64,000 nucleotides of DNA from Bradyrhizobium sediminis (GTDB lineage: Bacteria > Pseudomonadota > Alphaproteobacteria > Rhizobiales > Xanthobacteraceae): NCBI RefSeq assembly GCF_018736085.1, contig NZ_CP076134.1:5466501-5530500 (forward strand), read 5' to 3'. The notes under the pieces are model-generated. The model did not search any database, had not been told where the DNA came from, and saw only the letters and a program-made list of their open reading frames with translations. Positions 1-64,000 of this stretch are shown piece by piece (position 1 is the stretch's first letter; each line of letters opens with the position of its first letter). Position numbers and translations under genes: made by a program.

Positions 1-1
1 C

Positions 2-1330
2 TCATTCGGCGGCGAAGGCCAATTTGGGTTTCACGTTCGCCGCCGAGGTCATGAAATCGGAAATCCGTGGCACGATTTCCGATTTGAAGCGGGAGCCGTT
101 GAACACGCCGTAGTGGCCGACGCCCTTCTGCACGTAATGCACCCGGCGGTGGTCGGGAATCGAACTGCACAGCGCATGCGTCGCTTCGGTTTGCCCGAGA
201 CCGGAAATGTCGTCGTTCTCGCCTTCGACCGTCATCAGCGCCACCCGCGTGACCTTCGACGGGTCGACCAGCTTGCCGCGATGGGTCATTTCGCCCTTGG
301 GCAGCGCATGCTTGACGAACACGGTGTCGACGGTCTGCAGATAATACTCCGCGGTCAGATCCATGACGGCGAGATATTCGTCATAGAAATCGCGGTGCTT
401 GTCGGCCATGTCGCCATCGCCCTTCACCAGATCCTTGAACAGGTTCTTGTGGGCGTCCATGTGACGGTCGAAGTTCATGCTGATGAAGCCGTTGAGCTGC
501 AGGAAGCCCGGATAGACGTCGCGCATCACGCCCGGATGCGGAAACGGCACCTTGGTGATGACATGGGCGCGGAACCAGCCGATGCCGCGCTCCTGGGCGA
601 GATTGTTGACCGCGGTCGGATTGCGGCGGGTATCGATCGGGCCGCCCATCAGCGTCATCGACAAGGGAACGAACGGATCGCGTTCGGCTTCCATGACGGA
701 GACCGCCGCCACCACCGGCACCGAGGGCTGGCAGACCGCGATCACGTGCATGTTGCCGCCGAGCAGATGCAGCATCTCGATCACGTAATCGACGTAGTCG
801 TCGAGATCGAAACGCCCCTCCGTCAGCGGCACCATCCGCGCATCGGCCCAGTCGGTGATGTAGACCTCGTGGGTCGGCAGGAATGCCTCGACCGTGCCGC
901 GCAGCAGCGTCGCGTAGTGGCCCGACATCGGCGCCACGATCAGCACCCGCGGCTGGGAGCTGCGCAAGGGGCGGGTCAGCTTGCGATCGAAGTGCAACAG
1001 CCGGCAGAACGGCTTTTCCCAGATCGACCGGATTTCGATCGGCGTCCGGATGCCGTTGACCTCGGTGTCGTCGAGACCCCATTCGGGCTTGCCGTAGCGG
1101 CGCGTGGTGCGCTCGAACACTTCGCAGCCGGCGGCGATGGATTTGCCGAACTCGGTGTGCGACCACGGATTGAGCGGATTCTGGAACAGAATTTTCGTGG
1201 CGTCGGTCACGGCGCGCGCCGGATTCAGCGACGCGTGCGCCATTTCGTACATCCAGTACATCGGCGTTGTCAGCGCCGGACTGCCTTCAGCCACCAGTGG
1301 CGGTGCGCCGCCAAACTCACCAATCGGCAT
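2..1330 (-). CDS. phaZ: Intracellular polyhydroxyalkanoate (PHB) depolymerase
   Basis: This 442-residue protein matches the intracellular PHB depolymerase family (PhaZ, PHB_depo_C type), which breaks down native PHB granules in the cytoplasm to mobilise stored carbon. The body is an alpha/beta hydrolase. The nucleophile region reads VCQPSVP, with Cys in place of the usual lipase-box Ser, as known for Ralstonia-type intracellular enzymes. The C-terminal part has a plausible Asp and a late His in GVGHYGVF. I chose the ATG at 1330 (MPIGEFGG); the frame stays open to 1435, but the extra residues are unlike the family. The stop lies at the very start of the window, and the C-terminus (AFAAE) looks complete. 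It follows the ABC-2 exporter operon on the same strand after a 129-base gap. Confidence 0.9.
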   Translation of the reverse strand: MPIGEFGGAPPLVAEGSPALTTPMYWMYEMAHASLNPARAVTDATKILFQNPLNPWSHTEFGKSIAAGCEVFERTTRRYGKPEWGLDDTEVNGIRTPIEIRSIWEKPFCRLLHFDRKLTRPLRSSQPRVLIVAPMSGHYATLLRGTVEAFLPTHEVYITDWADARMVPLTEGRFDLDDYVDYVIEMLHLLGGNMHVIAVCQPSVPVVAAVSVMEAERDPFVPLSMTLMGGPIDTRRNPTAVNNLAQERGIGWFRAHVITKVPFPHPGVMRDVYPGFLQLNGFISMNFDRHMDAHKNLFKDLVKGDGDMADKHRDFYDEYLAVMDLTAEYYLQTVDTVFVKHALPKGEMTHRGKLVDPSKVTRVALMTVEGENDDISGLGQTEATHALCSSIPDHRRVHYVQKGVGHYGVFNGSRFKSEIVPRISDFMTSAANVKPKLAFAAE

Positions 1331-1430
1331 GTATTCCTCAAATCCCCTTTTGCATCGCAGCATACTGCATAATGCGTAATTAAGCGTCAATGCACAGATC
1401 GGTAGATCTACCCGCCCGGAGGGCCGTAAA

Positions 1431-1448
1431 TCCACGGATTCCGTGGGA
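1431..1448 (-). terminator. Weak hairpin after the ABC permease gene
   Basis: CCACGG (1432-1437) and CCGTGG (1441-1446) form a 6-bp stem with a 3-base loop just beyond the permease stop at 1460. There is only a short T-rich tail on the minus strand, so termination is a guess. The hairpin could separate the exporter operon from phaZ. Confidence 0.3.
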
Positions 1449-1459
1449 TAACCCGGCCT

Positions 1460-2278
1460 TCATTCGCCGCCCTGGAGCAGCGAGCCGTGGCGCCTGGCGC
1501 TCTTCAAAAGGGCAAGAAAGATCGCAAATGACGCAATCAGGAGCATAGCGTTGATCGCCAGCGCCGACAGCATCAGGTCGGTCCGGAGCACCTTGTCGAT
1601 CAACAGCGCCCGCATCCCCTCGAATACATAGGTCGGCGGCAGCGACCAGGCGACATATTGCAGCCAATGCGGCAGCACCGTCACGGGATAGTAAACGCAG
1701 GCGAGCGGCATCACCCCGAACATCAGCGTCCAGACGATGCTCTCGGCGCCCAGGCCGTTGCGCAGCACCAGCCCCGAGACGAAAATCCCGAGCGACCAGC
1801 TGGTGAATATCAGATTGCAGAAGAAGGCGATCAGCGGCAGCCCGAAGCCGTACAGATTGAAGTCGAAGAAGAACATCGCCAGCAGCGTCATTGGAATGAC
1901 GCCGATCGCGAGCCGGATCAGGCTCATGACCATCAGCGCGATCAGAAACTCGATCGGCTTCAACGGGCTCATCATCAGGTTGCCGAGATTGCGCGCCCAC
2001 ATCTCCTCGAGAAAGGAGATCGAAAAGCCGAGCTGCCCGCGGAACAGGATGTCCCACAGGATCACCGCGCCGATCAGGGTGCCGCCGGCCTGCGCGAAAA
2101 ACCCGGCATTCTGCGAGATGTAATTCTGCAGGAAGCCCCAGGTGATGATCTGCAGCGCCGGCCAATAGATCAGTTCCAACAGCCGCGGCCACGACGACAG
2201 CAACAGGTACCAGTAGCGCAGGATCATCGCATTGATGCGATGCGGCGCGATGCCGCCGGGCAGGACAAGCTGGCTCAC
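1460..2278 (-). CDS. ABC-2 type transporter permease
   Basis: This 272-residue membrane protein has about six hydrophobic segments and the layout of ABC-2 export permeases, such as those of NodJ/drug-exporter type. It would form the transmembrane channel of an exporter driven by the ATPase encoded just upstream. Its start overlaps the ATPase stop by 4 bases (ATGA), so the two are probably translationally coupled and form one exporter. The N-terminus (residues 1-20) is cytoplasmic, and the first membrane segment begins around residue 22. The substrate cannot be deduced. No periplasmic or outer-membrane partner lies beside it. Confidence 0.85.
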   Translation of the reverse strand: MSQLVLPGGIAPHRINAMILRYWYLLLSSWPRLLELIYWPALQIITWGFLQNYISQNAGFFAQAGGTLIGAVILWDILFRGQLGFSISFLEEMWARNLGNLMMSPLKPIEFLIALMVMSLIRLAIGVIPMTLLAMFFFDFNLYGFGLPLIAFFCNLIFTSWSLGIFVSGLVLRNGLGAESIVWTLMFGVMPLACVYYPVTVLPHWLQYVAWSLPPTYVFEGMRALLIDKVLRTDLMLSALAINAMLLIASFAIFLALLKSARRHGSLLQGGE

Positions 2279-3069
2279 GGCGTGCCCTCCTGAACGCGGC
2301 CGCGTGCGACGTCGAGGAACACCTCTTCCAGCGTCGTCCGGTTATAGCGGGCCATGATCTTGTCGGGACTGTCGTCGTCCTCGATGCGGCCGCGCTTCAT
2401 GATGATGACGCGGTCGCACAATCGCTCCACCTCCAGCATGTTATGCGACGCCAGCAGGATGGTTGCGCCATGGGCCTTGCGGTAGGTCTCGAGATGCCGC
2501 CGGATCCAGTCGGCGGTATCGGGATCGAGCGAGGCCGTCGGCTCGTCCAGCAGCAACAGCTCCGGCTGGTTGATCAGCGCCTTGGCCAGCGCCACGCGCG
2601 TCTTCTGCCCGGCGGAGAGCTTGCCGTTGGCACGGTCGAGGAAGTCGGAAAGGTCGAGGTCGGCTGCCAGCTTTTCGATGCGCTGGCGCAAATTCTCGAC
2701 GGCATAGAGGCGGCCGAAGATCGTGAGATTCTGCCGCACCGTGAGCCGCATCGGCATGTCGACATAGGGGCTCTCGAAGTTCATCCGGCCGAGCACCTCG
2801 GCGCTCTGGTCGGGCATCGAAGCGCCTAGCACCTGGATGCGCCCCGAGGTCGGCAGCACCAGCCCCATGATCATGGCAATCGTCGTGGTCTTCCCGGCGC
2901 CGTTGCCCCCGAGCAGCCCGGTGATGCTGCCGGGCCGGATCCGGAACGATACGTCGTCGATGGCGCGGGTGGTCTTGTAGAGCTTGACCAGGTGCGCGAC
3001 GTCGATCGCAGCCGATCCTGCCGGATCGGTCGCGGGCAAGCCGGGCAATGCTGCGTCTTCAACGATCAT
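2275..3069 (-). CDS. ABC transporter ATP-binding protein
   Basis: This 264-residue cytoplasmic ATPase powers the adjacent ABC-2 permease. Visible motifs are Walker A GGNGAGKTTT (around residue 55), the signature LSAGQKTR, Walker B LLLLDEPTASLD, and the H-loop LLASHNM. The order and spacing are typical of the DRA/ABC-2 exporter ATPase class. The first 20 residues are a variable, Ala/Pro-rich extension before the nucleotide-binding domain. The gene is the first of a two-gene operon transcribed away from regB, so 3070-3278 should hold divergent promoters. Confidence 0.9.
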   Translation of the reverse strand: MIVEDAALPGLPATDPAGSAAIDVAHLVKLYKTTRAIDDVSFRIRPGSITGLLGGNGAGKTTTIAMIMGLVLPTSGRIQVLGASMPDQSAEVLGRMNFESPYVDMPMRLTVRQNLTIFGRLYAVENLRQRIEKLAADLDLSDFLDRANGKLSAGQKTRVALAKALINQPELLLLDEPTASLDPDTADWIRRHLETYRKAHGATILLASHNMLEVERLCDRVIIMKRGRIEDDDSPDKIMARYNRTTLEEVFLDVARGRVQEGTP

Positions 3070-3185
3070 GCGGGGCGTTCATTGGGCCATTGCCGCGGCA
3101 AGCGCAAGACGGTGCCGAGCCCTTGGATTGCTGGCCCGACCTTCCCGAACAGCCTGCTGCAACGCCGGCCCGAGGGTCCCTCGAA

Positions 3186-3217
3186 CCAAAATATCGAAAA
3201 CAACCCCATGCACAGTA
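3186..3217. repeat. Dispersed repeat copy 1 (shared with 44463-44495)
   Basis: The segment containing ATATCGAAAACAACCCCATG recurs almost base for base at 44463-44495, 41 kb away and next to the tRNA-Arg gene. It lies in the divergent intergenic region between the ABC ATPase and regB. I recall similar tracts scattered through Bradyrhizobium genomes, but that is memory, not a search. Confidence 0.7.
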
Positions 3218-3278
3218 AGGAAGACGGTGGCCCGAATGCCAATTTGTGGTCGGGGACCCGCGCGGCTAAACTGCCGGG

Positions 3279-4598
3279 ATGACCGACGTTGCAGCCTCCG
3301 ATTTCCGCCATCCGCGCCGCCATGTCCGTCTGGATACCATCCTCCGGCTGCGCTGGCTTGCCGCGCTCGGCCAGCTCGCCGCCATTTTCGTCGTGGCGCA
3401 GGGGCTCGAATTCGACGTCCCGGTGATTCCCTGCCTCGCCATCGTCGCCCTGTCCGCCGCGCTCAACCTGGTGCTGCAGGTTACCTTCAACCCGATGCAG
3501 CGGCTGGAACCGGTCTATGCGGCGGCGCTGCTGGCATTGAACATCGTGGAACTGGCGGGATTGCTGTTTCTGACCGGCGGCCTGCAAAACCCGTTCTCAT
3601 TTCTGTTTCTGGCGCCGGTCCTGATCTCGGCCACCGCGCTGCCGATCCGGCTGACCATGGCGCTCGGCGTGCTGGCGATGGCCTGCGCCTCCGCGCTGGT
3701 GTTCTTCCATCTGCCGCTGCCGTGGGAGGGCGACGAACCGCTGGTGCTGCCGCCGATCTACCTGTTCGGCGTCTGGCTCTCGATCCTGCTCGCGATCGGC
3801 GTCACCAGCCTTTATGCGTTCCAGGTCACCGAGGATACCCGCAAGCTTTCCGATGCGCTGGCCGCCACCGAACTGGTGCTGACCCGCGAGCAACACCTCA
3901 CCCAGCTCGACGGCCTCGCCGCCGCGGCCGCGCACGAACTCGGCACGCCACTGTCGACCATCTTCCTGATCTCGCGCGAGCTGGAAAAAACCGTAACCGG
4001 CAACGGCCAGCTCGCCTCCGACCTCAAAACCCTGCGCGAACAGGCACAGCGCTGCCGCGACATCCTGGCCAAGATCACGCAACTGTCCGCGACCGGCGCG
4101 CCGTTCGACCGCATGCCGCTGTCGACGCTGATCGAGGAGGTGGTGGCGCCGCACCGCGATTTCGGCGTCGCGATCAAGGTGCGAATTGCGGTGGCGGGCA
4201 CCCGCGAGCCGGTGGGCAGCCGCAATCCGGCGATCCTTTACGGCGTCGGCAACATCCTGGAAAACGCCGTCGATTTCGCCCGCAAGACCGTGGAAGTGAA
4301 CGCATGGTGGAATAACGAGACCGTCGAGATCGTGATTTCGGACGACGGCCCGGGGATCGCACCCGACATGCTGAAGCGGATCGGCGAGCCCTATCTGTCG
4401 CGGCGGCGCGGCGCGGACGAGAGCGAGCACCACGGCCTCGGTCTCGGGGTTTTCATCGCCCGTACGCTGCTGGAGCGCACCGGCGCCAAGGTCTCCTTCA
4501 CCAACAGGACGTTTCCCGATCACGGCGCCGTGGTCCAGATCGCCTGGCCGCGCAGCCGGTTCGAGGAAAAGGAAACCGCCGCCGAACCAGCGGCTTAG
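3279..4598 (+). CDS. regB: Redox sensor histidine kinase RegB/PrrB/ActS
   Basis: This 439-residue membrane kinase carries the marks of the RegB family, which senses redox state through quinones and a reactive cysteine and controls photosynthesis, respiration, carbon and nitrogen fixation genes. About six membrane segments fill residues 25-190. The quinone-site motif GGLQNPF lies near residue 100. The H-box AAAAHELGTPL has its phospho-acceptor His near residue 220. The redox Cys context RCRDIL is near residue 260. N and G boxes (NILENAVDFA, DDGPGIA, GLGLGVFIA) complete the catalytic domain. The partner regulator regA follows after 108 bases. The start is the ATG just after CTGCCGGG, a weak ribosome site. 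Confidence 0.93.
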   Translation: MTDVAASDFRHPRRHVRLDTILRLRWLAALGQLAAIFVVAQGLEFDVPVIPCLAIVALSAALNLVLQVTFNPMQRLEPVYAAALLALNIVELAGLLFLTGGLQNPFSFLFLAPVLISATALPIRLTMALGVLAMACASALVFFHLPLPWEGDEPLVLPPIYLFGVWLSILLAIGVTSLYAFQVTEDTRKLSDALAATELVLTREQHLTQLDGLAAAAAHELGTPLSTIFLISRELEKTVTGNGQLASDLKTLREQAQRCRDILAKITQLSATGAPFDRMPLSTLIEEVVAPHRDFGVAIKVRIAVAGTREPVGSRNPAILYGVGNILENAVDFARKTVEVNAWWNNETVEIVISDDGPGIAPDMLKRIGEPYLSRRRGADESEHHGLGLGVFIARTLLERTGAKVSFTNRTFPDHGAVVQIAWPRSRFEEKETAAEPAA

Positions 4599-4706
4599 AG
4601 CCACACTCGGCCGCTCAGATGGCTGTTGAATCGACCATTTGCGGCCTTGGCAGCGCCCTGCTGCCACGCCATATGTGGTACGGTCTAACATAGGGATGAC
4701 AGAGCC

Positions 4707-5261
4707 TTGAACGCCAGCGCCGAACTGACTGATCAAGCCGACCGCTCGCTCCTGATCGTGGAGGACGACAAGCCGTTTCTGGAGCGGCTGTCGCGCGCCA
4801 TGGAAACCCGCGGCTTCACCGTGACATCCTGCGACAGCGTGTCCGACGGGTTGGCGCAAATCGGCAAGTCGGCCCCCGCCTTCGCGGTGGTGGATCTGCG
4901 GCTCGGCGACGGCAACGGGCTCGACGTGGTGTCCGCGCTGAAGCGCAAGCGCCCGGATGCCCGCGCGATCGTGCTGACCGGTTACGGCAATATCGCCACC
5001 GCGGTGACCGCGGTGAAGATGGGCGCGGTGGATTATCTCTCGAAGCCCGCCGACGCCGACGACGTGGTCGCGGCGCTATTGGCGAGCGGCACCGAAAAAT
5101 CCGAACTGCCGCACAATCCGATGTCGGCGGATCGCGTGCGCTGGGAGCACATCCAGCGCATCTACGAGATGTGCAACCGCAACGTCTCCGAAACGGCGCG
5201 GCGGCTCAACATGCATCGCCGCACCCTGCAGCGGATTTTAGCGAAGCGCGCGCCGCGGTGA
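4707..5261 (+). CDS. regA: Redox response regulator RegA/PrrA/ActR
   Basis: This 184-residue two-domain regulator is the partner of RegB. Residues 15-125 form a receiver with the acidic pair in IVEDD, the phospho-acceptor Asp in VVDLRLGDG (around residue 63), and the conserved Lys in YLSKPAD. Residues 135-182 are a Fis-type helix-turn-helix (NVSETARRLNMHRRTLQRIL), which is very conserved in this family. The reading frame needs a TTG start at 4707: the nearby ATG at 4696 hits a stop after four codons, and the next in-frame ATG would cut into the receiver. Known RegA targets include genes for energy metabolism; none in this window shows an obvious RegA box. Confidence 0.93.
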   Translation: MNASAELTDQADRSLLIVEDDKPFLERLSRAMETRGFTVTSCDSVSDGLAQIGKSAPAFAVVDLRLGDGNGLDVVSALKRKRPDARAIVLTGYGNIATAVTAVKMGAVDYLSKPADADDVVAALLASGTEKSELPHNPMSADRVRWEHIQRIYEMCNRNVSETARRLNMHRRTLQRILAKRAPR

Positions 5262-5364
5262 TTCACCCTCCCCTCTGGTGAGGAGCCGCGCAAGCGGCGT
5301 CTCGAACCATGCAGGCCCGACAGGGGCCACATCCTTCGAGACGCAGGCTTCGCCTGCTCCTCAG

Positions 5365-5596
5365 AGCCTGACCGAAAAAGCAGCCAATATTTTCAGGCTC
5401 TTTCTGAGCGCTTGAAAATGATTCGCTTTCCGTCATGGCCGGGCTTCGTCCCGGCCATCCACGTCTTACTTGCTTAGACGCAGCCAAGACGTGGATGCCC
5501 GGCACGTCTAGCGCGAAGACGCGCTTCGCGCTTTTGGCCGGGCATGACGAGCTTTGCTTGAGAGGCCTATTTCATTGGCTGCTTCTTCGGTCAGAC
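5365..5596. mobile_element. MITE-like element, 232 bp, with 24-bp terminal inverted repeats
   Basis: The left end (5365-5388) and the right end (5573-5596) are inverted copies 24 bases long with two mismatches; the shared core is CTGACCGAA and AAGCAGCCAAT. The element is flanked on both sides by CTCAG (5360-5364 and 5597-5601), the expected trace of a 5-bp target duplication. It encodes no protein and would need a transposase supplied elsewhere. Inside it sits another palindromic repeat (5431-5549). The ends do not match those of the IS at 6168-7705. Confidence 0.7.
5431..5549. repeat. Inner GC-rich inverted repeat
   Basis: CGTCATGGCCGGGCTTCGTC opens this stretch, and GGCCGGGCATGACG closes it in inverted orientation. 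Between them, CCACGTCTT faces AAGACGTGG. It is a foldable repeat of the class common in Bradyrhizobium intergenic regions and lies wholly inside the 232-bp element. Confidence 0.65.
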
Positions 5597-5628
5597 TCTC
5601 AGGATGAGGGTCTGGCACTTTAATTCTT

Positions 5629-6114
5629 TCAGAACTCCCCATGCCCCTGCGGATCGACCAGCCGGTTGATCCGTTGCGCAGCGGCAAGCGCGAACCGCAC
5701 CGTCATCTGCTTGCGGGTCGGCGCCGGCAACCGGTGCTCCGGCGCCTCGCAATAGAGATGGGCGCCATAGGCGTCGGCGACGATCAGGCCGGTATCGCCG
5801 GGGAAAATCTCGTACGGCAGATCCTTCGTGAAGGCGAAGAACAGCCGGTCGCAATGCGCCCGGTAGTCCTGCCATTTCTGGTCGGCGCGCAGATCCTCCA
5901 CCGACGATTTGATCTCGACGATCCAGATTTCGCCACGCTCGTTCAGCGCCACCAGATCGGCGCGCCGTCCCGACGGCAGCGGCAATTCGCTGATGCAGGC
6001 AAATCCCAGCGACCGCAACAGCCGCGCGGTGCCGCGCGCGATCGCCAGCGCCGTCTCCGACTGGCGGCGGTCCGGCGGGGGCACGAGGCTGATCTGGCGG
6101 GCGGGCGATTCCAT
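5629..6114 (-). CDS. mmcB: MmcB family DNA repair protein
   Basis: This 161-residue cytoplasmic protein matches the MmcB family (PF06319), a small nuclease-like fold of alphaproteobacteria. In Caulobacter it belongs to the damage response that also uses ImuA/ImuB/DnaE2. The restriction-endonuclease-like core is visible: GRRADLVAL (Asp), then IWIVEIKSS (the E-x-K pair) near residue 70. This spacing is typical of PD-(D/E)XK enzymes. The start is the ATG at 6114. An IS has inserted 54 bases upstream, probably inside or near its promoter. No LexA box is obvious in the remaining 38 bases of native leader. Confidence 0.85.
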   Translation of the reverse strand: MESPARQISLVPPPDRRQSETALAIARGTARLLRSLGFACISELPLPSGRRADLVALNERGEIWIVEIKSSVEDLRADQKWQDYRAHCDRLFFAFTKDLPYEIFPGDTGLIVADAYGAHLYCEAPEHRLPAPTRKQMTVRFALAAAQRINRLVDPQGHGEF

Positions 6115-6151
6115 CGCCGGGGAGCCTAACCGATTTCAGGCCGTCCGGCAG

Positions 6152-6167
6152 CCGGTTCGCTCCAAGT
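6152..6167. repeat. 16-bp target-site duplication, left copy
   Basis: CCGGTTCGCTCCAAGT directly abuts the left IS end and recurs exactly at 7706-7721 directly abutting the right end. A duplication of this length fits ISNCY elements of the long-duplication groups rather than most IS families. Confidence 0.85.
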
Positions 6168-7705
6168 TGTCAGTAGCTCGTGATCTGTCGCCTGTTTGTA
6201 GCTCGTGAAGTGTCGTGTTTTTGGTGCCCCGGAACAAAGGGGGCACGATGGGCACGGCATCCATTCACGAGGGTGTACGACGGATGCGGTTTTCGAGTTT
6301 GCTGGATCGGACTGAGGCGAAGGAGCTGACGCAGGAGGCGGCGTCTGAGCTTCTGGGGATCAACGTGCGGACGTTCCAACGTTGGGCGGAACGCTTTGAG
6401 GCGGAGGGCGATGACGGGCTGGTCGACCGGCGCATGGGCCGGCGATCACCGAGGCGTGCGCCGGAGGAAGAGCTGGAGCGGATGCTGGGGCTGTTCCGGG
6501 ACAAGTACGCCGATTTCACGGTGAAGCACTTCCACGAGCAGCTGCAAAAGCGACATGGCTATGTGCTGGGCTACACGGTGACGAAGCTGGCCTTGCATGC
6601 TGCGGGCTTGGTGCAGAAGGCGCCGAAGCGTTCGGCGCACCGCAAGAAGCGTCCGCGCCGGCCGCTTCGGGGCATGCTGCTTCACCAGGACGGGTCGCGC
6701 CACGTCTGGATCGAAGGTCTGCCGGCGATGGACCTGATCGTCACGATGGACGATGCGACGAGCGAGATCTACTCGATGCTGCTGGTCGAGGAAGAAGGGA
6801 CGGCGTCGACGTTCCGGGCCTTGGGCGAGGTGATTGGCGAGCGTGGTCTGTTCTGCGCGCTCTACACCGATCGCGGCAGCCATTACTTCTACACCCCGAA
6901 GGCCGGCGCGAAGGTCTCGAAGACGCAACAAACCCAGGTGGGACGGGCTTTATCGCATCTTGGGATCGAGCATATCGCGGCCTATTCGCCGCAGGCGCGC
7001 GGGCGTTCAGAGCGGGTGTTCGGCACGCTGCAGGGCCGGCTGCCGAAGGATCTGCGGCTCGCCGGGATCAGGACGGTCGAGGCCGCCAATGCGTGGTTGA
7101 AGGCGCATTACATCGCCGAGCATAATGCGGCGTTTGCGATCGTGGCCGAACAGCAAGGCACGGCGTTCGTAGCCGACCGGCACGAGGCCTGGCGCGAAGC
7201 GCTGTGCGTGATCGAAGAGCGAACCGTCGCCAACGACAACACGATCGCATGGAGCGGCCGGCGGCTGCAGTTGCCGGAGAGCCGGCTCAGGCCCCACTTC
7301 GTCAAGGCCGTGGTGCGGGTTCACGGGTATCCCGATGGCACCGTGGGCGTGTTCCTTGGCCCGCACCGATTGGCGAGGTTTGCCGCCGATGGACAGCAGA
7401 TCAGCCCCGACGCGCCTCAGCCTGGCAGCGTGCTCGGAGCCGTCAAGGACAAGCCCTTACGGGCGCGCAAGTGCGCGTCCTTGACCGCTCCTGCGCGCGC
7501 CGCCGTCGAGATAGCGCGGGTCGGGGCGGAGAAACGGGCTTCAAGTCAAACAAAGAAACCAACCCGAGGGGCTAACCTGCCACCAATATCCATGGCATGA
7601 CCAAACCGGCGGAACCGTCCACGCCTTCCGGCTCCTCCGAAACTCAATAACGAAGGCGACAGATCACGAGCTACAAAAATACGACAACTTCACCCGCTAC
7701 GGACA
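6168..7705. mobile_element. ISNCY-type insertion sequence, 1538 bp
   Basis: The left end begins TGTCAGTAGCTCGTGATCTG and the right end read inward begins TGTCCGTAGCGGGTGAAG. Each end contains two tandem copies of a GTAGC(T/G)(C/G)GTGA motif. In the left end these start at 6173 and 6198. The copy read inward from 7674 matches the left copy exactly over 21 bases. Exact 16-bp direct repeats flank the element, and the single transposase ORF is intact. This points to a recent, possibly still mobile, insertion. It split a former divergent promoter region of about 170 bases between mmcB and the VWA gene. Confidence 0.88.
6248..7600 (+). CDS. ISNCY family transposase
   Basis: This 450-residue transposase has an N-terminal helix-turn-helix (residues 20-60, with ELLGINVRTFQRWAERFE) and a central DDE/RNase-H-like core. 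Likely catalytic acidic residues are in LIVTMDDATSEIY, in ALYTDRGSHY, and the Glu in QARGRSERVFGTLQ. A basic C-terminal tail follows. The start is the ATG at 6248, after the strong ribosome site AAAGGGGG. The open frame extends to 6215, but that stretch is within the IS end. The full length and open frame suggest it is active. Confidence 0.88.
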   Translation: MGTASIHEGVRRMRFSSLLDRTEAKELTQEAASELLGINVRTFQRWAERFEAEGDDGLVDRRMGRRSPRRAPEEELERMLGLFRDKYADFTVKHFHEQLQKRHGYVLGYTVTKLALHAAGLVQKAPKRSAHRKKRPRRPLRGMLLHQDGSRHVWIEGLPAMDLIVTMDDATSEIYSMLLVEEEGTASTFRALGEVIGERGLFCALYTDRGSHYFYTPKAGAKVSKTQQTQVGRALSHLGIEHIAAYSPQARGRSERVFGTLQGRLPKDLRLAGIRTVEAANAWLKAHYIAEHNAAFAIVAEQQGTAFVADRHEAWREALCVIEERTVANDNTIAWSGRRLQLPESRLRPHFVKAVVRVHGYPDGTVGVFLGPHRLARFAADGQQISPDAPQPGSVLGAVKDKPLRARKCASLTAPARAAVEIARVGAEKRASSQTKKPTRGANLPPISMA

Positions 7706-7721
7706 CCGGTTCGCTCCAAGT
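7706..7721. repeat. 16-bp target-site duplication, right copy
   Basis: Exact copy of 6152-6167. In the uninterrupted site the sequence would continue TCGCTCCAAG, so the target itself held a tandem GTTCGCTCCAA repeat. Confidence 0.85.
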
Positions 7722-7838
7722 TCGCTCCAAGTCGGCCGCAAATTTGTACGCGCCCCGCCTTGTTTTCGACCTCACGGGACCGAGAAACCCGGGGAACTTC
7801 CGGTTCCAGGGGACGGAACACCGGAGGAGAACATACTC

Positions 7839-8966
7839 ATGAAGCCAGTCATCACCCTGCCCGCGCTCGCATTCGCGTTCGCGCTGGCTGCCCTGCCGCT
7901 GTCGGCCGGCCTGTCGAGCGCGGTTGCAAAGCCCACCGTGGAAGTCGCCTTCGTGCTCGACACCACGGGTTCGATGGGCGGCCTGATCGAAGGCGCCAAG
8001 CGCAAGATTTGGTCGATTGCGACCGCGATCGTCGATAGCAATCCCGACGCCGACATCCGCATGGGCCTCGTCGCCTATCGCGACATCGGCGACGATTACG
8101 TCACCAGGAAATTCGACCTCACCACCGACATCCAGGATCTCTACGCCAACCTGCTGGAGCTGAAGGCGCGCGGCGGCGGCGACTGGGCCGAGAGCGTCAA
8201 CGAGGCGCTCGACGTCGCCGTCAACAAGCTGCAATGGACGACCAGCGGCGACACCAGGCGGATCGTGTTCCTGGTCGGCGACGCCCCGCCGCACATGGAT
8301 TACGCCCAGGACACCAAATATCCGACCACGCTGTCGGTGGCGAAACAGAAGGACATCATCGTCAACGCGGTGCTCGCCGGCACCGCGCGCGACACCGAGC
8401 GGGTGTGGCGCGACATCGCCCAGAGCGGCAACGGCCGCTTCATTCCGATCCCGCAGGACGGCGGACAGGTGGTGATCATCGAGACGCCCTACGACGACGA
8501 CATCATCATCCTGCAGAAGGAAATCAACGGCACCGTGATCCCCTACGGTCCGCGCGCCCTGCAGAAGCGCACCGAGGACAAGACCAGGCAGCTATCGCAG
8601 GTGGCGGCCGCGGCGCCGGCGCAGGCGAGCGAGATGGCGAGCTATCTCAACAAGCGCGCCAAGGCATCGTCGGAAGCGGTCACCGGCGACGGCGATCTGG
8701 TCAGCGACGTCAGCGCCGGCCGCACCAGCTTCTCCGCGATCAAGGACGATGATCTGCCGGCCAACCTGCGCGCGCTGAAGCCGGAGCAGCGCATGGACGA
8801 ACTCAACAAGCAGATGAGCCAGCGCAAGGCGCTGAACGAAAAACTCGCAGCCCTGGTCGCCAAGCGCGACCGCTTCGTCGCGGAGCAGCGCGACAAGGCG
8901 CCGCCGAAGGCATCATCCTTCGACCGCGTCGTCGAGGACACGCTGAGGGCGCAGATCAAGCGGTGA
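7839..8966 (+). CDS. Exported von Willebrand factor type A protein
   Basis: This 375-residue protein has a signal peptide (residues 1-30, cleaved after AVA or close by) and a VWA domain at residues 33-215. The metal-ion-dependent adhesion site is DTTGSMGG, with a later Thr/Asp pair and VFLVGDAPPH. The C-terminal half (residues 240-375) is charged and probably helical. VWA proteins bind partners through a metal ion; the partner and role here are unknown. The start has a strong ribosome site, GGAGGAGA, 8 bases upstream. An IS now ends 118 bases upstream of the start. Confidence 0.85.
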   Translation: MKPVITLPALAFAFALAALPLSAGLSSAVAKPTVEVAFVLDTTGSMGGLIEGAKRKIWSIATAIVDSNPDADIRMGLVAYRDIGDDYVTRKFDLTTDIQDLYANLLELKARGGGDWAESVNEALDVAVNKLQWTTSGDTRRIVFLVGDAPPHMDYAQDTKYPTTLSVAKQKDIIVNAVLAGTARDTERVWRDIAQSGNGRFIPIPQDGGQVVIIETPYDDDIIILQKEINGTVIPYGPRALQKRTEDKTRQLSQVAAAAPAQASEMASYLNKRAKASSEAVTGDGDLVSDVSAGRTSFSAIKDDDLPANLRALKPEQRMDELNKQMSQRKALNEKLAALVAKRDRFVAEQRDKAPPKASSFDRVVEDTLRAQIKR

Positions 8967-8990
8967 TCTGACGAACAATCATTTCAACAT

Positions 8991-9110
8991 CGTCGTCCCC
9001 GCGCACGCGGGACCCATACGCCGCGGCCTATCGGTGAGACGCGAGCGTCAGACATCATCCTACTCAACTGACGCCCGGGGTTATGGGTCCCTGCGTACGC
9101 AGGGACGACA
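8991..9110. repeat. Intergenic inverted repeat
   Basis: The arms 8992-9018 and 9082-9109 are inverted copies of about 27 bases with few mismatches (core ACGC.GGGACCCATA). The intervening 60 bases include GACGC and GCGTC motifs. It is a GC-rich palindromic element between the VWA gene and the lpxD homologue. Confidence 0.65.
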
Positions 9111-9188
9111 AGGGGAATCCGCGCCGCTTCCGGAATCGGCTTGGGAATAGCCCCCTGCCGGGTTATCGTGGGGCTGAGGGGGCGGGAT

Positions 9189-10256
9189 GTGACCGAGTTC
9201 AGTTTTTTTGCGCGCACTACGGACTTCAGCGTAGCCGAGATTGTCTCAATGACCGGGGCCGAGCCGTGTGAGGGAGCCGACCTTTCGCGCCGGCTGACCG
9301 GCATCGCGCCGATCGATCAGGCAGGCGCCGGTGACCTGAGCTTCGTTTCCGAAGCCAAATTCGCCGCTGCGCTGAAGTCGACACGGGCCGGAGCCGTGCT
9401 GACGACCGAGCGCTTCGCAAAGCACGCCCCCGATGGCGTTACGGTGTTGCGCCTACGCAAGCCGTATGACGCCTTTGTCGCGATCGCACGCAAGATCTAC
9501 AGCATCGCGCTGCGCCCGACTTCGACATTCGGCACCGTTGGCGTCTCGCCGGGCGCGATGGTGCATCCGTCGGCGCAGCTGGCGGACAACGTCACGGTCG
9601 ATCCGTTCGCGGTGATCGGGCCGTCCGCCAGGATCGGAGCCGGCACCTTGATCGGCGCCCACGCCGTGATCGGCCCGGGCGTCCGGATCGGCAATGATTG
9701 CGCAATCGGGGCCAACTGCTCGGTCACCCATGCCCATGTCGGCGACCGCGTCATCATCCATCCCGGATGCGATATCGGTCAGGACGGCTTCGGCTACTTG
9801 CTGAATCCCGCGGGACATACCAAGGTTCCGCAGATCGGCAGCGTCGTCATTCATGACGACGTCGAGATCGGCTCGGGAACGCGGATCGACCGCGGCGGAA
9901 TTCGCGACACCGTGATCGGCGAGGGGACCAAGATCGATAACCTTTGCCAGATCGGGCACAACTGCATCGTCGGCCGCCACTGCGTCATCGTCGCCCAGTC
10001 CGGCCTCAGCGGCAGCGTGACGCTGGAGGATTTCGTGGTGCTCGGGCCGCGCACCGGCATCATCCCGCACACCACGGTCGGCAAGGGAGCGATAACGGCG
10101 GCAAGGTCCACGGTGTACGGAAACGTGCCGGCGGGCGAATTCTGGGGCGGCTTTCCGGCCAAGCCGAAAAAACAATGGCTGCGCGAAGTGGTCGCCCTCG
10201 AGCAGCTCGCGGTGCGCGCACGCAGGAAATCCGCGGACCGCCCGGACGAGACCTGA
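9189..10256 (+). CDS. lpxD: LpxD-type UDP-3-O-(3-hydroxyacyl)glucosamine N-acyltransferase
   Basis: This 355-residue protein has the LpxD layout: an N-terminal uridine-binding domain (residues 1-95), a left-handed beta-helix of hexapeptide repeats (about 100-310, e.g. IGPSARIGAGTLIGAHAVIG), and a C-terminal helical tail. The probable catalytic His is in DNLCQIGHNCIVG, and GQDGFGY matches the acyl-pocket loop. The enzyme adds the amide-linked hydroxyacyl chain in lipid A synthesis. The start is GTG at 9189 behind GGGGGCGGG; the ATG two bases earlier is out of frame. It stands alone, not in the usual bamA-lpxD-fabZ-lpxA cluster, so it may be a second copy with another acyl preference. Confidence 0.85.
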   Translation: MTEFSFFARTTDFSVAEIVSMTGAEPCEGADLSRRLTGIAPIDQAGAGDLSFVSEAKFAAALKSTRAGAVLTTERFAKHAPDGVTVLRLRKPYDAFVAIARKIYSIALRPTSTFGTVGVSPGAMVHPSAQLADNVTVDPFAVIGPSARIGAGTLIGAHAVIGPGVRIGNDCAIGANCSVTHAHVGDRVIIHPGCDIGQDGFGYLLNPAGHTKVPQIGSVVIHDDVEIGSGTRIDRGGIRDTVIGEGTKIDNLCQIGHNCIVGRHCVIVAQSGLSGSVTLEDFVVLGPRTGIIPHTTVGKGAITAARSTVYGNVPAGEFWGGFPAKPKKQWLREVVALEQLAVRARRKSADRPDET

Positions 10257-10350
10257 CTGCCGCCGCGGACGGTTCAAATTCGAAGGAAAGGGCTCGAATC
10301 TTTCGCAATCTTCCCCTTGGCGAGCCGCAAAAAATCGGCATTGTGCGGCG

Positions 10351-11019
10351 ATGACCCAGCAAGCACAGACCAAGGCCAAGGCCGGCGCCATCATCGTCCC
10401 GGTGACGCTGTTCGAGCAGAACTGCACGCTGATCTGGTGCGAGGCCACCAGAAAAGCTGCCGTGATCGACCCCGGCGGCGATGTCGATAAAATTCAGGCC
10501 GCGATCGAGCAATCGAATGTGACGGTCGAAAAAATCTGGCTGACTCACGGCCATATCGACCATGTCGGCGGCGCCGCCGACCTGCGCGACGCGCTGGGGG
10601 TCGAGATCGTCGGGCCGCACATCGCCGACAAGTTCCTGCTCGACAACGTCGTCACCAGCGGCGCACGTTTCGGCATGACCGGCGTGCGCGATTTCGCGCC
10701 GGACCGCTGGCTCGATGAAGGCGACCGGGTTTCGATCGGCGAATTGAGCTTCGACATCCTGCATTGCCCGGGCCATTCGCCCGGCAGCGTGGTGTATTTC
10801 AGCAAGGAGATGCGCTTTGCGATCGTCGGCGACGTGCTGTTCAACGGCTCGGTCGGGCGCAGCGACATTCCCGGCGGCAACCACGCCACGCTGATCAAGT
10901 CGATCACCGGCAAGTTGCTGCCGCTCGGCGACGATGTCGGCTTCATCTGCGGCCATGGCCCGGGCTCGAGCATCGGCCAGGAGCGGATGACCAATCCGTT
11001 TCTTACCGGCGAAATGTGA
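10351..11019 (+). CDS. Metallo-beta-lactamase-fold hydrolase (glyoxalase II-like)
   Basis: This 222-residue cytoplasmic protein carries the binuclear metal motif THGHIDHVGG (HxHxDH), a later His in CPGHSPGSVVYF, an Asp in AIVGDVLF, and a C-terminal His in ICGHGPGSS. It resembles small YcbL-type hydrolases acting on thioesters such as S-lactoylglutathione. The substrate is not determined. It follows the lpxD homologue on the same strand after 94 bases, so co-transcription is possible but not shown. The start is the ATG at 10351 with no strong ribosome site. Confidence 0.85.
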   Translation: MTQQAQTKAKAGAIIVPVTLFEQNCTLIWCEATRKAAVIDPGGDVDKIQAAIEQSNVTVEKIWLTHGHIDHVGGAADLRDALGVEIVGPHIADKFLLDNVVTSGARFGMTGVRDFAPDRWLDEGDRVSIGELSFDILHCPGHSPGSVVYFSKEMRFAIVGDVLFNGSVGRSDIPGGNHATLIKSITGKLLPLGDDVGFICGHGPGSSIGQERMTNPFLTGEM

Positions 11020-11094
11020 GATTTCGCCAGCCTAAATCGAGGCTGCGAATCCGCCGCGACAGATCGTCGAGGTCGAGCGGCTTGCCGCCGTCAG

Positions 11095-12318
11095 CTATTT
11101 CATCAGGCCGGCGGCGGTGAGTGCGCGGGTGATGACGCCGCCGACGTCGATACCGCGGCGACGCGGTTGCGGCGGCGGCTCGGAAGCACGCTTGAGCGTC
11201 GTCAGCGGCCACAGCACCTTCGTGAGATCCGGCGCGCGCTCGGGCACCGGCGAAGCCGCCGCAGCGGTCTTTGCGGCTTGCTTTGCAGTTTCCTGCGCGG
11301 CGGCCTTCGCTGCCTCCTTGGACTGACGAATCCAGTTGGTGAGGCCGAAGAAATTCGCGATGTGATACGACGACGAAATTCCCGCCTCGATCAGGAACGC
11401 GCCCTGTGCGCCATAGCGCTCGTCATTGTCGCCGACGCCGAGCGGCGTGCCGTGGGCCATGTCGGTGATGGTGTAGGATTCGACCGTGGTTTCGCCATCC
11501 GCGTTCCACCAGACCTGGCGAGGGTAGCCGTCGACGGTCGACTCGGACATCGGCGCCGAAGGCAGTTGATGCACATCGAGCCACTGTTTGACGATCTCGT
11601 CGGCATTGGCGGGGTTGACGGTGCGATCGGCGCTGCCGTGCCACACCGACAGCTTCGGCCAGGGACCTGTGTGACCGGAAGCGCCGCGCACCAGATCGCC
11701 CAATTCGCCGGCCGGGCGGGACGGCGACTGGAACATTCCGCTCAGCGCTTCCCGCATGTTGGTCGCAACGCCATAGGGCAGTCCGGCGATGATGGCACCG
11801 CCCGCGAATATTTCGGGATAGGTGGCCAGCATGACCGAGGTCATGGCGCCGCCGGCGGAAAGCCCGGTGACGAAGATGCGCCGCTGGTCGATGCCGATAT
11901 CAACCGCCATCCGCGCAATCATCTGCCGGATCGAGCAGGCTTCGCCGCTGTCGCGCGCGGTGTCTTCCGGGGTGAACCAGTTGAAGCAGCCGTTGGCGTT
12001 GTTCGATGGCTGCTGCTGCGGCATCAGCAACGCGAAGCCGTAATGTTTCGCCAGCGTGGACCAGCCGGCGCCGAGATCGTAGCCGGCCGCGCTCTGCCCG
12101 CAGCCATGCAGAACCAGCACCAAAGCGGGCGCCGGCGGGCAGTGATCGGGCACGAACGAGAACATCCGCAATCCGCCCGGATTGGAGCCAAAACCAGTGG
12201 TTTCGACCAAGGGGCTACCCTGGGCCGGCCGGAGGCTCCGTCCGAAATCTCCGAAGCCATTGAAACCATTCAGCTTGGGCAGGCGACGCAGAAATTCGAC
12301 ATTAGCGGCGAGGGACAC
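11095..12318 (-). CDS. PHB-depolymerase family esterase (LpqC/type 1 extracellular catalytic domain)
   Basis: This 407-residue alpha/beta hydrolase is of the esterase_PHB family. The oxyanion region is VLVLHGCGQ, the nucleophile elbow is GLSAGGAM, and the later Asp/His residues lie in the second half (SVWHGSADRTV; DMAHGTPLG). Residues 330-385 are an Ala/Lys-rich helical stretch before a Pro/Arg-rich tail. The family cleaves short polyesters or feruloyl-like esters. No clear signal peptide is visible, so location is uncertain. The GTG start at 12318 has AAGGAG 7 bases upstream. With phaZ at the left edge, this gives two PHB-related hydrolases in the window. Confidence 0.8.
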   Translation of the reverse strand: MSLAANVEFLRRLPKLNGFNGFGDFGRSLRPAQGSPLVETTGFGSNPGGLRMFSFVPDHCPPAPALVLVLHGCGQSAAGYDLGAGWSTLAKHYGFALLMPQQQPSNNANGCFNWFTPEDTARDSGEACSIRQMIARMAVDIGIDQRRIFVTGLSAGGAMTSVMLATYPEIFAGGAIIAGLPYGVATNMREALSGMFQSPSRPAGELGDLVRGASGHTGPWPKLSVWHGSADRTVNPANADEIVKQWLDVHQLPSAPMSESTVDGYPRQVWWNADGETTVESYTITDMAHGTPLGVGDNDERYGAQGAFLIEAGISSSYHIANFFGLTNWIRQSKEAAKAAAQETAKQAAKTAAAASPVPERAPDLTKVLWPLTTLKRASEPPPQPRRRGIDVGGVITRALTAAGLMK

Positions 12319-12670
12319 CGGCAGCTCCTTGGGAAGAGAGACTTATCAACCCCATCAAGACCAGATAATTGCTGCAGTGCGAAATAAAAAGACCGTGTGC
12401 TGTCAACCTTTTAACAGCAAATTGCTTAACCCGGGCGCCGCATCCACGTCAGAAATGTGGCTCAGGGCGGCGAACAGCGCGCGGCCGCGTCGATATCGCC
12501 ACGCTGACGATGAACGCATCGACACCGAACATGAATTGAGCGGCGACGACGGTTGCGAACAGCCACCAGCGATGGGGCGGACTCCATTGGCGGCATGGCC
12601 GCCTTCCCATGAACGCAGCTTGATCTGGACGCGACCAAGCCGCGTCGTCTCCTCGCGTGAAGGATCGTTC
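12319..12670. other. Intergenic region without recognised genes
   Basis: About 350 bases separate the esterase from the truncated gene at 12671. I see no convincing ORF, RNA or repeat here. The A/T-richer part at 12355-12425 is a plausible promoter for the esterase. Confidence 0.5.
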
Positions 12671-12970
12671 ATGGCTGCCCTTTCGAAGCTGCTCGCCACA
12701 TTGGCGGCAGTCGCGTTTACCGCTTCTCTCGCCGACGCTGCGTCGGCCAAAGTGCGAAAGCCGCAACGCGCCGCGCCGGAGCAACTCAGCCAGAAGCAAC
12801 CGCCGCCTTTAGCGCTGCCCCGGCAATTCTTCGCCGCAAAGGGCGTGCAGCCGCTGACCCCGGAGCTGGAACAGGACCTGAAGCCGAAAGACAGTTTCAG
12901 GGAATGCGATATCTGCCCGGAAATGGTGGTGGTGCTTCCGCCAAGGAAACCTGGAAAGTCAGCCTGCCCA
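12671..12970 (+). pseudogene. Truncated exported protein, N-terminal part of a formylglycine-generating-enzyme-like gene
   Basis: The frame opens with a signal peptide (MAALSKLLATLAAVAFTASL), then a Pro/Gln-rich linker, and reaches FRECDICPEMVVVL. The stretch F-R-x-C-x-x-C-P-E-M-V-V-V is the usual entry into SUMF1/formylglycine-generating-type domains, where P-A-G-x-F-x-M-G normally follows. Here it is replaced at once by unrelated Pro/Arg/Lys-rich sequence that overlaps the 3' end of the opposite-strand VOC gene. I infer that the domain was lost and only the first 95 or so codons remain. It could instead be a short secreted protein. Confidence 0.45.
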
Positions 12971-13047
12971 ACGCCTGAGCGCGTCGGTGAAGCCAAAGCG
13001 CGGCGCATGGTTCGACCAAGCGATTGCGCCTGCGCCACCCACAGAAC

Positions 13048-13755
13048 TCAAGAGATTCCCGGCTCCAATGAACCGGTGAGCGAGGCGCGCTGCGACAGTT
13101 CGATCCAGTTGCCGTCGGGATCGCGCACCATCGAAATGCGGGCCGTCGTCCCCAGTGTCACCGGCGCGCGGGCCTCCAGGCCGCCATGGGCCAGCACATA
13201 GGCATGTTCGCGATCGACCTCGAACACCTGAAAGGTGATGTAGCGCCAACCCTTGCCCTCGAAGGACGCATCGTGCGGCGCGTCGGAGGCGAGCTCCGTT
13301 ATCAGCACGGTGTCGCCGGCAAGATAAGTCATCGCTCCGCCGGCGTCATCGGACTTGCCCTGCGGCAGGCCAAGCGCCTCCGTATAGAAGCGGCGATGCG
13401 CCTCGAGGTCGCGAACGCCGAGGCGAATTCCGATGCGTTCGATTCCGAACATTCCCCTCGGCACCAGCGCGACCCGGTTGCCGTCCGGATCGACCAGCGG
13501 CTTCGGCGCGGCGATACCGTCGCGCGCGATCAGAAGCTCGCGATAGCCCGAGGGCGGGTTGTCGGGAATCGGCTCATAGACCTGGTTGATTTTCAGGATC
13601 GAGCCGCAGAGATCGTGACGATGCTGCTTGTAGCCGCGGCGGATCGGCTGGGTGTATTCGAACGGCAGGCCGATCTCGTTCTGCCAGAACGCCAGCGCGG
13701 CCGGCGCGTTGTTGGTCGCAAAGCCGATGTCGATGCGGGGTTTCGCGAGGTTCAT
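13048..13755 (-). CDS. VOC superfamily (glyoxalase/bleomycin-resistance fold) protein
   Basis: This 235-residue protein has two VOC modules. Residues 5-95 open with IDIGFATNNAPAALAFW, and residues 105-225 run from IERIGIRLGVRDLEAHRRFY to MVRDPDGNWIELSQ. The family includes metal-dependent dioxygenases, isomerases and lyases; possible metal ligands are the His in HRHDL and the late Glu in WIELS. The substrate is unknown. It is a stand-alone gene convergent with the truncated gene at 12671. Confidence 0.78.
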   Translation of the reverse strand: MNLAKPRIDIGFATNNAPAALAFWQNEIGLPFEYTQPIRRGYKQHRHDLCGSILKINQVYEPIPDNPPSGYRELLIARDGIAAPKPLVDPDGNRVALVPRGMFGIERIGIRLGVRDLEAHRRFYTEALGLPQGKSDDAGGAMTYLAGDTVLITELASDAPHDASFEGKGWRYITFQVFEVDREHAYVLAHGGLEARAPVTLGTTARISMVRDPDGNWIELSQRASLTGSLEPGIS

Positions 13756-13928
13756 CGTGGCTTTCTATCGGCACAGGAAGGGACGCGGAATTCCGGGCAA
13801 CGGTTTAAGTCAGCCAACCCCGCGCGACAACCATGCGCTGGCGTCAGGGTTTGAGGATTGCCTTGCAGCTGCCCGCCCCGTAGTTTGGAACCAAGCATCC
13901 AAGAACAATGAAGTCCGGAGAAAACCCC

Positions 13929-15170
13929 ATGGCGCGCCTGAAGTTCGGAGCCTTTCTCGCCCCGCATCATCCCATCGGCGAGCATCCGATGCTGCAATTC
14001 CGCAGGGACCTCGACCTGGTCGAGCAGCTCGACGCGCTCGGCTATGACGAGTTCTGGTGCGGCGAGCATCATTCCTCGGGCTGGGAAACCATCGCCTCGC
14101 CGGAAATGTTTCTGGCCGCCGCCGGCGAGCGCACCAAGCGCATCAAGCTCGGCACCGGCGTGGTTTCGCTGCCCTATCATCATCCCTTCAACGTCGCCCA
14201 GCGCATGGTGCAGCTCGACCACATGACCGGCGGCCGCGCCATCTTCGGCTCCGGTCCGGGCGCGCTGGCGTCGGACGCGCACACGCTTGGCATCGATCCG
14301 ATGACACAGCGCGACCGCCAGGACGAGGCGATTTCGGTGATTAGCCGGCTGTTCAAGGGCGAGCGCGTCACCGCGAAGAGCGACTGGTTCACCATGAACG
14401 ACGCCGCGCTGCAGATCCTGCCCCTGCAGGAAGAGATGCCGTTCGTGGTGGCTTCGCAGATCTCGCCGTCCGGCATGACGCTGGCCGGCAAGTACGGCAT
14501 CGGCATCATCTCGCTCGGCTCGATGTCGACCCAGGGCCTGATGGCGCTGGGGACGCAATGGGGCTTTGCCGAGGATGCCGCCAGGAAGCACGGCACCACT
14601 GTGAACCGCGCCGACTGGCGCGTGCTGCTGTCCTGGCACATCGCCGAGACCCGCGAACAGGCGCAGCGTGAGGCCGGCGCCGGACTGATGCGCTGGCACA
14701 ACGAGTATAATGTCCGCACCCTGCAGCGGCCGGGCCTGACGCCGTTCACCTCGCCCGAGGACGCGGTGGAAAAGACCGCCGGCGGCGAAGGCGCCGCCTC
14801 CACCATCGGCACTCCCGACGATCTGGTCAAAACCATCAAGAACCTGATGGAAGTATCCGGCGGCGTCGGCACCATCATCGGCTTCGTGCATGACTGGGCC
14901 AATCCGGAGAACACCCGGCGCAGCTGGGACATGGTGGCGCGCTACGTGGTGCCGGAGATCAACGGCTACATCGACGGCCTGCGCAGGTCGCAGAAATTCG
15001 TGATCGAAAATCGCGCCATCTTCGAGCGCGCCGGGCAAGCCGTGATGGCCAAGATCATGGAGAACGACAAGGCCGCCGCGGCGCTTTCGCTCACCGGCCC
15101 CGGCCGCGTCGCGATCCCGACCATCAACGCGCCGGATCTGCAGAAGGAAGCCGAGAAACGGAAGGCGTAA
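13929..15170 (+). CDS. LLM class flavin-dependent monooxygenase
   Basis: This 413-residue protein is of the bacterial luciferase-like TIM-barrel family. It starts MARLKFGAFLAPHHPIGEHP and includes FWCGEHHSSGW near residue 45, RIKLGTGVVSLPYHHPF near 75, and GRAIFGSGPGAL near 105. These enzymes use FMNH2 from a separate reductase to oxidise a carbon or sulfur substrate. The start at 13929 has GGAGAA 8 bases upstream; the ATG at 13908 lacks such a site. A P450 gene follows 240 bases downstream on the same strand. A second, different LLM protein is encoded at 39355-40434. Confidence 0.85.
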   Translation: MARLKFGAFLAPHHPIGEHPMLQFRRDLDLVEQLDALGYDEFWCGEHHSSGWETIASPEMFLAAAGERTKRIKLGTGVVSLPYHHPFNVAQRMVQLDHMTGGRAIFGSGPGALASDAHTLGIDPMTQRDRQDEAISVISRLFKGERVTAKSDWFTMNDAALQILPLQEEMPFVVASQISPSGMTLAGKYGIGIISLGSMSTQGLMALGTQWGFAEDAARKHGTTVNRADWRVLLSWHIAETREQAQREAGAGLMRWHNEYNVRTLQRPGLTPFTSPEDAVEKTAGGEGAASTIGTPDDLVKTIKNLMEVSGGVGTIIGFVHDWANPENTRRSWDMVARYVVPEINGYIDGLRRSQKFVIENRAIFERAGQAVMAKIMENDKAAAALSLTGPGRVAIPTINAPDLQKEAEKRKA

Positions 15171-15410
15171 GGCGTAAGGCGAACCGGGCGGCTCGATCGC
15201 TAATCGTACCGCCCGGTCGCGCCCCGCGACCGCATTCTTTCCGGCCTTGTGTGCGGCGCGGCACGCGACTTTGTCGCGCAGTCCGGACCGGTCGCAACCC
15301 TTCCAGCTACGGATGAGCCTTTGCACGGCAGGGACAAAGGGATATTTTCGAGCCCGGGTTATGCCGACGACTGCCCGCCCGATCTGCAGGGACCAACCGG
15401 AGCAACTGCC

Positions 15411-16787
15411 ATGTCGATGCAAAGTGTGGCTTCCCCCGCGATATCCTTCACTCCGCCCAAGCGCAATTCACTGACGCATATTCCCGGCGACGAGGGCTGG
15501 CCCATCATCGGCAAGACGCTTCACGTCCTCGCCGACCCCAAAGGCCAGGTCGAGCGGGCGGCGGCGCAATACGGGCTGGTCTATCGCAGCCATTTGTTCG
15601 GCGAGACCAGCCTCACTTTGCTTGGACCGGAAGCCAACGAGCTGGTGCTGTTCGACCAGGCCAAGCTGTTCTCCTCGACCCACGGCTGGGGCCGGATTCT
15701 CGGGCTGTTGTTTCCGCGCGGGCTGATGTTGCTCGATTTCGACGAGCATCGCCTGCACCGGCGCGCGCTGTCGGTCGCCTTCAAGGCCGGGCCGATGAAA
15801 TCCTATCTCGGTGAACTCGACACCGGCATTGCGGCGCGGGTCGCGCAATGGAAGGCGAAGCCGGGGCCGATGCCGTTTTATCCCGCGATGAAGCAGCTCA
15901 CGCTCGACCTCGCCGCCACCTCGTTCCTCGGCGCCGAAATCGGACCCGAGGTCGACGACATCACCCGCGCCTTCGTCGACATGGTGGCCGCTTCCGTCGC
16001 CGTGATCCGCAAGCCGCTGCCCGGCACCGCGATGGCGCGCGGCGTCAACGGCCGCAAGCGCATCGTGGCCTATTTCTCGGAGCAGATTCCGGTCCGCCGC
16101 GCCAAGGGCGGCGGCGAAGACCTGTTCTCGCAACTGTGCCACGCCACCCACGAGGACGGCGCGCTTTTGTCGACGCAGGACATCATCGACCATATGAGCT
16201 TCCTGATGATGGCCGCGCACGACACGCTGACGTCGTCGCTGACCTCGTTCGTCGGCGAACTCGCCGCCCATCCGGAGTGGCAGCAAAAGCTGCGCGACGA
16301 AGTGAACGCGCTGGGTGTCGCGGCCGACGCGCCCACCAGCTTCGACAATCTCGAGGCGATGCCGCTCACCGAGATGGCCTTCAAGGAAGCGCTGCGGCTG
16401 AAGCCGCCGGTGCCTTCGATGCCGCGGCGCGCGGTCCGCGACTTCACGTTCAAGGGCTACGCGATCCCGGCCGGCACCATGCTCGGCGTCAATCCGCTGT
16501 TCACCCACCACATGCCCGACATCTGGCCCGATCCCGACAAGTTCGATCCGCTGCGCTTTACCGATGAGGCGCAACGCGGCCGGCATCGCTTCGCCTGGGT
16601 GCCGTTCGGCGGCGGCGCGCATATGTGCCTCGGACTGCACTTCGCCTACATGCAGGCCAAGTGCTTTGCCCGGCATTTCCTGCAGAATCTCGAGGTCTCG
16701 TTCGAGCCGGGCTACAAGGCGGACTGGCAGATGTGGCCGATCCCGAAACCGCGCGACGGAATGCGGGTGACGCTGAAGCCGGTGTGA
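15411..16787 (+). CDS. Cytochrome P450
   Basis: This 458-residue haem-thiolate monooxygenase shows all family landmarks: I-helix oxygen-binding MMAAHDTLTSS, the ExxR pair in EALRL, and the haem loop FGGGAHMCLGLHFA with the Cys ligand (around residue 404). The N-terminus (IPGDEGWPIIGKTLHVL) and overall character resemble CYP120/CYP26-like bacterial P450s. It lacks a membrane anchor and so is cytoplasmic and needs separate redox partners; none is nearby. The start is the ATG at 15411 with CGGAG upstream. The frame is open from 15249, but the extra 54 residues are unlike the family. Confidence 0.9.
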   Translation: MSMQSVASPAISFTPPKRNSLTHIPGDEGWPIIGKTLHVLADPKGQVERAAAQYGLVYRSHLFGETSLTLLGPEANELVLFDQAKLFSSTHGWGRILGLLFPRGLMLLDFDEHRLHRRALSVAFKAGPMKSYLGELDTGIAARVAQWKAKPGPMPFYPAMKQLTLDLAATSFLGAEIGPEVDDITRAFVDMVAASVAVIRKPLPGTAMARGVNGRKRIVAYFSEQIPVRRAKGGGEDLFSQLCHATHEDGALLSTQDIIDHMSFLMMAAHDTLTSSLTSFVGELAAHPEWQQKLRDEVNALGVAADAPTSFDNLEAMPLTEMAFKEALRLKPPVPSMPRRAVRDFTFKGYAIPAGTMLGVNPLFTHHMPDIWPDPDKFDPLRFTDEAQRGRHRFAWVPFGGGAHMCLGLHFAYMQAKCFARHFLQNLEVSFEPGYKADWQMWPIPKPRDGMRVTLKPV

Positions 16788-16803
16788 CCGCCGCGCCGGA
16801 GCG

Positions 16804-17307
16804 TTATTCGATAAACGTCGTGAGCTGCGCGCCTTCGTCGGCCACGAACACCGCGATCAGTTCGGCGGGCTCGGTGTTGCTGGCATTGGCCGAGACCAGA
16901 TGCGTGGCACCCGGCGGCTCGAAGAACGACTGGCCGACCTTGAAAGTCTCGACCGGACCGCCGGCCAGCTGCGAGTGGATCTCGCCCTTGGTGACGTAAG
17001 CGGTGACCGAGCCCGCATGCCGGTGTGCGCGGGTAAATCCGCCGGGGCCATAAGACACCCGGACGACGGTCACGCGCTTGCCCGGCACATTCGGCAAAGC
17101 GTGCGAGGCGATCGGTTCGACGGTATCGAGCGTCGATCCCGGCGAATTGCCGGTCATGCAAAGCGGCTCGACGATCGCCGAGATGACGTCCACGGTCTGC
17201 GGCAACGCCTTGGCGATCAGGAAGGCGAAGGCAAGGCCGGCAATGACGGCCAGATGAAACGGCCGGGCTTCGGCTCGCCCGAACGACTTATCGAATGTTG
17301 CGGACAT
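16804..17307 (-). CDS. Membrane-anchored or exported cupin-domain protein
   Basis: This 167-residue protein has an N-terminal hydrophobic segment (residues 18-35) followed by a single cupin barrel (about 65-160). The metal-binding motif is visible as RAHRHAGSVTAYVTKGE, with a later PPGATHL. The role is unknown; single-domain cupins bind small ligands or act as metal-dependent enzymes. It is convergent with the P450, with 16 bases between stops. An intergenic palindromic repeat lies upstream. Confidence 0.78.
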   Translation of the reverse strand: MSATFDKSFGRAEARPFHLAVIAGLAFAFLIAKALPQTVDVISAIVEPLCMTGNSPGSTLDTVEPIASHALPNVPGKRVTVVRVSYGPGGFTRAHRHAGSVTAYVTKGEIHSQLAGGPVETFKVGQSFFEPPGATHLVSANASNTEPAELIAVFVADEGAQLTTFIE

Positions 17308-17334
17308 TGATGGCTCTCCCGATTGGCTCCCCTG

Positions 17335-17415
17335 TCATTCCGGGATGGTGCGCCAGCACCAGACCCGGAATCTCGAGATTCCGGGTTCGATGCTTCGCAT
17401 CGCCCCGGAATGACG
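17335..17415. repeat. Intergenic palindromic repeat
   Basis: TCATTCCGGG at the left faces CCCCGGAATGA at the right, with an inner CCCGGAATCTCGAGATTCCG hairpin. It is a third, different type of GC-rich intergenic repeat in this window, placed between the cupin and SDR genes. Confidence 0.7.
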
Positions 17416-17423
17416 AGTTCGAC

Positions 17424-18266
17424 CTACCCCGCGCCCTGATCGAACGCCTTGCGCAGCGCGACATAGCCCTGCTGCTGCGCGGTCCAGTTGCGGCCGCCGG
17501 TGATGGCGCCGTCGACCACCAGATCATGCCCGTTGATGAAACTGGATTCGTCGCTGGCCAGAAACACCGCGGCGTGGGCGATGTCTTCCGGCAAGCCGGC
17601 GCGTGGAATCGGCTGCGCGGCCTTGTAGACCTCGCGCATCACGGCCGGCGTCTTCTCGGCGGCTTCTACCGGCAACCCGAGCGCCTTGCCGAAAATGCCG
17701 GTGGCGATCGCTCCCGGCGAGATCGAGTTGACGCGGATGCCGGATTCACCGAGCTCCATCGCCACGCATTTGGTGAGGTGAATGACGGCGGCCTTGGCCG
17801 CGCCATAGACCACCGACGAGGAGAAGCCGGCCAGCCTGCCGGCGATGCTGCCATTGTTGATGATGCTGCCGGAGCCCTGGCGGCGCATATGGGGGGCGGC
17901 GTGCTTCATGCCGAGCATTACGCTGCGCACCAGTGTCGCCATCGCGGCATCGAAGCGGTCGACCTCGAGGCCTTCGATGCCGCCGGTCTGCGCCGGGCCG
18001 CCGGCATTGTTGAACAGGCAATCGATCCGGCCGAACTTGTCGACCGCCTGCTCGATCAGCGCGCGCATCTGCGCCTCGACCGTGACGTCGGTCTGGCGGA
18101 AGACGCAGTTGACGCCGAGCCTCCTGGCCAGCGCCTCGCCTTCCGGCACGCGACGTCCGGCAATGACGATTCTGGCGCCTTCGGCGACGAAAATCTCCGC
18201 GGTGCTCAGTCCAATGCCGCTTGTCGCCCCGGTGATCACCGCGACCTTGCCGTCCAGCCGTCCCAT
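17424..18266 (-). CDS. Short-chain dehydrogenase/reductase
   Basis: This 280-residue NAD(P)-dependent SDR has the nucleotide motif TGATSGIG (residues 13-20), NNAG (around 90), the catalytic Ser in SSVVYGAAKAA (Tyr and Lys four apart, about 160-164), and the PG motif after the active site (SPGAIATG). It fits the classical SDR group that includes hydroxysteroid and cyclohexanol dehydrogenases; the true substrate is unknown. The start has GGGAGAACGAC upstream. It is transcribed toward the cupin gene, with a repeat between. Confidence 0.88.
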   Translation of the reverse strand: MGRLDGKVAVITGATSGIGLSTAEIFVAEGARIVIAGRRVPEGEALARRLGVNCVFRQTDVTVEAQMRALIEQAVDKFGRIDCLFNNAGGPAQTGGIEGLEVDRFDAAMATLVRSVMLGMKHAAPHMRRQGSGSIINNGSIAGRLAGFSSSVVYGAAKAAVIHLTKCVAMELGESGIRVNSISPGAIATGIFGKALGLPVEAAEKTPAVMREVYKAAQPIPRAGLPEDIAHAAVFLASDESSFINGHDLVVDGAITGGRNWTAQQQGYVALRKAFDQGAG

Positions 18267-18455
18267 GTCGTTCTCCCATTCCTCGTGATTTTGATTTCAA
18301 ATATATCTCCGGCCTCCCGGAACTACGCAAGCCACGGTTTGTTGCGAAACAGTTTCCTCGAACCGAGTGCGGTCGGCGCCGTTTCCGGCCGCTGATCGCG
18401 GATTTTCCTCTATGCTCGGCCTTATTTTGGATTCGCTCATCGGTTGATATGGCTT

Positions 18456-19418
18456 ATGGGGAAATTGATCGACGAGTTTCGGCTGGTCTGGCAAGGAATA
18501 TCCCAGCCATCGCCGCTACTTAATATCGGATTTGCAGCCTTCTGCCTCGCGCTGTCGACCGCTGCACGGTGGGGTCTTGCACTGATTCGACCGGACGTAT
18601 TCTTCATCCCGTATTTTCCGGCCGTATTCTTTGCCACCGCCTTCGGCGGCTACCGGATCGGCATTGCAACCGCACTGGCCGGAGGGATACTCGGCCTGAC
18701 CGTCAACTTCAGCGACGCGATGGCCGATACAGCCAGAGTAATACTGCTGCTGATTTATTGGACGGTGTGCGGACTGACGATCTGGGGGGTGGCGCACTAT
18801 CGATCGATCGCCTTGCGGCAACGAGACATCTCACGGCGGCTGATCCGGGAGGAGGAATACCGCAAGCTGATCGTCGACGAACTCCAGCACCGGCTGAAGA
18901 ACAAGCTGTCGACCATTCATGCGGTTCTGCATCAGGTGCTGCACGATCAGCCGCAGATTTGGGCCCGCATCGATCCCAGGATACGAGCGCTGTCCCGGAC
19001 GGACGACCTGATTGCCAGGGTCGACGGCTTTGGCTGCGATATCAAGGATCTCCTGGTCTCCGAACTCGGTCCTTACGGGCATGTCCGGTTCAACCTGAAC
19101 GGAGATCCGCTGTTTCTCCCCGGCAAGCTGGCGGTGAGCCTGGCGCTGATATTCCACGAACTGGCCACCAATGCCGGGAAATACGGCGCGTTTGCCTCTC
19201 CGCGAGGGTTTTTGCAGGTGTCATGGACGGTCACCGACGATCGCCTCGGCATTACCTGGGACGAGACCGAAGGTCCTCCGGTCGGAAGCATCGGGGAAGC
19301 AGGCTTCGGCACCAAGCTGTTGAAATCGGCGCTCCTGCCCTTCGACGGCAAGACCGAAATCAGCTTCTTGAAGACCGGGGTTCACTGCACCCTGCAGTGT
19401 CGCATACCCGCGAGCTAG
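18456..19418 (+). CDS. HWE/HisKA_2-type sensor histidine kinase with membrane domain
   Basis: This 320-residue kinase has four hydrophobic segments (about residues 22-125; resembles the KdpD/DUF4118 membrane module). The phospho-acceptor region is DELQHRLKNKLSTIHAVL, with His near residue 144. An ATPase domain follows, with HELATNAGKYGAF and GFGTKLL. This H-box belongs to the HWE/HisKA_2 class, often tied to light or general stress signalling in alphaproteobacteria. No response regulator lies next to it. I chose the ATG at 18456; an in-frame TTG at 18444 is possible. Confidence 0.85.
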   Translation: MGKLIDEFRLVWQGISQPSPLLNIGFAAFCLALSTAARWGLALIRPDVFFIPYFPAVFFATAFGGYRIGIATALAGGILGLTVNFSDAMADTARVILLLIYWTVCGLTIWGVAHYRSIALRQRDISRRLIREEEYRKLIVDELQHRLKNKLSTIHAVLHQVLHDQPQIWARIDPRIRALSRTDDLIARVDGFGCDIKDLLVSELGPYGHVRFNLNGDPLFLPGKLAVSLALIFHELATNAGKYGAFASPRGFLQVSWTVTDDRLGITWDETEGPPVGSIGEAGFGTKLLKSALLPFDGKTEISFLKTGVHCTLQCRIPAS

Positions 19419-19602
19419 CAGGCCGCCTTCGGCCCATCGAGGACGAAAGTCGCCGAAGGCCCGGCATTCCAAAATCGCGTTAGAGCTCTGTTAATGACGA
19501 TTAGGGTGAGGCTAATTCAAAGCGCACACTTTGTTCGACTGACGCCCTCTTTCTCGGTTCCATTTAACCAAAACTACAAGGGACTCCGCCACAGTCGGCC
19601 GC

Positions 19603-21387
19603 ATGCCAAGCCGCACCCAACACAACCTGCAGAGAGCCCTGTCCGAACGCGGTAACGAACTTGCTGCAGATGCCGAGCTGAGCATTCTGAGGGATGTCTT
19701 CCGAATGCTCCCGACCGGCGTGACGGTTCAGGACGAGCAAGGCCACTTCCTGCTGGTGAATGACGCCGCCGCGGCCCAACTCAGGATGGCTGGCGTCGAA
19801 CCGGCGGCGCCGGCTTCGAGGGAACTGGACCACCGTCGCAAGACCGGCATCGAAGTGCTGCGCACCGGCCGCCCCGCGATTGCGGAAGAATGCGTCGACA
19901 ACGGCCATGCCAAGCAGGTCTATCTCACCACCCATCGACCGGTTCGCATCGCCGACCGCAACCTGCTGCTGTCGAGCTCCGCCGACATCAGCGAGCAGAA
20001 GGCCGTCGAGGATCACTTGTTCCGGTCGGCCTATTATGACGAACTGACCGATCTGCCGACGCGGCGCGTGATCGAGCATCGCGTCAACGCGCTCTTGAAG
20101 CGCGACGAGCCGCACGGCCGCTTCGCGCTGGCGTTCCTCGACATCGATAATTTCAAGCATATCAACGACTATTACGGCCACGCGATCGGCGATGCGCTTC
20201 TGGTCGAGATCGCCAGGCGGCTTGGGCTGGACTTGCGCGAATCCGACATGCTGTCGCGGATCAGCGGCGATGAATTCCTGCTGCTGCTCGATCCGATCCA
20301 GAGCGAGCACGAAGTGTCGGAGTACATTCGCTTCCTGCTGGAGCGCCTGAGGGCGCCGTTTTTCATCGACGGCTCGGAAATTTTCGCATCGACCTCGATC
20401 GGGGTCAGCCTCTATCCCGAGCACGGCCGCAGTTACGATTTGCTGCGCCAGAACGCCGACATCGCGATGTATCGCGTCAAGAACGAGGGCAAGGGCTCCG
20501 CCGCCTTCTTCGACGCCAGCATGGAGCGCGAGGCGCAGGCGCGCATGAAAGTCGAGCAATCGCTGCGGCTGGCGATCCTGGAGAAACGCTTTTGCTGCGC
20601 CTTCCAGGCCAAGGTCGACATCCGCACCCAGGATATCAAGGGCATCGAGGCGCTGGTGCGCCTGCGCGACGATACGGGCGTCATTCAGGCTCCCGACACC
20701 TTCATCAATCTTGCCGTGGAACTCGGATTGATCGACGAGCTCACGCACCTGGTGCTGGCCGAGATCGTCAAATCGATCGATCTCATCAACGAGACCTTCG
20801 GCCCCGGCGCCACCATCAGCATCAATGTCGCGGCCAAGCAGGCCGGCAATCCGGAATTCATGCGACCGTTTGCGACCGCCATCGAGGCGACGGGATATCC
20901 CGAACGTTTCATGATCGAGGTCACGGAAGACGCCTTCGTCACCAAAACCCATTTCCAGGATCAGATCCTGCCGATCTTCCGGAAGATCGGGGTCCGGATA
21001 TCGATCGACGACTTCGGCATCGGCTATTCGTCGCTGTCGGCGCTGGCCGACATCACCGCCGACGAGATCAAGATCGACCGCTCCTTCATCACCGACATCC
21101 ACAAGCGCCCGCGCAGCCAGGGCATCTTGCGGGCGATCGAGTCGCTGAGCGAGGCGCTGGGCATGACCGTTATAGCCGAGGGCATCGAAACCTTCGAGGA
21201 ACTCGCCTATCTGCAGGCCGCCACCAAGATCCGCTATGCCCAGGGCTATTACTTTTCCAGGCCGATCTTTCTGGAGGAACTCAAGCCGGCGATTCCGCTC
21301 GCCAGCGCAGCGCGCGCCAGCCCGGCGAGCCGTCCGCCGCAGGAAAACCGCCCGGTCTATGCGCGCGGCGAGCGCTATCGGCGTTGA
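19603..21387 (+). CDS. PAS-GGDEF-EAL cyclic-di-GMP turnover protein
   Basis: This 594-residue soluble protein has a PAS domain (about 30-130), GGDEF (145-305) and EAL (320-570). The GGDEF signature is SGDEF, a variant first position that may lower cyclase activity. The EAL domain keeps the expected catalytic set: EALVR, the Asn in INVAAKQ, the Glu in EVTED, the Asp pair in DDFGIGYSS, the Lys in IKIDRSF, and AEGIE. So net phosphodiesterase activity is plausible. It follows the HWE kinase by 185 bases on the same strand; a functional link is unproven. Confidence 0.9.
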   Translation: MPSRTQHNLQRALSERGNELAADAELSILRDVFRMLPTGVTVQDEQGHFLLVNDAAAAQLRMAGVEPAAPASRELDHRRKTGIEVLRTGRPAIAEECVDNGHAKQVYLTTHRPVRIADRNLLLSSSADISEQKAVEDHLFRSAYYDELTDLPTRRVIEHRVNALLKRDEPHGRFALAFLDIDNFKHINDYYGHAIGDALLVEIARRLGLDLRESDMLSRISGDEFLLLLDPIQSEHEVSEYIRFLLERLRAPFFIDGSEIFASTSIGVSLYPEHGRSYDLLRQNADIAMYRVKNEGKGSAAFFDASMEREAQARMKVEQSLRLAILEKRFCCAFQAKVDIRTQDIKGIEALVRLRDDTGVIQAPDTFINLAVELGLIDELTHLVLAEIVKSIDLINETFGPGATISINVAAKQAGNPEFMRPFATAIEATGYPERFMIEVTEDAFVTKTHFQDQILPIFRKIGVRISIDDFGIGYSSLSALADITADEIKIDRSFITDIHKRPRSQGILRAIESLSEALGMTVIAEGIETFEELAYLQAATKIRYAQGYYFSRPIFLEELKPAIPLASAARASPASRPPQENRPVYARGERYRR

Positions 21388-21662
21388 TGGCGATCGCGGA
21401 ATCGTGGTCGGCGTCATTGCCGCCGGCCGATCAGCGAAATGAACGAGTGCCGGCGCCCGGGAACGTCTTCGTATTTGCATCCGGCGAGGCGGCTTCGGGA
21501 TCCAGATTCCGCTATGCGAAATCGCAGGTCATTTGCTAGATATATCAAGCAAATGAACCTCGCAGTTCAGTTCCAATAATGAGATAAATCAGACGCGGCA
21601 CAGATCGCCCGGCCAATCGTCGCTATCTCCATCCGGCATCCATCGAGGACTTTTCTCGCGCC

Positions 21663-23108
21663 ATGTCCGATCGCCACTCCATCGTCAGCGACCCCGAAGT
21701 CATTCGTGTGCGCGCCATGGAAACGCTGTTTGAGCGGCTCGAGAGTCTTTGTGAAGGCGCCATTGCGATCGATCGCGCGGGGCGCGTCGTCTACGTCAAC
21801 GAAAAATATCTTGCCTCGCTCGGCCTCGATCACGCGTCGGAAGCCATCGGCCGCCCGATCGAGGAAGTCATCCCCAACAGCCTGATGCGCCGGGTAGCGG
21901 AGACCGGCGAGCCGATCCTGCTGGACATCATGGAGCTCGGCGGCGAGCAGCTCGTCGTCACGCGGATGCCGATCGAGGATGAGAACAAGAATGTGATCGG
22001 CGCGATCGGCTTTGTGCTTTACGATCGCCTCGACGGCCTCAAGCCGCTGATTGCGCGGATGGCTCAGCTCGAAAGCGACTTGCGCGTGGCGAAACGACAA
22101 TTGTCGCAGCCGCGCACCGCGCGGTTTACCATCGGCGACTACGTCGGCGGGACCGAAGGGATTGCGCGGGCCAAGGAACTCGCCGGCCGGGCAGCGCGGC
22201 AAAGCGTGACGGTGCTGCTGACCGGCGAAACCGGCACCGGCAAGGAACTGCTGGCCCAGGCCATCCACAACGCGTCCGCGCGCGCCGACAAGCCTTTCGT
22301 CAGCGTCAATGTCGCCGCCATTCCCGATACGCTGATCGAGTCCGAATTCTTCGGCGCAGCGCCGGGCGCCTACACCGGCGCCGATCGCAAGGGCCGCGAT
22401 GGCAAGTTCCGGATCGCCGACGGAGGGACCTTGTTTCTCGATGAAATCGGCGAAATGCCGCTGCAGTTGCAGGTCAAGCTGCTGCGCGTGTTGCAGGAGC
22501 GCGAAATCGAGCCGCTCGGATCGGAAAAGGTCTCGAAAGTCGATATCCGCGTTATCGCCGCCACCAACATCGATCTGCAGAAGCGCGTGAACGAAGGTGC
22601 GTTCCGGGCCGATCTGTACTATCGGCTCAACGTGCTTTCGATCGCGTTGCCGCCGTTGCGCGACTGCATCGGCGATCTTCCCGAGATTTGCGCCCGGCTG
22701 CTCGACGACATCATCCTCTCCGGCAACTATCTCAGCGCACGGATCACGCCCTCGGGTCTCGCCGCGCTTGCCCGTTACGATTGGCCCGGCAACGTCAGAG
22801 AGCTGCGCAACATCCTGGAGCGCGCCCTGATCCTCAGCGATTCAGGCCGTCTGACCGGCAATGATTTCGCGCGCATTTTGCCCTTCGGGGCCGAAGTCAA
22901 GGCCATGGCGGCAACAAGGCCGGAGGCAGGCGTCGTCCCGTATTCGCAGGCCGAAGCGAGGTTCGAGAAACAGACACTCGAGCATGCACTTCAGGCGACC
23001 AATGGGCAGATTTCCGAAGCGGCCAAGATGCTCCGCATCTCCCGCGCAACGTTTTACAAGAAGCTCGCCAAGCTCGGGCTCACGCCATCAGGTTCGCCAC
23101 CCGTCTGA
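21663..23108 (+). CDS. Sigma-54-dependent transcriptional activator with PAS domain
   Basis: This 481-residue enhancer-binding protein has an N-terminal PAS sensor (about 20-125), a sigma-54 AAA+ domain (160-395) and a C-terminal Fis-type helix-turn-helix (445-477, ISEAAKMLRISRATFYKKL). Motifs are Walker A GETGTGKE, the sigma-54 contact loop GAYTGA (Tyr for the usual Phe), Walker B LFLDEIGEMP, and the arginine finger region. PAS-containing activators of this layout respond to small metabolites. The next gene downstream has a near-perfect -24/-12 promoter and candidate upstream sites, so this protein very probably activates it. Confidence 0.92.
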   Translation: MSDRHSIVSDPEVIRVRAMETLFERLESLCEGAIAIDRAGRVVYVNEKYLASLGLDHASEAIGRPIEEVIPNSLMRRVAETGEPILLDIMELGGEQLVVTRMPIEDENKNVIGAIGFVLYDRLDGLKPLIARMAQLESDLRVAKRQLSQPRTARFTIGDYVGGTEGIARAKELAGRAARQSVTVLLTGETGTGKELLAQAIHNASARADKPFVSVNVAAIPDTLIESEFFGAAPGAYTGADRKGRDGKFRIADGGTLFLDEIGEMPLQLQVKLLRVLQEREIEPLGSEKVSKVDIRVIAATNIDLQKRVNEGAFRADLYYRLNVLSIALPPLRDCIGDLPEICARLLDDIILSGNYLSARITPSGLAALARYDWPGNVRELRNILERALILSDSGRLTGNDFARILPFGAEVKAMAATRPEAGVVPYSQAEARFEKQTLEHALQATNGQISEAAKMLRISRATFYKKLAKLGLTPSGSPPV

Positions 23109-23111
23109 TTT

Positions 23112-23141
23112 TTGAGACTCGAAGCGTCTCAAGTCTCAGAC
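23112..23141 (+). promoter_or_regulatory. Candidate enhancer sites (UAS) for the sigma-54 activator
   Basis: TTGAGAC (23112-23118) and GTCTCAA (23126-23132) form a perfect 7-bp inverted repeat with a 7-base spacer. GTCTCAGAC (23133-23141), a third related half-site, follows at once. The group sits about 90-120 bases upstream of the -24 element, the usual distance for enhancer-binding proteins. The inverted repeat directly follows the activator stop codon, so a terminator role is the alternative; there is no T-run. Confidence 0.55.
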
Positions 23142-23228
23142 AGTTGACGCCGGCTGCTTCCGGCTCGACATCGCCGGCAGCCGCCTGAACTGCCGGTTTT
23201 TCAGTCGTTTTGATATATCGCAATGCAT

Positions 23229-23245
23229 CTGGCGCGGACCTTGCT
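23229..23245 (+). promoter_or_regulatory. Sigma-54 (-24/-12) promoter of the CoA-transferase gene
   Basis: CTGGCGCGGACCTTGCT matches the consensus YTGGCACGRNNNTTGCW at 16 of 17 positions, including the invariant GG (23231-23232) and GC (23243-23244). Transcription should start near 23256, which rules out earlier in-frame start codons of the next gene and supports the TTG start at 23303. Confidence 0.85.
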
Positions 23246-23302
23246 CTGTTTCTTCGACGACGCATGCCAAATGCGCGCGATCTTAGCAGGGAGGGAACGT
23301 CG

Positions 23303-25357
23303 TTGAGCCAGCATCCAGCCCTGCCCTATCTGCGCAACTCGGAGAAGGGCAAGATCGTTACCGCAGCCGAAGCCGTGCGGCTGATCCGCGACGGCGACAC
23401 CGTCGCCACCGGCGGCTTCGTCGGCATCGGGTTCGCCGAGGAAATCGCGCTGGCGCTGGAGCAGCTCTATCTCGCCAGCGAAGGCGACGCCCCCTACACC
23501 CAGGGCAAGCCGCACAATCTGACGCTGATCTATGCCGCGGGACAAGGCGACGGCAAGGATCGTGGCCTCAATCATTTCGCGCATGAGGGGCTGGTCAAGC
23601 GTGTGATCGGCGGCCACTGGGGCCTTGCGCCGAAATTGCAGGCGCTCGCGATATCCAATCAGATCGAGGCCTACAATCTGCCGCAGGGCGTCATTACCCA
23701 CATGTTTCGCGACATCGCGGCACGCCGCCCCGGCCATATCTCGCGCGTCGGCATGGGCACTTTCGTCGACCCGCGCAACGGCGGCGGCAAGCTCAACGCC
23801 CGCACCACCGAAGACATGGTCGAGCTGGTCACCCTCGGCGGCCAGGAATGTTTGTTTTACAAGACCTTTCCGATCGACGTCGGCATCATCCGCGCCACCA
23901 CGGGCGATCCCGACGGCAACCTCACCATGGAAAAGGAAGCACTGACGCTGGAGGCGCTGGCAATCGCCATGGCGGCGCATAATTCCGGCGGCATCGTGAT
24001 CGCGCAGGTCGAACGGGTGGCCGAAAGCGGCAGCCTCAATCCGCGCCAGGTCAAAATCCCCGGCATCCTGGTCGACTGCGTCGTGGTGGCGAAGCCGGAA
24101 AATCACTGGCAGACCTTCGGCACGCAGTACAATCCCGCGTTCAGCAGCGAGATCCGGGTACGCGCCGGCTCGCTGCCGCCGATGCCGATGAGCGAACGCA
24201 AGATCATCGCGCGCCGCGCCGCCTTCGAACTGAAGCCCAACAGCGTCGTCAATCTCGGCATCGGCATGCCCGACGGCATCGCGGCGGTCGCCAACGAAGA
24301 GGGGATCATCGACCTCATCACCATGACCGCGGAACCCGGGGTGATCGGCGGCATCCCCGCGAGCGGGATCGATTTCGGCGCGGCGATCAACACCCAGGCG
24401 GTGATCGATCAGCCTTATCAGTTTGACTTTTACGACGGCGGCGGCCTCGACGCGGCATTTCTCGGCCTCGCCCAGGTCGATCGCGCCGGCAACCTCAACG
24501 TCAGCAAATTCGGCCCCAAGCTTGCCGGCGCCGGCGGCTTCATCAATATCAGCCAGAACGCCAAGAAGGTGATATTCGTCGGCACCTTCGGCGCCGGCCG
24601 CCTGCGCATTGCCTTGTCCGACGGCAAGCTCGCCATCCTGGAGGAGGCGAAAGCGCGCAAGTTCGTCGAAGCCGTCGAGCAAGTGACGTTCAGTGGGGCT
24701 TATGCGACCAAGCGCGGGCAGAGCGTGCTCTACGTCACCGAACGCTGCGTCTTCACACTGACGCCCGACGGGCTCGAACTCGTCGAAGTCGCGCCCGGCA
24801 TCGATATCGGACGCGATATCCTGGCGCTGATGGATTTCAAGCCGGCGATACCCCGCGATCCCGTTGCCATGGACCCGCGAATCTTCCGCGAGGGGCCGAT
24901 GGATCTGCGCAAGGACATGCTTGCGATTCCGCTCGATCAGCGCTTCACGCTCGATGAGCAGCAGAACTTGTTCTTCGTCAATCTGGAGCGCTTCGCACTG
25001 CGCAGCCGCGCCGATATCGATGCGATCGCCGGAGCCGTGGAAATGAAGCTCGGCGGGCTCGGCCGGCGGGTCTACGCGATCGTCAACTACGACAACTTCT
25101 CGATCGTGCCCGAGCTGCTCGACGAATATTCGGCCATGGTGCGCAGCCTCGCCGACCGCTTCTACTCGGGCGTCTCCCGCTATACCACCTCGGGCTTCCT
25201 GCGCATCAAGCTCGGCGAAGCGCTGGAGAAACGCGGCGTCGCCGCGCATATTTTCGAAAGCGCGGAGGAAGCGCAGTCGGATTGGCGGAATGTCGCCGGC
25301 ATCGCCGACTCGCGCCCCGATCCCGACCGGCGTGTGACGCTTGGAAGAACCGCATGA
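23303..25357 (+). CDS. Acyl-CoA:acetate/3-ketoacid CoA-transferase (fused alpha-beta)
   Basis: This 684-residue enzyme is a single-chain family I CoA-transferase of YdiF/acetoacetate:CoA type that moves CoA between short-chain or keto acids and acyl-CoA donors. The first half (about 20-300) contains [14 protein letters not shown]; the second half (about 320-530) contains [12 protein letters not shown] and the probable active-site Glu in [11 protein letters not shown]-terminal extension of about 150 residues follows. The TTG start at 23303 is preceded by GGGAGGGAA and lies downstream of the sigma-54 transcription start; the ATG at 23264 is only about 8 bases into the transcript and has no ribosome site. 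The gene is probably activated by the upstream enhancer-binding protein, with the HAAT transporter following. Confidence 0.9.
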
Positions 25358-25393
25358 ACGCTCAATGATATTTTTTCGAAACCGCGCGCAGCC

Positions 25394-25416
25394 GGAACAT
25401 CGAATTGCAATGTTCC
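25394..25416. promoter_or_regulatory. Inverted repeat upstream of the HAAT transporter operon
   Basis: GGAACAT (25394-25400) and ATGTTCC (25410-25416) form a perfect 7-bp inverted repeat with a 9-base A/T-rich spacer. It is 55 bases upstream of the substrate-binding protein start, a suitable place for an operator. The regulator is unknown. Confidence 0.5.
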
Positions 25417-25470
25417 TCCCGCTGTGCGAATCGCTGTGATAACGTCAATTCTGCAACAGGAGGAACTGCC

Positions 25471-26655
25471 GTGCGCTTACCACTCATTCTCGCAACCGCC
25501 ACACTCGGCCTGATCGGAAGCGCCGCCGCCCAGGCGGACGATCTCAAGATCGGCCTGATCTACGGAAAGACCGGGCCGCTGGAAGCCTACGCCAAGCAGA
25601 CCGAAACCGGCCTGCGCATGGGACTGGAGTATGCCACCAAGGGCACCATGACGGTCGACGGCCGCAAGATCGTCGTCATCACCAAGGATGACCAGAGCAA
25701 GCCGGATCTCTCCAAGGCGGCGCTCGCGGAAGCCTATCAGGACGACAAGGTCGATATCGCGATCGGCACGACGTCGTCAGCGGCGGCGCTGGCCGACCTG
25801 CCGGTGGCCGAGGAAAACAAGAAGATCCTGATCGTCGAGCCCGCGGTCGCGGATCAAATTACCGGCGAGAAGTGGAATCGCTATATCTTCCGCACCGGGC
25901 GCAATTCCTCGCAGGACGCGATCTCCAACGCGGTGGCGATCGGCAAGCCCGGCGTCAGCATCGCCACGCTGGCGCAGGACTATGCCTTCGGCCGTGACGG
26001 CGTCGCCGCCTTCAAGGAGGCGCTGGCAAAGACCGGTGCGACGCTCGTCGCCGAGGAATATGCACCGACCACCACGACCGATTTCACCGCGGTGGGCCAG
26101 CGCCTGTTCGACGCGCTGAAGGACAAGCCGGGCCGCAAGATCATATGGATAATCTGGGCCGGCGCCGGCAATCCGCCGGCGAAGCTCCAGGACATGGATC
26201 CGAAGCGCTACGGCATCGAGCTCTCGACCGGCGGCAACATCCTGCCGGCGCTCGCAGGCTATAAGATCATGCCCGGCATGGAAGGCGCGACCTACTACTA
26301 TTACGACATTCCGAAGAATCCGGTGAACGACTGGCTCGTCGCCGAACACCAGAAGCGCTTCAACGCACCGCCGGATTTCTTCACCGCGGGCGGATTTGCC
26401 GCGGCGATGGCCGCGGTCACCGCCGTGACCAAGGCGAAATCCACCGACACCGAAAAGCTGATCGCGGCGATGGAAGGCATGGAGTTCGACACGCCCAAGG
26501 GCAAGATGATGTTCCGCAAGGAGGACCATCAGGCGCTGCAGAGCATGTATCACTTCAAGGTCAAGGTCGATCCGAACGTCGCCTGGGCCGTGCTGGAGCC
26601 GGTGCGCGAACTCAAGATCGGGGACATGAACGTTCCGATCCGCAACAAGCGGTAA
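25471..26655 (+). CDS. HAAT-family ABC transporter substrate-binding protein (LivK-type)
   Basis: This 394-residue periplasmic binding protein of the branched-chain amino acid type has a signal peptide (residues 1-23, ending AAAQA) and the type I fold opening DLKIGLIYGKTGPLEAYAKQ. It delivers ligand to the four downstream membrane and ATPase proteins. Its setting behind a CoA-transferase suggests a carboxylic acid or aromatic acid rather than leucine, but this is inference. The start is GTG at 25471 with AGGAGG at ideal spacing. Confidence 0.9.
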   Translation: MRLPLILATATLGLIGSAAAQADDLKIGLIYGKTGPLEAYAKQTETGLRMGLEYATKGTMTVDGRKIVVITKDDQSKPDLSKAALAEAYQDDKVDIAIGTTSSAAALADLPVAEENKKILIVEPAVADQITGEKWNRYIFRTGRNSSQDAISNAVAIGKPGVSIATLAQDYAFGRDGVAAFKEALAKTGATLVAEEYAPTTTTDFTAVGQRLFDALKDKPGRKIIWIIWAGAGNPPAKLQDMDPKRYGIELSTGGNILPALAGYKIMPGMEGATYYYYDIPKNPVNDWLVAEHQKRFNAPPDFFTAGGFAAAMAAVTAVTKAKSTDTEKLIAAMEGMEFDTPKGKMMFRKEDHQALQSMYHFKVKVDPNVAWAVLEPVRELKIGDMNVPIRNKR

Positions 26656-26751
26656 CCATCGTTCCGCGATTGGCCTCTCCCCGCATGTGGGGGAGAGGCC
26701 AAGACTACTGCATCAAGACCCCTGCATCACGTGTCTACCCACGAGTTTTCG

Positions 26752-27516
26752 ATGACCTCCCTCGAAACCCGCGACCTGACCATTCGCTTCGGCGGCCACG
26801 TCGCGGTCAACCGCGTCAGTTGCACGTTCCGGCCGGGCGAACTGACCGCCATTGTCGGCCCCAACGGGGCCGGCAAGACTACCTATTTCAATCTGATCTC
26901 CGGACAATTGCGCCCCACCGACGGCAGCATCCTGTTCGACGGCGCCGATATCACGCAACTTACCGCACCCTTGCGCACCCGCGCCGGCCTCGGCCGCGCG
27001 TTCCAGCTGACCAATCTGTTTCCCAATCTGAGCGTGGAAGAAAATGTCCGCCTCGCGGTGCAATCCGCGCACGGCGTGCATTACGACATGCTGCGGCCGT
27101 GGATGACCCGCCGCGACCTGATCGCCCGCGCCGACGCCATTCTCGACGAGGTCGCGCTCGGCGGCCGACGCAATGTGGCGGCGACCGCGCTGTCCCACGG
27201 CGATCAGCGCAAGCTCGAAGTCGCGCTGATGATGGCGCTCAAGCCGAAGGTCTTCATGTTCGACGAACCCACCGCCGGCATGAGCATCGACGAGGTGCCG
27301 GTCGTGCTCAATCTGATTGCGAAGCTGAAGCAGGATTCGAGCAAGATCATCCTGCTGGTCGAGCACAAGATGGACGTGGTGCGCTCGCTGGCCGACCGCA
27401 TCATCGTGCTGCATAACGGCCAGCTGGTCGCCGACGGCAAGCCGGCCGAGGTGATCGCCTCGCCGATCGTGCAGGAGGCCTATCTCGGCATCGCGCCCGG
27501 AAAGAGCGCGGCATGA
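26752..27516 (+). CDS. livG: HAAT ABC transporter ATP-binding protein (LivG-type)
   Basis: This 254-residue ATPase has Walker A GPNGAGKTTYFN (around residue 38), a LivG-like signature region LSHGDQRKLEVA, Walker B VFMFDEPTAGM, and H-loop LVEHKMD. It pairs with the LivF-type ATPase encoded next. I chose the ATG at 26752; a GTG at 26731 is also in frame, and neither has a strong ribosome site. It ends with a 4-base overlap with the next gene. Confidence 0.9.
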   Translation: MTSLETRDLTIRFGGHVAVNRVSCTFRPGELTAIVGPNGAGKTTYFNLISGQLRPTDGSILFDGADITQLTAPLRTRAGLGRAFQLTNLFPNLSVEENVRLAVQSAHGVHYDMLRPWMTRRDLIARADAILDEVALGGRRNVAATALSHGDQRKLEVALMMALKPKVFMFDEPTAGMSIDEVPVVLNLIAKLKQDSSKIILLVEHKMDVVRSLADRIIVLHNGQLVADGKPAEVIASPIVQEAYLGIAPGKSAA

Positions 27517-28235
27517 CCGACCTTCTCACCCTCGCCGGCGTGCATACCCATGTCGGGCGTTATCACATCCTGCACGGCGTCGACTTCAGCGTGACCGAGG
27601 GCAAGACCACGATGCTGCTCGGCCGCAACGGCGCCGGCAAGACCTCGACGCTGCGAACCATCATGGGCTTGTGGCAGGCTTCCGCCGGCCAGATCACGCT
27701 CGACGGGCAGCGCATCGAGGCGAGCGCGACGCCCGATATCGCGCAGCTCGGCGTCGGTTACGTCCCGGAGAGCATGGCGGTGTTCTCGGACCTGACGGTG
27801 AAGGAAAACCTGATCCTGGCCGCACGCGACGGGCCGCTCGACGATGCCAGGCTGGAATGGATTTTCGGATTCTTCCCCGCGCTGCGCCGTTTCTGGCTGT
27901 CGCGCGCCGGGGCGCTGTCCGGCGGGCAGAAGCAGATGCTTTCGATCGCCCGCGCCATCGTCGAGCCGCGCAAGCTGCTGCTGATCGACGAGCCGACCAA
28001 GGGCCTGGCGCCGGCCATCGTGGTGGCGCTGATCGAGTGCTTTGCCGAAATCAAGCGCCGCGGCGCCACCATCCTCATGGTCGAGCAGAATTTCCATGCC
28101 GCGCGCGAGGTCGGCGATTCCGTTCTGGTGATGGACAACGGCCAGATCGTTCATCGCGGTGAAATGTCGGCGCTGGCCAGCGACGTGGCGCTGCAGGAGC
28201 GGCTGCTCGGACTCAGCCTGGAGGCGCATCAGTGA
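27513..28235 (+). CDS. livF: HAAT ABC transporter ATP-binding protein (LivF-type)
   Basis: This 240-residue ATPase has Walker A GRNGAGKTSTLR, signature LSGGQKQMLSIAR, Walker B LLIDEPTKGLAP, and the LivF-like ending that recognises the permease pair. It overlaps livG and livH by 4 bases each. The tight overlaps through livG-livF-livH-livM imply coupled translation and balanced subunit amounts. Confidence 0.92.
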   Translation: MTDLLTLAGVHTHVGRYHILHGVDFSVTEGKTTMLLGRNGAGKTSTLRTIMGLWQASAGQITLDGQRIEASATPDIAQLGVGYVPESMAVFSDLTVKENLILAARDGPLDDARLEWIFGFFPALRRFWLSRAGALSGGQKQMLSIARAIVEPRKLLLIDEPTKGLAPAIVVALIECFAEIKRRGATILMVEQNFHAAREVGDSVLVMDNGQIVHRGEMSALASDVALQERLLGLSLEAHQ

Positions 28236-29242
28236 CCGACCTCGCCGCACCGGAAGCATTGCCCAAGCCGAAGCGGGATATCCTGCCGGCGCTGTTGCCG
28301 GCGATTCTCGCCCTCGCCATGCTGCCGTTGATCGGCTCGGGAAGTTCCTGGGTAACGCTGACGGTGGCCAGCCTCGCCATGGGCATGATGATCTTCATCA
28401 TGGCGTCCGGGCTGACGCTGGTGTTCGGCCTGATGGACGTGCTCAATTTCGGCCACGGCGCCTTCATCGCGGTCGGCGCCTATGTCGCGACGCTGGTGCT
28501 GCTGCCGCTGGCGCCCTACGTGCAGGCCGACTCGCTGTTGACCAACCTGGCGGTACTGGCGCCGGCCGCCCTGCTGTCGATGGCGGTCTCCGGCGCGCTC
28601 GGGCTCGTGGTCGAGCGCGTGCTGATCCTGCCGGTCTACGGCCAGCACCTCAAGCAGATCCTGATGACGACCGGCGGATTGATCGTCGCCGAGCAGGCGC
28701 TGTATGCGCTGTGGGGGCCGCAGATCATTCCGCTGCCGCTGCCGGCCTCGTTGCGCGGTTCCTTCATCATCGGCGACGTCGCGATCGCGAAATACCGCCT
28801 GCTGGCGATGCTGCTCGGGCTGGTCGTATTCGCCGCGATCCAGCTGGTGCTGAACCGCACCAAGATCGGCCTCTTGATCCGCGCCGGCGTCGAAAACCGC
28901 GAGATGGTGGAAGCGCTCGGCTATCGCATCAGGCGGCTGTTCCTCGGCGTGTTCATGGTCGGCTCCGGCCTCGCCGGCCTCGGCGGCGTGATGTGGGCGC
29001 TGTATCGCGAGCAGGTGCACGCCTCGATGGGCGACGATCTCACGGTGCTGGTGTTCATCGTGGTGATCATCGGCGGCCTCGGCTCGATCGGCGGCTGCTT
29101 CATCGGCGCGCTGCTGGTGGCGATGGTCGCGAACTACGGCGGATTTCTGGTGCCGAAACTGGCGCTGGTCTCCAACATCCTGCTGATGGTCGCGATCCTG
29201 ATGTGGCGCCCGCGCGGGCTATATGCGGTGACCTCCAGATGA
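28232..29242 (+). CDS. livH: HAAT ABC transporter permease (LivH-type)
   Basis: This 336-residue inner-membrane permease has about eight to nine hydrophobic segments. The LivH hallmarks are visible: MASGLTLVFGLMDVLNFGHGAF near residue 50, and IGGLGSIGGCFIGALL near 285. It forms the channel with the LivM-type subunit. Length and order are standard for the family. The ligand cannot be told from the permease. Confidence 0.92.
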   Translation: MTDLAAPEALPKPKRDILPALLPAILALAMLPLIGSGSSWVTLTVASLAMGMMIFIMASGLTLVFGLMDVLNFGHGAFIAVGAYVATLVLLPLAPYVQADSLLTNLAVLAPAALLSMAVSGALGLVVERVLILPVYGQHLKQILMTTGGLIVAEQALYALWGPQIIPLPLPASLRGSFIIGDVAIAKYRLLAMLLGLVVFAAIQLVLNRTKIGLLIRAGVENREMVEALGYRIRRLFLGVFMVGSGLAGLGGVMWALYREQVHASMGDDLTVLVFIVVIIGGLGSIGGCFIGALLVAMVANYGGFLVPKLALVSNILLMVAILMWRPRGLYAVTSR

Positions 29243-30309
29243 TGATTCTTTCAGGCGATCCGCCGCGCAGCCGGCTTCTCGGCATCCTGCTCGTCGTCAT
29301 CATCGCGGCGCTGGCGGTGGCACCCTTCGTCTTTCCCGGCGCCAAGGCGATGAACGTCGCCACCAAGATCTGCATCTTCGCAGCATTGGTGGCATCCTAC
29401 GACCTCTTGCTCGGCTACACCGGCTCGGTATCGTTCGCGCACACGATGTTTTACGGCATCGGGAGTTATTCGATCGCGATCGCGCTCTATTCGATGGGAC
29501 CGAACTGGACGGCAGTGGCTGCCGGCGTTGTGACCGGCCTGCCGCTGGCGATGCTGCTGGCGCTCGGGATCGGGCTGTTTTCGTTGCGGGTCGAGGCGAT
29601 CTTCTTTGCCATGATCACGCTGGCGGTGGCCTCCGCGTTCCTGGTGCTGGCCTCGCAACTGTCGTGGCTCACCGGCGGCGAGGACGGTCGCAGTTTTCAG
29701 CTGCCCGAATTGTTGCGGCCGGGCACGGTCATCATTCCGAAGGACTGGTTCGGATTCGCCATCAACGGCCGCGTACTGACCTATTATCTGATCTTCGTGG
29801 CGTGCGCCGCGATGATCCTGGCGCTGCTGCGGGTGGTGAATTCGCCGTTCGGCCGCGTACTGCAGGCGATCCGCGAAAACCGCTTCCGCGCCGAAGCCCT
29901 GGGCTTCCGCACCGTGTTTCATCTGACCTATGCCAATTGTCTTGCCGCCCTCGTCGCCGCCAGCGCCGGTATGCTGAACGCGCTGTGGCTGCGCTACGCC
30001 GGGCCGGACACGTCGCTCAGCTTTTCCATCATGCTGGACATTCTGCTGATGGTGGTGATCGGTGGCATGGGAACCATGTACGGCGCCATCATCGGCGCGA
30101 CGATCTTCATTCTGGCGCAGAACTATCTGCAGGCGCTGATGGGCGCGGCCTCCAACGCAGCGGCCGAGGCCGGACTGCCATTGTTGCCGGGATTGCTGCA
30201 TCCGGATCGCTGGCTGCTGTGGCTCGGCCTGTTGTTTATCGCCAGCGTCTATTTCTTCCCCACCGGCGTGGTGGGACGGTTACGAAATCCTTCGCGCAAA
30301 CCATCTTGA
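29239..30309 (+). CDS. livM: HAAT ABC transporter permease (LivM-type)
   Basis: This 356-residue permease has LivM features: YDLLLGYTGSVSFAHTMF near residue 50, the EAA-like loop AIRENRFRAEALGF near 215, and VIGGMGTMYGAIIGA near 275. It begins with ATG at 29239, overlapping the livH stop (ATGA), and is the last gene of the transporter operon. A weak terminator-like hairpin follows. Confidence 0.92.
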   Translation: MMILSGDPPRSRLLGILLVVIIAALAVAPFVFPGAKAMNVATKICIFAALVASYDLLLGYTGSVSFAHTMFYGIGSYSIAIALYSMGPNWTAVAAGVVTGLPLAMLLALGIGLFSLRVEAIFFAMITLAVASAFLVLASQLSWLTGGEDGRSFQLPELLRPGTVIIPKDWFGFAINGRVLTYYLIFVACAAMILALLRVVNSPFGRVLQAIRENRFRAEALGFRTVFHLTYANCLAALVAASAGMLNALWLRYAGPDTSLSFSIMLDILLMVVIGGMGTMYGAIIGATIFILAQNYLQALMGAASNAAAEAGLPLLPGLLHPDRWLLWLGLLFIASVYFFPTGVVGRLRNPSRKPS

Positions 30310-30330
30310 GGGCTGTTGTAGCCCGTATTT
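30310..30330 (+). terminator. Possible terminator after livM
   Basis: GGGCT (30310-30314) pairs with AGCCC (30320-30324), followed by GTATTTCT. The stem is short and the T-run is broken, so efficiency is doubtful. Confidence 0.35.
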
Positions 30331-30362
30331 CTACGGCCCGGACGCGCCATTAAGACCTGAGT

Positions 30363-30382
30363 AACCGGTTTTCCTAACCGGT
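30363..30382. promoter_or_regulatory. Paired AACCGGT motifs before the large GGDEF-EAL gene
   Basis: AACCGGTT (30363-30370, itself palindromic) and AACCGGT (30376-30382) repeat with a 13-base period. They lie 43-62 bases upstream of the preferred start at 30425. They could be an operator. They also touch the ATG at 30383, which is why I doubt that start. Confidence 0.4.
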
Positions 30383-30424
30383 ATGCCATTTGTGCGTTGT
30401 ATCCATACCCCCTGGGGTTGGCGA

Positions 30425-33400
30425 ATGCGCAAATTGGCTTCCAGCGTGTGGAACGGGTTTACCGCGGCGATCGGGTCGCCGGCTCTTGCCGCGTCGATAC
30501 GGCGTGGGCCGATCCTTTCGCTGATCCTGTGCGGCGGCCTGCTGGTCGCGGCAATCATCGTCGGCACGGTGATGATGGTCGGCGAATTCCGCGAGCGCAC
30601 CCTCAGCAACACCGAGCGCGAACTCGAAAATACCGTGCTGCTGCTGTCCCAGCACTTCGAGCAGCAATTCGAAGACGCCGATGTCATCGCGAACAACCTG
30701 ATCGCCCAACTGCAATTTTCCGAGATCGCTTCGCCCGAAATTTTCGAGAGGCAGATGTCGACGCCCGAAGCGCACCTGATGTTGCGATCCAAAGTCGGAA
30801 CGCTGTCCCCTATCGGCGAAATCAAACTCTTCGATGCCAGGGGGACACTGATCAACTCATCGGGAGTCTGGCCGCTGCCGGCCATCAGCATTGCCGAGCG
30901 GGCCTATTTCAAGACCCTCAAATCGGATCCGGGCTCAAAAATTGCCCTGGCCGAGCCGGTTCGCATTTTCACCGGCAGTTGGACCACTGTCGTCGCCCAC
31001 AGACTCACCGGGCCGAACGGGGTTTTTCTCGGCGTGATGGCGAGACGGATAGACCCCGATAATTTCGAGAAATTCTTCGCATCCGTCGCGCTTGGCAAGG
31101 GCGCCGCCATCTCCATGTTCCATCGCGACGGGACGATGCTGGCGCGCTATCCTCATATCGCCGACATGATCGGGCAAAAATTCAAGGGGGCGCCGCTGCT
31201 CAACAAGGTTCTGACCGAGGGCGGCCGGCAGACCCTCCGGATGCAGAGCCCCGTCGACGGGCTGCCACGGCTCGGTTCGGCGGCCGCCCTGAATCATTTG
31301 CCGGTCGTGGTCGTCGCGACCACGACCGTCGCCGCCGCGCTGGCCGACTGGCGCGAGCAAACCAGGCTGATCGTCGCCGCCGCCGTGCTGTCGGCGCTGG
31401 TGATCGCGGTCATTCTATTCCTGATCGTCAGGCAGATGGCCCGGCAAGGCCGGGATTCGCAGCAGCGGCTGGAATTGCAGAAGCAGCAGCTCGACACCGC
31501 CCTGAACAACATGACGCAGGGCCTCGTGCTGTATGACGCATCGGCGCGCATCATCCTCTGCAACCGGCGCTACATCGACATGTACGAACTATCGACCGAC
31601 GTCGTGAAGCCCGGCTGCCACTTCCACGACCTGATCCGGCACCGCCAGGCGACGGGATCCTTCGACGGGAATGTCGAGGAGTTTTGCTCAAACATCATGC
31701 GCAATGTTGCGCAGGGCAAAATCACGCACATGACCATGGAAACCGGAGGCCGTTCGTATCTGATCGTCAACAAGCCGCTGACGCAGGGTGGCTGGGTCGC
31801 GACCATAGAAGACATAACGGAGCGCCGGAACCTCGAACAGGAACGCGACCGCAATCATGCGTTCCTGCGTCAGATCATCGACAACATACCGTCACAGATC
31901 ACCGTCAAGGACGTGCGCGATCGCCGTTATCTCCTGGTCAACCGGGTGGCCGAGACCCATTTCGGCCTCTCGAGCGACGCCATCCTCGGCAAAACGGCAC
32001 CGGACATATTTGCAGAGGCCGTCGCCGATGCGGTCACGGCACGCGACGAGGAGGCCCTGCGATCAGCTGACGGCTGGTTCCTCGACGCGACCCCGTGGGA
32101 AAGCTCGACGCTGGGCCCCCGCTTCGTGACTTCAACGCGCATTGGAATCCGCGATCAGGCCGGCGAGACCCGATACCTCGTCAATGTCGTCGACGACGTG
32201 ACCGACCGGCGGCGCGCCGACGAAAGGATCGCCCACCTCGCGCACTACGACGCGCTGACTGACCTGCCGAACCGGGTGCTGTTCCGCGAACAGATCGAAC
32301 GTGAACTGCAGCGAACCGGCCGCGGCGAGCAGTTCGCACTGCTCTATATCGACGTCGACGAATTCAAGGGCATCAACGATTCGCTCGGACATCACGTCGG
32401 CGATGAACTGCTGAAGGCCGTGGCTAACCGCCTCCGGAGCTGCATCAGGGAAACCGATCTCATCGCACGGCTTGGCGGCGACGAATTCGCGGTCATTCAG
32501 ACTGGCGTCCGGAACACCCGCGAGGTCGTGGAGTTCGTAACGCGCATTCACGAGACCATCCGGCAGCCCTATCAATGCCTCGGCCACCAACTTTCGACCG
32601 ACGCCAGCATCGGCATTGCAATGGCGCCGCAGGACGGCACCGATCTGGATCAGCTGATCAAGAATGCCGATCTGGCAATGTATGGCGCCAAGGCCGGGGG
32701 ACGCCGGACCTATCGCTTCTTCGAGCCGGCCATGGATGCCAGCGCGAAGGCGCGGCTTGCCATGGAGCAGGACCTGCGTCAGGCGCTCGTGGATGGCGGC
32801 TTCGAAATTCACTATCAGCCCCTCGTCGATCTTCGCCATAACGAGGTGACCGGCTGCGAAGCTTTGCTGCGCTGGCGCCATCCGGAACGCGGCATGATTT
32901 CTCCCGCCGAGTTCGTACCGGTCGCGGAAGACACCGGCCTGATCGTCGAGCTCGGCGAATGGGTCTTACGCACCGCCTGCGCCGAAGCGGCGACCTGGCC
33001 GGATCACGTCCGAATTGCCGTCAACGTCTCGCCGGTTCAACTGAAGTGCCCGACGCTGGCGCTGAAGATCACAAGCGCATTGGCGGCCTCCGGCCTGAAG
33101 GCGAGCCGGCTGGAGCTCGAGATCACCGAGGCAGTACTGATCCGCGACGACGAGACCGCGCTCGCCATCCTGCATCAGCTCCGCGCCATCGGTGTCCGGA
33201 TCGCGCTGGACGATTTCGGCACCGGCTATTCCTCGCTGAGCTATCTGAAGCGCTTCCCCTTCGACAAGATCAAGATCGACCGCTGCTTCGTCAGCGACAT
33301 CACGGAGATCGACGGCTCGTCGGCGATCGTGCAGGCGGTGGTGAACATCGCAGCCTCCCGCGACATGACGACGACGGCGGAAGGCGTCGAAACATCAGAG

Positions 33401-33529
33401 CAGAAGGAACTGCTTCGCGCGCTGGGCTGCACTGAGATGCAGGGCTACCTGTTCAGCGCCGCGAAACCCGGCCCGCAAGTGCGGCAACTGTTCGGCACGC
33501 AACCGGCGATGAAGGCGGCCGTGGCCTAG
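30425..33529 (+). CDS. Membrane sensor protein with Cache-like, PAS, GGDEF and EAL domains
   Basis: This 1034-residue protein has a membrane segment at about residues 30-55, a periplasmic Cache-like sensor (55-310), a second membrane segment (315-340), two PAS-like regions (about 360-600), GGDEF (about 610-775) and EAL (795-1025). Both output signatures are intact: RLGGDEFAVI, and CEALLRWRHP with DDFGTGYSSL. It can therefore make or break down cyclic-di-GMP in response to an extracellular ligand. The start is uncertain: ATG at 30383 would add 14 residues but overlaps a motif pair and lacks a ribosome site. A functional tie to the preceding transporter operon is speculative. Confidence 0.88.
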   Translation: MRKLASSVWNGFTAAIGSPALAASIRRGPILSLILCGGLLVAAIIVGTVMMVGEFRERTLSNTERELENTVLLLSQHFEQQFEDADVIANNLIAQLQFSEIASPEIFERQMSTPEAHLMLRSKVGTLSPIGEIKLFDARGTLINSSGVWPLPAISIAERAYFKTLKSDPGSKIALAEPVRIFTGSWTTVVAHRLTGPNGVFLGVMARRIDPDNFEKFFASVALGKGAAISMFHRDGTMLARYPHIADMIGQKFKGAPLLNKVLTEGGRQTLRMQSPVDGLPRLGSAAALNHLPVVVVATTTVAAALADWREQTRLIVAAAVLSALVIAVILFLIVRQMARQGRDSQQRLELQKQQLDTALNNMTQGLVLYDASARIILCNRRYIDMYELSTDVVKPGCHFHDLIRHRQATGSFDGNVEEFCSNIMRNVAQGKITHMTMETGGRSYLIVNKPLTQGGWVATIEDITERRNLEQERDRNHAFLRQIIDNIPSQITVKDVRDRRYLLVNRVAETHFGLSSDAILGKTAPDIFAEAVADAVTARDEEALRSADGWFLDATPWESSTLGPRFVTSTRIGIRDQAGETRYLVNVVDDVTDRRRADERIAHLAHYDALTDLPNRVLFREQIERELQRTGRGEQFALLYIDVDEFKGINDSLGHHVGDELLKAVANRLRSCIRETDLIARLGGDEFAVIQTGVRNTREVVEFVTRIHETIRQPYQCLGHQLSTDASIGIAMAPQDGTDLDQLIKNADLAMYGAKAGGRRTYRFFEPAMDASAKARLAMEQDLRQALVDGGFEIHYQPLVDLRHNEVTGCEALLRWRHPERGMISPAEFVPVAEDTGLIVELGEWVLRTACAEAATWPDHVRIAVNVSPVQLKCPTLALKITSALAASGLKASRLELEITEAVLIRDDETALAILHQLRAIGVRIALDDFGTGYSSLSYLKRFPFDKIKIDRCFVSDITEIDGSSAIVQAVVNIAASRDMTTTAEGVETSEQKELLRALGCTEMQGYLFSAAKPGPQVRQLFGTQPAMKAAVA

Positions 33530-33599
33530 CTACGAAGATTCCGCAGTTGCCCGGCGAAGTCCCGGGCGGCGCCGTTGCGGCGCCGCCGGAATTTTTCCT

Positions 33600-34163
33600 T
33601 CACGACGACCGTTTGCGGCCGGTCCACATCGCCTTCACGAGATTCTCACGGTGCAGCAGGCTCGAAGCCGCAACACCCAGGACATGCAGGCTGGCCAGCA
33701 CCAGCGTGCCGTGGGCGAGCGCCTCGTGAAGCTTCTCGACCCATTTGGCCCCCCAATAGGCGTCCGTCGTCATCATGTAACCGGTCACAGCGGTGCCGAT
33801 CAGTGCCGCGAGCAGCGCTACGATCATCGCACCGCCGGCGGGATTGTGGCCGAGATAGCGCGGCGCCCTGAGGTTCGCGACATCCCGCAGGTAGGCCAGC
33901 ACATCGCGCGGCGACCGCACGAAACTCGAAAACCGCGCGTGGTGCGGACCGACGACGCCCCAGGCCAGGCGGAGCGCCAGCAGAGTGGCGATGCCGTAGC
34001 CGGCGGCGATATGCACGCCCTCGATCTCGTCGCCGGTGACGAAGGCGACGACGAACAGCGTCAACAGCGTCCAGTGGAACAGCCGCACGAACGGGTCCCA
34101 CACCTTGACCGTTGCCGGCGGCACTGTGCCGCCGGCTTCGATCGCGTCATGCGTGAATGCCAT
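33600..34163 (-). CDS. Cytochrome b561-type membrane protein
   Basis: This 187-residue inner-membrane protein is of the bacterial cytochrome b/b6 (cytb561-like) family. It has four hydrophobic segments and likely haem-ligand His residues in VRLFHWTLL (helix 1), GVHIAAGYG (helix 2), HEALAHGTLV and LASLHVLGV (helix 4). Such proteins pass electrons between the quinone pool and periplasmic acceptors. The start is the ATG at 34163 (MAFTHDAIEAG); the open frame to 34343 overlaps the upstream gene. Its start is 11 bases after the stop of a PepSY-domain gene, so the two form an operon. Confidence 0.85.
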   Translation of the reverse strand: MAFTHDAIEAGGTVPPATVKVWDPFVRLFHWTLLTLFVVAFVTGDEIEGVHIAAGYGIATLLALRLAWGVVGPHHARFSSFVRSPRDVLAYLRDVANLRAPRYLGHNPAGGAMIVALLAALIGTAVTGYMMTTDAYWGAKWVEKLHEALAHGTLVLASLHVLGVAASSLLHRENLVKAMWTGRKRSS

Positions 34164-34174
34164 GGCGGGGGCCG

Positions 34175-34447
34175 TTACAGCTGGCCGACGATGGCGGCGG
34201 AAGTCGGATCGACAAACAGTTCGACGCGGCTGCCGTTCTTGTCGATGGTATAAAGCTCGCCGCAGGCGGCCTTCAGCTTTGCCTTTTGAACCTTGTAGCC
34301 CTGCGCCTCGATCTTGGCCTGGAGGGCATCGAGGGAGAGCCACTGGCTCTGCGGCGCCGACGTGCAGGGCCGCCCGAGGCTGCCGGCGTTGGCGAACGTC
34401 GCCGTGGCAAGCAGGGCAGCGGTAGCGAGCATTGCGATCTTGGTCAT
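34175..34447 (-). CDS. Exported PepSY-domain protein
   Basis: This 90-residue protein has a signal peptide (residues 1-22, ending TFANA) and one PepSY-like domain. The conserved pieces are WLSLDALQAKIEAQGYKV and YTIDKNGSRVELFVDPTSA, the usual beta-hairpin ending. Small PepSY proteins act in the periplasm, often beside cytochrome b proteins and two-component systems, perhaps to bind or modulate a membrane partner. A ribosome site, GGAGA, precedes the ATG. It is co-transcribed with the cytochrome b gene and preceded by an 11-bp-phased repeat pair (34525-34541). Confidence 0.82.
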   Translation of the reverse strand: MTKIAMLATAALLATATFANAGSLGRPCTSAPQSQWLSLDALQAKIEAQGYKVQKAKLKAACGELYTIDKNGSRVELFVDPTSAAIVGQL

Positions 34448-34524
34448 GGGAAGTCTCCGTGGTGGGCGCCTGCCTGCTGGCAGCGCTGGAAAAGGGATCG
34501 ATCCCGATGGGTGCCTTTGATCCA

Positions 34525-34541
34525 TGTCATCGACCGGTCAG
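34525..34541. promoter_or_regulatory. 11-bp-phased direct repeat upstream of the PepSY-cytochrome b operon
   Basis: TGTCA at 34525 and GGTCA at 34536 are spaced one helical turn apart, the arrangement bound by OmpR-type regulators. A similar TGTCAG series lies at 34924-34954 before the divergent PepSY-regulator-kinase operon, which supports a shared regulator. Confidence 0.45.
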
Positions 34542-34568
34542 CGTCCCATCGGTATTGGATAACGATGG

Positions 34569-34829
34569 TTAGTGGCGCCGACCGTGGTCCCGTCGCTCAT
34601 CGTGGCGTTCGTGGGCTTCATCGTGATGTTCGCGGTGGCCGCGACGGGCGTCGTGGTGTTCCCTGCGGGATTCATGGTGGCGCTCATGTGCGTATTCTTC
34701 GCCACGCACGGCAGGCCGGGTCGCCTCGGTGGTGCTTCCGATCTCCGTGGCGGTGACATCTTTGGCCTGGGCCAGCGCTCCGGCGCCGAACAGGGTGATG
34801 AGGGTACCGAGCAAGATGGTCTTGCGCAT
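34569..34829 (-). CDS. Small exported His/Arg-rich protein
   Basis: This 86-residue protein has a signal peptide (MRKTILLGTLITLFGAGALA) and then a low-complexity tail from about residue 45 to the end, dominated by His, Arg, Glu and Asp (runs such as HERHHESRREHHD). A metal-binding role in the periplasm is plausible from composition alone. The ribosome site AGGAGA precedes the ATG. It sits between the PepSY-cytochrome b operon and the divergent PepSY two-component operon and probably belongs to the same response. Confidence 0.65.
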   Translation of the reverse strand: MRKTILLGTLITLFGAGALAQAKDVTATEIGSTTEATRPAVRGEEYAHERHHESRREHHDARRGHREHHDEAHERHDERRDHGRRH

Positions 34830-34923
34830 GGTGATATCTCCTGGGCTTGCGTCCCGACCGCCTATCCGGCCAGCGACGGGATGCACTATCGGCCGGCACC
34901 GCTGACAACCGCCTGTTGACCGA

Positions 34924-34954
34924 TGTCAGCGAACTGTCAGGCGGTCCATGTCAG
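34924..34954. promoter_or_regulatory. Triple TGTCAG direct repeat upstream of the PepSY two-component operon
   Basis: TGTCAG occurs at 34924, 34935 and 34949 (spacings 11 and 14). The first two are exactly one helical turn apart. The cluster lies 31-61 bases upstream of the PepSY gene start at 34985 and about 95 bases from the divergent His-rich gene. It is a candidate site for the OmpR-type regulator encoded at 35296. Confidence 0.5.
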
Positions 34955-34984
34955 GGGTGACGTCGAAAGGAATTGAGTGCAGTG

Positions 34985-35299
34985 ATGGGCTTGCGTTCGA
35001 AAGGATTGGCTTTTGGCTTGCTGTCAGCGCTTGCGGTGTTCGCGGCCGGTGCGCGGGCCGACGACCACCGCGACCATGACGTGGCGCGGCAGGCCGTCGA
35101 ACGCGGCGAGATCAAGCCGCTTGCCGAAATCCTGCAGATGGTGCGCGACAAGCTTCCCGGCGAGGTCGCCGGCGTGAAGATCGAACGCAAGGGTGGACGG
35201 CTGATGTACGAATTGCGGATCGTCGGCGCACAAGGACGCCTTCTTGAAGTTTACGTCGATGCGGCGACCGGCGCGATTGGCCGCACCCGGGAGAAATGA
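34985..35299 (+). CDS. Exported PepSY-domain protein, first gene of a two-component operon
   Basis: This 104-residue protein has a signal peptide (residues 1-25, ending GARA) and a single PepSY domain. The domain runs from IKPLAEILQMVRDKLPGE to YELRIVGAQGRLLEVYVDAA, ending with the typical G-x-I-G. It overlaps the response regulator gene by 4 bases, a strong sign that it works with the sensor kinase, perhaps as a periplasmic inhibitor or ligand sensor. In-frame TTG (34973) and GTG (34982) starts are also possible; AAGGA lies 13 bases from the ATG. Confidence 0.82.
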   Translation: MGLRSKGLAFGLLSALAVFAAGARADDHRDHDVARQAVERGEIKPLAEILQMVRDKLPGEVAGVKIERKGGRLMYELRIVGAQGRLLEVYVDAATGAIGRTREK

Positions 35300-35964
35300 T
35301 GCGCGTGCTGCTCGTCGAGGATGACCGCAGGATCGCCGCCGAGGTCGAGCGCGCGCTGGTGGCGGCTGGCTATGTGGTCGATCGCGAAAGCAAGGGCGAG
35401 GAAGCCTGGTTCCGCGGCGACACCGAGGACTATGCCGCGATCATTCTGGACCTGGGATTGCCCGGCATGGACGGACTGGCCGTACTCAAGCGCTGGCGCG
35501 CAAGCGGCCGTACCACGCCTGTTCTGATTCTCACGGCGCGCGGCAGCTGGAGCGAGCGCGTCGACGGCATCGATGCCGGCGCCGACGACTATCTGCCAAA
35601 GCCGTTTCAGATGGAGGAATTGCTGGCACGACTGCGCTCCGTCCTGCGCCGCTCGGCCGGACGGGCCTCCTCCGTGGTGACGATCGGCGATCTCACCCTC
35701 GACGAGCGCCAGATGAAGGTCAGCGTGCGCGGCGTCCCGATCAACCTGTCGGCGCTGGAATATCGCGTGATGGCCTATCTGATCCACCAGCGCGGTCGCG
35801 TCGTGTCGCAGCTCGAGCTCAGCGAAAACATCCATGGTACCGACGACGCCCACGATTCCAACGCCATCGAGGTTCTGGTCGGCCGCCTGCGCCGCAAGCT
35901 CGGCATCGATCTCATCGAGACCAGGCGCGGCTTCGGCTACCTGATTCCGGAGCCGGCCGGATGA
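35296..35964 (+). CDS. OmpR-family response regulator
   Basis: This 222-residue regulator has a receiver (residues 1-118) with the acidic pair VEDD, the phospho-acceptor Asp in IILDLGLPGMDG (near 51) and the Lys in YLPKPF. A winged helix follows (125-220, ending VRLGRKLG-like GRLRRKLGIDLIETRRGFGY). It resembles the PmrA/QseB/PhoP group. It overlaps both the PepSY gene and the kinase gene by 4 bases. Phased TGTCAG repeats upstream of the operon are candidate autoregulatory sites. Confidence 0.92.
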   Translation: MMRVLLVEDDRRIAAEVERALVAAGYVVDRESKGEEAWFRGDTEDYAAIILDLGLPGMDGLAVLKRWRASGRTTPVLILTARGSWSERVDGIDAGADDYLPKPFQMEELLARLRSVLRRSAGRASSVVTIGDLTLDERQMKVSVRGVPINLSALEYRVMAYLIHQRGRVVSQLELSENIHGTDDAHDSNAIEVLVGRLRRKLGIDLIETRRGFGYLIPEPAG

Positions 35965-37325
35965 GCCGGAATTCGCTGCGGCTGCGCCTCGTCGCCGGCG
36001 GCATCGCCGCGATCGTGCTTGCGCTGGCGCTGGCCGGTCTCGGTCTGACGCTATTGTTCGAGCGCCATGTCGGCCGCACCGTCTCCCAGGATCTCGATGT
36101 CCATCTCAAGAAGCTGTTGGCCGGCCTCGACGTCGACGCCGACGGGCGCATGGTTGTCAACAATGGCCCCGTCGATCCGCGGTTTTCCGAACCGCTGTCG
36201 GGCCTGTATTGGCAGATCGCCGACGACCGCGGCCAGACGCTGCGCTCGCGCTCGCTGTGGGATTCATCTTTGCTGCTGCCGAAGGACGAGCCCGCCGCCG
36301 GCGAAGTGCATCGCCACGAAGCGACCGGCCCCGGCAACGGCCGGGTTCTGCTTGCCGAACGCCGGGTCCGGCTCAACATCAACGGGCGCGATGCGCCGGT
36401 CACGGTCGCGGTCGCGATCGACGCCGCGCATGTCGCGGCGGCGACCACCGCGTTCGCCACCGACCTCGCGACGGCGCTCGGCCTGCTCGGGATTGCGCTG
36501 GCGGCGGCAACCGCTGTACAGGTCGGGCTGGGGCTGCGGCCGCTCGACGTCCTCAGGCGCGGCGTGGCCAATATCCGCGCCGGCCGCGACCGGCGGCTCG
36601 CAGCCGCCGTGCCTGACGAAGTCCGGCCGCTGGTCGACGAGGTCAATGCACTGCTGGCTGCGCGCGCCGAGGAAGTCGAGCGCTCCCGTCACCGCGCCGC
36701 CGATCTTGCCCACGGCCTGAAGACGCCGCTTGCCGCTCTCGCCGCCGATGCCGGCCGTCTGCGCGAGGCGGGACAGTCGGTTGTTGCCGACGGCATCGAT
36801 GAGGTGATCGGGACCATGCGCCGTCATGTCGACCGGGAACTTGCACGGGCCCGGCTGCACGGCGCCGGGCGTTCCCGGCCGGATGCATCGACAACGCTGG
36901 CGCCGCTGGTTCGCTCACTGGTAGCGACGCTGGCGCGGACGCCGGACGGCGCCCGGATCGCCTGCGAGATCGCGATGACGGATGAAGTGACGGTGCCGTT
37001 CGAGCGCGCCGATCTCGCCGAGGTGCTGGGCAATCTGCTCGAGAACGCAACGCGCCATGCCCGCAACCGGGTCCGGATCGCCGCCGCAGCGGACGGCCGC
37101 AACATCACCGTTGAGGACGACGGCGCCGGCATTCCCGAAGCGGTCCGGCCAACCGTCCTCGCCCGCGGCGAACGGCTCGACGAACGCGGCGGCGCCGGGC
37201 TTGGTCTTGCCATCGTCCAGGACGTCGTCGAAGCCTATGGCTGGACGTTGCAGCTGGATACGTCGGAACTCGGCGGACTGCGCGCCACACTCCAGCCGAA
37301 TGCTTCGACCGAGCTTGCCGGCTAG
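35961..37325 (+). CDS. Sensor histidine kinase of the PepSY two-component system
   Basis: This 454-residue membrane kinase has two membrane segments (about 10-32 and 155-180) around a periplasmic sensor region of roughly 120 residues. A HAMP-like linker follows, then the H-box DLAHGLKTPLAALA (His near 255). The ATPase domain has NLLENATRHA, DDGAGIP and GAGLGLAIVQD. The layout and the L-K-T-P in the H-box resemble PhoQ/QseC-type kinases that sense cations or peptides. It is translated in overlap with the regulator gene. Confidence 0.9.
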   Translation: MSRNSLRLRLVAGGIAAIVLALALAGLGLTLLFERHVGRTVSQDLDVHLKKLLAGLDVDADGRMVVNNGPVDPRFSEPLSGLYWQIADDRGQTLRSRSLWDSSLLLPKDEPAAGEVHRHEATGPGNGRVLLAERRVRLNINGRDAPVTVAVAIDAAHVAAATTAFATDLATALGLLGIALAAATAVQVGLGLRPLDVLRRGVANIRAGRDRRLAAAVPDEVRPLVDEVNALLAARAEEVERSRHRAADLAHGLKTPLAALAADAGRLREAGQSVVADGIDEVIGTMRRHVDRELARARLHGAGRSRPDASTTLAPLVRSLVATLARTPDGARIACEIAMTDEVTVPFERADLAEVLGNLLENATRHARNRVRIAAAADGRNITVEDDGAGIPEAVRPTVLARGERLDERGGAGLGLAIVQDVVEAYGWTLQLDTSELGGLRATLQPNASTELAG

Positions 37326-37363
37326 CCCGCATTCATTGGACGGCATTCACGGACGCCAGCGAT

Positions 37364-37729
37364 TCAAGCCGGCGCACCCAGAACGTTTCCGGAAGGCGCC
37401 CGGCTGATGGTTTCCTTGCAGCGATGCCATTCCCGCATCGGCGCATCGGCAACCCCCTGGCGCGACAGCGCGAGATACTCGCTGCGCAGGATGATGCTCA
37501 CGACTTCGCCCGAGCCGTTTTCTCCTGCCGGGACGACATAGTCGAAAGCATGGCGGCTGTAGTTGCCGTCGATTTGCTTGCCGCCCGGCGTGGTGATCCT
37601 CTCGGCGCGGATCGACATCCGCAGCCCGTCGGTGCTGCACCAGTCGCCGTCGATGGCGTCGGCGCGGCCGACGCCGGTTTGCAGCAGCACGCCCATCGCG
37701 GCCAGCACGATCAGCATACGCGTGGACAT
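37364..37729 (-). CDS. Small exported protein of unknown function
   Basis: This 121-residue protein has a clear signal peptide (residues 1-24, MSTRMLIVLAAMGVLLQTGV then GRADA). The mature domain contains GDWCSTDGLRMSIRAERITTP and ends with a conserved-looking REWHRCKE. The W-C and H-R-C pairing suggests one disulfide. This resembles short secreted proteins found in many Bradyrhizobium genomes. I chose the ATG at 37729, with GGAGG at ideal spacing; the ATG at 37741 is an alternative. It is convergent with the sensor kinase. Confidence 0.7.
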   Translation of the reverse strand: MSTRMLIVLAAMGVLLQTGVGRADAIDGDWCSTDGLRMSIRAERITTPGGKQIDGNYSRHAFDYVVPAGENGSGEVVSIILRSEYLALSRQGVADAPMREWHRCKETISRAPSGNVLGAPA

Positions 37730-37888
37730 CGGCGCCTCCATCGCAAAAGGGCATCATCTGCTGGCATTTTGCCACAGACGAGGTACGCCCGCATCAGGAC
37801 AGTTTTGCGCTAGGATCAGGCAATTGCGCGACGCCAGATTCCTATTCTTCCGCGCTCGGCCGTCCGCCCGACAGATCCCTCCACGAAA

Positions 37889-38386
37889 ATGAGTGCAGCC
37901 ATGGCCAACATCGAATCCCGTCTCAACGCTCTCGGCCTGGTGCTGCCGCCGGCCTTCGCGCCGCCGCCCGGCATTGTCCTGCCTTTCGTCAATGTGCGCA
38001 GAATCGGCAACCGCGCCGTTCTTGCCGGGCACGGGCCGCAGAGCCCCGAGGGACCGCTGGCGCAGCCGCTCGGCAAGGTCGGCCGCGAGCTGACCATCGA
38101 GCAGGGCTATGCGGCCGCAAGGCTCACGGCGCTGTCGATGCTGGGCTATCTCAAGCGCGCGCTCGGCGATCTCGACCGCGTTACGCATTGGGTGCGCATT
38201 TTCGGCATGGTCAATTCGGCGCCCGGCTTCGTCCAGCAACCCGCCGTCATCAACGGCTTCTCCGACCTCATCCTCGAACTCTGGGGACCCGAGGCCGGCG
38301 CCCACGCCCGCAGCGCGGTCGGCATGGCCGAACTGCCGTTCGGGATGCCGGTGGAAATCGAGGGCGAGGTCCAGATCGCGGATTAG
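37889..38386 (+). CDS. RidA family protein
   Basis: This 165-residue protein belongs to the RidA/YjgF/UK114 group, of the subtype with an N-terminal R-L-N-A-L-G-L-x-L-P motif. Visible are VRRIGNRAVLAGHGP, the central TALSMLGYLKRALGDLDRV, and RSAVGMAELPFGMPVEIEGE. The C-terminal Glu-rich end fits, while the deaminase Arg is replaced by the pattern R-S-A-V-G. Family members hydrolyse reactive enamines; members of this subtype have no settled role. The ATG at 37901 is an alternative start. Confidence 0.85.
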   Translation: MSAAMANIESRLNALGLVLPPAFAPPPGIVLPFVNVRRIGNRAVLAGHGPQSPEGPLAQPLGKVGRELTIEQGYAAARLTALSMLGYLKRALGDLDRVTHWVRIFGMVNSAPGFVQQPAVINGFSDLILELWGPEAGAHARSAVGMAELPFGMPVEIEGEVQIAD

Positions 38387-38469
38387 CCGCAAATCGACTT
38401 GATTGTCGGGCCTATCGTCATAGGGTTGCAGTACCATTCCCCGCGACGCGCTCACATCGAGGAATCCGC

Positions 38470-38874
38470 ATGCAGCCTGTTTCCCTCCTCCTGAACATCT
38501 TCTGGATCCTGCTCGGCGGCGCGTGGATGGCCGCGGGCTGGATGATTGCCGCCGTCGTCATGGCCATCACCATCATCGGCCTGCCCTGGGCAAGGGCCGC
38601 GTTCAATATCGCCGTCTATACCCTGCTGCCGTTCGGCTCCAAGGCGGTGCGTCGCGACGAAGTCACCGGCCAGCCCGACATCGGCACCGGACCGCTCGGC
38701 GTGATCGGCAACCTGATCTGGCTGTTGCTGGCAGGCTGGTGGCTGGCGCTCGGGCACATCGTCACCGCGGTCATCCTTGCGGTAACCATCATCGGCATCC
38801 CCTTCGCCTGGGCACACGTCAAACTCGCCGGCATCGCGCTGTGGCCGATCGGCAAGGTGATCGTTCCGGCATAG
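38470..38874 (+). CDS. yccF: YccF domain inner-membrane protein
   Basis: This 134-residue protein has two copies of the YccF motif: LLNIFWILLGGAWMA with ITIIGLPWARAAFNIA, and LIWLLLAGWWLALGHI with ITIIGIPFAWAHVKLA. Four membrane segments result. The family is widespread; its function is unknown. The start is the ATG at 38470 behind GAGGAA. Confidence 0.85.
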   Translation: MQPVSLLLNIFWILLGGAWMAAGWMIAAVVMAITIIGLPWARAAFNIAVYTLLPFGSKAVRRDEVTGQPDIGTGPLGVIGNLIWLLLAGWWLALGHIVTAVILAVTIIGIPFAWAHVKLAGIALWPIGKVIVPA

Positions 38875-38915
38875 GACGTCATCCCGAGGGGCGTGCCCGG
38901 GACGTGACTAGCGCC

Positions 38916-39200
38916 TCAGCGCCAGGCTTCGTGCGATTCAGTCGGCTGGTCGCGGACCCAGTTCGGCCTCAGCAGAACCTTGAGGCCGGCCTCGAACGGG
39001 AGAACCCCCACCTGGCGCGCGTCCTCGGTGATCCTGATCGCCCAGCTCCTGGGAACCTCCGGATGCTCCTGGACCAGCCTTTGAACGACACCCGCGGCAA
39101 ATAGCAGGGCATCGATATCGTCGGCCAAAGCCGTCCCATCGTGGCCATGGCCATCAATGGGGTTGATCGGATCGCAGACCTGGAATCTGTAAAACGGCAT
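38916..39200 (-). CDS. Small DUF6894-like protein
   Basis: This 94-residue protein begins MPFYRFQVCDPINPIDGHGHDG, with the typical Y-R-F start and a D-G turn. It continues with LADDIDALLFAAGVVQRLV and RSWAIRITEDARQVGVLPFE, matching the small stress-associated DUF6894 proteins abundant in Bradyrhizobium. Function is unknown. The open frame upstream of 39200 (to 39374) is Arg/Ser-rich and unlikely to be translated. Confidence 0.65.
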   Translation of the reverse strand: MPFYRFQVCDPINPIDGHGHDGTALADDIDALLFAAGVVQRLVQEHPEVPRSWAIRITEDARQVGVLPFEAGLKVLLRPNWVRDQPTESHEAWR

Positions 39201-39354
39201 GGAATATGAATGCCCAACCCTTGTTGTTCCCGCTTTGACATCGATCAACCCTGCGGCCCGCCCTGCGGCAACATTTGTCAAGGGGAACCTGCAAGACCTT
39301 CGCCGCCTGATCCTTCCGGTCGACGAACTCGACCGGCCTTGAAGACTTGGCTCC

Positions 39355-40434
39355 CTATGCCGCCAGCCGGCCACGGTTGTTTTCGGCGAGGATCGGGCGG
39401 ATCAGCCGTCCGAAGCGCTCGGCCTCTTCGTCGTGCAGATAGCCGGACAGGCAGAACGAATGACAGCCGGCGTCGATGAATTGCTGCAGCGTCGCGGCGC
39501 ATTGAACGGGATTGCCGACCACCGCAATCCCGGCGCCGGGCCGCACCTTGGTGATGCCGGTCCATAGATGCGGCATCAGGAGGTCGCCATGCTCGCGGGC
39601 GAGCTCCTGCACGCGCCGGTTGGCTTCCGACTTGTTGTAGAGCGTTTTCATCTCCTGCTTCTGCCGTTCGGTCGCGTCGCGCACCAGCACATCGGCGGCT
39701 TCCCAGGCATCGGCTTCATCTTCGCGGCAGATTACCTGCAGCCGCATGCCAAATCCGATTGTCTGGTCGCGGCCATGGGTGCGGGCCATCCGCCTGATCT
39801 CGGCGATGTTATCGGCGATCCGATCCGGCAGGTCGCCCCAGAACAAATGCACGTCGGAATGCTTCGCCGACATTTCCCACGCCTGCCGCGAGCCGCCTCC
39901 GAGATAGAATTTCGGGAACGGCTGCTGCAGCGGCCGCGGCCGGATATGCGCGCCGGACAGCGTGTGGAATTTGCCTTCGAAATGCACCGGACCGCGTGTG
40001 GTCCACAGCGCCTTCAGGATCGAAACCTCCTCCTCCATCAGCGCGTAACGCTCTTCCTTGGCGTAGCGCACGCCCTCGCCTTCGACCTCGCTTTCGTTCT
40101 GGCCCGCGATCAGGTTGATGCAGATGCGCCCGCCCGACATCTGGTCGAAGGTCGAGATCATCTTGGCCAGCAGCACCGGATTGATGTAGCCGGGCCGTGC
40201 CGCGATCAGCGGCTTGATCTTCGACGAACGCGCCGCCATGAACGCGCCGGTGATCCAGGCCTCCCAGCACACCGAGCCGACCGGGATCAGCAAATATTCG
40301 AAGCCCGCCTTCTCCGCGGCCTGCACCACGCGGTCGCACAAGTCAGGCGATCCCGGCACCTGGGCCTCGGGCACGCCATAGGCCGTGGTGTCGCCATGTG
40401 TGGGCAGGTACCAGCCGAATTCGAGCGGACGCAT
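39355..40434 (-). CDS. LLM class flavin-dependent alkanesulfonate monooxygenase-like protein
   Basis: This 359-residue TIM-barrel flavoprotein resembles SsuD: MRPLEFGWYLPTHGDT at the start, MISTFDQMSGGRICINLIAG near 110, KFYLGGGSRQAWEMSAKHSD near 200, and GFGMRLQVICREDEADAW near 240. SsuD-type enzymes release sulfite from alkanesulfonates using FMNH2. The setting beside a YeeE/YedE sulfur transporter supports a sulfur-scavenging role. AAGGAGAG precedes the ATG at 40434. A GGGGTATACCCC palindrome lies 80 bases upstream. No ssuABC transporter or ssuE reductase is adjacent. Confidence 0.82.
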   Translation of the reverse strand: MRPLEFGWYLPTHGDTTAYGVPEAQVPGSPDLCDRVVQAAEKAGFEYLLIPVGSVCWEAWITGAFMAARSSKIKPLIAARPGYINPVLLAKMISTFDQMSGGRICINLIAGQNESEVEGEGVRYAKEERYALMEEEVSILKALWTTRGPVHFEGKFHTLSGAHIRPRPLQQPFPKFYLGGGSRQAWEMSAKHSDVHLFWGDLPDRIADNIAEIRRMARTHGRDQTIGFGMRLQVICREDEADAWEAADVLVRDATERQKQEMKTLYNKSEANRRVQELAREHGDLLMPHLWTGITKVRPGAGIAVVGNPVQCAATLQQFIDAGCHSFCLSGYLHDEEAERFGRLIRPILAENNRGRLAA

Positions 40435-40513
40435 GAACTTCTCTCCTTGATGCGCGGCTTTGGCCTGCGCGATTTCCTCAAGGGCAGTGTACAGGCTGCG
40501 TCGGGCGGGACAA

Positions 40514-40530
40514 TCGGGGTATACCCCCGA
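40514..40530. promoter_or_regulatory. Palindrome upstream of the SsuD-like gene
   Basis: TCGGGGTATACCCCCGA contains the perfect palindrome GGGGTATACCCC (40516-40527). It lies between the YeeE/YedE stop and the SsuD-like start, 80 bases before the latter. A near twin is at 41748-41765 before the YeeE/YedE gene. Confidence 0.6.
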
Positions 40531-40563
40531 CGGCCCCAGGCCGGCCAATCAGCCTCAAATCCA

Positions 40564-41685
40564 TCAGGAGGCGCTGACGATCTCGCGAGGATTGGTCGAA
40601 CGGACAGATCGTTCGTCGACCAGATAGTTCGTCAGCAATGCGCCGGCCCACATGGCGGCAAGGGCCACCCAGGATGTCAGGGCAAAGATCGCTCCGCCGG
40701 TGACGCCGGCGCCGACGGCGCATCCGCCGGCCAGCATGCCGCCGAAGCCCATCAGCGCCGCGCCGAACAGGTAGCGGCTCATACTCGGTCCGTCCTGAAA
40801 TCCCTGCATCTTCCATTCGCCCGCCAACAGCGCGGCAAACAGCGAGCCGGCGAACACGCCGGGAACCAGGCCGACGTCGAACCCCAGCTGCAAGGACGGT
40901 GAATTGATCAGTCCCATCAGCGTGTCGGCCGATGGCCCGATAAAACTGATGCTCTTGACCTGAACCAGATTGAATGAGGCTTGTGAGACGCGAAACGTCA
41001 ACAGCCAGCCCGCCGCAACGGCAAGGCCGACGCCCACGGCGCTGGCGCCGGCAAGGGCGCCGACGCGGGCGCGCCGCGCCAGCCATAGCGCGCCGCCGAG
41101 CCCAAGCATGCCCAGAAACAGGCCCAACACTGCGCCAGCGTCGACGATTGCAAGCAGGCTGCGCGAAGGGCCGCCCTGCACGGTCCACAATTCGGACAGC
41201 GCTTCCCGGACAGGCGAGAGGAACCCTCGCAGCGAGGCCTGGCCGACGATGGTAAGGACCAGCCCGGAAATGAGCGCGCGCAGATTTCCGGTCGCCGACA
41301 GAACCAATAGGCGGCTCGCGCAGCCGCGCGCCAGGATCATGCCGGAGCCGAACAGCACGCCGCCGATCAGGCTGCCGGAGAGGCTGCCTCGCGCGGCAAG
41401 CTGGCGGGCGCTGGAAACGTCGAGCAGCCCCGAGGCGATGAGCGCATTGGTGCCGGCAACGGCGGCAGAGAACGTCAATAGCCAGATCGAGAACTTCGAG
41501 CCAAACAGCCCGTGCGAGAATTCGATCACGGCGGATCGCAGGCAGAATTTGCTCGACTGCGCGAAAGCGCCGAACAGCATTCCGATCAGCAGCCCCCCTG
41601 CGGCAAGAACCACCGCATCGCCGGCAAGATCGATGAATGATTCCAGATACAAGCCGTTCGGGCCTTTCGTCGGCTGACGGACCAT
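40564..41685 (-). CDS. YeeE/YedE family sulfur-compound transporter
   Basis: This 373-residue inner-membrane protein has about ten hydrophobic segments in two halves and the family's Cys/Gly loops: SSKFCLRSA (first half), ARGCASRLLV, and GGCAVGAG (second half). In studied members these Cys residues relay thiosulfate or other sulfur species across the membrane. The start is set at the ATG at 41685; a TTG at 41736 would add 17 residues. Two GGGG-TAT-CCCC palindromes bracket the gene. The next gene on the same strand is an alkanesulfonate monooxygenase-like enzyme. Confidence 0.85.
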   Translation of the reverse strand: MVRQPTKGPNGLYLESFIDLAGDAVVLAAGGLLIGMLFGAFAQSSKFCLRSAVIEFSHGLFGSKFSIWLLTFSAAVAGTNALIASGLLDVSSARQLAARGSLSGSLIGGVLFGSGMILARGCASRLLVLSATGNLRALISGLVLTIVGQASLRGFLSPVREALSELWTVQGGPSRSLLAIVDAGAVLGLFLGMLGLGGALWLARRARVGALAGASAVGVGLAVAAGWLLTFRVSQASFNLVQVKSISFIGPSADTLMGLINSPSLQLGFDVGLVPGVFAGSLFAALLAGEWKMQGFQDGPSMSRYLFGAALMGFGGMLAGGCAVGAGVTGGAIFALTSWVALAAMWAGALLTNYLVDERSVRSTNPREIVSAS

Positions 41686-41747
41686 GGCGCTGACTAGATT
41701 GTCAGGAGATCGCTGCCGGTCCTTGATTTGGCGCAATCAACCGCTTC

Positions 41748-41765
41748 GTCGGGGGTATCCCCGAC
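41748..41765. promoter_or_regulatory. Palindrome upstream of the YeeE/YedE gene
   Basis: GTCGGGG (41748-41754) and CCCCGAC (41759-41765) are perfect 7-bp arms around GTAT. It lies 63 bases before the YeeE/YedE start. The G-tract/TAT/C-tract form is like operators of CsoR/CstR-class repressors, some of which sense persulfide; the actual regulator is not in the window. Confidence 0.6.
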
Positions 41766-41779
41766 GCGGGCCGGTCCCC

Positions 41780-42007
41780 TCACTTCGATCTCAGCAACCG
41801 CTCGCGATAAGCCTCCAGCCCCAGCCGGACGTCCTTGTCCTCGACCCATTCGCCTGTTTCATCCATTACGCCGGCCTCCAGCATCGCGGCTGCGCAGGGC
41901 CAGTGCAGATCGACCCAGCGCGGAATATCGGCCTCCGGCATGGCGCTCCGCCGGCAGATCCGCTCGGTCATTTCGCGGGCCAGTGGTTCGATGTTGGAAG
42001 AGGTCAT
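41780..42007 (-). CDS. Hypothetical small protein
   Basis: This 75-residue acidic protein (MTSSNIEPLAREMTERICRR...) is probably all helical, with a central PRWVDLHWPCAAAMLEAG. I do not recognise a family. Its codon use resembles that of its neighbours, and no other ORF competes in this gap between the lipase gene and the YeeE/YedE gene, so it is probably real. It may be the first gene of the YeeE unit, but the palindrome at 41748 lies between them. Confidence 0.55.
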   Translation of the reverse strand: MTSSNIEPLAREMTERICRRSAMPEADIPRWVDLHWPCAAAMLEAGVMDETGEWVEDKDVRLGLEAYRERLLRSK

Positions 42008-42120
42008 GGGATCGTCGTCGCCGGGTTCCAGGTCGCGCTGGTTTTATACGAGGACATGGCCGAGAGCGTGGCAATCGGCGCCGACGCGGCCGACCTGTTG
42101 GATAGAGCACTGTGTGAATT

Positions 42121-43989
42121 TCAGCGTTTGGTTGCCGGTCTGGCGGTGGCGAGGATGGCGGCGATGGCCGCATTGCCCTCCGCCTCCAGCGCGGCGATGG
42201 CTTCCCGGGCCCAGAGATAGGCCGCGTCGAAAATCTCGGTATGGCGTTCGAATTCCGTCACGCCGATCTCGGGCGAAAGCGGCGGCCGCATCACATGATC
42301 GAGCGGCGCGGCCGGCAGCATATCGTAACGCTGATGCGCCACCAGACTTCGCCACAACACGTTGACCGCGCTCGGCGCCGCCGGCAGCAGCTTCTTGCGG
42401 AACGGCGTCAGCATCGCCATGACCAGCTCGAACCGCCCGGGCAGCGCGGCATATTCGACGTCGAACATCTCGGCCGCGGGGTCGCCGAAATGCACCACCA
42501 GATTGGGACCGCTCTTCAATTGATGCATCTGTGCGAGCGGCACATTGTCGATCAGGCAGCCATCGACCAGCATCGCGCCCTCCGCCGTGTAGAACGGCGG
42601 CAATAGCCCGGGGATCGCGCTCGAGGCACGCACCGCCTGCCACAGCAACCCCGACCGGATCAGTTCGAGGTTGTGGGTGGAAAGATTGGTCGCGACCGCC
42701 GCGAAAGGCCGCCAGCAGTCCTCGATCCGGCAGTCGGCGCCGTATTGGTCGGCGAGCGCGCGATCGAAGGCCTTGTGGTCCAGCAGGGCATAACGCGGCC
42801 AAGTCGGCCGCCGGAAGCTGCGGCTCCTGACGAAGATCTCGTGCGTGCCGCGCTCGAGATGCTCGGCCTCGTGGTTCTTGGCGAAACCGGCCGCCATCGC
42901 CGAACCGACGCTGGTGCCGACAAAGATATCAAACACGACGCCGCGCTCGCGGAACGCCTTGTAGATGCCGACATGAGCCGATCCGAAGCTGCCGCCGCCG
43001 GCGGCGACGAAGCCGACCGCGCGGCCGGACAGGAACCGGACCAGGCTGTCGATATCGACCTGATCCGCGATCGCGACATGGTGATGCATGAAGCTGGGCA
43101 GGCGGGCGAGCCAGGCCGCGGTGCCGCTGACCTCGCCGCTGCGCCGGTCATGGACGCGAACGAGGCGGCGCGCCGCTTCGGGATGAACTTCGCAGGCGAA
43201 GGCCTCGACATCCGTCAGCACGCCGGCGGCGGGCGCCTTGCCATGGCATACGAATACGACCATGTCGGCTTGGCGGATCGCCTTGCGCGTCCAGGCCGAG
43301 TCTTCGCGACCGCCGAGATAGACCACCAGTGGCGCGGTCTGTTCGATCTTGTTGAGCCAGCCGGTGACCTCAGGCGCATCCAGAGCCCGTCCGGGAAACA
43401 TGGCGGCAAGGCGGTTGGGATCGACGATCTCGGCATCGGTCGCGGCCAGTTGGTCGCGCATCCGGCGATCGAACGCGTCCGGAGCAGGCGCGTATCCGCC
43501 CTGAATGAACGCCACCGTTCGCGCCTTCGGCGACGCGCGAACCGGGATAAGCCGCGCCGTCTCCCTGGCGAACCGCAGCGCCAGCGCCGCCAGCAGCGCT
43601 TCAACGATGGCCGGTGCTTCTTCGGCAAGTTCCTGATAGGCCGCGCGGGTCAGCACCAGAACGCTGGTGTCGCGGATCGCAACTACATTGGCGGTGCGCG
43701 GGATATTGGCGAAGAAGCCGATCTCGCCGACCAATTCGCCGGCGCGCAGCTCGGCAATCGGCGCGGCGTCGCCGATCTTGCGCACCGCTAGCGCGCCGTG
43801 CAGCACCACGAACAGGGCGTCCGAGGGCGCCCCTTGCGCCACCAGCATCTGCCCGCGCACCAGATCCTGGCGGACCATGGCGCGGATAGCCTTGCGCCGC
43901 TGTTCGGAACTGAGCGTTCTGAACAGTGCGAAATCCTCGGATACGTTTCCCCATGCAAATGTCGAGCTTGGCCCGTCCATCGGCGACAC
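42121..43989 (-). CDS. Patatin-like phospholipase with N-terminal cyclic-nucleotide-binding domain
   Basis: This 622-residue cytoplasmic or membrane-associated protein resembles the NTE/RssA-like group. Residues 15-130 form a cNMP-type domain (ELRAGELVGEIGFFANIPRT). A linker domain (about 160-300) follows. The patatin domain (325-560) has the glycine loop GGGSFGSAHVG, the nucleophile elbow GTSVGSA, and the dyad Asp in DGCLIDNVPL. Family members hydrolyse phospholipids or lysophospholipids, and the cNMP domain may regulate them. The start at 43989 precedes the cNMP domain properly. It is a single-gene unit beside the tRNA. Confidence 0.88.
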   Translation of the reverse strand: MSPMDGPSSTFAWGNVSEDFALFRTLSSEQRRKAIRAMVRQDLVRGQMLVAQGAPSDALFVVLHGALAVRKIGDAAPIAELRAGELVGEIGFFANIPRTANVVAIRDTSVLVLTRAAYQELAEEAPAIVEALLAALALRFARETARLIPVRASPKARTVAFIQGGYAPAPDAFDRRMRDQLAATDAEIVDPNRLAAMFPGRALDAPEVTGWLNKIEQTAPLVVYLGGREDSAWTRKAIRQADMVVFVCHGKAPAAGVLTDVEAFACEVHPEAARRLVRVHDRRSGEVSGTAAWLARLPSFMHHHVAIADQVDIDSLVRFLSGRAVGFVAAGGGSFGSAHVGIYKAFRERGVVFDIFVGTSVGSAMAAGFAKNHEAEHLERGTHEIFVRSRSFRRPTWPRYALLDHKAFDRALADQYGADCRIEDCWRPFAAVATNLSTHNLELIRSGLLWQAVRASSAIPGLLPPFYTAEGAMLVDGCLIDNVPLAQMHQLKSGPNLVVHFGDPAAEMFDVEYAALPGRFELVMAMLTPFRKKLLPAAPSAVNVLWRSLVAHQRYDMLPAAPLDHVMRPPLSPEIGVTEFERHTEIFDAAYLWAREAIAALEAEGNAAIAAILATARPATKR

Positions 43990-44303
43990 CCGCCTTTATT
44001 TGACGGACAATGTATAACCGCCCCGCTCCGGCGGCGAGCCATTTGGGATTCGCTGCGCCAGCTAGCCGCGGCGATGCGGACGGAGGGGGCGGAATTGGAT
44101 AATCCCGAACGACCAATAAGGCCCCATCAAAGCCAATTATTCGGGAGAAACGGCGGTCAAGGCCCCGCTTGCGCCCGGCACGCGCTTTTGCGGCGCACCC
44201 GGCCCGATTTGAAGGCGCGACTTCCGCCTTTTGCCGGCTTTGCCCGGCCATCCTCTGCAGGGCCGTTGCCCCTGCCCGGCCAATCGGCTAAATGGACCGC
44301 AAC
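43990..44303. other. Intergenic region before tRNA-Arg
   Basis: Contains the lipase gene promoter on one side and the tRNA promoter on the other. Short ORFs here overlap the tRNA or are Pro/Arg-rich and not convincing. Confidence 0.5.
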
Positions 44304-44380
44304 GCACCCGTAGCTCAGCTGGATAGAGCGTTGCCCTCCGAAGGCAAAGGTCACACGTTCGAATCGTGTCGGGTGCGCCA
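44304..44380 (+). tRNA. tRNA-Arg (anticodon CCG)
   Basis: A full 77-base cloverleaf can be drawn. The acceptor arm is GCACCCG with CGGGTGC, discriminator G and encoded CCA (44378-44380). The D-loop is AGCTCAGCTGGATAGAGC. The anticodon stem TTGCC/GGCAA encloses loop CTCCGAA with anticodon CCG. The T-arm is CACACGTTCGAATCGTGT. It reads CGG arginine codons. The accessory DNA that follows suggests its 3' end has served as an integration site, although no second attachment copy is visible within the window. Confidence 0.97.
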
Positions 44381-44462
44381 TTTTGTTGCAGCGAAGACTA
44401 CGCCGGCCCACGCGCCATCAGGCAGGATGTCTCACGGTCACGCCGGGTCGCTGCGGCGCCAT

Positions 44463-44495
44463 CCAAAAATATCGAAAACAACCCCATGCAAAGTA
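44463..44495. repeat. Dispersed repeat copy 2 (shared with 3186-3217)
   Basis: CCAAAAATATCGAAAACAAC and the following CCCCATGCAAAGTA match the copy at 3186-3217 with two small differences (one extra A, one C to A). It lies 83 bases after the tRNA-Arg gene, at the edge of the island-like region. Confidence 0.7.
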
Positions 44496-44644
44496 GCAGG
44501 CGGCCGCCGGAGCCGACGCTTTGAGCCGATACTTGACACGTCGGCCAAATCAGCAGCACTACTTCATCCTCGCAAAATCAGTTAACGCGACAGCGGGCGC
44601 GCAACGGCGACTGCTTGGTGTGACGTTAGGCGATACACCCCCAC

Positions 44645-45037
44645 CTATGATCGGACGCTGCATTGCGACAGCTTCAAGACATCGATGCGATCATATTCCG
44701 CGTGGGTACCGTCGAGGACGAGCTGCCGATGGAAGTCGAAGGCGGCCGCCAGGCGAAAGGCGAGCGCAGGCGGGCGGCGGCTCGTCGTCGAGCCGGAATT
44801 CACAATAGTTTGGTGCACTGTCACCGTAATTCGGTAACGGATCGCGTCGATCGTATCGGGCGGTTCGATTGGCCAGCGCTTGCGCTCGTAGTCCTCGATG
44901 ATCAGTGCGAGAAGATCAAAACGATCGGCCTCCGGTGCCCCGGGCTTCGGTTCGTTCTCGAAGTACCGCTCAATCTCGTTCAGCGCGACGTCGTAGTCCG
45001 CTTCGGAGTGAAGTGGACGGATCATCTTTTTCGCCAT
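44645..45037 (-). pseudogene. Decayed HigA-type antitoxin fused to a HigB-like tail
   Basis: Residues 1-69 (MIRPLHSEADYDVALNEIER to IEPPDTIDAIRYR) match the N-terminal part of HigA antitoxins. The helix-turn-helix that should follow is missing. Instead the frame runs through unrelated sequence and enters FDFHRQLVLDGTHAEYDRID, the C-terminal signature of a HigB/RelE-type toxin. The ORF is thus a junction of an antitoxin head and a second toxin's tail, probably from deletion between two tandem toxin-antitoxin copies. DNA binding is not expected. Confidence 0.6.
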
Positions 45038-45267
45038 GACACGATCTCCGGATCGATGCGGTCGTACTCGGCGTGAGTACCGATGAACTTCACGAGCAAG
45101 CGGCCGAAGGAAGACGCCACGTGGACGACCAGTCGGTATTTGTTGCCGCCCAGATCAAAGATGACCCGATTGTCGCCTACGAAGTCGACGGAGTCACCAC
45201 CAGATAGCCCGTGGGCGTAGAACCAAAGGGATAGGTGATCGCCAATCCAACCACACTCGCTATCCAT
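45022..45267 (-). pseudogene. HigB-type toxin, N-terminally truncated
   Basis: Residues 26-81 (SVDFVGDNRVIFDLGGNKYR to GTHAEYDRIDPEIV) are a good HigB toxin C-terminal half. Residues 1-25 do not fit the family, which normally starts with a Trp-rich helix of about 35 residues, so the 5' end is lost or frameshifted. The order toxin-antitoxin and the 16-base overlap with the HigA ORF are typical of higBA. mRNA cleavage activity is doubtful. Confidence 0.6.
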
Positions 45268-45511
45268 AAAACCATGGGGGTCACCTCGGCGTTCTAATTT
45301 CAGGCAGTCATCATTTGGTCATCTATGTCTACGTCTTTGACCGCCATGGGTCCAAGAAGCAACTCTGCACGTTGCGAATTCTTGATTTCCGCACGCCAGA
45401 GTTCGGAGGGATCGAAGACCTACATAGTCGGGAAGCCGTAGAGCCATGCCCTTTTGACTCGACGGTGAGGCTATATATCATGGCGATCTTTTATGTACTT
45501 GAGGAGTGTCC

Positions 45512-45964
45512 ATGGTTCTTCTCGCGCCAGCCGTCGGCGGATGCAGTTGCGGCAAGCTGCGATACAGCATCATCAAGGAGCCTTTAACTGTCTATATCTG
45601 TCATTGCCATCAATGTCAGAAGAGAACCGGCAGCCCATTTAGCATGTCGCTTGTAATGCCGGCAGACGGCTTTCGCCTCGATGAAGGCGAGCCTGTGCGG
45701 AGTGAACGAGTTCTGCATACTGGACAAAAAAACTATTCGGTTTCATGCGGTGCATGCTACTCACGCCTCTACACCCAACGAAATGTTTCGGAGACGCTCA
45801 ATTTGCGCGCTGGGACGTTGGATGAAACCAGCCAAATTCGGCCCGTCGTGCAGATGTGGACCAGCAGCGCTCAACCGTGGGCCATTCAACAAGATATTCT
45901 GAGCTACTCCGAGCAGCCAACCGACTACACACCTTGGCTCGACGCGTGGAAGGCTAGAGAGTAG
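45512..45964 (+). CDS. GFA family (CENP-V/GFA) zinc protein
   Basis: This 150-residue protein of the glutathione-dependent formaldehyde-activating fold has zinc-ligand motifs GGCSCGKLRY (residues 10-19), ICHCHQCQKRTGSPF (30-44), and SCGAC near 80. The second zinc site usually reads CGxCG; here it is CGACYS, slightly altered. The family's substrates are mostly unknown. The ribosome site GAGGAG precedes the ATG at 45512. The gene is less GC-rich than the chromosomal part of the window, as expected in an acquired region. Confidence 0.8.
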   Translation: MVLLAPAVGGCSCGKLRYSIIKEPLTVYICHCHQCQKRTGSPFSMSLVMPADGFRLDEGEPVRSERVLHTGQKNYSVSCGACYSRLYTQRNVSETLNLRAGTLDETSQIRPVVQMWTSSAQPWAIQQDILSYSEQPTDYTPWLDAWKARE

Positions 45965-46164
45965 CTCGACGTGCTACCGGCAAAGGCTTTGACGGTTCTA
46001 CGATGATTGCTGGAAAGGCGCGTTACATGGAGAAGTCCACAAGGTCCCGCCCCCGAACGACCACCGCAATCACGATACGGCCAATGAACGAGAGCGACGT
46101 ACCGGAGCTGCTTCGGCTCATGCGTGCGATCGTCAGCTTTGAGCGTGCTCAGAACTTCAGCTTA

Positions 46165-47331
46165 TACCAACGGCCTCAAGGAATGACCGTCGCCCAGGTT
46201 CTGGATGTGATTGAGGCAACGCGCTCGGGGTCGTCGGCGAAGAAGCGCCAAGCAGCGCAGGATTTGTCGACAATGTCGTCGTAGCTTTCGAACACGGTGA
46301 TGGCGAGTTTGTTGCCGCGCAGATATTCCCAGACATTCTCGACCGGGTTCAGCTCTGGAGCGTAGGGCGGCAGGCGGACGAGCGTGATGTTGCTTGGAAC
46401 GGAGAGACGCGCCGCGACGTGATAGCCTGCGCCATCAATGACGAGCGCAGCATGTGCTCCCGGCGCAACACGGCGGCCGATTTCGGCCAGATGCATGGAC
46501 ATGGCATCGGTATCGGCGGCGGGCAGGACGAGCGCCGCCGTAGCTCGGCGTTGCGGACAGACGGCGCCAAAAATGTAAGCCCACTCGTAGCGTTGGTCGC
46601 GTGGCGCACGAGGCCTTGTTCCTCGCTTGGCCCAGACGCGGGTCAGCGTCCCTTGCTGGCCGATGCGGGCTTCGTCCTGGAACCAGATTTCGATGGGTTT
46701 GTCTTTCGCGCGGTCGGGGAGTTGCGCCGCGACCGTTGCGGCAAAGTTTTTTTAAAGGCCTCCTGGGCTTCTTCGTCGGCCTGCGGATGGCGCGGACGCA
46801 CCGAGAGCCGGCGGTAGCCGAGCTTCGCCAGCACCTTGCCGACCGAGCGTTCATGCAATGCGACGCCAAAGCGCCGTTGCAACTCGTCGCGCAAATCCAC
46901 GCGCCGCCAGCGCACTACCCCATGGCGAGCCGGATCGGGCCCGGCCTCAACCAGCTTGGCCAGTTCGGCTTGCTGCTCCGCTGTGAGTTTTGGCGTGGGA
47001 CCTGGCGTCTTCAAATCGTGCAGGCCGTCCAAGCCCTCAGCGTTGTAGCGATGCACCCAATCCCGCAGGGTCTGGCGATCCATGCCGCAGCTCTCCGCCG
47101 CCGACTTGCGATCCATCCCATCGAGCACCATCGCAAGAGCCAACATCCGCCGTGCTGCTGAACCATCCTTCTCCCGGCCCGCCGCCGCACGAAGGTCCTT
47201 TGCCGTCAAATCAAGCCGTAGGATCCTAACCGCTCCACCCATCGATGCTGCTCCTCTCAAAAGCAAACATCGAGTCAGAGTTTCTCTGATTTGGGAATCC
47301 CAAAATGAGTCAAAAGCCGCGGCCGTTGGTA
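46165..47331 (-). mobile_element. IS630-type insertion sequence, about 1167 bp
   Basis: TACCAACGGCC at 46165 and its inverse GGCCGTTGGTA ending at 47331 are the terminal inverted repeats. TTA lies on both sides (46162-46164 and 47332-47334). IS630 elements normally duplicate TA; here either a TA or a TTA duplication fits, and the TTA reading restores the host gene frame. The element carries a two-frame transposase on the minus strand. Confidence 0.8.
46176..47242 (-). CDS. IS630 family transposase, two frames joined by a -1 frameshift
   Basis: The first frame (47242 down to about 46745) encodes the helix-turn-helix part: RMLALAMVLDGMDRKSAAES and MDRQTLRDWVHRYNAEGLDGL. The second frame (to 46176) encodes the DDE part, with Asp in IWFQDEARIG, Asp in ALVIDGAGYH, and Glu in ELNPVENVWEYL. 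The switch occurs at TTTAAAAAAAC on the minus strand (A-run at 46747-46753). A -1 slip there gives a continuous protein of about 355 residues. IS630 relatives are known to use such slippage, so I read this as programmed rather than damage. Confidence 0.8.
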
Positions 47332-47718
47332 TTAGACGAAGCGGAGCTGCTTCGCCGTGGCTTCGGTAAGCGGCCCGAATTTGGCGCTTACGTCGCAGAC
47401 GCAGGCACGGGGTCACTCGCCGGAATGGTGGTCCACTACGAAATCCCGTTCATGCATACGCTGCAACCACTTCTGATGCTGAAGTGGCTCTATGTTGATC
47501 CCGAGTGCCGAGGTGGGCGCGTCGGCCAAAGGCTCATGCGGCAAATGGCCCTGCATGCCCGCGCGACAGGGCACGAGCGCTTCTGCTGGTTCGTGCTGAA
47601 CGACAATGTGTTGGCGCATTCATTTTACCGCGGCCTCGGCGCGACGGAGGACCCTGAGTGGCGGCGGTGGATTATGCCTACCAACGCTTTGAACCGACTC
47701 GTGGAAGGCGCAGAATGA

Positions 47719-48432
47719 TCGTCACCTGCCATTTAGCATGCCTAGAGCGCACGCAATAATGCCGTCGGTTCTGGTCGAACTCATCAGTGGCGACATGGTG
47801 GAAAGCTTAGGAAGCGCGGTCGCGGCTGGTCGCCGGCGCACACGACGCTGAAGTCGGCTCGGGGTCATTTGCGCAATTCTGGCGCCCCGCCGTCAACCTC
47901 CGGTCCACCCCCAAGAACGGACATTCGCGCCGATTCCGAGGATGGCTCTGCACCTTGTCCATGGAGGCGCATCGAGATGGCCGCGACATCGGAAAACTGC
48001 TCCCTGTTGTGGGTGCAGCGTTAATTCGCATGCGGTCGCACATTCTCGGGTTCTAGCGTGTGATAGGCTGCGACGTCATAGTGCCACGGCGAAACAATAT
48101 TGCCCATCTTCATCGACCGTGGTGCGCCATGATTTCAATGCCCTGGCGACGTGCGTCTACGGTGCGATGGGGCGTGGCTACCACATGGCTACCAGTGATC
48201 GCCGGTCAGATGAAATCAGGGGGTAATGAACGTTGCCTTCCCTTGTGGGCATCAGATCTGAAATTACGAACGAGAGCATCGCCTCCACCCCCCGCCCTGA
48301 ACACCCCCGGGGGGATTGGACAGGCCCCCCGCCCCCGTGCCGGCTACGCAGTAATTGTAACCGTCGCCATCGGAGCCAGAGTTCGACACCAAGAGTTTCT
48401 TGCGCGTTGGGAACGCCCCTATTCGCTCACCT
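47719..48432. other. Region without recognised genes
   Basis: About 700 bases after the split GNAT gene hold only short ORFs with unconvincing composition. One minus-strand frame near 48270-48390 reads a Gly-rich string (NSGSDGDGYNYCVAGTGAGG) and may be a protein remnant, but I cannot assign it. CCCCCGGGGGG occurs at about 48303. Confidence 0.4.
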
Positions 48433-48475
48433 GCATCACGCCCAACCAGCGTCAGGCGCTGGTTGGGCGTGATGC
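48433..48475. repeat. Perfect 19-bp palindrome with a 5-base loop
   Basis: The arms 48433-48451 (GCATCACGCCCAACCAGCG) and 48457-48475 are exact reverse complements around TCAGG. The hairpin begins 29 bases past the stop codon of the zinc-ribbon gene (minus strand). It lacks a T-run, so it is not a classic terminator. It contains GCCCAAC and GTTGGGC in the orientation of integron attC core sites, but is too short and too perfect for an attC. Confidence 0.8.
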
Positions 48476-48503
48476 TCCGAGACCGGCCCAACTCAGGCGG
48501 CCT

Positions 48504-48683
48504 TTATGTCGTTTTCGGCGGCCGCAATTCGCTCTTGGCCCATGCCTGAAAATCTGGGACCTGCATTGGGTCGATGTCATCGCACTTGATACAGCGAAAT
48601 TTGCGACCGCCTGTCTTGACGACGACGAAGTACATCGGCTTGCCGCACTTAGGGCAGATCGGGCGGTGGGAGTTTTTGGACAT
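48504..48683 (-). CDS. Small zinc-ribbon protein, 59 residues
   Basis: The protein reads MSKNSHRPICPKCGKPMYFV, then VVKTGGRKFRCIKCDDIDPM, and ends KSELRPPKTT. The two C-x-x-C pairs (CPKC and CIKC) are 20 or so residues apart and form a zinc ribbon. I recall very similar short proteins with the K-P-M, T-G-G-R-K-F-R-C and E-L-R-P-P motifs in many Bradyrhizobium strains; function is unknown. Strong codon conservation of these motifs argues for a real gene. A perfect hairpin follows its stop. Confidence 0.7.
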   Translation of the reverse strand: MSKNSHRPICPKCGKPMYFVVVKTGGRKFRCIKCDDIDPMQVPDFQAWAKSELRPPKTT

Positions 48684-48703
48684 GGGGTGCTCACGCTGAG
48701 TTA

Positions 48704-49293
48704 AGGCGCGAGTCTTCTGCTCACAGCCATCGGATAGCTTCCGAGGTAAGCCGATGATGAAACCACCCTAGCTAACTATCGTGAAAAATACTTAGACATA
48801 TCCGAACAAGAGCTGCTTTGATGTGGGTCAAGGTCGAGGCAGCGATTCAGGACACGACACCTCTATAAAGAACCGCTGCAATAAAAAGTTTCTTCTCCAT
48901 CCCTTGTTAGGCCAGTGAAGGCAGGCGGATCACATGGCCGCCGAATTTGCAATTCGGCGGCCCATTGCGATTGGCCCCTTGCGAGATAAAACTCGCCATG
49001 CTGGGGTGCAGACCGCAATGCGGATGCGGCGATGGCACTGAAGTCGAAATGGCCCGCACCGCGACCGGGATGTCGGTCAGGCGCCGTCCTCAAGCTTCCC
49101 ATGAAATAATGCCGCCCCTCTTGGCACCCTGCATTCGCCGTCGGCTGAGCCTGGCATCTGCGGCGACGCACGCTTTCTTGCGCTTGCTTTCCGCAACTCT
49201 TCGAACAGCCAGCGTCACAAGCGTTGATTCAGGTCAATACCCCTGGGCAGAAATCGATCAGTCGTTGGCAACTGGTTCCAACGGCTTATCAGC
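48704..49293. other. Region without recognised genes upstream of the archaeal-type SAM synthetase
   Basis: Nearly 600 bases with lower GC and no ORF I can support. The part just before 49294 (49195-49290) should contain the promoter of the synthetase gene. TCAATACCCCTGGGCA at 49235-49250 is noted but not assigned. Confidence 0.4.
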
Positions 49294-50490
49294 ATGGATC
49301 ATTTCGTCGTCTCTGAGATGGCACCGATCGACAATGCAGTCGAGGTTGTCGAACGGAAGGGGCTAGGTCATCCAGACACGATCTGCGATGGGCTCGCAGA
49401 GGCGTTTTCTCGTGCGCTCTGTCGCGAATACCGGCGACGCTTCGGCGATATCTTCCATCACAACGTCGACAAGGCCCTCTTGTGGGGAGGGCGGGCAATT
49501 CCTCAAATGGGGGGAGGGGAAGTCGTAAGTCCGATCAATGTCTATCTTGCGGGTCGCGCAACAGCGGAGGTCGGAGCCGAGCACATTCCAATCGAGGAAA
49601 TTGCCGTGGAAAGCTCTCGATCCTGGCTGCGCGGTAAACTGCATGCTCTGGATCCGGAACGGCACGTTCGTATCAACGTGCTCACCCGACCGGTATCCCA
49701 AGATCTGCAGGCGCTATTTGCCCGCAGCGCGCAGGGTGACGTCCCGCTTTGCAACGATACTTCGATCGGGGTCGGTCATGCTCCGCTGAGTCGACTTGAG
49801 CAGCTCGTTCTGGCGATTGACAAGCAGATCAATGGAAGAGACCGCTCCAGTGAAAAGCCAGCCTGGGGCGAAGACATCAAGATCATGGCGATCCGATCCG
49901 GCGAAAAGCTGCGGCTGACGATCGCGTGCGCCATGGTTGGCCGCTACCTAGTCGACATCGATGACTACCTTTGCCAGAAAGCCGAGCTCCAACGACTTGC
50001 GCGAGACATAGCGGCAGCACACGGATTTCGGGAGTGTGAGGTTGATGTCAACAACGCTGACCGGCCCGCGTCAGGCAACATCTACCTGACGGTGACGGGC
50101 ACGTCGGCGGAGGCAGGAGATGACGGTCAGGTCGGCCGGGGCAATCGCGTGAACGGCCTGATCACACCATGCCGTCCCATGAGTCTCGAGGCGGTCGCGG
50201 GAAAAAACCCGGCCAGCCATATCGGCAAGATCTACAGCGTTCTGTCGCGACAGGTTGCGCAGTCGGTGGTTGCCGAGGTCAAGGAGACAGCGCATGCCGA
50301 GTGCTTGATAGTCGGTCAAATTGGCGCGCCCATAAACGACCCGGCCATCGTCGCTGTCAACGTCGTTATGCAGGAAGGCTGTCGAGGACTTGATCTGCGC
50401 AATCGAATCGAGGCGATCGCCGCTGACCGGTTCACTCGTATCCGGGCGCTGGCTGATGATTTCGTGAATGGCACGATTGAGTTGTTCTAG
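49294..50490 (+). CDS. Archaeal-type S-adenosylmethionine synthetase
   Basis: This 398-residue protein belongs to the archaeal AdoMet synthetase family (PF01941), which is distinct from bacterial MetK. It makes S-adenosylmethionine from methionine and ATP. Visible motifs are ERKGLGHPDTICDGLAE (around residue 25), VDKALLWGG, the DTSIGVGHAPLS loop near 160, GEDIKIMAIR near 190, and GDDGQVGRGNRVNGLI near 270. Length matches the family (about 400). Bradyrhizobium should already carry bacterial metK, so this is an extra, probably acquired, gene. It is followed after 15 bases by a toroid-fold gene on the same strand and then by an opposing SAM-dependent methyltransferase. Confidence 0.88.
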   Translation: MDHFVVSEMAPIDNAVEVVERKGLGHPDTICDGLAEAFSRALCREYRRRFGDIFHHNVDKALLWGGRAIPQMGGGEVVSPINVYLAGRATAEVGAEHIPIEEIAVESSRSWLRGKLHALDPERHVRINVLTRPVSQDLQALFARSAQGDVPLCNDTSIGVGHAPLSRLEQLVLAIDKQINGRDRSSEKPAWGEDIKIMAIRSGEKLRLTIACAMVGRYLVDIDDYLCQKAELQRLARDIAAAHGFRECEVDVNNADRPASGNIYLTVTGTSAEAGDDGQVGRGNRVNGLITPCRPMSLEAVAGKNPASHIGKIYSVLSRQVAQSVVAEVKETAHAECLIVGQIGAPINDPAIVAVNVVMQEGCRGLDLRNRIEAIAADRFTRIRALADDFVNGTIELF

Positions 50491-50505
50491 CCGGGTAGCG
50501 CATCC

Positions 50506-51588
50506 ATGACTGGCCAGCGAGAGTCGCACACTCAGGCTCATGAGGAGAAGCCTGCCGGGATGCTCGGCGAGCGGCTCCGTCTTGTGTTCGACTGGTACAA
50601 GGGCATGGTCGACGAGCGCACGGGCCGGCTTCTGTATCTGTATGATCCTGAGAATGACGTCACCGTCGGCGACGGCGAACCCATTCGCGACATCGCGGCG
50701 ATCTGGGACGTGGAAGTGCTGAGCGCATTTCTTGGGCGAGACGACCTTTGCCCCCTGGTTCGGCGGTCCCTTGAGCACTTCAGCCGGCTCATCGTCGATC
50801 GAGATGGATACGCGATCGTGGCGGCGAAAGAGGAGCGATCTTCGATCGCCCATAGCGCCTTCCTGGCTCTCGCGCTCGCTCGTTCCGAGCTTTCCGACAA
50901 GACACGGCAGCTTGCGCCGCTTATAGAGGGTATCCTCCGTCAGCAAAGGAAGGACGGCTCTTACAAGATCTTCTTTGGCGCCGAGTCGGATAGCGGCGAG
51001 GAACTGTATCCTGCCGAGGCGATGCTGTCGCTGCTGGAAGCCTACCGGTTGACGAGGGATGCCCGGTACATCGACAGCGTCGAACGCAGCTTTTCACATT
51101 ACAAGCACGCGTACTATGACCGGGGTCGAGTACAGCCGGACTTCCTCGTGTTCTTTGCGAACTGGCAGTCGCAGGCGGGCCGATCGCTTTTCGAGGTTAC
51201 GGCGAAGCCAAAAATGAAGGATCTGGTTCGCTCTTTCCTCTTCGAACTCCAGGATCAGGTGATCGCGAGCGGCTTCTACGATCGTGTGGCGCGCCGGCCG
51301 GAGGCGCAGGCGTGCGTCGAAGTCGCCTGCGCCCTGGAAGGGCTCGCCGACACGTACGCGGTCGCCGCCTCAAGCCAGGACCGGCGGACGGAGGGCTATC
51401 GGCAGCGCATCCTGACGGCGCTTGAATTTCTCATGCGCGCTCAGCGGACGACCGCTTGCACCGCCAGAGAGCGAGGCGGCTTTGGCGGCTCGCTTGCAGT
51501 TCGCGAGCAGCGGATTGACGTGACCGGCCACGTGGCGAGTGGATTCATGAAGAGCGTCGAGAACGGAATCGACGCGGCAGCTGCATGA
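50506..51588 (+). CDS. Alpha/alpha-toroid protein partnered with the SAM synthetase
   Basis: This 360-residue, soluble, helix-rich protein has repeated hairpins typical of (alpha/alpha)6 toroids. Likely active-site elements are LYPAEAMLSLLEAYRLT near 165, SHYKHAYYDR near 195, FFANWQSQAGRSLFE near 215, and RGGFGGSL with QRIDVTGHVASGFMKSVEN at the end. This resembles D-glucuronyl C5-epimerase or N-acylglucosamine epimerase folds but I cannot name the family. It begins 15 bases after the SAM synthetase stop, so the two are almost certainly co-transcribed. The substrate is unknown; a sugar or polymer is a guess from the fold. Confidence 0.7.
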   Translation: MTGQRESHTQAHEEKPAGMLGERLRLVFDWYKGMVDERTGRLLYLYDPENDVTVGDGEPIRDIAAIWDVEVLSAFLGRDDLCPLVRRSLEHFSRLIVDRDGYAIVAAKEERSSIAHSAFLALALARSELSDKTRQLAPLIEGILRQQRKDGSYKIFFGAESDSGEELYPAEAMLSLLEAYRLTRDARYIDSVERSFSHYKHAYYDRGRVQPDFLVFFANWQSQAGRSLFEVTAKPKMKDLVRSFLFELQDQVIASGFYDRVARRPEAQACVEVACALEGLADTYAVAASSQDRRTEGYRQRILTALEFLMRAQRTTACTARERGGFGGSLAVREQRIDVTGHVASGFMKSVENGIDAAAA

Positions 51589-51646
51589 TCATCGCTTCTC
51601 CAGACGGTTCGTTGCGCGAGATAGGGGCATGCCCGCCGCGCCGGCT

Positions 51647-52360
51647 TCAAGAATCCTGCTCCCCCGGAATGCCGTACTGCCCGCGCAGATTGACGTAGAG
51701 CACGGTGCAGATGATCTTCTGGGAAACGCCGGTCGTGGACTTTTCGAAGACGGTCAGATCCTGCCCGTTGGCCCCGGTGACCGGAGCAATGAGCCTTCCG
51801 CCAACGGCGAGTTGCTCCAGCAGCGGCGCGGGGATTTCCATACAGGCGGCGGTGAGAGCGATCCGATCATAGGGCTGCAGCTCGGGATAGCCCAAGCCGC
51901 CGTCGGCCAGCACCAGCACGACATCCCGGTAGCCCGCTCTTTCAAGATTGGCTTTGGCGTATTTGAAGGTCACGGGGTCGATTTCCATCGATACCACTTG
52001 GCCCTCCTCGCCCACTACCTCGCGCGCGACCGCTGCCCCGTAGCCAGAGCCCAAGCCTACTTCGAGAAACCTGTGGCCCTGGTCCAGTCCTAGCGGTTCG
52101 TAGAAGAGCGGGTAGCTGTGCGGACAGGAGATGGTCGCCGCGAGCCCGGGCAGCGGCAAAGGCACCTCAAGATAGGCATAATCCCGATACGGCCGCGGAA
52201 TAAAATCCTCCCGCGGCACCTTCAACAACGCCTTTTTGATGAGTTCGGATTTGAGCAGGCCCTGTTTGATGAGCGAGGCGACTTTCTCGCGGCGCTCCCG
52301 GGCAAAATCCGCCTTGCTCTTGCTCGGCTTCCTGGGAGAGGGAATCTGCCAGCCATTCAT
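51647..52360 (-). CDS. pcm: Protein-L-isoaspartate O-methyltransferase
   Basis: This 237-residue SAM-dependent methyltransferase repairs isoaspartyl damage in proteins. Motif I is LEVGLGSGYGAAVAREV, motif post-I is VSMEIDP, motif II is YDRIALTAA, and motif III is LAVGGRLIAPV. The isoaspartyl-binding loop is ISCPHSYPLFYEPL, in place of the more common ISAPHMHA. The gene follows a DJ-1/PfpI gene by 16 bases and forms an operon with it, divided from the convergent SAM synthetase operon by 58 bases. Its use of SAM links it to that operon. Confidence 0.88.
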   Translation of the reverse strand: MNGWQIPSPRKPSKSKADFARERREKVASLIKQGLLKSELIKKALLKVPREDFIPRPYRDYAYLEVPLPLPGLAATISCPHSYPLFYEPLGLDQGHRFLEVGLGSGYGAAVAREVVGEEGQVVSMEIDPVTFKYAKANLERAGYRDVVLVLADGGLGYPELQPYDRIALTAACMEIPAPLLEQLAVGGRLIAPVTGANGQDLTVFEKSTTGVSQKIICTVLYVNLRGQYGIPGEQDS

Positions 52361-52376
52361 GGTCTCGCCCCCGGAC

Positions 52377-52886
52377 TCAGCGCGACAGTCTCGTGATCGT
52401 GAAGATCGCCTGAATGAAGGCGGGAAGGTCGGCCGGCCGGCGCGAGGTCACGAGATTACCGTCTACGACCACCTCGCGGTCCAGATAGTTCGCTCCTGCG
52501 GCCTCCAACTCTCGTCGCACCGCACGATAGCAGGTGGCGGTGCGGCCCGCCATGAGGCCGGTAGCGATCAGGAGCTGCGGCCCATGGCAGATCGCTGCCA
52601 CGGGCTTGTCGGCTCGAAGGAAATGCTGGGCGATGGCCACCGCCTCGGGGAGGTTCCGGAGGCTCGCCGGCGCTTCGCCGCCGGGTAACAGCAGCAGGTC
52701 GTAGTCCTCCGGCCGCACCGCGCTGAGGGTGAGGTCCGCACTCACCCTGTGCCCGTGCTTGCCGGTGATAAGCCGCTGCTGCGGTGCGGCGATGTCCACC
52801 TCCACCCCTTTTGCCAGCAACTGTTGCCGCGGCTCGGCGAGTTCGCTGTCTTCGAAGCGATCGGAGCTGACGATCAGGGCTCGCAC
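52377..52886 (-). CDS. DJ-1/PfpI family protein
   Basis: This 169-residue protein has the class I glutamine-amidotransferase-like fold: MRALIVSSDRFEDSELAEPR, the LLLPGGEAP loop, and the nucleophile elbow AAICHGPQLL with Cys near 100. Family members act as deglycases, proteases or chaperones. Paired with an isoaspartyl methyltransferase, a protein-damage repair role is plausible. The GTG start at 52886 is preceded by GGGAGGAG. Confidence 0.85.
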   Translation of the reverse strand: MRALIVSSDRFEDSELAEPRQQLLAKGVEVDIAAPQQRLITGKHGHRVSADLTLSAVRPEDYDLLLLPGGEAPASLRNLPEAVAIAQHFLRADKPVAAICHGPQLLIATGLMAGRTATCYRAVRRELEAAGANYLDREVVVDGNLVTSRRPADLPAFIQAIFTITRLSR

Positions 52887-53157
52887 GCGCTCCTCCCGCT
52901 ATTCCGCCTCGAAGGCCTCAGATGCCAAAAGCCTGCCGCCCCGTCTTGGGAGCAGGCGGGCGTTCCATGCTGCATTTCTGGGTCCTTCCCGAAGAGCGCA
53001 TCAGCCCTACCATTCGGCTATATGAGCCGCTTGATCCCTGTCAAAGAGCCAGATGCCAGTCGTGGCTATAAGAATTGTTTCATTCCCGTCAGTAAACGCC
53101 ATGGATGTTTGCGCCATGTCCGAAGCATCGCCCATCTCCATCGCCGCCGAGGCGAAG

Positions 53158-53520
53158 ATGCACTCTCCACGCATCACGACCATTGCCTGGGGCAGGATCG
53201 AGGTCGAAGGTGTTGGGACGTTCAGAGATGCCAAGCTCTTTCCCGGCGGTGCCCGGGAGTGGGATTGGCGCGAGACCGGGACAGAACACGCGCCTGGTAT
53301 TCAGCCTGCCGATGTACGCGAACTATTGGATCACGGCGCCACGACCATCGTGCTGTCACAAGGTATGTTGAAGCGGCTGGGCATCTGTCACGCGACGCTT
53401 GCGCTGCTGAAGCGGCAAGGCGTGCGCGTGCATGTGCTGCCGACGCAGGATGCCGTCGACATCTATAACGACTTGCGCAAGACAGAGCAGGTCGCAGGGC
53501 TATTCCACACGACCTGTTAG
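53158..53520 (+). CDS. Mth938-like domain protein (DUF498/AAMDC)
   Basis: This 120-residue protein matches the Mth938-like fold: MHSPRITTIAWGRIEVEG, FRDAKLFPGGAREWDWRETG, GATTIVLSQGM, and the end NDLRKTEQVAGLFHTTC. The family is widespread in archaea, bacteria and animals with no settled biochemistry; some members sit in respiratory complex I assembly. I placed the start at the ATG at 53158, where family similarity begins; ATGs at 53116 and 53101 are in frame. The gene is alone. Confidence 0.75.
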   Translation: MHSPRITTIAWGRIEVEGVGTFRDAKLFPGGAREWDWRETGTEHAPGIQPADVRELLDHGATTIVLSQGMLKRLGICHATLALLKRQGVRVHVLPTQDAVDIYNDLRKTEQVAGLFHTTC

Positions 53521-53531
53521 CGGCGCGGTCG

Positions 53532-53642
53532 TCAGTCGCCCTGACAGCGCGGGCAGTAATAAGCGGTGCGGCCGCCGACCTTGAAAATCTTCAGGGGTGA
53601 CCGGCAGCGCGGGCAACGCCCTTGTTTATGGCGCTCTGGCAA
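53532..53642 (-). pseudogene. Remnant: zinc-finger tail of an Fpg/Nei-type DNA glycosylase
   Basis: The frame encodes CPRCRSPLKIFKVGGRTAYY then CPRCQGD, the four-Cys zinc finger that ends Fpg/MutM and Nei DNA glycosylases. Upstream codons in the same frame do not look like the rest of the enzyme, and the catalytic N-terminus is absent. It is a leftover 3' end. Confidence 0.6.
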
Positions 53643-53710
53643 GAGGGACCTTTCGGCATGCCACGAAGTCCGCAAGATGCTTATCGGAGAAGAACGAGCC
53701 TTGGCGTTTT

Positions 53711-54289
53711 TCAAGTCAGTTTCCAGCCCCTTTTGTTGAATTGAACGCATGCCGCAAGACGGACGACATTCTTACCAACGAGTCGATGGTCAACCGCCTG
53801 CCATCCTGCTTCACTCCGCGACGCCATGTACTTGTTCTTGAAAAAGGCACAGTATGGCGGCACGAGCATCCCCATGTGTACGAGCGGTGAGAGGATGCTT
53901 GTTACCGCCTGGTTCCCGCCGTCCTCGTCACAATGGGCTAGTACTCCGACTACCTTCCCCTCTAGCTCGCATGTGTCCTGCTCAAGCGAGGTTAGCCAGT
54001 CGATGAAGCATTTCATGAGGGCGCTCATGTTGAACCAATGGACGGGCGTCGCGAAGACGAAGCCGTCGGCGGTACTCATACTGTCGAACGTACTTTGAAG
54101 TGAGGTTGGGATGTTCGTGAATGAACCGTCGTGGAACTCTTTCACAATGTCGACCAAGTGGATGACCGCCGTATTGGGAGTCTCGCCAAGCTCCGCAATT
54201 TCTTCCGCCGCCGCTCGGAGTGATTCAGACAGAAGTGTGGCAACGGCGCCCGTCTTGGCGGGAGCCCCATTAAAGCCGAGGATTTTCAT
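53711..54289 (-). CDS. Flavodoxin-like NAD(P)H-dependent oxidoreductase
   Basis: This 192-residue protein has the FMN-binding flavodoxin-like fold: MKILGFNGAPAKTGAVATLL with the phosphate loop, then GFVFATPVHWFNMSALMKCF near 80, and VGVLAHCDEDGGNQAV near 120. It fits the FMN reductase family that reduces quinones, azo compounds or metal ions. The start at 54289 (MKILGFNG) is standard; the frame extends to 54334 without support. Decayed repair-gene fragments flank it on both sides. Confidence 0.8.
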   Translation of the reverse strand: MKILGFNGAPAKTGAVATLLSESLRAAAEEIAELGETPNTAVIHLVDIVKEFHDGSFTNIPTSLQSTFDSMSTADGFVFATPVHWFNMSALMKCFIDWLTSLEQDTCELEGKVVGVLAHCDEDGGNQAVTSILSPLVHMGMLVPPYCAFFKNKYMASRSEAGWQAVDHRLVGKNVVRLAACVQFNKRGWKLT

Positions 54290-54349
54290 GTATACATCCC
54301 AATACAGTGTCGGCGGCATCCTGTAGCATGACAAAAAAGCGAAACTCGT

Positions 54350-54620
54350 GTCTCACATCCGCTTTGGCCCAGAACGGGAGCATCTTGCGCAGGAAGATTT
54401 TCATGGTCACCGGCCAGACGCCATAAGAGGCCAGCAGCCAATCCTTGTTTCGCAGGCATCGCGCGCTGCATGGTGCAACCGGGTAAGCGATGGCGATCAG
54501 CATCACAGTCGCGCAGAACCTGCGTTGATTTGCGACCGTCGTGGGGGACATAGCCGTAACACGTAAAATCGCTGCGCTTTGCCAGATCAATCCCAAGCTC
54601 TTCAGAGTAGAGAGGGCTTC
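54350..54620 (-). pseudogene. Remnant: HhH-GPD type DNA repair glycosylase, frameshifted
   Basis: Different frames on this strand give SPLYSEELGIDLAKRSD (near 54570-54618) and LLASYGVWPVTMKIFLRKM followed by LPFWAKADV (near 54360-54430). These match successive parts of small endonuclease III-like base-excision proteins of alphaproteobacteria, where the second part is normally G-V-G-P-V-T-x-x-I-F-L-R. No single frame spans it, so the gene is dead. Confidence 0.45.
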
Positions 54621-54639
54621 GCTCCAATGCGCGGCGCGT

Positions 54640-54972
54640 CGTCTCCGCCGACCGTGGTGGCCGCAAGCAGCGCGATCCCGATCGAACAAGTGCCTGGCTG
54701 ATCATCTAAGCCCACGCTTTCAGCATAGAGTTTGGTCCGCTCTGCCGTTACCATGTGGCTTACTTCGACCGAAAGTCGCCTCACCCTCCGGATCGCCCCG
54801 TTCCGAGCGACCTGGTGCCAATCGGCACTGTAGGTTTGACGCCTAGACCTTCGCGCCTGCGCAGAAGGCGAGCGTTGATCTCCGTCAAAGGCGTGGTGGT
54901 GCATGCCGATGGCACCGAGGTGATGCGGCAAACGGTCACTTGACGTGAAGACCCGCTTCGAGGGGAAACCGC
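54640..54972. other. Region without recognised genes
   Basis: Only short Arg/Pro-rich frames are seen. The 3' part should contain the promoter of the small exported protein at 54973. Confidence 0.4.
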
Positions 54973-55155
54973 ATGCGCAGGTTCGCTTTGTTGTCCGCTG
55001 TCGCGGCGCTTCTGTCGGTCGGGATGGTCCTGCCCAGCAGTGCTGAGGCGGCTGCTATCGAATGGGCGAGACGGGATACCACTGGTATCGCTATTGCTTT
55101 GGCCGAGCCATACATTTTGGAATTCTCTGAGCTTGTAGGCCAGCACCGGCGGTGA
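54973..55155 (+). CDS. Small exported protein, probably frameshifted
   Basis: The 60-residue frame begins with a strong signal peptide (MRRFALLSAVAALLSVGMVL, then PSSAEAA). After the cleavage site the frame (IEWARRDTTGIAIALAEPY) looks unnatural. The +2 frame over the same bases reads GYHWYRYCFGRAIHFGIL then stop, a Trp/Tyr/Cys-rich string like the ends of small secreted rhizobial proteins. I infer a one- or two-base indel just after the signal peptide. Confidence 0.5.
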   Translation: MRRFALLSAVAALLSVGMVLPSSAEAAAIEWARRDTTGIAIALAEPYILEFSELVGQHRR

Positions 55156-55217
55156 AAAATGCAGCCTGCACGGTATGCATGCGATGGACGGTCGGCACTT
55201 CTGCAGGAGGCCACGTG

Positions 55218-55562
55218 ATGGCAAGGCGCACACGAAAGAGGCCCTTGAAACATGCAGGGCTGAACAGGACAGCGGTCGCCCCGAATGAAGCGACTGCCCC
55301 AGCGCGAAAGCGCAGCGAAGCACCCCTGGTCGCGCCATTTTATGTCGCGGTCGATCGCCAATTGAAATCGGGACACGAAACCTATGAGGCAGCTGAGAAG
55401 GCCGCCGTGGCGGTCAAAAAGCGGTATCCACGGCTTCATGTGACTGTGTACGAGGCCAAAGTTCACCAGCACACTGTCATTGAGCCGCCAAAACCGGCAA
55501 ATTTCCACAACAATAAACTCTCTGCGCAAGGAACCCGGAACGCCCTCAGACGTTGCCAATAG
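55218..55562 (+). CDS. Hypothetical basic protein
   Basis: This 114-residue protein starts MARRTRKRPLKHAG and is Lys/Arg-rich at the N-terminus. Residues 45-90 (APFYVAVDRQLKSGHETYEA then AEKAAVAVKKRYPRLHVTVY) form a compact alpha/beta unit resembling small DUF2188-like domains. The C-terminus is disordered. AGGAGG precedes the ATG. It ends 13 bases before the kinase gene start, so the two are probably co-transcribed. Confidence 0.6.
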   Translation: MARRTRKRPLKHAGLNRTAVAPNEATAPARKRSEAPLVAPFYVAVDRQLKSGHETYEAAEKAAVAVKKRYPRLHVTVYEAKVHQHTVIEPPKPANFHNNKLSAQGTRNALRRCQ

Positions 55563-55575
55563 CTGGAGTGAAGCA

Positions 55576-56571
55576 TTGATTGCGGACTCAGATCGCAAAC
55601 TCCATGTGCCGCTAGATTGGGAGGCGGCTGCCGCCGAAATATTTGAACGCCGCCTGCGCAAGGTCCTTGTCATCGGCGGCTCGGCCGCTGGGAAAAGCAG
55701 CTTCTGTCGGTACCTGGCCGAAGCGCTGCTTGCGCGTCCGGCCGACGTTGCCGTCGTCGATGCTGACATAGGACAGAGCAGTCTTGGTCCACCCACGACG
55801 GTAACCCTGGGCTATGTCACGTCACCGGTCGATTTTTCGACCGTGTCGCCCGCAGCCTTCTACTTCGTCGGCAGCACAGGTCCGATCGGACGCTTCTTGC
55901 CGCTTGTGATCGGGACGGCCAGTCTTTCCCGTGAGGCGCATGCCACGTTCGTGATCATCGATACGACGGGGTTGGTCCATGGATCCGGCCGTGTCCTGAA
56001 GAACTACAAGATCGAAGCTGTTCGGCCGGATGCCATCGTGGCCATCGAAAGACGAAATGAGCTTGCGCCGATCCGCATGGCCAACCGGCATGTGCCAATC
56101 CTCAAGATCAAACCTTCCGGCAGGGCGCATGGCAAGGATGACTACGAAAAGATCGAGGTGCGACGACGGTCATACGCGCGGCACTTTGCCGGAGCCGCGT
56201 CGGTGGAACTCCCGTTCGGCTCGCTCACTTTCCAGCGCACTCTCCTGTTCTCCGGGACTCCGTTTGAACTCGACGGAGCGGTGCGTGCCGAGCGGAGCTC
56301 CGAAGGCATTCTCATTGTCGGCACGCCACCCGCTCCGCCAACCGACAGCAAGCTGTTGCCAGCAGGCTTCGAGAGAAACCTCTTATGCGGAATTGCCGAC
56401 GCGGCCGGCCGCTGTCTAGGACTCGGGATTATCGAACGCATTGACTTTGCGGCCGGCACAATAGCGCTCGTCACTCCGGTCGAGCGCGACAAGATTCAGA
56501 TCATCCAGTTCGGCGATGTGTACGTAACGCCCGAAGGCGGCGAACTCGGACAAATCAAATGGGCCTGGTGA
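55576..56571 (+). CDS. Clp1/Grc3-type P-loop polynucleotide kinase-like protein
   Basis: This 331-residue protein matches the Clp1/Grc3 family (CLP1_P), whose members phosphorylate 5'-hydroxyl ends of RNA or DNA. Visible are Walker A GGSAAGKSSFCRYL (around residue 28), the lid-like VDADIGQSSLGPPTTVTLG near 57, IIDTTGLVHGSGRVLKNYK near 125, and a C-terminal beta-rich part ending QFGDVYVTPEGGE. The N-terminal substrate domain of eukaryotic members is missing, as in archaeal forms. The TTG start at 55576 has GGAG at good spacing; an earlier TTG at 55480 would overlap the previous gene. The family is rare in Proteobacteria. Confidence 0.78.
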   Translation: MIADSDRKLHVPLDWEAAAAEIFERRLRKVLVIGGSAAGKSSFCRYLAEALLARPADVAVVDADIGQSSLGPPTTVTLGYVTSPVDFSTVSPAAFYFVGSTGPIGRFLPLVIGTASLSREAHATFVIIDTTGLVHGSGRVLKNYKIEAVRPDAIVAIERRNELAPIRMANRHVPILKIKPSGRAHGKDDYEKIEVRRRSYARHFAGAASVELPFGSLTFQRTLLFSGTPFELDGAVRAERSSEGILIVGTPPAPPTDSKLLPAGFERNLLCGIADAAGRCLGLGIIERIDFAAGTIALVTPVERDKIQIIQFGDVYVTPEGGELGQIKWAW

Positions 56572-56655
56572 ATCAAGTGACCATGAACGATAATGAAAAT
56601 CCACTGACGCGTGTGTTCAAACGTTTGCCGGTGATATAGCCAAAAGGAGCCGCCG

Positions 56656-56949
56656 ATGCCCCTCTACATGATTGGATATGATTTGCATCCGTCGGAAGGG
56701 GAGAAGTATGGCGACCTTTATACAGCGCTCGAGGCAATCGGAAGCGGTGGTTATTGGGATTGTCTTGATTCAACATGGCTGGTGATAACCGAAAAAACGC
56801 CGACCCAGATAAGAGATGAACTAGAACGGTATTTAAAGGAGGGCGACCGGCTCCTCGTCATGCGCTATGGAGAAGGCGCCGCGTGGCATGGTTTCAAGGA
56901 TGATTGCCAGACGTGGCTTGAGGACAACCTCAATGTTCAAAAGCCGTGA
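56656..56949 (+). CDS. Small SinR/Cas2-fold-like protein
   Basis: This 97-residue protein opens MPLYMIGYDLHPSEGEKY, continues with ALEAIGSGGYWDCLDSTWLV and LKEGDRLLVMRYGEGAAWHG, and is of the type often annotated SinR family. The strand-helix pattern and the Y-D-L start recall the ferredoxin-like fold of Cas2/VapD. No CRISPR array or cas genes are present, so a role in adaptation is not implied. AAGGAG precedes the ATG. Confidence 0.7.
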   Translation: MPLYMIGYDLHPSEGEKYGDLYTALEAIGSGGYWDCLDSTWLVITEKTPTQIRDELERYLKEGDRLLVMRYGEGAAWHGFKDDCQTWLEDNLNVQKP

Positions 56950-57034
56950 GACGACGAAGCGTCCAGGGGTGATCTGTCAGGCGAAATAGACTGCATAAAG
57001 GCGCTGGCGAAACGAGCCCTAGTGACGCCCCCCA

Positions 57035-57295
57035 TCACGGAACGGAAGTCGGAGAAGATGATCTCGCCAGCTTCCAAGATCTGCGCAGATCCTGAACCGC
57101 TGTTCGCCACAGCTGCGATCCTCTCCCGCCGAAGCGCAACACAAACCCTGGGTGATAGGTAGTTCGGACTGGCATGCCCTGAAAGCTGAGCGCCTGTTTG
57201 CGGGCATCCTCGATAGTGATCGAAGCGCCGAACAGCGAGGCTGCAGACTTTCCCAGTGCAATAATAAGCTTTGTTACCCGGGGAACCGGCGCCAC
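57035..57295 (-). pseudogene. Remnant: C-terminal part of a uracil-DNA glycosylase
   Basis: The frame reads TKLIIALGKSAASLFGASIT, then QALSFQGMPVRTTYHPGFVL and RFGGRGSQLWRTAVQDLR. The I-A-L-G-x-x-A and T-Y-H-P-G-F-x-L-R motifs are the last third of family 4/5-type uracil-DNA glycosylases. The N-terminal water-activating motif and the Fe-S cysteines are absent in any joined frame. It is probably a truncated relic. Confidence 0.55.
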
Positions 57296-57408
57296 CGGAA
57301 CATTTGACGTAGATCAACGCCGCCGATCCTTTGATGGATATTAGTATGCAGTTTCGATCGTCCCAGTGAGGTACGGGGTTCCTTGCAGCCTATTGGCGGT
57401 GACATGCG

Positions 57409-57630
57409 ATGATTACATTTAATGTTGTCAAAGAGCAGCACGGCTGGGCCATCCGGATGGATAAGCGCATGATGACGCCCTTCTGGTCGAGAGAGTTAGC
57501 GATCCGAGAGGCGAACTGTCTGGCCCGCGCCATCCGCCGCCATGGCGAGTGCGCGGAAGTAGTTGTCGAGGGTGCCGTCCCGAGCGAGCCGCTTACGAAG
57601 ACCACGGACGCGAGATCCGTCTCGGCTTGA
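57409..57630 (+). CDS. Small DUF2188-like protein
   Basis: This 73-residue protein (MITFNVVKEQHGWAIRMDKR... ) has the short beta-hairpin then helix pattern of DUF2188-like proteins: GWAIRMDKRMMTPFWSRELA and a following helix rich in Arg. Function is unknown. It ends 80 bases before the glucan-synthase-like gene and may be read through into it. Confidence 0.5.
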   Translation: MITFNVVKEQHGWAIRMDKRMMTPFWSRELAIREANCLARAIRRHGECAEVVVEGAVPSEPLTKTTDARSVSA

Positions 57631-57710
57631 GGCCGCTCCTGAAGGATGGTGGGAGTGTGGGCCGCTGGCGTGGCCGGCGGCCAGGCCCACGTTGAAGGGG
57701 CCGCAAGACG

Positions 57711-60700
57711 ATGCTTGTCGAGATCGATGACTTCGCGGGCCGGCGTAGATCGCGCCTCAAGAGTGCGCTGAGCTTGTGGTTTCGGCGCGGACCGTCCCCG
57801 CCATGGGACGACGGAGCTCCCATCCGGGCCGAGCTGTTTAGTGTCGAACGGCTTGAAGAACACGCGCGCAGCCTTGCCACCGCGCAAGCCGTGACGCCCG
57901 GCCGCGTGAAGGGCGCCTCGTTGTCGATGAGGCTGGCTGACAATGAGGCTATGCTTCTGGCCGCCTACCGCGACGTCGCCAAGGCTGTCGATGCGGGGGC
58001 GGCCATCACCCCCACGGCCGAGTGGCTGATCGACAATTTTTATGTGGTGGAGAAGCAGATCCGCGAGGTCCGGGTCGATCTACCGCCCGGCTACTATCGG
58101 CAGCTACCCAAGCTCGCCAGCGGACCCTTTGCGGGGTATCCGCGCGTGCTCGGCGTGGCTTGGGCGTATGTGGCCCACACCGACAGCCTCTTCGACCCGG
58201 AGGTGCTGCACCGCTACCTGCGCGCTTATCAGGAAGTGCAGCCGCTGAGCATTGGCGAACTGTGGGCGGTGGCGACCACCTTGCGCATCGTGCTCGTCGA
58301 GAACCTCAGGCGGATCGCCGAGCGCGTCGTCGACAGCCGGGTCGGGCGCGACGCCGCAGACGTCGTGGCGGACCGGTTGCTGGGGACTGGCGAGCGCGCC
58401 GTCGAACCAGCCGAGGTCGTCCTTCCGCAGCATCCACAGGCAACATTCCCAGACAGTTTTCTCATGCAGTTGGTCCATCGGTTGCGCGATCAGGATCCCA
58501 GCGTTGCGCCGGCGTTAGAGTGGCTCGACGAGCAGCTGGCCCGGCAGGGAACGACTGCCGAAGCCGTCGTTCGCGGCGAGCACCAGAGGCAGGTCGCCGG
58601 CGCCGTCACAGTGCGTAATATCATCACCAGCATGCGCCTCATCACCGACGTCGATTGGACGGAGCTGTTCGAGCGCGTCAGCCTGGTCGATGACGTCTTC
58701 AAGGCCGGCAGCGCCTTCGAGCGCATGGATTTCCCGTCGCGCAATCTCTATCGCAACGCAGTCGAACACCTCGCTCGCGGCTGTAAACTCACCGAATTGG
58801 AAGTAGCTCACGCGGCAGTGGAGACGGCGAGGCGAGCGTTCGAGGCGAGTGCCGATGACGGCAACGTCCGCCTGACAGATCCCGGTTACTACTTGATCGC
58901 GGGCGGGCGAGCCGGATTCGAAGCGGCGATCGGCTTCAGGCCATCTCCGATGGGCTGGCCGCGACTGGCCTATCGCGCGCTGGGAATCGGCGGCTATGTC
59001 GGCTCCGGCACTGTGGTCGCAGCCGGCCTGCTGGCCGTGCCGTTGTCTGTCGCCGCATGGGATGGTCTGGAGTGGAGATGGCTGCTGCTGCTCGGGATTC
59101 TCGGATTCGTCCCGGCGATCGACTTAGCCGTTGCGGTCGTCAACTACCTCATCACCCGAAGTTTCCGCGCCACCTTGCTGCCGGCGCTCGAGCTGCGTGG
59201 CGGTATCCCCGCAGACCTGCGCACTCTGGTCGCCGTGCCGACGCTGCTGACCTCGCTCAAAGAAATCGAGGAGCAGATCGGCCGGCTCGAAATCCACTAC
59301 CTGGCGAGCGCTCAGGGCGATCTTCATTTCGCGTTGCTGTCCGATTGGCGCGATGCGCCTACCGAGCATGAGGCCGGCGACGAAGAGCTGCTGGCCGCAG
59401 CAAAAGACGGCATCGCGAGGCTGAACCAACGCTACGGACCTGCACCGGGCGGCGACCGCTTCCTGCTGTTGCATCGGCGGCGCGTGTGGAGCGAATGCGA
59501 ATGCTGTTGTATGGGGTGGGAACGAAAGCGCGGGAAGCTGTGCGAACTCAATCGGCTCCTGCGGGGCGCCAAGGACACTACATTTGTGGCGCCCCCCACT
59601 GTGCCCAATAATGTGCGGTACGTCGTCACGCTCGATGCGGACACGCGGCTCCCCCGCGAGACGGTCGGACGGCTGATCGGCAAGATGGCGCATCCTCTGA
59701 ACCGGCCGCGCTTTGACCCAGATCTGGGGCGAGTCGTCGAAGGCTACGGGATCCTGCAGCCGAGGGTCACGCCTGCACTGCCGGTGGGGCGCGAAGGCTC
59801 GCTCTTTCTGCGCGTGTTCTCCCGCGCAACCGGCATCGATCCCTACGTCGCAGCGGTCTCGGACGTGTACCAAGACCTGTTCGGTGAAGGTTCATATACA
59901 GGCAAGGGCATCTACGACGTGGACGCCTTTGAGGCGGCGCTACACGGACGCGTGCCGGAGTCAACGCTCCTCAGCCACGATCTGTTCGAGGGGATATTCG
60001 CCCGCGCCGGCCTGGCCTCTGATGTCGAGGTGGTGGAGGATTTCCCCCCTCGCTATGACGTTGCCGCTCTTCGCCACCACCGCTGGGCGCGAGGCGACTG
60101 GCAGCTGCTACCTTGGCTCTTCGGACGTGGGCCCAGACGGGCCGGTCATCGGCCGCTGTCGGGGGTTCCCGCGATCGGCCGCTGGAAGATGCTCGATAAC
60201 CTGCGGCGGTCGCTGGCTGCGCCGACGGTTGTTGCGGCCCTGATCGCAGGATGGGCCATGCCGCTTGAAGAAGCGGCGCTCTGGACCGGTTTCATTCTAT
60301 CGACGATCGTCCTGCCGCCACTTATTCCCGTGATCGCGGAGATCGCACCGCGCCGCCCCGGCGTGACGCTGCGCAGTCATGTCCGGGCTCTGGGCGCGGA
60401 GCTGCGCCTTGCGCTTATCCAGTCTGGCCTGATGATCGTTTTCCTGGCTCACCAGGCTTGGCTGATGGGTGACGCAATCTTTCGCACCCTGGTACGGCTC
60501 GCGGTTACGCGCCGCAACCTTCTCGAATGGGTCCCTGCGGCCCACGCGGCGTTCGGGCCGCATCCACGGGCGCTGCGCTTCTACCGCCGAATGTCTGGGG
60601 CCTTGGTCATTGGCGCTGTAGCCATGGGCGTGGCTTGGTTCTGGGGACGACAAACGTGGCCCTTGGCTGCCGTGTTCGTGGGAGCCTGGTTCGCCTCTCC

Positions 60701-63700
60701 GACCGTTGCACTTTGGGCGAGCCTGTCGCCTCGAGTCTTGGGCCGGCGTCCGCTGGCCGAAGCCGACGCGCATAGTTTACGCCGTATAGCCCGAAGGACA
60801 TGGCGTTTCTTCGAAGCATCGGTCACACCGACCGACAACATGCTTCCGCCAGACAATTTGCAAGAAGCTCCAGAGTTCGTGTTAGCCCATCGCACATCGC
60901 CGACCAATATCGGCCTCTATTTGTTGTCGGTAGCGTGCGCGCGGGACTTCGGATGGATCGGGACCCTCGAGGGTGTGGAGCGCCTCGAGGCGACGCTCGC
61001 GACCATGGATCGGCTGACAAAGTGCCGGGGCCACTTCTTCAATTGGTACGATACACGTGACCTGCGTCCGCTCGATCCGCAGTACGTGTCCTCGGTCGAC
61101 AGCGGGAACCTTGCTGGACACCTGATCGCGCTCGCCAACGCGTGCCATGAGTGGAGCACCTCGGCCATGGCGGAGCAGCAGCGCATGCAAGGCGTGGCGG
61201 ATGTTCTCGACCTGGTCCGGGACGAGGCTCGCCGGTTGCGCGGCCTGCGCAAGTTTCAGGCGGTGTCATGGCGGCGGCTCGATGACGAGATTGCACGACT
61301 AGCGTCTAGCCTGCTTCAGGTGAGTGCCGGCGCCATTGGTATCGAACAGCGGCTCGCGGAACTTTCCGAACAGGCCGCGATCGTGGCGGACGCGGTCCAT
61401 CAGATCGTTCTCGAAGAAAGCGACCAGGCGGGCGCGGACCTGCAGTTCTGGGCAGATGCACTAGGTGCCTGCATGGAAAGTCACCGGCGCGATCTCCGCG
61501 CGACTAGCGAAGACTCGCTGGAGGAGCGGCTGAAGTCGCTGGAGGAAGCCGCGCGGTTGACAGCGCTGTCGATGGAGTTCGACTTTCTGCTCGACCCCGA
61601 GCGGCTGCTGCTCTCAATCGGATATCGGGCGCCTGAGGGCGAGCTCGATCCGCGCTGTTATGACCTTCTCGCCTCGGAGGCGAGGCTGGCAAGCTTCTTG
61701 GCCATCGCCAAGAGGGACGCACCGGCGCGGCATTGGTTCCGGCTGGGCCGTGCGGTGACTGCGGTAGCAAATGGCGCAGCACTGATCTCGTGGTCGGGCT
61801 CGATGTTCGAGTACCTGATGCCTTCCATCGTCATGAAGGCGCCGGCCGAGAGCTTGATCGAGCAGACCAATCGGCTGATTGTCCGCCGCCAGATCGAGTA
61901 TGGAGCGACGATGCGGGCGCCGTGGGGCGTCTCGGAGTCCGCATACAACGCGCAAGATCTGGAGTTCACTTACCAATACTCCAACTTCGGCATTCCAGGT
62001 CTCGGCCTGAAGCGAGGGCTGGCGGATGATGTCGTGGTCGCTCCCTATGCCACCGCCCTGGCGAGCATGGTCGACCCTCAGGCCGCCGTGCAGAACTTCG
62101 AGCGGCTCGAAGTCCTTGGCGCCCGCGGCCGTTATGGTTTCTACGAGGCGCTGGACTTCACGCGAGCCCGCGTTCCGGACGGAGATCGCCTTGCCATTGT
62201 GCGTGCTTTCATGGCCCACCACCAAGGCATGACGATCACCGCGATCGCCGATGCCCTGCTGGATGGTGTGATGCGAAACCGCTTCCATGCTGAGCCGATC
62301 GTTCAGGCGACAGAGTTGCTTCTGCAGGAGCGCGTGCCACGCGACGTCACGGCGACTCCACCGCTGGTCTCGGATGCGATGTCGGCGGCCAGGATCCGCG
62401 AGATCGAAGGACCCGGCACTTGGCGAAAGGCCAGCCCATACACCGCTACGCCCGCCACGCAGCTGCTGTCGAACGGTCGCTACTCCGTGATGCTTACGGC
62501 GGCCGGGTCTGGCTACAGCGCCTGGCGCGACCTGGCCGTCACGCGCTGGCGAGAGGACGCCACCTGCGACGATTGGGGCTCGTACGTCTTCTTGAGGGAC
62601 ATCGCGAGCGGCCAAGTCTGGTCGGCGACCTACCAGCCGACTGATACCGAGCCTGAGGCGTGCGAGGTCACCTTCAACGAGGATCGCGCTGAGTTCACGC
62701 GTCGAGACGGGGCGCTGACGACCAACATGGAGGTGCTGGTTTCCACCGAAGACGATGCGGAAGTGCGCCGCGTGACGATCTCCAATGTCGGCGACCAACT
62801 GCGCGAGATTGAGGTGACTTCCTATGTCGAACTGGCTCTGGCGTGGCAAGCCGCGGACCTGACACACCCCGCGTTCTCGAAACTGTTCACCGAGACCGAG
62901 CATCTCGCCGGCCTCGGCGCCATATTGGCGACCAGGCGACGGCGGGCGCCCACGGACCCGCAGATCTGGGCTGCGCACCTGGCGGTAGTCGACGGTATGG
63001 CGGCGGGCAAGCGCGAGTTCGAGACCGATCGCGCTCGGTTTCTGGGTCGAGGCGGCAGTATTCGCGCGCCGGGCGCAGTGATGGGCGGCCGGCCACTCTC
63101 CGGCTCGACCGGTGCGGTGCTCGATCCGATATTTGCCCTGCGCCGCCGGGTGCGGATCGCGCCGGGCGCGACGGCACGGATCGACTTCTGGACGATGGTC
63201 GCCTCCTCACGCCAGGAGATCCTCGATCTTGCCGACAAGCACCACGATGTCGGCGCCTTCGAGCGCGCCGCTGCGCTCGCCTGGACGCAAGCCCAGGTGC
63301 AATTGCACCACCTCGGCATCACTCGCGGCGAGGCCGGGCAATACCAGCGTCTGGCGGGTCACCTCGTCTACGCGGCGCCCGTGCTGCGCGCGCCGTCGGA
63401 AACCATCGAAAGCGGGAGTGGTGGGCAGCCGGGCTTGTGGGGCATGGGCATATCTGGCGATCTGCCGATCATCCTGGTCCGCATCTCCGACATTGACCAA
63501 CTCGGTGTGGCGCGCGAGGCGCTCCAGGCGGCGGAATATTGGCGGATGAAACGGCTTGCGGTGGACTTGGTTATCGTCAACGAGCTCGCCTCTTCCTACG
63601 TTCAGGATCTCCAGACCGCACTCGAAACCCTGGTGAGGGCCAGCCAATCCCGGGTCCAGATTGGAGAAGATGGGCAGGCCGGGCACACCTTCATGCTGCG

Positions 63701-64000
63701 CGCCGACCTGACCTCGCCGGAGGCCCTGGGCCTTCTTGCGTCCGTCGCGCGTGTCATCCTAGTCGGAGCGCGCGGCCGGCTCGCCGATCAGCTTGAGCGC
63801 GCGCCCGTAGCGAGGCCTTTGCCCCGGGTCACAGCACAGCGCGGTCCGCCAGCTTCCGAGCTTCAGATCTCGCGACGGCCACCTGGCGTGGAGTTCTTCA
63901 ATAGTCTGGGTGGCTTCGCCGAGGGTGGCCGCGACTACGTGACGATCCTCGGCCCGGGCCAATCGACGCCGGTGCCGTGGATCAACGTCATCGCCAATCC
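57711..64000 (+). CDS. Cyclic beta-1,2-glucan synthase-type protein (GT84-GH94), 5' part
   Basis: An uninterrupted frame of nearly 2100 codons runs off the window edge; complete homologues (NdvB/ChvB) have about 2800. It builds and shapes cyclic glucans exported to the periplasm. Visible are membrane segments (about 425-480), the glycosyltransferase part with VVTLDADTRLPRETVGRLIG, DVYQDLFGEGSYTGKGIYDV and HHRWARGDWQLLPWLFG, and more membrane segments (about 840-1010). A glucoamylase-like region follows (TSPTNIGLYLLSVA, SVDSGNLAGHLIALA), then AFMAHHQGMTITAI and the start of the phosphorylase-like part. The start is the ATG at 57711 (MLVEIDDF). Bradyrhizobium normally makes beta-1,3/1,6 cyclic glucans with a different synthase, so this gene may be acquired. 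Confidence 0.85.
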   Translation, partial: MLVEIDDFAGRRRSRLKSALSLWFRRGPSPPWDDGAPIRAELFSVERLEEHARSLATAQAVTPGRVKGASLSMRLADNEAMLLAAYRDVAKAVDAGAAITPTAEWLIDNFYVVEKQIREVRVDLPPGYYRQLPKLASGPFAGYPRVLGVAWAYVAHTDSLFDPEVLHRYLRAYQEVQPLSIGELWAVATTLRIVLVENLRRIAERVVDSRVGRDAADVVADRLLGTGERAVEPAEVVLPQHPQATFPDSFLMQLVHRLRDQDPSVAPALEWLDEQLARQGTTAEAVVRGEHQRQVAGAVTVRNIITSMRLITDVDWTELFERVSLVDDVFKAGSAFERMDFPSRNLYRNAVEHLARGCKLTELEVAHAAVETARRAFEASADDGNVRLTDPGYYLIAGGRAGFEAAIGFRPSPMGWPRLAYRALGIGGYVGSGTVVAAGLLAVPLSVAAWDGLEWRWLLLLGILGFVPAIDLAVAVVNYLITRSFRATLLPALELRGGIPADLRTLVAVPTLLTSLKEIEEQIGRLEIHYLASAQGDLHFALLSDWRDAPTEHEAGDEELLAAAKDGIARLNQRYGPAPGGDRFLLLHRRRVWSECECCCMGWERKRGKLCELNRLLRGAKDTTFVAPPTVPNNVRYVVTLDADTRLPRETVGRLIGKMAHPLNRPRFDPDLGRVVEGYGILQPRVTPALPVGREGSLFLRVFSRATGIDPYVAAVSDVYQDLFGEGSYTGKGIYDVDAFEAALHGRVPESTLLSHDLFEGIFARAGLASDVEVVEDFPPRYDVAALRHHRWARGDWQLLPWLFGRGPRRAGHRPLSGVPAIGRWKMLDNLRRSLAAPTVVAALIAGWAMPLEEAALWTGFILSTIVLPPLIPVIAEIAPRRPGVTLRSHVRALGAELRLALIQSGLMIVFLAHQAWLMGDAIFRTLVRLAVTRRNLLEWVPAAHAAFGPHPRALRFYRRMSGALVIGAVAMGVAWFWGRQTWPLAAVFVGAWFASPTVALWASLSPRVLGRRPLAEADAHSLRRIARRTWRFFEASVTPTDNMLPPDNLQEAPEFVLAHRTSPTNIGLYLLSVACARDFGWIGTLEGVERLEATLATMDRLTKCRGHFFNWYDTRDLRPLDPQYVSSVDSGNLAGHLIALANACHEWSTSAMAEQQRMQGVADVLDLVRDEARRLRGLRKFQAVSWRRLDDEIARLASSLLQVSAGAIGIEQRLAELSEQAAIVADAVHQIVLEESDQAGADLQFWADALGACMESHRRDLRATSEDSLEERLKSLEEAARLTALSMEFDFLLDPERLLLSIGYRAPEGELDPRCYDLLASEARLASFLAIAKRDAPARHWFRLGRAVTAVANGAALISWSGSMFEYLMPSIVMKAPAESLIEQTNRLIVRRQIEYGATMRAPWGVSESAYNAQDLEFTYQYSNFGIPGLGLKRGLADDVVVAPYATALASMVDPQAAVQNFERLEVLGARGRYGFYEALDFTRARVPDGDRLAIVRAFMAHHQGMTITAIADALLDGVMRNRFHAEPIVQATELLLQERVPRDVTATPPLVSDAMSAARIREIEGPGTWRKASPYTATPATQLLSNGRYSVMLTAAGSGYSAWRDLAVTRWREDATCDDWGSYVFLRDIASGQVWSATYQPTDTEPEACEVTFNEDRAEFTRRDGALTTNMEVLVSTEDDAEVRRVTISNVGDQLREIEVTSYVELALAWQAADLTHPAFSKLFTETEHLAGLGAILATRRRRAPTDPQIWAAHLAVVDGMAAGKREFETDRARFLGRGGSIRAPGAVMGGRPLSGSTGAVLDPIFALRRRVRIAPGATARIDFWTMVASSRQEILDLADKHHDVGAFERAAALAWTQAQVQLHHLGITRGEAGQYQRLAGHLVYAAPVLRAPSETIESGSGGQPGLWGMGISGDLPIILVRISDIDQLGVAREALQAAEYWRMKRLAVDLVIVNELASSYVQDLQTALETLVRASQSRVQIGEDGQAGHTFMLRADLTSPEALGLLASVARVILVGARGRLADQLERAPVARPLPRVTAQRGPPASELQISRRPPGVEFFNSLGGFAEGGRDYVTILGPGQSTPVPWINVIAN

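Follow-up and report, generated by a model that had tools for sequence, protein, structure and literature searches.

A second S-adenosylmethionine (SAM) synthetase should be needless in bacteria that already possess MetK, which raises the question of why an intact synthetase of archaeal type is encoded in Bradyrhizobium sediminis, within the 64,000-nucleotide stretch analysed here (hereafter the window). A second gene follows on the same strand after only 15 bases, and the original prediction took the two for a dedicated pair. On balance we favour a different reading, in which the synthetase is a mobile, oxygen-controlled extra source of SAM for methyltransferases, the likeliest consumer at this locus being a protein-L-isoaspartate O-methyltransferase (PCMT), and the neighbouring gene is probably a separate matter. 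The two genes are as follows:

49294..50490, + strand, archaeal-type S-adenosylmethionine synthetase (PF01941) of 398 aa; Pfam E 2.4e-149, active-site residues conserved.
50506..51588, + strand, 360-aa protein of a family without a curated name, probably an alpha/alpha-toroid; no family over cut-off, conserved relatives, weak matches to toroid families.

The synthetase matches PF01941 over its full length (positions 15-394 of 395; 498 bits against a cut-off of 27), and in a control set of 14 genomes the same model matched only four, all of them archaea. Among NCBIfam models, it also scores above the cut-off of the subfamily model NF003366 (517 bits against 435) and passes none of the four equivalog models. 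All nine contact residues named for archaeal enzymes are kept (H26, H55, N57, D137, L138, N154, D194, Y264, and D276, mapped from P. furiosus numbering). This residue list was taken from the available parts of PMC8727953 and PMC3853416; for the mapping we used D198, which is given as D168 in the paper's text and as D198 in its legend, and N158, which corresponds to N161 of T. kodakarensis after a shift of 3. The prediction of a complete archaeal-type enzyme is thus borne out, and the protein is predicted to be a genuine accessory SAM synthetase acting on methionine and ATP. The alternative suggestion, a synthetase repurposed for another substrate, is unsupported, given that none of the nine residues checked departs from the archaeal pattern.

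A bacterial MetK (PF02773, E 1.6e-65) is encoded elsewhere on the same 5.55-Mb contig, as had been anticipated, and a housekeeping role for the window synthetase is therefore unlikely. An intact gene of archaeal type, additional to MetK, is likely to be a special-purpose SAM source, which agrees with the earlier view. Outside this genome we recorded 26 PF01941 matches over the cut-off and examined 24, the other two being fragments (in G049 and G954); below-cut-off matches in four genomes (G282, G437, G563, and G1184) were left out. MetK was found in 14 of the 15 tested alphaproteobacterial genomes with PF01941, B. sediminis included. Among eight Acidobacteriota genomes with PF01941, for which completeness is not given, MetK was not found in six, so that the archaeal-type enzyme is probably the housekeeping synthetase there; none of the eight loci carries a PCMT gene in the fetched DNA.

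The 360-aa protein has no Pfam match over cut-off (two fall below it, Pec_lyase with E 0.016 and C5-epim_C with E 0.082), no NCBIfam match, and no match by sequence in the PDB. It aligns with 38 other sequences, most of them over the full length, and thus represents a real protein family. Its sub-threshold Pfam matches fall at residues 170-208 and the stretches matched in the PDB within residues 138-210; the best values among the 39 family members are weak (Pec_lyase E 0.0017, PDB E 0.47). We take most of the weakly matched families to be alpha/alpha toroids, and DOG1 (matched by seven of the 39 members), FAD-SLDH (one), and GyrB_insert (one) presumably are not. The proposed profile search of both proteins therefore places the first in PF01941 and leaves the second below every family cut-off; an open reading frame 15 bases downstream with no nameable family stands as described, and the toroid fold is weakly indicated by sub-threshold matches. 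We also observed a distantly related sequence (27% identity, E 1.7e-10) within a 626-aa open reading frame of another genome (G038), for which neither Pfam nor NCBIfam gave a family within the limits applied. Plasmid or viral origin was considered and rejected, as plasmids contained no match to the toroid protein, the only query used there, and viral contigs scanned by pattern yielded nothing that could be confirmed as the synthetase or the toroid gene.

If the two genes formed a pathway, they would be expected to recur together. In DNA of up to 10 kb fetched on each side, none of 16 toroid loci has a synthetase nearby, none of 15 other toroid-bearing genomes encodes PF01941 anywhere, and none of the 24 other PF01941 loci examined has a toroid gene in the fetched DNA, these counts covering loci apart from those of the nearest relatives of the two genes (among them P0122, at 81%), which sit on metagenome contigs. 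Two loci at which the toroid match is partial and split over two reading frames (L019 and L020) were left out of set A2. The neighbours of the toroid gene differ between loci, and include PGA_cap, a beta-aspartyl-peptidase relative, trehalose genes, and PCMT. A dedicated pathway of two genes, with a product made by the synthetase from methionine or an analogue passing to the toroid enzyme, would fit the 15-base gap, the shared strand, and the single regulatory box upstream of both genes; given this lack of co-occurrence and the conserved substrate residues of the synthetase, we regard it as highly improbable. The toroid gene as conserved partner, the core of the original prediction, accordingly fails the co-occurrence check set out with that prediction and is rejected for the loci covered; the gene is probably a passenger beside the synthetase.

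Both genes lie within a 23.9-kb island at a tRNA-Arg gene, whose other features in the window are the following:

44304..44380, + strand, tRNA-Arg(CCG), the island insertion site (ARAGORN).
44336..44380, unstranded, attL-like 45-bp repeat, an exact direct repeat of the tRNA 3' end.
45506..45964, + strand, GFA-type (PF04828) protein, island cargo; Pfam E 3.1e-27.
46643..47416, − strand, transposase-like helix-turn-helix part (Pfam HTH_33, HTH_32, and others), apparently inside a GNAT gene region.
47305..47718, + strand, GNAT acetyltransferase part; Pfam E 2.2e-11.
51647..52360, − strand, protein-L-isoaspartate O-methyltransferase (PCMT, PF01135); Pfam E 1.9e-53.
52377..52886, − strand, DJ-1/PfpI-family protein, encoded upstream of PCMT and on its strand; Pfam E 5.6e-52.
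53053..53520, + strand, DUF498/DUF598 protein (start codon uncertain); Pfam E 3.6e-12.
53711..54334, − strand, FMN reductase-like flavoprotein (PF03358); Pfam E 3.7e-22.
55480..56571, + strand, CLP1/NOL9-like P-loop protein (PF16575); Pfam E 5.4e-32.
57711..64000, + strand, cyclic-glucan-synthase-like GH94 protein (glycoamylase and GH94 supersandwich domains); Pfam E 2.9e-80.

The 3' end of the tRNA is duplicated at both island borders, the second exact copy of the 45-bp repeat lying beyond the window at 68243-68287 in window numbering (L046:4243-4287). Just inside this far repeat is an integrase remnant (L046:3381-4073) with Arm-DNA-bind_3 and positions 110-169 of 172 of Phage_integrase, which looks shortened, and the reading frame of the GH94 protein also continues beyond the window, to base 2296 of L046, where its C-terminal part matches Glyco_hydro_94 (E 5.8e-122). 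GC content is 61.3% in the island and 64.1% and 63.4% in the flanks. In a relative (G006) none of the inter-repeat DNA aligns at the same locus; both flanks and one att copy are present there, yet about 11.4 kb of other DNA lies between them. Two further genomes (G001 and G015) showed no right flank gene next to the tRNA in the stretches compared. The transposase-like part, which we take to belong to the IS630 family, the integrase remnant, and the variable neighbours of the toroid gene would all suit an assemblage of independent cargo genes in which synthetase, toroid, and PCMT are functionally unlinked. We consider such chance cargo quite improbable, as it accounts neither for the recurrent methyltransferase context of the synthetase in other genomes nor for the five same-type regulatory boxes that the island contains:

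48818..48831, unstranded, FixK2/FNR-type box TTGATGTGGGTCAA, consensus match.
49224..49237, unstranded, FixK2/FNR-type box TTGATTCAGGTCAA, its centre lying 63.5 bp upstream of the ATG of the synthetase gene.
53031..53044, unstranded, FixK2/FNR-type box TTGATCCCTGTCAA, lying 63.5 bp upstream of a candidate DUF498 ATG and 151.5 bp upstream of PfpI.
54875..54888, unstranded, FixK2/FNR-type box TTGATCTCCGTCAA, consensus match.
57304..57317, unstranded, FixK2/FNR-type box TTGACGTAGATCAA, centred 98.5 bp upstream of an open reading frame of 73 aa (57409-57630).

Strict boxes (TTGA-N6-TCAA) number five in the island against 0.2 expected, a count reached in none of 400 simulations, and six in the window against 0.58 expected (none of 100 shuffles as high). 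A looser consensus gave a weaker excess in the window (11 against 3.88; one of 100 shuffles as high). Given a strict box at promoter distance, a FixK2/FNR-type regulator most likely activates the synthetase gene at low oxygen.

We then compared gene neighbourhoods at 16 other alphaproteobacterial loci of the synthetase (MAT). PCMT is adjacent to MAT, in either order, or fused to it at four (L041, L082, L085, and L087), the last being a natural fusion in which a single 625-aa open reading frame carries both domains. At six loci (L034-L038 and L040) an ICMT-like methyltransferase gene lies within 4 kb of MAT, in five cases with an HMA-type metal ATPase also nearby, and the remaining six (L033, L039, L042, L083, L084, and L086) have neither methyltransferase gene in the fetched DNA. 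At one of these (L083) a methionine-salvage link was sought in a neighbouring IF-2B-family protein, which reached the cut-off of none of the six listed NCBIfam models. Strict boxes occur 52-57 bp upstream of DUF2933 at L035-L038, about 58 bp upstream of it at L034 (at a start codon chosen by us), and 56.5 bp upstream of a PGA_cap-PCMT-MAT string at L041; none was found at the DUF2933 position of L040 or in the fetched DNA of L033, L083, L084, and L087. At those of the six ICMT loci that have a box, it stands before DUF2933 and not before MAT, and at L037 a metal-ATPase gene on the opposite strand intervenes, so that the box does not imply control of MAT. SAM-dependent methyltransferases are thus the recurrent alphaproteobacterial neighbours of the PF01941 synthetase, often with low-oxygen control sites, a context absent from the original prediction. 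The window PCMT is not itself directly adjacent or fused to MAT, being the second gene downstream and convergent, with the toroid gene between. In a MAT tree of 16 of the 120 listed proteins, from which the short MATs of L039 and L042 were excluded, the window synthetase branches apart from those of L034-L038, and the loci labelled PCMT do not group together (96 of 500 shuffles gave a value as low).

Since the ICMT/metal-ATPase context without PCMT is the commonest (six of 16 loci), the synthetase might instead enlarge the overall SAM pool when oxygen is low, untied to PCMT, for all methyltransferases, for haem and nitrogen-fixation cofactor synthesis, and for radical-SAM enzymes, a class that includes HemN1, HemN2, and NifB. 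In the available parts of the B. diazoefficiens literature microoxia induces these three proteins together with bll7982, a SAM-dependent methyltransferase (PMC6515984 Table 2), and hemN2 is FixK2-dependent (PMC9104804). The adjacency and fusion of PCMT at four of 16 loci form a tighter association than would be expected of a general role, and we hold this alternative to be possible but doubtful. The same Table 2 reports that a B. diazoefficiens PCMT, bll4651, is induced in microoxia 28.7-fold in transcript and by log2 4.6 in protein and marks it as a direct FixK2 target, while mat is absent from the microoxia-induced genes and proteins that it lists; in PMC9104804 (Table 2), the 'mat' gene bll7989 is 5.3-fold lower in a fixK2 deletion strain under microoxia. 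No link or fusion between MAT and PCMT is reported in the available parts of the literature, including PMC8727953, PMC3853416, PMC9104804, PMC8478169, PMC6515984, and PMC13001092.

Under the reading we prefer, the synthetase and toroid genes would be cargo of an island integrated at tRNA-Arg; at low oxygen a FixK2/FNR-type regulator would turn on the synthetase gene, and the enzyme would add SAM for methyltransferases that are likewise made at low oxygen; of these the nearby PCMT is the most likely consumer within the island, and it would methylate isoaspartate in damaged proteins. The toroid protein would probably be co-transcribed with the synthetase and have a separate, possibly carbohydrate-related role. 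More tentatively, and with considerable doubt, this alphaproteobacterial second synthetase may have had as its ancestral job the direct feeding of isoaspartate repair, up to a fused enzyme, with repair persisting in non-growing microoxic cells as the normal SAM supply falls. The recurrent, sporadic occurrence of an apparently low-oxygen-controlled synthetase near repair and metal-stress methyltransferases suggests a SAM bottleneck in microoxic or non-growing cells, which would concern, for example, soil bacteria and nodule bacteroids, and the natural synthetase-PCMT fusion makes the idea of SAM feeding directly testable with one purified protein.

Several known systems resemble parts of this locus. 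Compared with the MAT-linked PCMT/PIMT protein-repair methyltransferases, the window copy is more divergent (36-41% identity) and lies on the strand opposite to the synthetase. The 360-aa protein resembles alpha/alpha-toroid sugar enzymes (pectate lyase, C5-epimerase, N-acylglucosamine/cellobiose 2-epimerase) in weak profile matches around residues 138-210, but those listed for the window protein are below cut-off and bring out no common catalytic motif. The synthetase matches archaeal methionine adenosyltransferases (6s81 of P. furiosus, 4hpv of Sulfolobus solfataricus) over most of its length with active-site residues kept, whereas it belongs to subfamily NF003366 and occurs on an island in a bacterium with MetK. 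PDB entry 4l4q is presumably the T. kodakarensis archaeal methionine adenosyltransferase. The copper-ATPase/cupredoxin/DUF2933/isoprenylcysteine methyltransferase string of Alteromonas and others, as given in the available parts of PMC8478169, whose main text does not use the term 'S-adenosylmethionine', recurs as the same four genes near MAT at L035-L038 and is not seen in the window island. The ICMT-type loci resemble bll7986-bll7993 of B. diazoefficiens, closely the same neighbours being present in the congeners L034-L038, a likeness of gene neighbourhood. The window island is without those neighbours; nevertheless, the window synthetase and bll7989, a member of the FixK2 regulon in the available part of PMC9104804, appear to have FixK2-type control in common, indicated there by a deletion strain and here by a box.

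The two complete, adjacent genes of the original prediction stand, followed by a convergent methyltransferase gene:

49294..50490 (+), archaeal-type SAM synthetase (MAT), 398 aa
50506..51588 (+), toroid protein, 360 aa, starting 15 bases after the synthetase
51647..52360 (-), protein-L-isoaspartate O-methyltransferase (PCMT, PF01135)

Profile searches identified the first ORF as a full-length PF01941 SAM synthetase, and all nine active-site residues checked were identical to those of archaeal enzymes with known structure (residue roles as described in PMC8727953 and PMC3853416). As had been supposed, it is a second SAM synthetase, since a bacterial MetK was detected on the single 5.55-Mb contig of the same genome. 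PF01941 exceeded the cut-off in 7 of 146 genomes of the genus, this genome included. MetK was detected in 14 of the 15 alphaproteobacterial PF01941 genomes tested, again counting this one; the sole exception, where it was not found, was G1035, a 1.1-Mb genome of the same class. PF01941 also exceeded the cut-off in 8 of 287 genomes of the phylum of the genome bearing toroid locus L005, which we take to be Acidobacteriota, and MetK was not found in six of these eight (loci L099-L104; genomes G1224, G1291, G1345, G1337, G1322, and G1299). In these six genomes the archaeal-type enzyme has apparently replaced the housekeeping synthetase, and G1035 shows the same pattern. No PCMT was seen near MAT in the fetched DNA of the eight acidobacterial loci.

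The proposal that the toroid protein is the synthetase's conserved partner failed in a neighbourhood survey. Of 8000 candidates scored against the second ORF, 533 protein clusters matched at E ≤ 0.001, and a pattern scan detected this ORF in 16 loci of named genomes, belonging to Nitrosospira, Nitrosovibrio, Nitrosomonas, Mycobacterium, Mycolicibacterium, Terriglobia, Verrucomicrobia, Myxococcaceae, and one unplaced Pseudomonadota. The synthetase lay beside it in none of these 16 loci within the fetched DNA, and PF01941 was found nowhere in the 15 genomes concerned, two loci sharing one genome. Conversely, the toroid gene was not found in any of the 24 other PF01941 loci examined (16 alphaproteobacterial and eight acidobacterial), some of which are short contigs; two further short PF01941 matches over the cut-off lie outside this set. 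Within the genus it was detected in 1 of 146 genomes, the present one. The pairing is thus not conserved among the genomes and loci examined, and the toroid gene is most likely a local addition beside the synthetase.

Pfam and NCBIfam searches returned no curated name for the toroid protein, in agreement with the prediction. Its label is plausible, given weak profile matches to pectate lyase, C5-epimerase, and 2-epimerase around residues 138-210. Genes around it differ between loci, and include PGA_cap (L005, L013), PCMT (L017), and trehalose genes (L013). In L013:6699-8542 there is a one-base overlap between the toroid gene and the end of a trehalose-phosphatase gene, and a trehalose-phosphate synthase (GT20) gene is close by; this context hints at a sugar role. 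Seven Nitrosospira-group loci carry, close to the toroid gene, a PF01112 beta-aspartyl-peptidase relative (annotated from L007 alone, and below the NCBIfam cut-off), another isoaspartate-related neighbour.

The pair is carried on an island at a tRNA gene:

44304..44380, tRNA-Arg(CCG)

The last 45 bases of this tRNA are repeated exactly 23.9 kb downstream. The remains of an integrase gene lie immediately within the distal repeat, and GC content is 61.3% in the island vs 64.1% and 63.4% in the flanks. Cargo includes GFA, synthetase, toroid, PCMT, PfpI, DUF498, flavoprotein, CLP1/NOL9-like, GH94 cyclic-glucan-synthase-like, and NUDIX proteins. No clean empty integration site was seen among the relatives compared. 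In G006, a relative, both flanks align, nothing between the repeats does, and ~11.4 kb of other DNA follows the tRNA; congeners G007, G010, and G014 have an exact 45-base copy separate from their tRNA match. This pattern fits an insertion hot spot. Within the island, a transposase insertion appears to split a GNAT gene region (46003-47718). The CLP1/NOL9-like P-loop protein (55480-56571) also occurs near the toroid gene in Nitrosospira multiformis Nl18 (L010:6274-7320).

FixK2-type boxes, a sign of probable low-oxygen control, are enriched here. The FixK2 consensus is TTGA/C-N6-T/GCAA (PMC9104804); its strict form, TTGA-N6-TCAA, occurred six times in the window vs 0.58 expected (a count reached in 0 of 100 shuffles), and the looser consensus 11 times vs 3.88 (reached in 1 of 100). 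Five of the seven strict boxes in an 88-kb stretch fall in the island, vs 0.2 by simulation (0 of 400 simulations reached five). For one of them, the distance from the box centre to the downstream synthetase ATG is 63.5 bp. The 15 alphaproteobacterial MAT loci counted (L042 omitted) held 21 strict boxes in 266 kb vs one in 125 kb for the eight acidobacterial loci, a difference that may be partly genome-wide; the fetched DNA of four of the 15 (L033, L083, L084, L087) had none.

Methyltransferases recur near MAT among the 16 other alphaproteobacterial loci, two of which (L039, L042) have short MATs. PCMT is adjacent to or fused with MAT in four (L041, L082, L085, L087), including a natural fusion in one 625-aa ORF (L087:8607-10484; PF01941 at 11-376, PF01135 at 432-614). 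In L082:9492-11375 the PCMT after MAT possibly starts, by eye, with a signal-peptide-like stretch, which if true would place it outside the cytoplasm. L085:1931-6431 continues from MAT-PCMT into nicotinate phosphoribosyltransferase, universal stress protein, and RtcB, and looks like a damage-repair neighbourhood. L041 has a strict box 56.5 bp upstream of its PGA_cap-PCMT-MAT string; cbb3 oxidase genes (COX1, FixO, FixP) lie a few kb away (L041:1434-10941), another low-oxygen link. Six further loci (L034-L038, L040) carry, with L035 copies as reference, an isoprenylcysteine methyltransferase (ICMT)/PEMT-like gene ≤4 kb from MAT together with DUF2933 and FtsX-type transporter genes, five with an HMA-type metal ATPase and four with a cupredoxin. 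In L035-L038, DUF2933 is preceded by a strict box at 52-57 bp; in L034 the distance is ~58 bp to the assumed DUF2933 start, and in L040 no such box was found at this place; these boxes need not control MAT, because other genes intervene in several loci. Remaining neighbours were FNT (L033), a metal ATPase (L039), a weak ABC-ATPase match only (L042), an IF-2B relative (L083), HlyD and phosphoketolase (L084), and an inositol-phosphate-synthase relative (L086). In a 39-row tree, PCMT-linked synthetases fell in the more basal part of the accessory group, the link requiring three changes and clustering not beyond chance; with a midpoint root and several weak or long basal branches, an ancestral PCMT link is only a suggestion.

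We somewhat favour a predicted role for the synthetase as a mobile, additional supply of SAM under oxygen control, serving methyltransferases that are regulated together with it. The MAT-PCMT links elsewhere make PCMT a plausible main consumer; the case is weaker in the window, whose PCMT gene runs convergently to the synthetase with one gene in between and whose PCMT shares 36-41% identity with the linked ones. Supply of the general SAM pool instead seems rather unlikely, although it gains weight, at the expense of the favoured role, from the microoxia data in PMC6515984, whose Table 2 lacks mat whereas radical-SAM enzymes are listed. In the same table PCMT bll4651, flagged as directly targeted by FixK2, is one of 71 further genes induced in transcript and protein, distinct from the 62-protein core.

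Published data already place an accessory mat under FixK2 control: Table 2 of PMC9104804 lists mat as 5.3-fold lower, and DUF2933 as 23-fold lower, in a B. diazoefficiens fixK2 deletion strain at 0.5% O2. The motif that it gives for mat (TTGAGCCAATGCAG at -203) is an imperfect one. The literature searched, as far as its text was available, yielded no statement that this mat is archaeal-type or PCMT-linked. Table 2 of PMC9104804 gives B. diazoefficiens bll7986-bll7993, in order, as HlyD, permease, ABC ATPase, 'mat', hypothetical, ICMT, DUF2933, and hypothetical. Gene order in L034-L038 is nearly the same, with small differences: the ABC ATPase is not matched in L038, FNT lies in between in L036, and a metal ATPase does so in L037.
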